Shown piece by piece: positions 1 to 25,026 of a stretch of DNA of 25,026 nt. This DNA is from a virus. Position numbers and translations under genes: made by a program. A model generated the notes under the pieces. The model made no database searches and was not told the DNA's origin. It worked only from the letters and a program-made list of their open reading frames with translations. The stretch's first letter is position 1, and each line of letters opens with the position of its first letter. The DNA is taken from positions 1-25,026 of IMG/VR virus record IMGVR_UViG_3300034152_000949; one strand, given 5' to 3'.

Positions 1-212
1 AAAGACAGGACCTCTTCAGGAGAAGGCCTGAATTTGATTGTCATATGAGGAATGAATTGCTTGGGTAACAACGCTCCACGGGTTGCCGTCAACAAACTGG
101 CGAGAGTTTCTTTTGCATCTGGAGTCAGAAACACAGCAGAGTAAATAGCCTTACGCTTCTTGCATCATATGACAATCAAATTCAAGCCTTCTCCTGAAGA
201 GGTCCTGTCTTT
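1..212. repeat. Inverted repeat (fold-back) at left edge, arms 1-48 and 165-212
   Basis: Bases 1-48 are the reverse complement of 165-212 with one mismatch (position 28 against its partner at 185), separated by 116 nt. Both arms encode the same protein segment (HMTIKF, then K or R, then PSPEEVLS) in opposite directions. The minus strand of the spacer encodes residues that look like the missing start of the + strand gene. This suggests a chimeric fold-back, as produced by whole-genome amplification or misassembly at a contig end, or else a real inverted partial duplication. Pairing stops at position 49, and the repeat could extend left of the window. Confidence 0.95.
3..164 (-). pseudogene. 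Minus-strand fragment: N-terminal part of 2H-phosphoesterase-like gene
   Basis: Read on the minus strand from 164 down to 3 there is an open frame that includes KKRKAIYSAVFLTPDAKETL near its start and HMTIKFRPSPEEVLS near its end. The second part duplicates the start of the + strand gene at 169-927 with one substitution (R for K). The first part supplies an N-terminal strand and helix that a 2H-phosphoesterase fold would need and that the + copy lacks. No start codon is visible because an in-frame stop lies at the junction (167-165). I read it as the true N-terminus of the neighbouring gene displaced by the fold-back, not as an independent gene. It could instead be a real second copy continuing to the left. 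Confidence 0.7.
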
Positions 213-927
213 ACCTTTAGGTAAAGACGTGCAACTTAAAATTACTGGAGTGGGTTCTGATGAAAAAGGTCAGGCCGTGGCAGTTCATTCTGATCTTCCT
301 GTAGATAATCCCATTCCTCATATAACGGTTGCAACGGATGGAACATCTCCAGTGTATTCTAACGAGCTTTTATCGGCCAATCTCCAGCCCGTTGAGGAAT
401 CTCCAGTTCTCTCTGGCGTGGTTGGCTTTTTTGATGGAAAGGGTATGAGGACCGATTTTGCTGGGACCATTTATGAAGATATGGAAACTCAAGAGCCAGA
501 ACCGCCTGCGGAACAGGAGCCAGAATCTGAAGCTGATGAAATTGATTATTTTGATGAGGAAATAACAGACGAAGAAAGAGAAAAAGCTTTTGATTTTATA
601 GCCAAAAATATCGAGATGTATAAAGAAATGTTTGGCATAACTGACGAAGAAATTAGGGAGTGGATCGAAAGTAAATATGGAAAGATGACTTTAGCTCACT
701 TCATAGATATTAAAAAAGATAAAACCAAGGATTTCCCAAAAGAACCACATCTGTGGTCTGGCGAAGGTCCTAAAATGTTTAAGTCTATTGTTCAATTCCT
801 TAAAAAATATAGATCTCAGGATGCTAAGGATGTTGATTTAAACAAGGCTACTAAAAAGGCTGTTGAAGATTTTATTAAATATTGGAAACTTCTAAGAAAG
901 GTTAAGAAACAAAGGGTTGGTAAATAA
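160..927 (+). CDS. 2H-phosphoesterase-like protein, 5' end disrupted
   Basis: The protein carries two HxT motifs in a short region: HMTIKF at the very start and PHITVAT about 50 residues later. Paired HxT/S motifs are the signature of the 2H phosphoesterase superfamily, whose members open 2',3'-cyclic phosphates on RNA (for example the cyclic phosphodiesterase part of RNA ligases). After an acidic linker at about residues 110-135 comes a helical, lysine-rich C-terminal region of about 110 residues with no recognised fold. The open frame begins at a TTG at 160 and the first ATG is at 169, but neither is likely native. The fold-back at 1-212 interrupts the gene, and its true N-terminus appears on the minus strand. 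The stop overlaps the next start by 1 nt. An RNA end-repair role is inferred from the motifs only. Confidence 0.6.
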   Translation: MHHMTIKFKPSPEEVLSLPLGKDVQLKITGVGSDEKGQAVAVHSDLPVDNPIPHITVATDGTSPVYSNELLSANLQPVEESPVLSGVVGFFDGKGMRTDFAGTIYEDMETQEPEPPAEQEPESEADEIDYFDEEITDEEREKAFDFIAKNIEMYKEMFGITDEEIREWIESKYGKMTLAHFIDIKKDKTKDFPKEPHLWSGEGPKMFKSIVQFLKKYRSQDAKDVDLNKATKKAVEDFIKYWKLLRKVKKQRVGK

Positions 928-1568
928 TGAAAAAATGCGCCAATATTCGTTCAAGCAAAGGTGAGGGAGAAGGCGGCTGTCCATTCGGTCTGCCAATCAC
1001 AGAGGCATGTAATCATGCTGGAGATTCTGTAACTCATATGTGTCCCCTAAGCACTATGCCAAAAGAAAAGCGCGAGCCTATTGAAAAAGCCAACAAGAGA
1101 GTTTATATTTATTATAAGACAGATTCTAGATGTATATATGCAGCAAATGTTCTTGATAAACACAATGCTGTAAATTGTAATTTTGGAGATACTGCGGCAG
1201 GTATGCACTCTCCTGCATTTTCTGGAAGTCCACTATATCCACAAACATTTAGTGGAATTGGCCTAGATGGTTTATATGCTTTTCCTCTGGGGTTTTATGC
1301 CGATAATAATGAAAGTAGAAACCTTTTTCAAGGTCTGTTTTCATTAGTTGGTAGTAAAGCATACGAATTAATAAAAGAAGCTACTGTTACAGAAGGTCCG
1401 GCACGGGAAATACTCGAAAAAATTTCCAACAATGAGCCGCTCACCAAGGATGAACAGTTTCAAGTTATTCAAATGCTTAGCAAATGTAGGCAAGAATACG
1501 AAGAAAATACCACCAATCCTGGGAAGATGTATGAACTTATTAGATTATGGAGTCCCAGAAAACGGTAG
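927..1568 (+). CDS. Cysteine-rich protein of unknown function
   Basis: This is a 213-residue protein I cannot assign. The first 40 residues hold four cysteines in an arrangement of C4, then CPFGLPITEAC at about 18-28, then MCPL at about 38-41. This could bind a metal or an Fe-S cluster. A middle part rich in Gly, Tyr and Phe follows (about 95-130), and the C-terminal third is helical and charged, ending WSPRKR. The ATG shares one base with the upstream stop (TAATG), which suggests translational coupling. There is no signal peptide or membrane segment. Its place in a head/packaging gene run makes a virion or packaging-accessory role possible, but nothing in the sequence shows it. Confidence 0.8.
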   Translation: MKKCANIRSSKGEGEGGCPFGLPITEACNHAGDSVTHMCPLSTMPKEKREPIEKANKRVYIYYKTDSRCIYAANVLDKHNAVNCNFGDTAAGMHSPAFSGSPLYPQTFSGIGLDGLYAFPLGFYADNNESRNLFQGLFSLVGSKAYELIKEATVTEGPAREILEKISNNEPLTKDEQFQVIQMLSKCRQEYEENTTNPGKMYELIRLWSPRKR

Positions 1569-1577
1569 GAGGATATC

Positions 1578-2075
1578 ATGGAACTTGGTAGCGCAGCAGT
1601 AACTGGACTTTTTATAGGAATGGCATGGGCTTTGGTGAGGGTTGTAGAGTACTTTGTTAAAAAGTATGGTAAAGCCGAAAAGGTTGGTTTAAATGATGAA
1701 TTATCTAAACAAATTAGTGAGATTCATCAGCAGTGTATGTCATGCAACAGATATGGTGTTCTTACCGAACATCAAGAAAATTGTTTAGAGAATATTGAGA
1801 AACTGGTTAAACATTTAGATGAGTTACACTCAGTATATGATGAAAATCATGTTCCAAAATGGTATGTTCCTAAGGAAATATTATCCATTGTTCGCTCTAT
1901 AACTAATGATATAGATAATATGAGTGATGATCTTAAAGAGGAGTTAGGTAAAATTAGTGCGGGGCAGTCGATTTCAGTTGAAAAAATTTCAGAATTAATT
2001 AACTCTCAAAAGCTTGTGACTGAAAGGTTAGGAGATCTTATTACCTTGTGGTCAAAAGCTGTCAAGGGAAACTAG
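1578..2075 (+). CDS. Small membrane-anchored protein with coiled-coil-like cytoplasmic part
   Basis: The 165-residue product has a hydrophobic N-terminal segment at about residues 6-27 (AVTGLFIGMAWALVRVVEYF) followed by lysines (KKYGKAEK), which fits a single N-out membrane anchor. A CxxC (CMSCNRYG) and a third cysteine lie at about 51-70. The rest is helical with heptad-like spacing. A perfect AGGAGG at 1567-1572 sits 5 nt before the ATG and overlaps the stop codon of the preceding gene. The family is not recognised. The anchor and helical tail resemble small phage membrane proteins such as spanin-like or holin-like proteins, but no lipobox or second membrane segment is present, so I do not assign a lysis role. 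Confidence 0.8.
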   Translation: MELGSAAVTGLFIGMAWALVRVVEYFVKKYGKAEKVGLNDELSKQISEIHQQCMSCNRYGVLTEHQENCLENIEKLVKHLDELHSVYDENHVPKWYVPKEILSIVRSITNDIDNMSDDLKEELGKISAGQSISVEKISELINSQKLVTERLGDLITLWSKAVKGN

Positions 2076-2091
2076 GAGGGATTGAAAAGTG
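2074..2091 (+). promoter_or_regulatory. Ribosome-binding site and GTG start
   Basis: AGGAGGG at 2074-2080 lies 8 nt before a GTG at 2089-2091. This strong SD supports GTG as the true start of the following short gene, which has no ATG near its beginning. Confidence 0.8.
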
Positions 2092-2313
2092 TCTGATCCT
2101 TCAAATGATTTAGAGCTTGTTAAGGAAAAAGCACAAATTAAAAAAACTGCTTCTTACAACACAACCAAGAGTGGATTTAACATAGCTTTTTTACAAAATA
2201 TTTTAAGTGTAGAAATCAAGAGATTGGTAGAATTACAAAGCAACACTATAAGTTTATTAGAAACAATGATTGAAGAAATGAAGAAAAAGCCTTTAAATGG
2301 AGGTTCAGAATAA
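2089..2313 (+). CDS. Small helical protein of unknown function
   Basis: This 74-residue protein starts at GTG and is supported by a strong SD 8 nt upstream. It is hydrophilic at both ends. Its centre (about residues 28-62, from FNIAFLQNILSVEIK to TMIEEMKKK) is an amphipathic helix with regularly spaced Leu/Ile, suitable for oligomerisation. The stop shares one base with the next ATG. There is no family match. Small oligomeric helical proteins just upstream of a large terminase can be small terminases, but I see no helix-turn-helix or other DNA-binding motif, so this stays a guess. Confidence 0.7.
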   Translation: MSDPSNDLELVKEKAQIKKTASYNTTKSGFNIAFLQNILSVEIKRLVELQSNTISLLETMIEEMKKKPLNGGSE

Positions 2314-3122
2314 TGGCTAAAGAAGAAGGACTCTTTACCGTGGCTGAAGATGAAAAGCTAGAACAAGAAATTATTACCGTTGCAGAGGGAGATGTACCCG
2401 AGTTTCAGATGGAATTTAGTGAAATTGGCAACAATGAACAGCCAGAACAGCAGGCGCAAGAACAGCAGGCGCAAGAAGAACCAAAAAGTTGGTTGCAGAG
2501 TAAAAAGGTGGAGCAGTTTGTTCAGTTTTTAGATGAACAGATTGCTAAGATTCCTACTGTTCAACATGCGCAGGGAAATCTGTCAAAAATGGAGAATGCT
2601 GCGGCTAGGTGGAAAAAGCTCAACAATTATTGCTCTGAAGCTATGAGGAGCGATTTTGATGGAGTGCTTGATGTTGATGATATTGATAAAAAGCGCCAGC
2701 AGATTGAGTTTAATATGGATGCATTACAAGATGCTATCGACAGCCTACACGCAATGAAACAGACTCGTCGTCAGCAAAGGCGTCAACACAGACGCAGAGC
2801 AGACGAAGACTTTGGTGACACTATGACTAAAGAAGCCACAGCTCCACATTTTACCGGTTTTCAGATGGTTGTTACTCCTTTCCAGAGAGCAATTGTAGGT
2901 GCTCTTATTAACGGAAAAGTTTCTGGTGGTCGTAACATCGAAGAGCTATGGTCCGAAGCGAAAGAAAAATATAAAATGGATGCGCGTGAAGAACTAGAAG
3001 TACTCCAGCTTTTGGCTGATATGGGATACCCAGAGTTTAAGGACAGATTGAGGTTGGGTGATGATGAAGATCCTTCCCGTAAAGACGGGTTTGGCGAATG
3101 GGCTTCTAACTATTATGCCTAA
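2313..3122 (+). CDS. Charged protein of unknown function with Gln/Glu repeat
   Basis: The 269-residue product begins with an acidic segment containing a duplicated EQQAQ unit (residues about 45-55). A helical region follows at about 60-150, then a very basic stretch (QTRRQQRRQHRRR, about 149-161). A more globular C-terminal domain at about 170-269 includes FTGFQMVVTPFQRAIVGALI. GGAGG at 2299-2303 is 9 nt before the ATG, and the start overlaps the previous stop by 1 nt. The acidic-basic-globular layout would suit a scaffolding, packaging or nucleic-acid-binding role, but no family is recognised. Its position upstream of the terminase also makes it a candidate for a divergent small terminase subunit (inference). 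Confidence 0.8.
   Translation: MAKEEGLFTVAEDEKLEQEIITVAEGDVPEFQMEFSEIGNNEQPEQQAQEQQAQEEPKSWLQSKKVEQFVQFLDEQIAKIPTVQHAQGNLSKMENAAARWKKLNNYCSEAMRSDFDGVLDVDDIDKKRQQIEFNMDALQDAIDSLHAMKQTRRQQRRQHRRRADEDFGDTMTKEATAPHFTGFQMVVTPFQRAIVGALINGKVSGGRNIEELWSEAKEKYKMDAREELEVLQLLADMGYPEFKDRLRLGDDEDPSRKDGFGEWASNYYA
2445..2474 (+). repeat. Tandem 15-bp direct repeat, two copies
   Basis: The unit GAACAGCAGGCGCAA occurs twice without a gap (2445-2459 and 2460-2474). It encodes EQQAQ twice inside the acidic N-terminal part of the 2313-3122 gene. The identical copies suggest recent slippage duplication. Confidence 0.9.
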
Positions 3123-3216
3123 AGAGAAAATTTGGTAAAAAATGCTAAGTATGACTGTAAAAAATTTGTAGAATATTTAAAAGTAAAAAGAACTGAGTAT
3201 GTGGAGGATGATCACT
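3123..3216 (+). promoter_or_regulatory. Intergenic gap with start-deciding ribosome-binding site
   Basis: This 94-nt AT-rich gap is the second-largest non-coding stretch between genes. GGAGG at 3203-3207 is 9 nt before ATG 3217. The in-frame ATGs at 3199 and 3208 lie ahead of or directly next to the SD, so 3217 is the preferred start of the cupin gene. No convincing -35/-10 pair or hairpin terminator was seen. Confidence 0.55.
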
Positions 3217-4236
3217 ATGAGTGATAGAGAATATGCCCATAGGGGTGTTTTACCTAGTTGGTTAGAAGAGTTTGCTGATAAGGAACTGCAAAAGGGCGGC
3301 AACCCTTTTGATGATATTCGTGAACTTTTTAAATCCAAAAACGATGTGGAGGCTGTAGAGGCTCGCGTTGAAGAATTGCGTGAACGTGTCGGTCTAGATC
3401 TTATAGAAAAGATTGCCGCCAAGTCTGGATATTCTGGTCCAATTGAAAAGCAAACCGTAGAAAACAAAAACTATCGTAAAGTTATTTTTACTGGAGATCA
3501 TTCTCAATTGGTACTTATGAGTGTGGACGGTGGCCAGGAGATTGGAACAGAGACCCATAATGATATAGATCAGTTTTTTCGTGTTGAAAGTGGAGAGGCC
3601 GATTTTATTCTAGATGGCAAAAAGAAACGCATAAAGGCTGATGAGGCTATCATTGTTCCAGCAGGAACAGAACATAATGTGGTAAATGCTTCTGACACAG
3701 AACCTTTAAAGCTATATACCATATATAGTCCTCCAGAACATGAAAAAAATACAGTTCACAAGACCAAGTCTGATGCCGAGAAAAAGGCTAAGATGATTTT
3801 GCAACTCGCAAAGTTTGCTCAAGCTTTAGAAGATGAGGGGATGTTAAAAGAAGCGGTTATGGTGGATGAACAGCTTGATGCACTTATGAAAGATCCTCTA
3901 ATGGCAAAGGATAAGGAAATAAAAGAACTTCCAAAAAAATATGAAAAGTTCGATGGACTTGACGAATTTATTCAAAATGCTTGTAGAACAAGCGGCGGAC
4001 ATGCTTCGATACCTGCAATCCAAGATAGGATTCGCAAGGAATTTGATGACGAAATTGATGTCAAAAATAAGGAGCTTGAAGCTTACATTAAACACTGCCT
4101 GAAAGAACATGAGGATAAAATTTCCGATGATAGCAAAAAAGATGAGCATGCGGGAGAATATATTGCTATTATAGTTACAGAAGATGATGATGGTAATAAG
4201 CAAGTGTTTGATGAACCAAGTAGCGGTACAATATGA
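3217..4236 (+). CDS. Cupin-domain protein with unique N- and C-terminal regions
   Basis: A cupin beta-barrel spans about residues 80-180. Motif 1 reads GTETHNDIDQFFRVESG (His114) and motif 2 reads VPAGTEHNVV (Pro148, His153). Compared with the standard HxH...E...H metal site, the second His is Asp116 and the Glu is Gln119. This variant resembles mannose-6-phosphate-isomerase-like small cupins and leaves metal binding uncertain. About 75 helical residues precede the barrel. After it comes a helical motif (ILQLAKFAQALEDEGMLKEA) that resembles a motif in other proteins of this window, then an acidic tail. The start at 3217 is chosen from the SD at 3203-3207; an upstream in-frame ATG at 3199 would add six residues. 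The gene overlaps the terminase start by 4 nt (ATGA). A sugar- or capsid-related role cannot be told apart here. Confidence 0.8.
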   Translation: MSDREYAHRGVLPSWLEEFADKELQKGGNPFDDIRELFKSKNDVEAVEARVEELRERVGLDLIEKIAAKSGYSGPIEKQTVENKNYRKVIFTGDHSQLVLMSVDGGQEIGTETHNDIDQFFRVESGEADFILDGKKKRIKADEAIIVPAGTEHNVVNASDTEPLKLYTIYSPPEHEKNTVHKTKSDAEKKAKMILQLAKFAQALEDEGMLKEAVMVDEQLDALMKDPLMAKDKEIKELPKKYEKFDGLDEFIQNACRTSGGHASIPAIQDRIRKEFDDEIDVKNKELEAYIKHCLKEHEDKISDDSKKDEHAGEYIAIIVTEDDDGNKQVFDEPSSGTI

Positions 4237-6086
4237 ATTTAGCCCAAATGAAGAGTCCTCTTGAGGCTTGGACTCCAGAAAACAGTTTTATATCTTTAAA
4301 ACGGGAGCTTATGAAGATCGACCCCGTTTCCTTTACTGAGTCATTTCTAACTCTGGATGGCAAGCCTTTTCAAGTAACAAACAATGGGTGGAAATTTATT
4401 GCTGATGTATATCGTCACATTGCCACGGTAGCGATGTCTTCAGGTGGAAAACCCATTGTTATTGTTAAGGGCCGTCAGGTTGGTGCCACAGTGATGGCTA
4501 CAGCGCTTGAGTTGTATATGGTTGCTAGTGGTTTGTTTGGTGTCGGCGGAATCCCTCCAGTTAGAGTAACACATGCATTTCCACATTTAGACATGATGCA
4601 TGGTTTTTCCAAAGATAAGCTTGAGAAGATGATTATGGAGTCGGTACAAATATCTGATTTCAAGGATGAACGCCATCCTGGAAAACTCAAGCCATATGTC
4701 CAGGCCCAAAAGAACAGCAAAAGAGATTCTACTGATAGTTTGTATTATAAGCAGTTTAAACATGGAAATGTTCTCTGGTGTGAATCTATTGGAAATGAAG
4801 GAACAAGAGTTCTGGGTCGTACCTTTGATGTGTGTTTTTTTGATGAGGTTCAGGACATGTCGGAAGTTGCAATTGCCAAGACTATTAAATGTTTGACTCA
4901 CGCACAGCATGGCCCTAAGCCAGGCGGAGTCCAAGTGTATTTTGGGACTCCACGACAAAAAGGAACATTTTTTCATAGGTTGTGGGAATCATCCGACCAG
5001 AGAAGATATTATTTAAGGTGCCAAGACTGCGGAAAATACTTTTTACTATACACACCAGGGTCGGACAAGTGGGAAAAAGACATTTGGCTTTATGAAAATG
5101 TTGTAAAGTGCCCTAGTTGTGGATGCGAGCAGGATAAGGTCCACGCAGTTGAACGTGGAAAATGGTTGCCAACACCAGGCAGAGAGGATTCAGATTACGT
5201 AGGTTTCCACTTTAACCAATTATTTATCCCTAATTTTACTAAGGAAGTTATTCTTAAAGAAAAGCCTGAGCACAACCCAAGAAACTCAAAAATGATTTTT
5301 GATAATGAGGTTTTGGGAGAATTTCACTCTGGAGCTGGAATGCCTATATCCAGAGAGGAAATATATCAGATGTGCAGAGACTCTGATCGAGCCATGGCAA
5401 GATATATAGATAGAGAGTCTAAAACTGTATATCTTGGATGTGACTGGGGTGGTAAACCAGATATTGATGGAATTAAACGCGGTCAGTCTTTTTCCTGTGG
5501 AGTTATTTTATCTGTAGACCACGATGAAAGGTTTAATATTGAGTTTGCTAAAAAACTTAAAGTTCTTGACATTGATGGCAAAATGTCCTTCGTAGATAAC
5601 ATGTTTCGTCTATATGGCGTTAAAAGTGCGATGGGCGATATTGGTTTTGCTGAAGATGTTACCACTGAGCTAAAAAAGGCTTATGGAGAAAGATATAGAT
5701 CTGTTAGAAGTACAGGTATGGTGAAGGGCGGCGTGAAATACGACAGAGAATTGTTAGAAGTAATTGTAGACAAAGACAAAATGATTGGCGAGATGTTTGA
5801 ACTGCTAAGGAAAGGTAGGTTTCGTTTTCCTTGGGCTAGTTATGAATCTATTTCTTGGCTGGTTGCCCACTGTTGCTCTATGGAGAGCAAAGTTGTAATG
5901 CGACAGGGACAGCCTCACCAAACTTACATAAAGGGTAAGATCCAAAACGACGGATTTATGGCTTTAATGTATGCGTATTTGGCATATAAGTTTGACAAAA
6001 CTCGTGGATTTAAAGTTAATGTTGAAACCCCAAGTAATACGAGGTTTCCTAAGCCGGTACTGGCTTACGTGCCCAAGAGTTTTTAA
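4233..6086 (+). CDS. terL: Phage terminase large subunit (ATPase and nuclease)
   Basis: This is the motor subunit that powers DNA packaging into the prohead and cuts the concatemer. The ATPase domain has a deviant Walker A, VKGRQVGAT (residues 78-86), of the KxRQxG type in which the usual lysine before the final Thr is replaced, and a Walker B/catalytic stretch FFDEVQD at about 202-208. A two-CxxC zinc-ribbon-like insert (CQDC and CPSC, about 265-295) recalls GpA-type terminases. The C-terminal RNase H-like nuclease shows acidic motifs in YLGCDWGG, SAMGDIGF and QNDGFMALMYAY. The 617-residue length is normal for this class. The ATG overlaps the cupin stop (ATGA) with no clear SD of its own, pointing to translational coupling. 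The portal gene begins 11 nt after the stop, the usual packaging-module order. No intein is present here. Confidence 0.93.
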   Translation: MNLAQMKSPLEAWTPENSFISLKRELMKIDPVSFTESFLTLDGKPFQVTNNGWKFIADVYRHIATVAMSSGGKPIVIVKGRQVGATVMATALELYMVASGLFGVGGIPPVRVTHAFPHLDMMHGFSKDKLEKMIMESVQISDFKDERHPGKLKPYVQAQKNSKRDSTDSLYYKQFKHGNVLWCESIGNEGTRVLGRTFDVCFFDEVQDMSEVAIAKTIKCLTHAQHGPKPGGVQVYFGTPRQKGTFFHRLWESSDQRRYYLRCQDCGKYFLLYTPGSDKWEKDIWLYENVVKCPSCGCEQDKVHAVERGKWLPTPGREDSDYVGFHFNQLFIPNFTKEVILKEKPEHNPRNSKMIFDNEVLGEFHSGAGMPISREEIYQMCRDSDRAMARYIDRESKTVYLGCDWGGKPDIDGIKRGQSFSCGVILSVDHDERFNIEFAKKLKVLDIDGKMSFVDNMFRLYGVKSAMGDIGFAEDVTTELKKAYGERYRSVRSTGMVKGGVKYDRELLEVIVDKDKMIGEMFELLRKGRFRFPWASYESISWLVAHCCSMESKVVMRQGQPHQTYIKGKIQNDGFMALMYAYLAYKFDKTRGFKVNVETPSNTRFPKPVLAYVPKSF

Positions 6087-6097
6087 AGGAGTATATA

Positions 6098-9000
6098 ATG
6101 ACTAAGAGAAGAGGAATTGGATCAAAGGCCCCCGACCCAAGATTAAGAGTAACTCCCAAGAGAGCCGCCGGTATTACTGAGTATCGTAGAGCAAGTTTGG
6201 AAGGCGAACTAGAAACAGGAATGGTAAGAGAAAGTGTAAGTTATGAGGGCAGCAGACTAAACAAAAGCCCTCAGAGCGTTCGCAATGCTGCTGATGATAG
6301 TGATGGTTTGAGAAGAAGCGCTTGGCTGCCTGGAATAGGTGGCGGAGGATATGTTCGTCAGGGCGCTTCAACCACTGCTGTAGGGGCTATTGCTCATAGC
6401 GAATCTTTTATAAAAAGAGAGGCAGCTAAAGCTGAAGCTCAACTGAAAAAAATGGGGAACTTTTCCTCTGGCGTGCCAGGAGGCGTTGGATCTGTGGGTG
6501 GCGCAGCGGGAACGACCGCAGGTGCTACAGTTGAACGTCTTGCGCCAGAAGTATATAGTCCTCTATTTACTATGGCAAATCTCAATTTGCCAAGAGACAG
6601 GATAACCATTAATGCTTGGTGCTTTCTTCCTGGAACTATGGTATGTATGGCTGACGGGACAAGAAAGCCAATTGAGGATATAAAAATTGGAGATGTTGTT
6701 CTTTCTGCAGATGGGACTCCACAAGAAGTTACTACCCTTTTTGAAAGACATGTTGATGAGGAAATTGTTGGCATAAGAATAAAAGGGTCTCAGAAAACAA
6801 TATGGTCTACCACAAATCATGGGTTTAAAGCAGTTAGATCCGGAGAAGTACGCTGTTGTAATAGGAAAACCTATGTAAAATGTAAGCCAGGCAAAATTGA
6901 GGGGAAGTTTTGTGAATGGTGTGGAAGAGAGGAAGATCCATATATTTTTGAAAAAATTGCAGCTGGGGAACTTTCACGGAGAGATTTTGTTTACAGCCCA
7001 GTTCTAAATGTGGCTCCAAGAAGTTTAGCAGAGGCCTATTTCGAGTACGAAGAGCATATGGAACTGCTAGGATACTATGCCGCCGAAGGATCGCTTAGTA
7101 GGAATACGGGAGTTTATTTTAATTTTGGGATTCATGAGGAGAATACAGCTTCTCATGTTGCTGATCTTTTCCACCGTATTTGGGGAGGAAAAAAGCCAAC
7201 CCTAAGAAAGCGGCTATCGAAAAGTAATATACAGGTTGAGTGCCACAATAAGCACGCTAATAGTTTTTATCGAGAGAATTGTGGTGGGATATCTACAAGC
7301 AAGAAGCTTTCGTACGACGTAGTGCGGGCAAGTCCAGAAGTTTTAGTACATTTTTTAAAAGCATGGCTTGACGGAGATGGATCACAAGAAAAATATAATG
7401 CGGATATTTTTTCTGGAAACACTTCATCTGAGGATTTGGCATGGCAGGTTCGTACTATTGCTTTACGATGTGGACTAGTAGCGCATGTGTTTGAGGACTC
7501 TTCTCAAAATACTATGATATCTCCGACCAACGGGAAAAGGTATAATGCTTCTACACGATACTATGTAAAATTTAGAGGGAAATCGGCTCTCAGACTGTCT
7601 GAATTTTTTGAGACAAGCCTATATCGTTTTGGAGAAGTTGAACGTAAGTATGTACGTGACGGAGTTTCATTTATTCATAATGACAAACTCATCCAGTGGA
7701 TTAACAATGTTGAAAGAAAACAATATACTGGACCAGTATATAATATTGAGGTTTCTGGTACTCACACATATGTAGTTGAAGATGTAGCTGTTTACAATTG
7801 CCGCAACTTTTTTCAACTACATCCAATAGTTAGAAACGCTATTACCCTGCATGCTACTTATCCTATTAGTAAGTTGAATTTAAAGTGTCATGACAAAAAA
7901 GTTCTTCAGTTCTTTGAAGATATGATCGAAGAAATGGATTTAATGAATGCTCTTGGAGATATTTCTTTGGAATATTGGAAACTGGGTGAGTGCTTCCCGT
8001 TTGCAGAGTTGAACGAAAAAACCGGGAAATGGTCTAGAGTTGTTATTCAAAATCCAGACTATATACATGTTAAGAAGACTGTTTTATCTAGCGACCCAAT
8101 TGTTACACTAAAGCCTGATGCTGTGTTACAACGTCTTGTTTTTAGTAACAATCCTGCTGACGCACAGTTAAGAAGGCAAATCCCAGAAAAAATAATATAT
8201 CACGTTCGTACGGGACAAAATATTCCTCTGGATAGTTTTAATGTTTCTCACCTTAAAATGCTCTCAAGTCCATATGATGTAAGAGGGACGAGCGTAATTG
8301 TTAGTGTTTTTAAAGACTTAATGTTGTACGACAAATTACGTGAGTGTTTTCCAATATTTACAGAGGTTCTAACAAAAGATGGGTTCAAATTTTACGATGA
8401 TGTAATGCCAGAAGACGAAATTGCAACTGTGAATCCAAAAACAAATGAGTTAGAATTCCAAAAATATATTAATCGTACAGATTATGAATTTGACGGAGAC
8501 TTATATCATTTTTCTGGTAAAAAAATAGATACTATGGTTACTCCAAATCACAGAATGTGGTTATCTAAAAAGAAAACTCACCATAAGGGATATAATGATT
8601 TTCAATTTGTAAGAGCAGAAGATGTTAAAATAGGATGTTTTTACAGATCTCAAGCAGTAATTAATAAATATTCTGGAAAAGAGGTATCACATATAGATCT
8701 TTTTGATAGTAAAATTCCCACAGAAGATTATCTAGAATTTCTTGGATATGTTATTTCTGAAGGTTGTATTCACTTTAATGAAAACACACAACAATATGGT
8801 CTTTCTTTTTGCCAAAATAAAAATACTAGAAACCACCTATTCTTTAAAAATTCTATAGAAAAGATAGGGGGGTTACTTAATGTACATATAGGATCGTACG
8901 ACAGAATAAATAAAAATGGTTTTTCATCTAATGAGGATAATGAAATAACGCGTTGGACAATAAGCAGAAAACATGTTGTAAAGCATTTTTTTGATGAAAT

Positions 9001-10384
9001 TGGTTCTGGCTCTAGGAACAAGCATATTCCGTATTGGATTAAACAATTGTCTCCTAGATTATTAAAAATATTATTAAAAGCATTAGTGAGGGGTGATGGT
9101 TCAGAAATAAATAGTAGGTATAAGAACGGCTCTATGTCATATAGATACCATACTATTTCCAAACAGTTAGCGGATGATGTACAAGAAATTCTATTTAAAT
9201 GCGGATATGCTTCACATTTAATGCTTGATAAGAATGGGCAAGATAAAGAATTCTATCTTATTACTTGGTCTGACTCAAATTATGGGAAAAATCCAGTAAT
9301 ATATGGAAACTCTAAAAATACAAATAATACCGGAGCATTTATAGAAAAAGTTCCATATAAGGGAAGGGTTTTTTGTTTTGAAGTACCTAATGGACTGTTT
9401 GTTACTAGAAATAATGGCTTAATTACTATTCAAGGGAATTCAAAGTTCGCTCAGGCAGACGGTATGGTTAACCCAGTTACACTAATTAAGGTTGGAGGAA
9501 ATACAGAGGGCGAATATAGAGCCACTCAAGAAGATCTTGAGTTTTTCAGGCAAATGTTTGAAGAGGCTCAATATGACAAAGACTTTAAACTTATTACCCA
9601 TGCTGGAGTTACTGTAGAGCGTGTGGGATTTTCAGGACAGGTGTTGGACATTGCTGGAGATTTGGAGTTCATCACAAAGAACATATATACTGGCCTTATG
9701 GTTCCACCAGCTGTTGTTGATACAGAAAGTGCCGCGTATTCTTCCGCATCGATTGGATTAGAAGTCTTAAGACAGAGATACTTTAATTTTCGCAACATGA
9801 TAGCCAGATGGCTAGTAAATAAAATCTTTGCTCCTATCAGTGAAGTACAAGAGTTTTACGAATACAAAAACAAAGAAAAACATTTGATTGTACCAGAAGT
9901 TGAGTGGAATCAAATGAACCTTTATGATCTGCAAGACTATATTGGTAATATTACTGGTATGGTAAGTGCTGGTCAAGCTTCTGTCCAAACTCTATATAAG
10001 AGCCTTGGACTTAGTTATCAGGATGAAAGAGTTAAGATGAGACAGGAGGCTATTGATAAGGCAATTAAGATGCGTGAAGAAAATGCTCTATCAAGCATGA
10101 GCCTCACTGAGCTTAGGTCTCTTGACCCTGAAAAGCCGATTATGGATCCTATCGATAGTAAGGAAAGAGAAAAGGCTACTCCACCTGAAGCAGGAGCACC
10201 TGCTGGTATGCCTGGCAAAGAAATGGGCATGCCTGGCGGTGAAATGGGCGGAGCACCAGGAGGGCTACCAGAACTAGCACCACCTCCTGGCGGTGAAATG
10301 GGTGGCGAAGTTCCTGGAGCTGGAGCGCCTGAGGGCGGAGTAACTCCCCCTCTTGGACCTGGAGCTGGCGCAGGAGGTCCATAA
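6098..10384 (+). CDS. Portal protein precursor interrupted by two inteins
   Basis: The 1428-residue open frame is a portal protein with two in-frame inteins at residues 175-567 and 750-1114. Joining the remaining parts gives about 670 residues, a normal large portal. Recognisable portal sequence includes RNFFQLHPIVRNAITLHA, YDVRGTSVIVSVFKDLMLYD, SKFAQADGMVNPVTLIKVGG and the region from NIYTGLMVPP to IARWLVNKIF. The portal forms the dodecameric ring at the head vertex through which terminase pumps DNA. The N-terminal about 60 residues are basic. The last about 85 residues are a Gly/Pro/Met/Glu-rich tail (GMPGKEMGMPGGEMGG and similar) and probably disordered. AAAGGAG lies 7-8 nt before the ATG, and the stop overlaps the next start by 1 nt. 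Without splicing the ring could not assemble, so both inteins must be active. Confidence 0.93.
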   Translation: MTKRRGIGSKAPDPRLRVTPKRAAGITEYRRASLEGELETGMVRESVSYEGSRLNKSPQSVRNAADDSDGLRRSAWLPGIGGGGYVRQGASTTAVGAIAHSESFIKREAAKAEAQLKKMGNFSSGVPGGVGSVGGAAGTTAGATVERLAPEVYSPLFTMANLNLPRDRITINAWCFLPGTMVCMADGTRKPIEDIKIGDVVLSADGTPQEVTTLFERHVDEEIVGIRIKGSQKTIWSTTNHGFKAVRSGEVRCCNRKTYVKCKPGKIEGKFCEWCGREEDPYIFEKIAAGELSRRDFVYSPVLNVAPRSLAEAYFEYEEHMELLGYYAAEGSLSRNTGVYFNFGIHEENTASHVADLFHRIWGGKKPTLRKRLSKSNIQVECHNKHANSFYRENCGGISTSKKLSYDVVRASPEVLVHFLKAWLDGDGSQEKYNADIFSGNTSSEDLAWQVRTIALRCGLVAHVFEDSSQNTMISPTNGKRYNASTRYYVKFRGKSALRLSEFFETSLYRFGEVERKYVRDGVSFIHNDKLIQWINNVERKQYTGPVYNIEVSGTHTYVVEDVAVYNCRNFFQLHPIVRNAITLHATYPISKLNLKCHDKKVLQFFEDMIEEMDLMNALGDISLEYWKLGECFPFAELNEKTGKWSRVVIQNPDYIHVKKTVLSSDPIVTLKPDAVLQRLVFSNNPADAQLRRQIPEKIIYHVRTGQNIPLDSFNVSHLKMLSSPYDVRGTSVIVSVFKDLMLYDKLRECFPIFTEVLTKDGFKFYDDVMPEDEIATVNPKTNELEFQKYINRTDYEFDGDLYHFSGKKIDTMVTPNHRMWLSKKKTHHKGYNDFQFVRAEDVKIGCFYRSQAVINKYSGKEVSHIDLFDSKIPTEDYLEFLGYVISEGCIHFNENTQQYGLSFCQNKNTRNHLFFKNSIEKIGGLLNVHIGSYDRINKNGFSSNEDNEITRWTISRKHVVKHFFDEIGSGSRNKHIPYWIKQLSPRLLKILLKALVRGDGSEINSRYKNGSMSYRYHTISKQLADDVQEILFKCGYASHLMLDKNGQDKEFYLITWSDSNYGKNPVIYGNSKNTNNTGAFIEKVPYKGRVFCFEVPNGLFVTRNNGLITIQGNSKFAQADGMVNPVTLIKVGGNTEGEYRATQEDLEFFRQMFEEAQYDKDFKLITHAGVTVERVGFSGQVLDIAGDLEFITKNIYTGLMVPPAVVDTESAAYSSASIGLEVLRQRYFNFRNMIARWLVNKIFAPISEVQEFYEYKNKEKHLIVPEVEWNQMNLYDLQDYIGNITGMVSAGQASVQTLYKSLGLSYQDERVKMRQEAIDKAIKMREENALSSMSLTELRSLDPEKPIMDPIDSKEREKATPPEAGAPAGMPGKEMGMPGGEMGGAPGGLPELAPPPGGEMGGEVPGAGAPEGGVTPPLGPGAGAGGP
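6620..7798 (+). mobile_element. Intein 1 in portal, LAGLIDADG homing endonuclease type
   Basis: The 393-residue intein starts at Cys (block A, CFLPGTMVCMADG, then IEDIKIGDVVLS). Block B is TTNHGF. The two endonuclease motifs are LLGYYAAEGS (about 7063-7094) and AWLDGDGS (about 7361-7384). It ends IEVSGTHTYVVEDVAVYN followed by Cys as first extein residue. The penultimate residue is Tyr instead of the usual His. A cysteine cluster (CCNRKTYVKC, then FCEWCG) follows block B and may bind zinc. The insertion lies between NAW and CRNFFQLHP of the portal. One sampled row of its sequence (7321-7380) is 43% G+C. Confidence 0.93.
8345..9439 (+). mobile_element. Intein 2 in portal, LAGLIDADG homing endonuclease type
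   Basis: The 365-residue intein starts at Cys (CFPIFTEVLTKDGFKFYDDV). Block B is TPNHRMWL. The endonuclease motifs are FLGYVISEGC (about 8739-8768) and ALVRGDGS (about 9080-9103). It ends FCFEVPNGLFVTRNNGLITI, then QGN, followed by Ser as first extein residue. The penultimate residue is Gly. It sits between DKLRE and SKFAQADG, a conserved portal segment. Sampled rows have about 27-28% G+C, lower than intein 1, which suggests a separate arrival. The second motif has RGDGS where the usual form is DGDGS, so nuclease activity is uncertain. Confidence 0.93.
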
Positions 10385-10659
10385 TGGATCAGTCAGACAT
10401 TCAATTTAGAAAAAACTGCCAATTATATCACACTAAAATAAGAAAACTATTAAAGAATGGCAGAATAGAGGAAGCTAAAGAATTAATAAAAAATATCGGG
10501 GGCGCATTATCTCAGTGGGAAAACAATTTTCGGTCCACCAGGTTTAAACTTAATTTGCTGAGAAATGTGTATTCCGATTTAACAGTATTAGAGAGAAAAG
10601 CCAGTTACAATCTAGGCCGGAGGCAACGAGATGACTCAAAACAAAAAGAGGGGGATTAG
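10384..10659 (+). CDS. Small basic helical protein of unknown function
   Basis: The 91-residue protein begins with an ATG that shares one base with the portal stop. It is predicted to be almost entirely helical and is rich in Lys, Arg and Asn. A leucine-bearing amphipathic stretch (YHTKIRKLLKNGRIEEAKEL) is followed by a second helix (RFKLNLLRNVYSDLTVLERK). The C-terminus, RRQRDDSKQKEGD, overlaps the next gene by 29 nt. No family is recognised. A two-helix hairpin encoded directly after a portal could be a small structural or head-completion protein, but that rests on position alone. Confidence 0.7.
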   Translation: MDQSDIQFRKNCQLYHTKIRKLLKNGRIEEAKELIKNIGGALSQWENNFRSTRFKLNLLRNVYSDLTVLERKASYNLGRRQRDDSKQKEGD

Positions 10660-12241
10660 TCTAAGCGACTGGGAATTCACCGATGATGAAATTCTATCAA
10701 TAAAAGAGGCAGCTTTTTTTGCTGATCTCTTTGATGATATTGGAGAATATCATAATGCCAACCTAATGGATGAATATATTCAAAAGATGGGTACTGCTCA
10801 AGATGATATTATTAAGCAGGCTGGACTGTTTCGCAATCTACTTAGAAAGCTTGTGGGGTTTGGCAAGAGAATATTCTTTAATGTATATAGAGAGCTTTAT
10901 GCAAAAGCTAAGGAGGCTCAGGCCCGCCTTGATGATAGGGTTGATGAGATTAATGAAGCCTATAAAAATATTAAAAAGGATTTGAAATATCATGATCTTG
11001 AGGGCTGGCGTGGTGGCATATTTGCTATGAATCTTGGCGATTCTAAAGAGATTATGGGAGATTTTGATATTGCCTATGGTAAGCTTGTTAGATATCTTGG
11101 ATTAACTGGTGAAAGTGAAAAAGGCAAGGAAGAAGCAAAAAAGCCTAAAGATCTCTCTCAAATAGAAAAACTACCTGATGTTGGTGGACCTTCTGAAGAA
11201 ACACTTCCGGAAGAGGGCGGGCCAGCTGGATCTTGGGAAAGACAGACTCCAGGTGCAAAAGAGGGCTGGAGTGAAATAGCAAGAAGTGTAGCTTTCAATC
11301 CTTCTCAGGGAGCACTTAGAATCGATAGGAAATATTTTGATTATCTTCTAGGTAAACATTTGTCTACTGATGGCGCTGGTAATGTAAAATACTGGAGTTC
11401 CTATGGGGAACAAAAACAGCCAATGCAGGGAAAGCTTAAAGATATGATGGGTGACAGCGCATGGAAAATGAAAGAAGACAAAAATTTTGTTTATCTATAT
11501 CCCCTAGAAAGAGGAAGTGACACTGGTGCTCCTCCAGTACAACCCAAAGAAGATGAGAAAACTTACGAGGCTGAGTTTGAGTCTCCAGAACTTCCCAAAG
11601 AAGATGAGAAGGTTTATCCTCGAACAAGGAGGAAGAAACGCCCTGAAGAAACTTCGGAAGAACCTGAGGAGGCTCCAGAGGAAGTTCCAGAAGAGCCTGA
11701 AGAGACTCCAGAGGAAGTTGAAGAAACCCCAGAGGAGGTTGAAGAGACTCCAGAGGAACCTGAAGAGACTCCAGAAGAGCCTGGGGAAGAAGTTGAGGAA
11801 GAGGTTCCTGAAGGTGCTGTTCTCGAAGAAGAACCCGAGGAAACAGAGGAGAGAAGTCCCAAGAGTCTTGTGCAAAGACAGTCACCACGACAGGCCATAT
11901 GGGTAGAAAGAACAAGGCCAGAACGTAAGAAAGATGGTGAACTTTGGTCGAGATTTACGAAAGTATATCCAAGTACAGCACGTAGATATGAAAAACAGGG
12001 GAAGGGTAATGTTTTACAAGATCCAGATCTTATTAGTTTTCTTGATAAGGCAGTACCACAACAATTTCCAGGTCATAGTACAAATGTAACAAAAGTGTGG
12101 TTGCCAAGCGATCTTGAAAGAAGAAAGCAATATGTAGAAATGGCAGAACGAAACTGGGCAGCCAAAAAGAAAGCCGAATCAAGACTAGACATAATTCAAG
12201 AATTATATAAAATGGCTATGAGGGAGAAATGGCAAAAGTAG
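10631..12241 (+). CDS. Unknown, probably virion-associated protein with Pro/Glu repeat region
   Basis: The 536-residue product starts with a helical motif (AAFFADLFDDIGEYHNANLM, about residues 27-46) similar to one in the cupin protein. A basic helix follows (RNLLRKLVGFGKRIFFNVYR) and a long coiled-coil-like segment extends to about 125. The middle part (about 210-295) looks globular, then comes a long Glu/Pro-rich region (about 305-415) with a seven-residue repeat. A basic C-terminal domain ends ESRLDIIQELYKMAMREKWQ. GGAGG at 10619-10623 lies 7 nt before the ATG, supporting this start although it overlaps the previous gene by 29 nt. No enzyme motif is visible. Location after the portal suggests a head or internal virion protein (inference). 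Confidence 0.8.
   Translation: MTQNKKRGISLSDWEFTDDEILSIKEAAFFADLFDDIGEYHNANLMDEYIQKMGTAQDDIIKQAGLFRNLLRKLVGFGKRIFFNVYRELYAKAKEAQARLDDRVDEINEAYKNIKKDLKYHDLEGWRGGIFAMNLGDSKEIMGDFDIAYGKLVRYLGLTGESEKGKEEAKKPKDLSQIEKLPDVGGPSEETLPEEGGPAGSWERQTPGAKEGWSEIARSVAFNPSQGALRIDRKYFDYLLGKHLSTDGAGNVKYWSSYGEQKQPMQGKLKDMMGDSAWKMKEDKNFVYLYPLERGSDTGAPPVQPKEDEKTYEAEFESPELPKEDEKVYPRTRRKKRPEETSEEPEEAPEEVPEEPEETPEEVEETPEEVEETPEEPEETPEEPGEEVEEEVPEGAVLEEEPEETEERSPKSLVQRQSPRQAIWVERTRPERKKDGELWSRFTKVYPSTARRYEKQGKGNVLQDPDLISFLDKAVPQQFPGHSTNVTKVWLPSDLERRKQYVEMAERNWAAKKKAESRLDIIQELYKMAMREKWQK
11696..11779 (+). repeat. Four 21-nt tandem repeats coding a Glu/Pro heptapeptide
   Basis: Four consecutive 21-nt units encode PEETPEE, VEETPEE, VEETPEE and PEETPEE. 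The units differ mostly at synonymous positions and at the first residue. They lie inside a longer acidic, proline-rich linker and probably form an extended, disordered spacer. Large open frames on the other strand here are by-products of this low-complexity sequence. Confidence 0.85.
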
Positions 12242-12297
12242 ATCTATCAATTTCTTAGCATTATTCTGATTCAAGTTTTTCTTTAACAGGAGATGTC

Positions 12298-13173
12298 ATG
12301 AAGAAGTGTCCCAAATGTGGTCAGCTCAAAGACCTGAAGTGTTTCAGCCGAGACAAGAGTAGAAAGGATGGCCTGTACTGCTACTGTAAAACATGTCACA
12401 AGCATATTCAGGATGCTGATAGGAAGCGCATTAAAGAGAGGAAACGTCAGCACTATCTCAAACACAGAAAAGAAAAAATCAAAAGTCAACAGGCATATTG
12501 TGAAGAACATAAAGAAAAAATTGCGACGTATAATCGTGCATACCAGAAAATTTACTACTCTAGAACGAAAAACACGCTTCGCCATCGGTATAAAGCCTAT
12601 AAGGGTGATGCTAGGCGGAGGGGGGTCGATTTCCTCCTGACTGTTGAAGAATTTGGTTTTTTCTGGCAGCAGCCCTGCGAATACTGCGGTATCGCTATAG
12701 ATACAGTAGGTATCGATAGGCGGGATAGTCAGAAAGGATATGAATTGGACAACTGTGTTTCGTGCTGTTCGACTTGTAATCTGGCCAAAGGGCAGCTTAC
12801 CTTCGATGAATGGATGATGTATCTTGAGCAGGTTGCGACGTATTGTCGTACAGGATTGGTCAAGCAAGTTGGTTCAGTCATACCATGTGACAACCTGAAA
12901 ATGAGGTATGGAGTGTATAGACATAATGCTAAACGGAAAAATCTTATGTTTGAGCTAACTTTGGAACAGTTCAAATTTTTCAGTAGCAGGCCGTGTGAGT
13001 ATTGCGGCAGAGCAGGTGTTGTTGGAATAGATAGGGTCGATAATAGTATCGGATATAAGGAGGACAACTGTGTTCCATGTTGCAAGAATTGTAACAGCGG
13101 TAAAAATAATGGTTCTCTTACAAAATGGTTAGATTGGAGAACCCGAGTGGCAGAACGCAGGTTGGGAACATGA
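12298..13173 (+). CDS. Free-standing endonuclease with zinc ribbon and two HNH modules
   Basis: This 291-residue protein is a probable homing endonuclease. The N-terminus is a zinc ribbon (CPKCG at 4-8, CKTCHK at about 30-35), followed by a basic helical region to about 90. Two similar modules of roughly 85 residues come next. Each has an (K/R)xRYxxYxxxAxR-type helix, then PCEYCG, GIDRxDxxxGYxxDNCV, CCxxCNxxK. The second Cys pairs and the Asn/His-like core fit the phage HNH_3-type fold, with Asp-Arg where many HNH enzymes have Asp-His. AGGAG at 12288-12292 precedes the ATG by 5 nt. The gene is clearly richer in G+C than the preceding one (sampled rows 42-50% against 30%), which indicates recent transfer. 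Its stop overlaps the giant gene's likely start (ATGA). Confidence 0.85.
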   Translation: MKKCPKCGQLKDLKCFSRDKSRKDGLYCYCKTCHKHIQDADRKRIKERKRQHYLKHRKEKIKSQQAYCEEHKEKIATYNRAYQKIYYSRTKNTLRHRYKAYKGDARRRGVDFLLTVEEFGFFWQQPCEYCGIAIDTVGIDRRDSQKGYELDNCVSCCSTCNLAKGQLTFDEWMMYLEQVATYCRTGLVKQVGSVIPCDNLKMRYGVYRHNAKRKNLMFELTLEQFKFFSSRPCEYCGRAGVVGIDRVDNSIGYKEDNCVPCCKNCNSGKNNGSLTKWLDWRTRVAERRLGT

Positions 13174-13585
13174 TGATATGTCTTTCTAAATACGTATTAG
13201 CTTCATCGTTGTCACCTGTTTCTTTAATGCGCCTTTCTGAAATCAGTGATCCTGACGAATTGCTGAAGAAAATAGATAAAAACCAAATAGTTATAGAGCA
13301 TAAGTATGATGGGTGGAGGGTGCAGGTCATCAAAGAAACTGGTAAGGTGCGTCTGTTTAGCCGGCGCGGCGAGGAGAAGACGGGAAATTTTCCAAAGATT
13401 GTGAAAGCTTTAACTTCGGCACTGCCCGACGGCACGCTCGCTGAAGGCGAGCTGGTCTATTGGTATAGGGGCAAGCAGGATGTGACCAAGGTCCAGTCCG
13501 TGGCCGGTAGTTCTACCGATAAGGCGCGTGATAAAATATCGTCTTTACCCGGCAAGTTCAAGCTCCACCTGTATGATGTTCTATG
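12298..13585. other. GC-rich tract spanning HNH gene and start of ligase domain
   Basis: Composition rises at the HNH gene and stays high through the first about 415 nt of the next gene (row counts give 53% G+C for 13321-13560). It then falls abruptly to 34% for 13561-13680, in the middle of the ligase domain. The change crosses a gene boundary and ends inside a domain, as expected for a transferred block or a homing co-conversion tract. Confidence 0.7.
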
Positions 13586-16500
13586 GCTAAAAGGCGTTAA
13601 TATATCTAAAAAAGCATTTTCCGAAAGAAGAAAAGCTCTTCAATCATTAATTAAGCCAACAGAGTCAATACTTCTAACCAAACAATACACATTTGACCAG
13701 TGGGAAGATGCGATGAATAGTGCGGTAGAATCTGGAGGAGAAGGTATTGTACTAAAGTTAAAAGATAAACCCTATGAATACAAATCCAAAGGCGAGACGG
13801 AACCAAAGCCCAAGGGAATAATGTTTAAATACAAGGGCGGGGCCGGCAAGTCTGATAGCGATGATTACGTTATTTATGACTATGAGACCACAGAAAAAGG
13901 CAATTTAAAAGCTTTTTTCGGACAATACTACAAGGGGAAACTATATCACATCAGTGAAATTAGCAATTTCTCTGAAGAGGATGAGGCTACTATTAGAAAG
14001 AAACTGCAGAGTGGTAGTTTTGTTATTGAGATTGGCTTTCAGGAGCGTGTTCCTGGTGGACTAAGACATCAGAAGTTTGAAAGGTTTCGCGACGACAAGA
14101 AGCCAAAAGATGCCACAATGCATGAGTTTCATGCCGAAAATATAGAGAAATTCAAAACTGTAAAAGCCATGAGCGAATTTCAACTTTCCAAAAGAGCAAA
14201 AAGTTTAACACCTCAGCGGTTGCTGGTGGAACTGCAGCCAGAAGTAAAGCCATTACGTGGTATGCCGAAGGCCCCATCGGTGCCGCCTAGTTTAAATTTT
14301 AACCCCGAACTCGGTTTTAGAATAATGTCTACACTAGAAAGTGGTAGAAAAAGCTGGGTACGTGGGGACTCTGGCAATTCGTTTGGTCTAACCCAAGTAC
14401 ATGGACCTTATTTTATGAGGTGGTTATCAAGACATCCACAACTTAAAAGAGTAACTGGAATAGATCCTAGCGAATTACGTGCTATGTCTGATACCTGGAA
14501 AAAGAATCTTAGAAGTGTACGTAAAGAAAAACTCTGGAAAACTGTGCCAGTTGACCAGGATAGGGTTAGAGAATTTATCAAAAAGAATCCTAGAAAAGTC
14601 GTTCGCAGACGCGAAGGCACAACTATAAGAATGAATCCCAGAAAGTTGCCTGGAGTTGTTAAAAAGGTGGGCCGTATATATGTTGGTAGAGAAATAGATA
14701 TTGACATGTTAGAAAGAAAATATGGGTTCAAGACTACTCCTCTTTCAGTTGCTCAACTTCAAAGAGTTGCCGATACGTATATTACTCCTGCTGTTGCTAG
14801 CAGTGCAGTAGCTCAGCTTTTAACATCTCAGGACCACCCAGAAACCTCGAAAAAGTTTTATGACTCTTTCTCTAGCAGGAGTGTACGAAAAAACAAAGCT
14901 ATGGCTCAATTATCAGATTGGGTTTCAAGATCTGATTTTATGGCCAAAATGAGGTTCCTTGTAAACGATGTAATAAAACATGGATATAATCCAAATGCAT
15001 CTGGTGCATATAATATGTACCAACTTATGTGTATTACTAATGGTAGCGGGCCATACAGAGTTAGAAGATTTTTAAAAAACAGAAAGGTTTTTGGTCCAGG
15101 TCATGTACACTACCTACAAAGAGCCAATCCCGTTATTCAAAAAATGACAGGTCTCTCTACCAACGTTATTGAAGGTGGGCTTGCTGGCTTCCCAGATGTG
15201 GGAAAGAAGAAGAGATATGCTTTCTTGAGTAAACGTGGGCAAGATGATTTTGATATGCCCGCCCCATCTGAATTCTCTGGACAGGCTGAAGCAATTAGAG
15301 CATTAGTAGAAAAATGGTTAAATCGCGATGCCGATCTTGATGATCTAATACCGTTTGGCGTAAAGTATATAGGTAAAGATATTGATAATAAAGTGGTTTA
15401 TATTACAATGTCCAAACAAGATGTTGAAAATATTAAACCTTTTATGCCAGAACAGATTGGTGAATATACAATTAAATATCAATATCCACTTACGGAGCCT
15501 GGATATTTACCAGATGTTGTTCCTCTTCCAGATTGTGATGATACAGATGAGGAGGAGCCATTTACTGAAGATAGCCCAACCAGAGTAGATCCTCTTAGTG
15601 AATTTGGTACAAAATACTATAAGCAGATATTGGAAGATTATGAGTGGTATGTTCAGCATATGAAGGAAGTAATAGAGGACTTAGATAGCCGATACGGCCG
15701 CAAGCATACAAGAGATGAAGCCGTTCAGGCTATAGTTAATACCCTAAAACAGAAATATAAGAAATTGCTTTCAGAATCACGGGTTGATATTCTGCTGCAA
15801 AAGTGTGCTTCTTATGTAGAGCCTGGAACGTTATATTTTCCAGGACAATATGCTGAAGACATTAAAAGTGGAAAACGACGAATGAGTATTAGGCCAGGAG
15901 ATGTTAATGTCAAACCAGATGAACATGTAAAATGTAAAACATATTCTGGCGCTGATATAGCTGATGTTAGAATACTTGCTAAGAAAATTATGAGCGTTCC
16001 ACGTATAGAAAAAAATTATGGCAAAGCTGTTGCAAAGTCTTTAAGCAGGCGCTTTGGTCCAGATAAAAGGTTTGTTTTAATAGAATTCGAGCCTATGGAT
16101 ATTAATGTTGCAGATGATGGCGATAATGATGATAAAGAGAAGTTGTCCGAGGTTCTTATTGATAAGGACAAGAAGCTAACTCGTGGGCAGATTAAAAAGC
16201 ACTACATGAAGCCAGAAATTAGAAAGAAGATAATGTCCAGAATTAAGGGCAAGCCTGTTTTGGTTTATATCGGTGTGGGTAAAAATGAAAGTATATTAAA
16301 ACGTAACCATAAGGGTAAAGAAATAGTAATTACAAACGATGATCCGAAAAATGACGAGCAGCCTAATAACTACTTCTACTGGGTTAAGCGTAGACTATTA
16401 TCTTTTCACCAGGTGTTTGGTACTAAAACAAGTGTTGGTTTTGTAGATTTGGACATCCATGGAGATTTTTCCTTGGGCCAGGCTAAGAAATATGCCAGGG

Positions 16501-19500
16501 AACTTGCTGGTAAAATAAAGTCTGAATATGGCGTAACCCCTACAATATATGAAAGTGGTGGCACTGGACTCCATGTAGAGTTTAAGCTTGGCCAAGAAAT
16601 GTCTATTGATAAATTACGTGGTGAGCTTAAAGAGCTGCTCACTGAATTAAATGAAGATTGGGAAGGTGTAACCACTGGTGTAGTAAAGGGTAGCGGGATG
16701 CGTTCCGATATAAGTACGCTACACAATAAGGGAAGTATTCGTGTGCCAGGTTCACTTGGCGAAAGTAATGGCAACGAAAAAAAATCTCTTGGAGGAAACC
16801 AAGATACCGCCGAGAATAACTATAGAAACGCTCCTCTTATGGAAACAAAATATGATTATACCGATCCAAGCATTCCTTTTCCTGAGGGGAATATTATTCA
16901 AGTGGCTCCACCTCAAGGGGAAGAGCCACATAGTCAACATGGTGCATACAATACATTAGATGATGCTTTCGCTCTTTCGAAACGACATGCTATAAAAAAA
17001 AAGAATGCTGGCTTCATGCCAGAAAAAGAATACATATGGGTCTGGGACCCAAGAAATGAAAGATTATTAACTCACCTCAACATTTCAAACGGCGAAGAGA
17101 CGGATAATATTCGCTCTCACATGACTCTAGCCGATGAACATGGTCTTATGTTAGGATTCAAAAAAGAAGATTTTAGAGGATATGTTCGTTTCTTTGAAAA
17201 TGAAGATATTGGAGAGGTACATCTTTATCAAGGTGATCCCAACTCTATGCCTTACAAGCTCCGAAGAGCCTTGGAAGGATTGTCTAAAGATGAATATTTG
17301 GAAACTAAAGAAATGGAACTGCCTAGGGGTGCTGGCGTGGAATTATGGAGGGCACAGGAGAAACAGAGACAGTTGGATCAACATCTTGAGAAAAGAAAAA
17401 TGATGGGCTTTGAAGAGGCTGATCCCGAGTTCGTTAAACAACTTGAAATTAAGTTTGCTTCTGTGAAAAAAAGAGTGGCAATGTTACTGTCGCCTACGGA
17501 ATTCTATGAGTCAGAATATTTTATTCCGCGTAAAATATTTGTGGAAAACTATGGCTTTACTGTCCATGTGATTTCTACCAAGGACACCGCCAAGGGTGCT
17601 CAGGGTACTGTGGTAAATGTAGACAAAAACCTTTCTGATTTAAAATCTAAACGTTACGATGCTCTTTTTGTTTGTGGTGGCAAAGGAATGATAAAGTTCT
17701 CTAAAAACAAAGAGGCACAGCAATTGCTTAAAGACTTTATAGAGCAAAAAAAGCCTGTTGGTTTAATATGCCACGCTCCTTTGTTGGCAGCTGAGGCTGA
17801 TGTTATTAGGGGCCGCGAAGTTACTGGATGGCCCGATATAGTAGGTAAAATCAAGAGAGCCAAGGGCCTGTGGACTGGAATGCCTATAGAAAGAGCTGGC
17901 ACCATTTTTACTGCTGTTGGCCCAGAGGAAGCGGAAGATTTAGCTTATATTATTTCACAATTTTTGCTGGGCAAAAACACACTTAAACCCACAAAAAAGA
18001 TATCTCAGAAAGAGGCTCAGGAAAAACTAGAACAACTTTGGAAAATAGCTGCCAATCCTGATGATGAAGAGGTTAAAAAATGGCTTGAAGAGCACCCAGA
18101 GTTCGCTGAGGAAGAGGAAGAAGGCGAAGAGATAGAGACTGAACAGGAACGTTTTGAGCGTGCCATTGTTCAACCACAAAAGCCAGAAGAACCTGAAGAG
18201 GTCGAAGAGCCTGGGGAACTAGAGGAAGAAGATGAAGAGATAGAAGAAGAGGTTCTTAAAGAGAGAAGGCCAAAATATGTGGGCTTCAAGCATGTGGTTA
18301 AGCCAGAGACTGAGGATGAAAGTGAAGAGCAGGAAGAAGAGCCTGATTATGCTGGGTTATTTGGCAAGCCAGATGATTCTTGGGAAGAGACTATGAAAGA
18401 GTATAAGGGTGTCGAAGAAGGAGAGGAAGAGGATGAGGGAGAAAAAATCCCTGTCTTTGGCGTGAAGTTAAAACCTCCCATGGATAAAAACGGCAATGTT
18501 TTGACTAGATGGTTTGAGCCAGAGGAAATAGAACGTCCCTTCATGTCTTCAGAAGCTAAAGATACTTTTAACCCAGATAACATGAGAGATGGACCCGCTT
18601 TAACAAAGTTATTTCAAGATCCAGATGCCTGGCGGCTGTTAAAAGAAAATCCGGAAATAGCTCAAAAATGGGTGCTCCCAGCTGTAATTATGGGAATTGG
18701 TAAAAAATGGTTTGATAATAATAGCACCCAACTAAGGCTTGGAGGCAGAGAGACTGATGTGGGCCGCACACCATTTGGAATGTTTGATACTGGTGATATC
18801 GAACTCCTGATGAAGGGCACACCCATATATGATTTGCCAAGTTCTAAAGCATATATTTCTCTTGTAAACGAACTTGTTACAGATCTTGCTAATACATATT
18901 TTTCTTACGGATACAGAGTAGATCCGCCACGTGGTAGTTTGCCTATTGGAGGCTTTATTTATAAATCTTTGGCACGTCAAATGTCTAAAAACATTGCTTC
19001 CGATAAGGGCTTTAAAGAAATTAGAGTCCCCGTTTGTTCTTATTGTAAATCTAGAAAACAAAAAAGACAAAGTAAAGAGGTGGTGTACCATGGTATGGAG
19101 CCATCAAAAGAGAAGAAGGGACCTAAAAGGTGGTACTGTGAAGAGTGTAAAAGAAAACATGAAGAAAATGTAGAAAAGATTGCTGAGCTTCGACATGAGA
19201 TGGATAGAAGACAAAAGCAAATCAACATGTTTCAGAAAAAATTAACGCGAACAGTGTCTTCTCTGGCTGATAATCCTACCCAAGAATTAATGGATGCAAA
19301 GCAAAAGTATGAAGATGCTATTGTCTCGTTGGCTACCGATATCAAGCATGCGAGGGCAGATTTAGCTAATCTTGAGAAAACCCAGTATAGCCTTGAAGTA
19401 CATATTCAGGGAGTGCCATATTGGCATACTTGGTGCCCAGAGCCTGAGTGTCCTGGTAATAGGGTTCCCTTGACTGCAGTTGATCGAAAAAGCGAGTTTT

Positions 19501-22500
19501 GGAAAACTGAAGCTGGAGTTAAGGCTGCGGAAGTTATGGAAAAAAGGTTTGGAATCACTGTAAATCCAGTTCAAAAGGCTGAAGAGTATAGTGAAGAAAT
19601 GCCAAAAATACTACCACAACGTGTGCCACCAGAAGAAATTCTTGATGTGCCATTTATTTGTCCCCATGATTATGTGAAATTTACGCTAAGAAGTGCTAGG
19701 GGCAAGGGCTTGCAGCGTAAAGGCGGGTTCTTCTGGGAACCTTGGCAACATATGAAATGGGATAGAATTGGAAAGGAAGAGATTGGTGTAGAAGAAGAAG
19801 GCATGGGAGGAATAGAGGCCGATCAGGAAGAAAATCGTAGAAACCAGATTGTTCAACGTACAAGCATGTATTTGTCTGCTTTGGGGGCAAAACTGTTTGA
19901 GGATCAGTATGAAACAGCCGTAAAGGAATATAACAAGTGGTTTACCAAGCAAGTAGAAATTCAGCGTGAAAAGGGCAAACCCGTTGTAGAAGCTGTAAAG
20001 AAAGTTGAACAATCTAGATCTAATGGAGCAAAACAACGATTGCTATCTATGTACCAAACTCTTGGTGAAACATCTCACTTGGATCCAGGAATGTTTGTTT
20101 CTTGGTTGAGTGAAATTGGTGTGGATAGTGAATTTGTAGCTGATGGAGAGGGTAATGTAGAAGAGCGTAATGTAACAAAGAAAATCAAATCCAAGGAAAG
20201 ACGAGACAACGTATATATCCCTACCCTACACTCTTGGGTTTCCAAAATGATAGAGTCTCGTGATGATTGGTTTGAGCATTACAAACTTGATGATATATTA
20301 GCAAATAAGCAGGCCGATGGTATTTATAGCAACGGGCCTGGCACCTTCTTTATAGCCAAGGTTGGAGATGAGGTTGTTGGGGATGATGTGATTTTTGGTT
20401 TTGGATGTAATTTGGTTCCAGCTCACAAGGAGCAAGGAAAGGTAAACCCATTCTCATATAGAATGAAAAAGGAAGATGAGGATTGGACCCTACCCCAACG
20501 AGATCCAAAAAAGCGTCCTCTAAGATATCAAACTTCTATGAAGCCTAAAGTGCTTAAATTTATTGGAGTTTGGAAATTATCTTCAGACCAAATGGAATTT
20601 ATAAGACCAGAGTGGCTAGATGGAACAACTCCAGTTCCTCTAAACAATAAGGTTATCGAATATGCCAAAGATAATCCAGGCGAGAATTTAGCTGGGGAAA
20701 TAATGTATAGTGATTACTACCGAGTGGCGCTTAATAAATCGGATACATCTGTAAGTATAGGTGATTATATTTTGGTGCAGGCGCTCGTAATGCCTGGAAA
20801 ATATAATCCAGAGCCTGTTGTAGATATTAGAAACATCAGAAACAAAAGCGACACTCATCAGCAAATTTTCTCTAAAGTTGGCGCACTTATGAATGAGAAA
20901 CCAGTAGACGAGCAATCTAAGGCTCTGCTGAAAGAGTTTTTCGAAGATATTGAAAATTATGGTGATGACCCAGAAGAAATGAAAATGTGTATGGAGGACC
21001 TTGTACGAGGTTTTGAAGATCTTAAGAAAAAGAGAGCGTCATTTTATATAAGCAAACGAGCCAAAGATCCTCTATCTACCTATAAGAAAAAGAGGAATTT
21101 TGATGAGACTACAGAGCCTGAGGGAGTGGTTGGTGGAAAAAACCAACACCGCTTCGTAATTCAACGACATAAGGCTGAAAAAGCAGGATGTTTTCCTAGA
21201 GAAGTAAGAGTAATAACTGAAAATGGGCCTATTAGGATTGGCGATATAGTAAAAAATCATTTAAAAACAAATGTCTTATCGTTTAGTCATGAATATGGTT
21301 TAGAATGGAAACCAATAGTGGGATGGTTTGAAAACGGTTCTACTTCTGAATGGATACATGTTAAAACAGACTATAATTATGGTTTTGTTGTTACAAAAAA
21401 TCATAAAATTTATAAAATCTGTAACAATTCTATTCAGAAATGTAAGGCTTGTGATATTATATCTGGGGATTATTTGTTCATTGGTGATGAAGAAATAACA
21501 CAAGACCAGTTTGATTTTATGATTGGCTCTTTATTGGGTGATGCTAGTATTACTAAATCGAGTGGTTTAGTTTTTTCGTATGGCCAATCTACGAATGAAA
21601 AGAAACCATATATTGATAAGATAGCTTCCATGTTTGGCTCTAAAACAGAAATTAGATTTGCTGATAATTATCACAAAAATAATTTTTATTATTTAAGAAA
21701 AAGACATAAAATTAATCACTTATTATATGATATTTTTTATGATGATAAAAAAGTTATAAAAAATAAAATTTTTGATTTTATAAATGAAAGGGTGTTGGCC
21801 GTATGGTTTATGGATGATGGCCAATGGTCCCCGGCTAGATCATATTTTGGAAATAATAAATTAGGCGGGCCGCATCGAAATGTGGGTCGTAGTATGTTTT
21901 CTGGTCAAATAAGTCTCTATACAAATGGATTTACCAAAAATGATAATATAAAACTTATTGATTTTCTAAAAAATAAGTTTGGTTTACATTTTACTTTGAG
22001 AAATAGGTTTGACAAAAAACAAAATAAAACATATTATTGGCTTTCACTTAGCAATAAAAAAGATATTGAGATGTTTTTTAATTTAGTATTTCAGTATATA
22101 GATAAAAGGTTTCAGTATAAATGCCCAATAGAAGTTGGTAATTATAATTGGGATATTTGTGAAGAAAAATATTGTCTTTTTCCAATAAAAGTTTCCAAGA
22201 TTGATAAAAAAAGCTATTACTCTTATAATAGAAATAAAACTAAAAAATACACAGCAAGGGTTAAAAAATTCGACATTGAAGTTGCCGACAATCATAATTA
22301 TTTTGCTGGTGGTATTTTGGTTTCTAATAGCCACTTTGATCTTCGCCTAGAAAACGACGAAGGAACAATGTCTTCATGGGCTATTCCAAAACATAAATTG
22401 CCAAAGGGGAAAGAGAAACTACTAGCTGTAAAGACTGAAGACCACCCGCTTTCTTATAGGAGCTTTAAGGGCGAAATTCCTTCTGGTTATGGTAAAGGTA

Positions 22501-22661
22501 AAATGGATATTCATGATTCTGGGACTTATGAGGAAATTGAAGGCAATGGAAACAAAATAGTTTTTAAGTTGAAAGGTAAAAAGGAAAAGGGCACATATAA
22601 GATATTTAAGACCGATGGCAAAAAATGGATGATTATGGAGGATGGCACAGATGACGACTGA
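13170..22661 (+). CDS. Giant LigD-like polyprotein: ligase, AEP primase, PE and other domains, with intein
   Basis: This single frame codes 3163 residues, about 2783 after intein removal. Numbering is from ATG 13170. Domains in order: ATP-dependent DNA ligase (about 30-325); lytic-transglycosylase-like (about 375-620); ASCH-like (about 880-985); AEP primase/polymerase (about 1040-1215); DJ-1/PfpI (about 1430-1605); acidic linker (about 1630-1770); zinc ribbon (C1956/C1959/C1990/C1993) plus coiled coil and unknown regions (to about 2620); LigD-type 3'-phosphoesterase (about 2633-2673 and 3054-3163). An intein occupies 2674-3053. Ligase, polymerase and PE are the three modules of bacterial end-joining LigD, here in a new order and separated by other domains. 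The start at 13170 overlaps the HNH stop (ATGA); the frame is open back to an ATG at 13125, but those residues lie inside the HNH gene and carry no ligase sequence. Function is probably DNA end joining, repair or genome circularisation (inference). Confidence 0.88.
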   Translation: MMICLSKYVLASSLSPVSLMRLSEISDPDELLKKIDKNQIVIEHKYDGWRVQVIKETGKVRLFSRRGEEKTGNFPKIVKALTSALPDGTLAEGELVYWYRGKQDVTKVQSVAGSSTDKARDKISSLPGKFKLHLYDVLWLKGVNISKKAFSERRKALQSLIKPTESILLTKQYTFDQWEDAMNSAVESGGEGIVLKLKDKPYEYKSKGETEPKPKGIMFKYKGGAGKSDSDDYVIYDYETTEKGNLKAFFGQYYKGKLYHISEISNFSEEDEATIRKKLQSGSFVIEIGFQERVPGGLRHQKFERFRDDKKPKDATMHEFHAENIEKFKTVKAMSEFQLSKRAKSLTPQRLLVELQPEVKPLRGMPKAPSVPPSLNFNPELGFRIMSTLESGRKSWVRGDSGNSFGLTQVHGPYFMRWLSRHPQLKRVTGIDPSELRAMSDTWKKNLRSVRKEKLWKTVPVDQDRVREFIKKNPRKVVRRREGTTIRMNPRKLPGVVKKVGRIYVGREIDIDMLERKYGFKTTPLSVAQLQRVADTYITPAVASSAVAQLLTSQDHPETSKKFYDSFSSRSVRKNKAMAQLSDWVSRSDFMAKMRFLVNDVIKHGYNPNASGAYNMYQLMCITNGSGPYRVRRFLKNRKVFGPGHVHYLQRANPVIQKMTGLSTNVIEGGLAGFPDVGKKKRYAFLSKRGQDDFDMPAPSEFSGQAEAIRALVEKWLNRDADLDDLIPFGVKYIGKDIDNKVVYITMSKQDVENIKPFMPEQIGEYTIKYQYPLTEPGYLPDVVPLPDCDDTDEEEPFTEDSPTRVDPLSEFGTKYYKQILEDYEWYVQHMKEVIEDLDSRYGRKHTRDEAVQAIVNTLKQKYKKLLSESRVDILLQKCASYVEPGTLYFPGQYAEDIKSGKRRMSIRPGDVNVKPDEHVKCKTYSGADIADVRILAKKIMSVPRIEKNYGKAVAKSLSRRFGPDKRFVLIEFEPMDINVADDGDNDDKEKLSEVLIDKDKKLTRGQIKKHYMKPEIRKKIMSRIKGKPVLVYIGVGKNESILKRNHKGKEIVITNDDPKNDEQPNNYFYWVKRRLLSFHQVFGTKTSVGFVDLDIHGDFSLGQAKKYARELAGKIKSEYGVTPTIYESGGTGLHVEFKLGQEMSIDKLRGELKELLTELNEDWEGVTTGVVKGSGMRSDISTLHNKGSIRVPGSLGESNGNEKKSLGGNQDTAENNYRNAPLMETKYDYTDPSIPFPEGNIIQVAPPQGEEPHSQHGAYNTLDDAFALSKRHAIKKKNAGFMPEKEYIWVWDPRNERLLTHLNISNGEETDNIRSHMTLADEHGLMLGFKKEDFRGYVRFFENEDIGEVHLYQGDPNSMPYKLRRALEGLSKDEYLETKEMELPRGAGVELWRAQEKQRQLDQHLEKRKMMGFEEADPEFVKQLEIKFASVKKRVAMLLSPTEFYESEYFIPRKIFVENYGFTVHVISTKDTAKGAQGTVVNVDKNLSDLKSKRYDALFVCGGKGMIKFSKNKEAQQLLKDFIEQKKPVGLICHAPLLAAEADVIRGREVTGWPDIVGKIKRAKGLWTGMPIERAGTIFTAVGPEEAEDLAYIISQFLLGKNTLKPTKKISQKEAQEKLEQLWKIAANPDDEEVKKWLEEHPEFAEEEEEGEEIETEQERFERAIVQPQKPEEPEEVEEPGELEEEDEEIEEEVLKERRPKYVGFKHVVKPETEDESEEQEEEPDYAGLFGKPDDSWEETMKEYKGVEEGEEEDEGEKIPVFGVKLKPPMDKNGNVLTRWFEPEEIERPFMSSEAKDTFNPDNMRDGPALTKLFQDPDAWRLLKENPEIAQKWVLPAVIMGIGKKWFDNNSTQLRLGGRETDVGRTPFGMFDTGDIELLMKGTPIYDLPSSKAYISLVNELVTDLANTYFSYGYRVDPPRGSLPIGGFIYKSLARQMSKNIASDKGFKEIRVPVCSYCKSRKQKRQSKEVVYHGMEPSKEKKGPKRWYCEECKRKHEENVEKIAELRHEMDRRQKQINMFQKKLTRTVSSLADNPTQELMDAKQKYEDAIVSLATDIKHARADLANLEKTQYSLEVHIQGVPYWHTWCPEPECPGNRVPLTAVDRKSEFWKTEAGVKAAEVMEKRFGITVNPVQKAEEYSEEMPKILPQRVPPEEILDVPFICPHDYVKFTLRSARGKGLQRKGGFFWEPWQHMKWDRIGKEEIGVEEEGMGGIEADQEENRRNQIVQRTSMYLSALGAKLFEDQYETAVKEYNKWFTKQVEIQREKGKPVVEAVKKVEQSRSNGAKQRLLSMYQTLGETSHLDPGMFVSWLSEIGVDSEFVADGEGNVEERNVTKKIKSKERRDNVYIPTLHSWVSKMIESRDDWFEHYKLDDILANKQADGIYSNGPGTFFIAKVGDEVVGDDVIFGFGCNLVPAHKEQGKVNPFSYRMKKEDEDWTLPQRDPKKRPLRYQTSMKPKVLKFIGVWKLSSDQMEFIRPEWLDGTTPVPLNNKVIEYAKDNPGENLAGEIMYSDYYRVALNKSDTSVSIGDYILVQALVMPGKYNPEPVVDIRNIRNKSDTHQQIFSKVGALMNEKPVDEQSKALLKEFFEDIENYGDDPEEMKMCMEDLVRGFEDLKKKRASFYISKRAKDPLSTYKKKRNFDETTEPEGVVGGKNQHRFVIQRHKAEKAGCFPREVRVITENGPIRIGDIVKNHLKTNVLSFSHEYGLEWKPIVGWFENGSTSEWIHVKTDYNYGFVVTKNHKIYKICNNSIQKCKACDIISGDYLFIGDEEITQDQFDFMIGSLLGDASITKSSGLVFSYGQSTNEKKPYIDKIASMFGSKTEIRFADNYHKNNFYYLRKRHKINHLLYDIFYDDKKVIKNKIFDFINERVLAVWFMDDGQWSPARSYFGNNKLGGPHRNVGRSMFSGQISLYTNGFTKNDNIKLIDFLKNKFGLHFTLRNRFDKKQNKTYYWLSLSNKKDIEMFFNLVFQYIDKRFQYKCPIEVGNYNWDICEEKYCLFPIKVSKIDKKSYYSYNRNKTKKYTARVKKFDIEVADNHNYFAGGILVSNSHFDLRLENDEGTMSSWAIPKHKLPKGKEKLLAVKTEDHPLSYRSFKGEIPSGYGKGKMDIHDSGTYEEIEGNGNKIVFKLKGKKEKGTYKIFKTDGKKWMIMEDGTDDD
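13255..14150 (+). other. Domain: ATP-dependent DNA ligase (nucleotidyltransferase and OB fold)
   Basis: Motif I is EHKYDGWRVQV with the AMP-accepting Lys45. Other motifs are AEGELVYW (motif III), EGIVLKLK (motif IV, from residue 191) and FKYKGG (motif V). The OB-fold end carries IEIGFQERVPGGLRHQKF and FRDDK, typical of LigD-like and other bacterial ATP-dependent ligases. All core motifs are intact, so nick sealing is expected. Confidence 0.92.
14290..15150 (+). other. Domain: lytic-transglycosylase/goose-lysozyme-like segment
   Basis: The stretch TLESGRKSWVRGDSGNSFGL followed by TQVHGPYF fits the E-S-G...G-x-S-x-G-L-x-Q pattern of lytic transglycosylases and GH23 lysozymes, with Glu390 as candidate catalytic acid. 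A later helical region (SGAYNMYQLMCITNGSGPYR) could complete the fold. The assignment rests mainly on one motif, so it is tentative. Confidence 0.45.
15810..16120 (+). other. Domain: ASCH-like (PUA-related)
   Basis: The segment GTLYFPGQYAEDIKSGKRRM then SIRPGDV, a TYSG turn and later FVLIEFEPMD match the usual run of an ASCH domain (F-x-x-x-Y-A-x-x-I-x-x-G-x-K, R-x-G-D, V-I-E-F). ASCH domains are nucleic-acid or nucleotide binding. No catalytic claim is made. Confidence 0.5.
16285..16810 (+). other. Domain: archaeo-eukaryotic primase/polymerase (AEP)
   Basis: Metal-binding motif I is FVDLDIHGD (Asp1093, Asp1095). Motif II is ESGGTGLHVEF (His1135). A third motif, SIRVPGSLGESNG, resembles the IRxPGSLHG element of PriS-type primases, though the His after GSL is absent. 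These are the hallmarks of AEP enzymes, which include the LigD polymerase domain that fills gaps at broken ends. Confidence 0.75.
17461..17985 (+). other. Domain: DJ-1/PfpI-like
   Basis: The sequence KKRVAMLLSP, then YDALFVCGGKGM, then PVGLICHAPLLAAEADVIRG with nucleophile Cys1534 followed by His, and VTGWPD, matches the DJ-1/PfpI fold. Relatives include glyoxalase/deglycase-like enzymes and chaperones. Why it is joined to a ligase is not evident; protein or nucleotide repair is one possibility (inference). Confidence 0.75.
18050..18470 (+). other. Acidic Glu-rich linker in the polyprotein
   Basis: Residues about 1628-1766 are dominated by Glu, Pro and Asp (for example EEPEEVEEPGELEEEDEE). 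The stretch is probably disordered, separates the N-terminal enzyme block from the C-terminal block, and resembles the linker of the gene at 10631-12241. Confidence 0.75.
18530..21060 (+). other. Unassigned polyprotein region with zinc ribbon and coiled coil
   Basis: About 840 residues lie between the acidic linker and the PE domain without a recognised fold. They include a probable zinc ribbon (CSYC and CEEC, 30 residues apart), a coiled coil (about 2000-2060, IAELRHEMDRRQKQINMFQK), further cysteines in WCPEPECPGN and ICPHDY, and a probable beta-rich part (GPGTFFIAKVGDEVVGDDVI). I cannot assign a function. Confidence 0.6.
21189..22328 (+). mobile_element. Intein 3 in LigD-like gene, LAGLIDADG type, very AT-rich
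   Basis: The 380-residue intein begins at Cys (CFPREVRVITENGPIRIGDI). Block B is TKNHKIYK. The endonuclease motifs are MIGSLLGDAS (about 21519-21548) and AVWFMDDGQW (about 21799-21828). It ends FDIEVADNHNYFAGGILVSN followed by Ser as first extein residue. The penultimate residue is Ser. Its core rows have only 8-15% G+C, far below flanking coding sequence, so it is probably a recent arrival from an AT-rich source. It splits the active site of the phosphoesterase domain. Confidence 0.93.
22637..22653 (+). promoter_or_regulatory. Ribosome-binding site deciding start at 22651
   Basis: GGAGG at 22637-22641 directly abuts the ATG at 22642 but is 9 nt before the in-frame ATG at 22651, so the latter is the likely start. 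The site lies within the last codons of the giant gene. Confidence 0.75.
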
Positions 22662-22923
22662 TGTCGAGATTATCATGAAATCCATGAGCGAGCAACTTGG
22701 CCTTTCAAAAGTTGCCGGAGAAGAAGTGCCCATAGAATCTCTTATTTCAAGAATTGAAAACGATGAGTTTACAGATATTAAGGGATGGCTTATGGTTACA
22801 AAAACTCAGGGAGAATTTATACCATTGAGAAAAGAGCAAGTGTTACAAATACTTAAAAGCGGTGATTATTCTGGTGGCATCTATATAGAAACTGATGGCT
22901 CTAGCCTACGTTTTGGTGGATGA
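22651..22923 (+). CDS. Small protein of unknown function
   Basis: The product is 90 residues from ATG 22651 (93 from the upstream in-frame ATG at 22642, which is too close to the SD). It begins MTTDVEIIMKSMSEQLGLSK and continues with a mixed alpha/beta part (ESLISRIENDEFTDIKGWLM, then EFIPLRKEQVLQILKSGDYS). There is no membrane segment and no recognised motif. It overlaps the end of the LigD-like gene by 11 nt, so the two are probably co-translated. It is not a Ku homologue; it is far too short and lacks any beta-barrel-like sequence. Confidence 0.7.
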   Translation: MTTDVEIIMKSMSEQLGLSKVAGEEVPIESLISRIENDEFTDIKGWLMVTKTQGEFIPLRKEQVLQILKSGDYSGGIYIETDGSSLRFGG

Positions 22924-22969
22924 CTACTAATAAAGTCATATCAGATTACATACTTAGCTGGAGATTATA

Positions 22970-23269
22970 ATGGGCGCAGCAGAATTTATTAAAAATAGAT
23001 TTCTTGGAGAAAGAATCTACATATCATGTGGCGAAAATGCCGAAACTATTACATATGATCAGGCATGGGCTGCAAATAAGGAATTCTTATATGGAACTGT
23101 TCTAGAAGTAGAGGAAAATGTTCTAGTTTTAGAAGTTCCTGAGAATGGTGTTATATATATAAACTGTGACCACATTGTAAGTTTCTGGGAACCTGGAGTT
23201 GATTATCACAGGGCTGTTAGAACATCACTCACTCGTAGAGTGGTTGGCGCCAAGCGCAAGGATGGATAA
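22970..23269 (+). CDS. Small beta-rich protein of unknown function
   Basis: The 99-residue protein starts at an ATG preceded by a GGAGA-type SD. The centre (GTVLEVEENVLVLEVPENGV, then IYINCDHIVSFWEP) alternates hydrophobic strands and turns in a way that resembles a small SH3- or Sm-like barrel, but no diagnostic motif is present. The C-terminus is basic (RTSLTRRVVGAKRKDG), so nucleic-acid contact is possible. It is followed immediately (0 nt gap) by the next gene. Confidence 0.7.
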   Translation: MGAAEFIKNRFLGERIYISCGENAETITYDQAWAANKEFLYGTVLEVEENVLVLEVPENGVIYINCDHIVSFWEPGVDYHRAVRTSLTRRVVGAKRKDG

Positions 23270-23944
23270 ATGATAGAAAAAGTCGCTCTGCTAAGGAAAA
23301 AATATAATAAAAAGAAGAAGAAGACCGAATGGGCACTGCTTAGCAGATCCAAGCCGCACAGAGTGCTTAAGTGGTTTGGTGCGCGAAAACCTTCCGACAA
23401 ACGTGTTCATGAGGAAGAAAAGCGAATTCAGCATTTTAAACACGCAACTGAAAACATTATTACAGAGATGCATATGGTTTCTGGAGATCTTCGTGAAAAA
23501 GGCATTATACACATAGCTGACGCTGTAACTAACTGTGTTTCTTCCGTGGTACGCAATTTCCCACAAGACGAAAATGCTATAAGATTGGGAAAGGTTATAA
23601 CATTACTACATAAAAAGGGCGAGTCTAACTTGGCAGAGCGCCTTAGCGCATTGCTTCCCGACATTATTGCTTGCAGAGATATAGAGGTAGATAAATTTAT
23701 AGAGGTTGATGAATCTGATCTTAAAATAAGAGTTTCAGCATTAAGGGCATATAATATAGCGAAATTATTGAAAGAAAAGTACACAACTGGCTCTTTTAGT
23801 TCTGGTGACTTTGAGTACTCGAAAATGAAAGAGTTAGAAACCTTGTTAAAGACTGGATTTATAATGTCCCTACCAACCAGTTATGATAAAATACCAGAGG
23901 ATGCTGATAATTGGTGGGATCACTTTGAACAGAAAAATGACTGA
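23270..23944 (+). CDS. Unknown helical protein with basic N-terminus
   Basis: The 224-residue product begins with a very basic segment (KKYNKKKKKTEWALLSRSKP) followed by RVLKWFGARKPSDKRVHEEE. The latter recalls a short W...S...VLxxFG...P motif seen in many small phage proteins; its role is unknown. The rest is helical and contains two stretches of the form h..h..LxxxG....A (SGDLREKGIIHIADAV and LGKVITLLHKKGESNLAERL) like those in the cupin and 10631-12241 proteins. It starts directly after the preceding stop with AAGGA upstream. It ends in WWDHFEQKND and overlaps the next gene by 8 nt. Confidence 0.75.
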   Translation: MIEKVALLRKKYNKKKKKTEWALLSRSKPHRVLKWFGARKPSDKRVHEEEKRIQHFKHATENIITEMHMVSGDLREKGIIHIADAVTNCVSSVVRNFPQDENAIRLGKVITLLHKKGESNLAERLSALLPDIIACRDIEVDKFIEVDESDLKIRVSALRAYNIAKLLKEKYTTGSFSSGDFEYSKMKELETLLKTGFIMSLPTSYDKIPEDADNWWDHFEQKND

Positions 23945-24302
23945 TTTTCAATTTTCAAAACGGCAACGGATTTTAAAAGAGGGGCAGGACCCCGCACAGC
24001 TTACCGCCGACTCACTATTTAAGATTATAAAATTTATGTTTTATAGGGTACCAAAAAAACAGAAGTCAAAGTTGATGTCTAGGCTTCGCGGAAAAATTGT
24101 GCGTCTAAACCCGGGAGAGCTTGGTATAAAAAACATGCCCCCATCTACTGCAATTGGCCAAGCTGTGTCAATGACTAAAAACTTACTGTCTGGCTTAAAC
24201 CCAGCATTTACTAATAAAGTGATTATGGAGTTGGTTAAGTTGTTGGCTACTACTACCCAAGAGCCTAGAGAAACCTTGCGCGAAATGGAGAAACCCAAAT
24301 GA
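23937..24302 (+). CDS. Small basic protein of unknown function
   Basis: The likely start is ATG 23937 (MTDFQFSKRQRILKEGQD), giving 121 residues. The frame is open further upstream to 23883, but that part lies in the preceding gene and has no coding look. The protein is basic and mostly helical, with RVPKKQKSKLMSRLRGKIVR in the middle and a hydrophobic helix near the C-terminus (AFTNKVIMELVKLLATTT). No recognised motif. It overlaps the preceding gene by 8 nt and the topoisomerase start by 4 nt (ATGA), so the three genes form a coupled unit. Confidence 0.7.
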   Translation: MTDFQFSKRQRILKEGQDPAQLTADSLFKIIKFMFYRVPKKQKSKLMSRLRGKIVRLNPGELGIKNMPPSTAIGQAVSMTKNLLSGLNPAFTNKVIMELVKLLATTTQEPRETLREMEKPK

Positions 24303-25026
24303 TTATGCTATCTAAAAGAATGGCTGCTGCATATAAGGATAAGAAAAAGGAAGAGAGTGGCAACATTACTTATATATATGATGAAAAGCATATTAAAAAG
24401 AGAAATAGACAGAAAGCAAAAAAAGTTGAAAGATTAGAAAAATTTATTTCTGATCTTAGGGAACAGGTGCGCAAAGATCTTGAGTCTGATAATCTTGAAA
24501 AGAGATTGTCTGCTATAGCAGTTAGTCTTATTGATGATACATATGAAAGAGTAGGTAATGAGGAATCAGCGGAAAATGATCATTATGGTGTAACTACATG
24601 GAAAGTAAAGCATATTTCTTTTTCTGGTGGAAAAGCTAGAATTAAATATGTTGGGAAATCTGGGGTAAAACAAGACAAAGAGGTTAAACAAAAATCTCTT
24701 GTAAATGCCTTAAAAGACATTGTAAAAGATAAAAAGAAAGATGATAAGGTATTTGAAATAGATGATTTTGTTTTGACTGCAAATGAGGTAAATAAGTATC
24801 TTAAAAAGTTTAAAGTGACCGCCAAAGATATTCGTGGCTTTCATGCTAATAGCGAAATGAGAAAGGCATTGAAATCTGCAAGAAAGGGTAAGCTTCCTAA
24901 AGACGAAAAAGAAAAAACAAAAAAACTAAAGGAAGAGTTCAAAAAAGCATTAGAAGAAACAGCAAAGAAAGTTGGACACGAGCCTGGCACTTTAAAAAAT
25001 CAATATCTTGTGCATTCTATAGAAGA
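24299..25026 (+). CDS. DNA topoisomerase IB, C-terminus beyond window
   Basis: Type IB enzymes relax supercoils through a 3'-phosphotyrosyl link. All five catalytic residues are visible: Arg84 (YERVGNEE), Lys120 (YVGKSGV), Arg179 (TAKDIRGFHAN), His227 (VGHEPGT) and Tyr236 (LKNQYLVHS). The His-to-Tyr distance of 9 equals that of poxvirus topoisomerase, and the other spacings are close. The stretch from ERVGNEE to HYGVTTWKVKHI is the typical R-V-G-N...Y-G-x-T-T-L core. Only about 80 residues precede Arg84, so the N-terminal DNA clamp domain is reduced. The ATG overlaps the previous stop (ATGA), with GGAG at 24287-24290. The frame is still open at the right edge, 242 residues in. Confidence 0.9.
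   Translation, partial: MIMLSKRMAAAYKDKKKEESGNITYIYDEKHIKKRNRQKAKKVERLEKFISDLREQVRKDLESDNLEKRLSAIAVSLIDDTYERVGNEESAENDHYGVTTWKVKHISFSGGKARIKYVGKSGVKQDKEVKQKSLVNALKDIVKDKKKDDKVFEIDDFVLTANEVNKYLKKFKVTAKDIRGFHANSEMRKALKSARKGKLPKDEKEKTKKLKEEFKKALEETAKKVGHEPGTLKNQYLVHSIE

Follow-up and report, generated by a model that had tools for sequence, protein, structure and literature searches.

The portal is the ring through which DNA passes into the capsid. Inteins in portal genes are already known: six have been reported in subcluster C1 mycobacteriophages (PORT; Kelley et al., 2016; PMC5050341), and in the published phages that we found to have portal inteins only one is present per portal. The portals of two C1 phages, Gizmo (gp94) and Cane17 (gp79), are intein-bearing homologues of the one described here (~22% identity), and an intein-free allele exists in their close relative Pleione, just as the present portal has relatives with empty sites. 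They differ from it in carrying a single intein at another position, around residue 507, and the Gizmo record labels its endonuclease HNH rather than LAGLIDADG. Essential genes with several non-allelic inteins have been described elsewhere. Haloarchaeal mcm has four insertion sites, at which multi-intein, single and empty alleles are intermixed (PMC10643990), and the TerL of crAss-like phages has two inteins (PMC7886860); Liu (2003), as cited in PMC4649490, gives four for the ribonucleotide reductase of Trichodesmium.

Here we describe a portal gene interrupted by two inteins. It lies in a single metagenomic contig of 25,026 bp, an IMG/VR virus record, the whole of which is called the window. 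Like mcm, TerL and ribonucleotide reductase, this gene has more than one non-allelic intein; unlike them, it encodes a structural ring protein, and related portals carry up to five (L118). The double portal itself adds one more case to a kind already known.

Anatomy of the doubly interrupted portal gene

The portal open reading frame (6098-10384, plus strand, as are all features of the gene and the terminase) runs uninterrupted for 1428 amino acids from an ATG at 6098, with AAAGGAG just 5′ of the start, and begins 12 bases past the end of the terminase frame at 6086. It holds two in-frame inserts of 393 and 365 amino acids, the removal of which leaves a 670-aa portal; site numbers below are those of this spliced portal, counted by the +1 residue (e.g., S357). 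The exteins match the portal family phrog_16240 (PHROGs, 5.8e-49). The N-extein (6098-6619, aa 1-174), open from the ATG, aligns with the intein-free portals of L004 and L005; the middle extein (7799-8344, 182 aa), which includes part of the phrog_16240 match, is 85.7% identical to L003 over residues 239-357; and the C-extein with its stop codon (9440-10384) is 91% identical to L003 over 236 aa and matches gp14 of Bacillus phage G. The latter is the nearest named portal (37% identity over residues 150-559) and, unlike the window portal, has no intein in its 649-aa frame. Together with the portal profile match, the adjoining large terminase places the protein among phage G-like portals of tailed phages. 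The terminase large subunit (4233-6086, 617 aa; Pfam GpA_ATPase) matches phrog_675 (5.9e-59) from aa 22 to 591 without an insert, which agrees with the first-pass annotation that it is intein-free. By sequence, the only match among solved structures is a borderline one, to the prophage protein YonE (9pha, E 0.05). For the L004 portal, which is free of inteins, AlphaFold gave a model of low confidence (pLDDT only 47.5, pTM 0.30).

Across the whole portal protein Pfam finds two LAGLIDADG_3 stretches (1.3e-13). Intein 1 occupies aa 175-567 (6620-7798) at site 175, with the borders W/CFLPGT...VAVYN/CRNFFQ (slashes mark the junctions), and is supported by Pfam domains, same-site homologues and empty alleles. 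Its start region matches Hom_end_hint (6.1e-11), Hint (3e-9) and Hint_2. Class 1 features are present in the form of Cys1, a block B TTNH and a terminal Asn before Cys (YN/C). In alignment, the two endonuclease motifs LLGYYAAEG (7064-7090) and LKAWLDGDG (7355-7381) keep the catalytic Glu156 and Asp253.

Intein 2 occupies aa 750-1114 (8345-9439) at site 357, with the borders RE/CFPIFTEV...TIQGN/SKFAQA, and is supported by same-site alignment, the fold match of its AlphaFold model and empty alleles. Ten same-site homologues align with it from end to end at 45-75% identity. Invariant in this alignment are Cys1, TPxH (T66 and H69; here TPNH, as block B), Glu139 in motif FLGYVISEG (8738-8764), Asp251 in motif LKALVRGDG (9074-9100), and the terminal Gly-Asn, here before Ser (GN/S). 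The model is of high confidence (pLDDT 90.9, pTM 0.91) and over ~316 residues resembles the solved LAGLIDADG inteins TliVMA (Z 27.5), PI-PkoII (26.6) and PI-SceI (22.6). The whole-intein fold is thus common to them (Z 22-27 over ~310 residues), whereas identity is only 11-19%, the host genes differ (VMA, polymerase) and intein 2 has a penultimate Gly. A Hint fold is found in both inserts, by the model match in intein 2 and by Pfam in intein 1. The dN/dS of intein 2, ~0.12 and alike in its splicing and endonuclease parts, is only approximate because dS is high (1.4-2.0), and indicates purifying selection on both parts.

The outer limits 6620 and 9439 given earlier for the double-intein region prove exact to the base. 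That both inteins are complete, as had been claimed, holds for the splicing blocks, the Hint domain and the LAGLIDADG motifs with both acids; it does not hold for the usual penultimate His of block G, in place of which intein 1 has Tyr and intein 2 has Gly. This His is usual in class 1 inteins but not strictly defining, and exceptions are known; the assignment of both inserts to class 1 stands despite its absence because the other features are present. The penultimate residue is an invariant Gly in the ten relatives of intein 2 and varies among His, Arg and Tyr in the same-site relatives of intein 1, which are L021 (50% identity, with His), L109 (55%) and L096 (shortened). In L021 both catalytic acids are replaced (Glu by Gln in AAQGC, Asp by Ser in DGSGS) and the splicing blocks are retained. 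At the same site L096 has a mini-intein of 140 aa that is devoid of the endonuclease and likewise ends in YN/C; its retention is expected if splicing is still required. Judged from their sequences, these two copies represent stages in the known homing cycle. A pattern scan for relatives of intein 1 matched only L021 and L109, and the L096 copy surfaced through the search with intein 2.

Other genes of the window were also noted. A gene 5′ of the terminase (3199-4236) encodes a cupin domain (Cupin_2, 3.7e-16), odd for a packaging cluster. A free-standing gene of the HNH/endonuclease VII-like type (12298-13173), the two halves of which resemble each other, overlaps the start of a 3178-aa frame (13125-22661). 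This frame joins an ATP-dependent DNA ligase to DJ-1/PfpI and LigD phosphoesterase domains, and its N-terminal part is conserved in L003-L005 (~70%). A third intein (21189-22328, 380 aa, C1...VSN/S, LAGLIDADG_2) interrupts the LigD 3′-phosphoesterase domain of this frame directly before SHFDLRLE; in the same domain of L016 the site is apparently empty.

Empty alleles and gain or loss of inteins

Intein-free alleles, which the first-pass annotation had proposed to look for in metagenomes, were found among viral contigs. In L004 and L005 the same portal, 82% identical, lacks both inteins, and the codons flanking each junction adjoin directly, no residual bases being left. Scarless empty alleles for the two sites occur in L004, L005, L022, L013, L012 and others: site 175 is empty in L003, L004, L005, L007 and others, and site 357 in L004, L005, L009, L011-L013 and L022. 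Alignment to intein-free portals also bears out that the inteins sit in conserved portal segments, before CRNFFQ and SKFAQA. A natural insertion without splicing residues, named beforehand as the observation that would speak against inteins, was found at neither site, both segments carrying these residues.

A maximum-likelihood tree built from 35 spliced portals requires at least two changes between presence and absence at site 175, at least four at site 239 and at least seven at site 357; gain or loss at these sites is frequent. The nearest tree neighbours of the window portal are L004 (no intein), L003 (239 and 357) and L008 (357 only). Within its own group of four the site 175 intein is found in the window portal only. 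The residue following the intein varies with intein presence: +1 Cys is found in 4/4 bearers at site 175 versus 9/58 intein-free portals (p 0.0013) and in 4/4 versus 4/58 at site 239 (p 1.3e-4), although related sequences are counted in these associations and co-conversion of the flanks could account for part of them. At site 357 the +1 residue is Ser or Cys in the bearers; here the difference in Ala (0/12 bearers versus 11/51) is by itself not significant (p 0.10). Intein-free relatives often have Asn, Ile, Val or Ala as the +1 residue. The +1 residues of bearers fit the predicted splicing chemistry.

Portal genes as an intein hot spot

How unusual is a doubly interrupted portal? The earlier claim that it is unusual remains valid against the published phages that we found, which have single inteins only, but it does not extend to the relatives of this portal. 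In a pooled set of 150 non-redundant portal frames, at least one intein is present in 76 (a fraction that is not a prevalence, because the set includes loci fetched by intein similarity), at least two in 32 and five in one. Samples keyed on the portal itself gave 12 bearers among 61 and 46 among 68; the second, made up of non-redundant portals from a distant clade, was seeded with intein-bearing portals, and 20 of its 68 have at least two.

The window's own pair of sites, 175 and 357, recurs in L109, a 340-kb virus; a different pair, 239 and 357, is found in L003 (a 301-kb contig) and L018. About ten positions are occupied, including 175, ~180, 193, 239, 357, ~400, 412, 421, 456 and 507. Complete portal frames of 1802 aa (L208) and 2051 aa (L246) contain four inteins each, those of L246 counted by eye and one of them lying inside a C-terminal DUF559 domain, and a 2021-aa frame that reaches the contig end (L118) contains five, three of which are short and without endonuclease. 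Automatic counts fall below the reading by eye (two versus three in L110, three versus four in L246). In L208, L246 and their kin, the C-terminus of the portal frame is fused to this DUF559/MTES_1575 restriction-endonuclease-like domain.

A scan of viral contigs with intein 2 gave 79 loci, ~40 of which are portals of the window's kind by extein similarity; of 32 further non-redundant loci, at least 13 have matches to portal families, in some cases to Pfam Phage_portal. By these matches the relatives of intein 2 reside mostly in portal genes. A cellular donor was not found, relatives in bacterial and archaeal genomes being at most 33% identical. Site 175 is common to both portal clades, and the second mostly carries an apparently different type of intein. 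Taken together, the portal family and its kin are an intein hot spot in uncultivated phages. In the literature searched, which was limited to open-licence papers, no description of a multi-site portal intein hot spot was found, nor does the phrase "portal inteins" occur there.

Some of these inteins depart from the usual N-terminal nucleophile. Those at site 239 have Lys, not Cys or Ser, as their first residue and are always followed by +1 Cys (L003:3397-4566, L018:1343-2557, L072:4432-5646); their splicing is possibly class 2-like. The site 175 inteins of the second clade (L130, L180, L189, L196, L198, L204 and L246), in which Leu, Glu, Met, Lys or Asp comes first and SN/C last, likewise have no N-terminal nucleophile.

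Explanations for the double-intein portal

What is established is the anatomy with its motifs, the existence of exact empty alleles without scars, gain or loss on repeated occasions, and purifying selection. The portal gene very probably contains two independent LAGLIDADG-type class 1 inteins, predicted to splice out and to home. Most likely, both leave the protein post-translationally and spread by homing. In this model, the 1428-aa precursor would be translated whole; each Hint domain would drive an N-to-S acyl shift and then transesterification to the +1 Cys (intein 1) or Ser (intein 2); and Asn cyclisation and ligation would yield a 670-aa portal able to form a ring. During co-infection the probable target of each endonuclease is the uninterrupted junction, 175 or 357, of an intein-free portal allele; repair of the cut would copy the intein in. 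Splicing, cleavage and the assembly of the ring only after splicing are what we infer; against the first, the penultimate Tyr or Gly could slow Asn cyclisation. Where two inteins move independently and meet, such a double state is to be expected, and haloarchaeal mcm shows the like (PMC10643990).

The same Tyr, at a position where L021 has His, might instead mean that decay of one of the inserts (intein 1 is the likeliest) has impaired its splicing, so that this allele yields little functional portal or depends on slow splicing. This is quite improbable: same-site relatives vary here among His, Arg and Tyr with the other blocks kept, the Tyr-ending L096 included, the frame, Cys1, terminal Asn, Cys+1 and both catalytic acids of intein 1 are intact, and the portal is essential, so that a non-splicing allele should not persist. 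Splicing might also be conditional: as a brake acting after translation, the two inteins would set the time of portal assembly and would have been retained for this function rather than only as parasites. Their location in conserved portal segments would suit such a role, as would the persistence in portals of endonuclease-free mini-inteins (L096, L118 and L208), given which homing does not maintain every intein. Presence and absence nevertheless alternate often among close relatives, down to intein-free alleles 82% identical, which speaks against a required function, and the mini-inteins may owe their persistence simply to the rarity of precise deletion. A regulatory role, though possible, need not be invoked, and we regard this account as very improbable.

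Since the evidence comes from a single 25-kb metagenomic contig, the double insertion could in principle be an assembly chimera. Recurrence of the 175 and 357 pair in the independent 340-kb contig, and of other doubles in L003 and L018/L019, makes this exceedingly unlikely, and an assembly artefact was rejected. That one or both inserts are ordinary domain insertions of the portal is scarcely conceivable: nothing was found in its favour, and splicing blocks and residues, LAGLIDADG domains, the whole-intein fold match and alleles empty at the exact residue refute it.

Beyond the two mobile inteins of the preferred explanation, it may be speculated that an intein lineage adapted to portals has its favoured niche in this gene of uncultivated phages and that sequential splicing gates ring assembly. 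Behind this idea lie the large number of non-allelic sites, the occurrence of as many as five inteins per gene and the retention of endonuclease-free inteins; we hold it to be improbable.

With these findings the weight in the picture of phage inteins moves to the portal and away from terminase and replication genes. Alleles with no, one or two inteins at matched sites constitute a natural test set for asking if adjacent inteins home together or hinder each other, and portals with several inteins would put to the test the number of splicing events that a single essential structural protein can bear.
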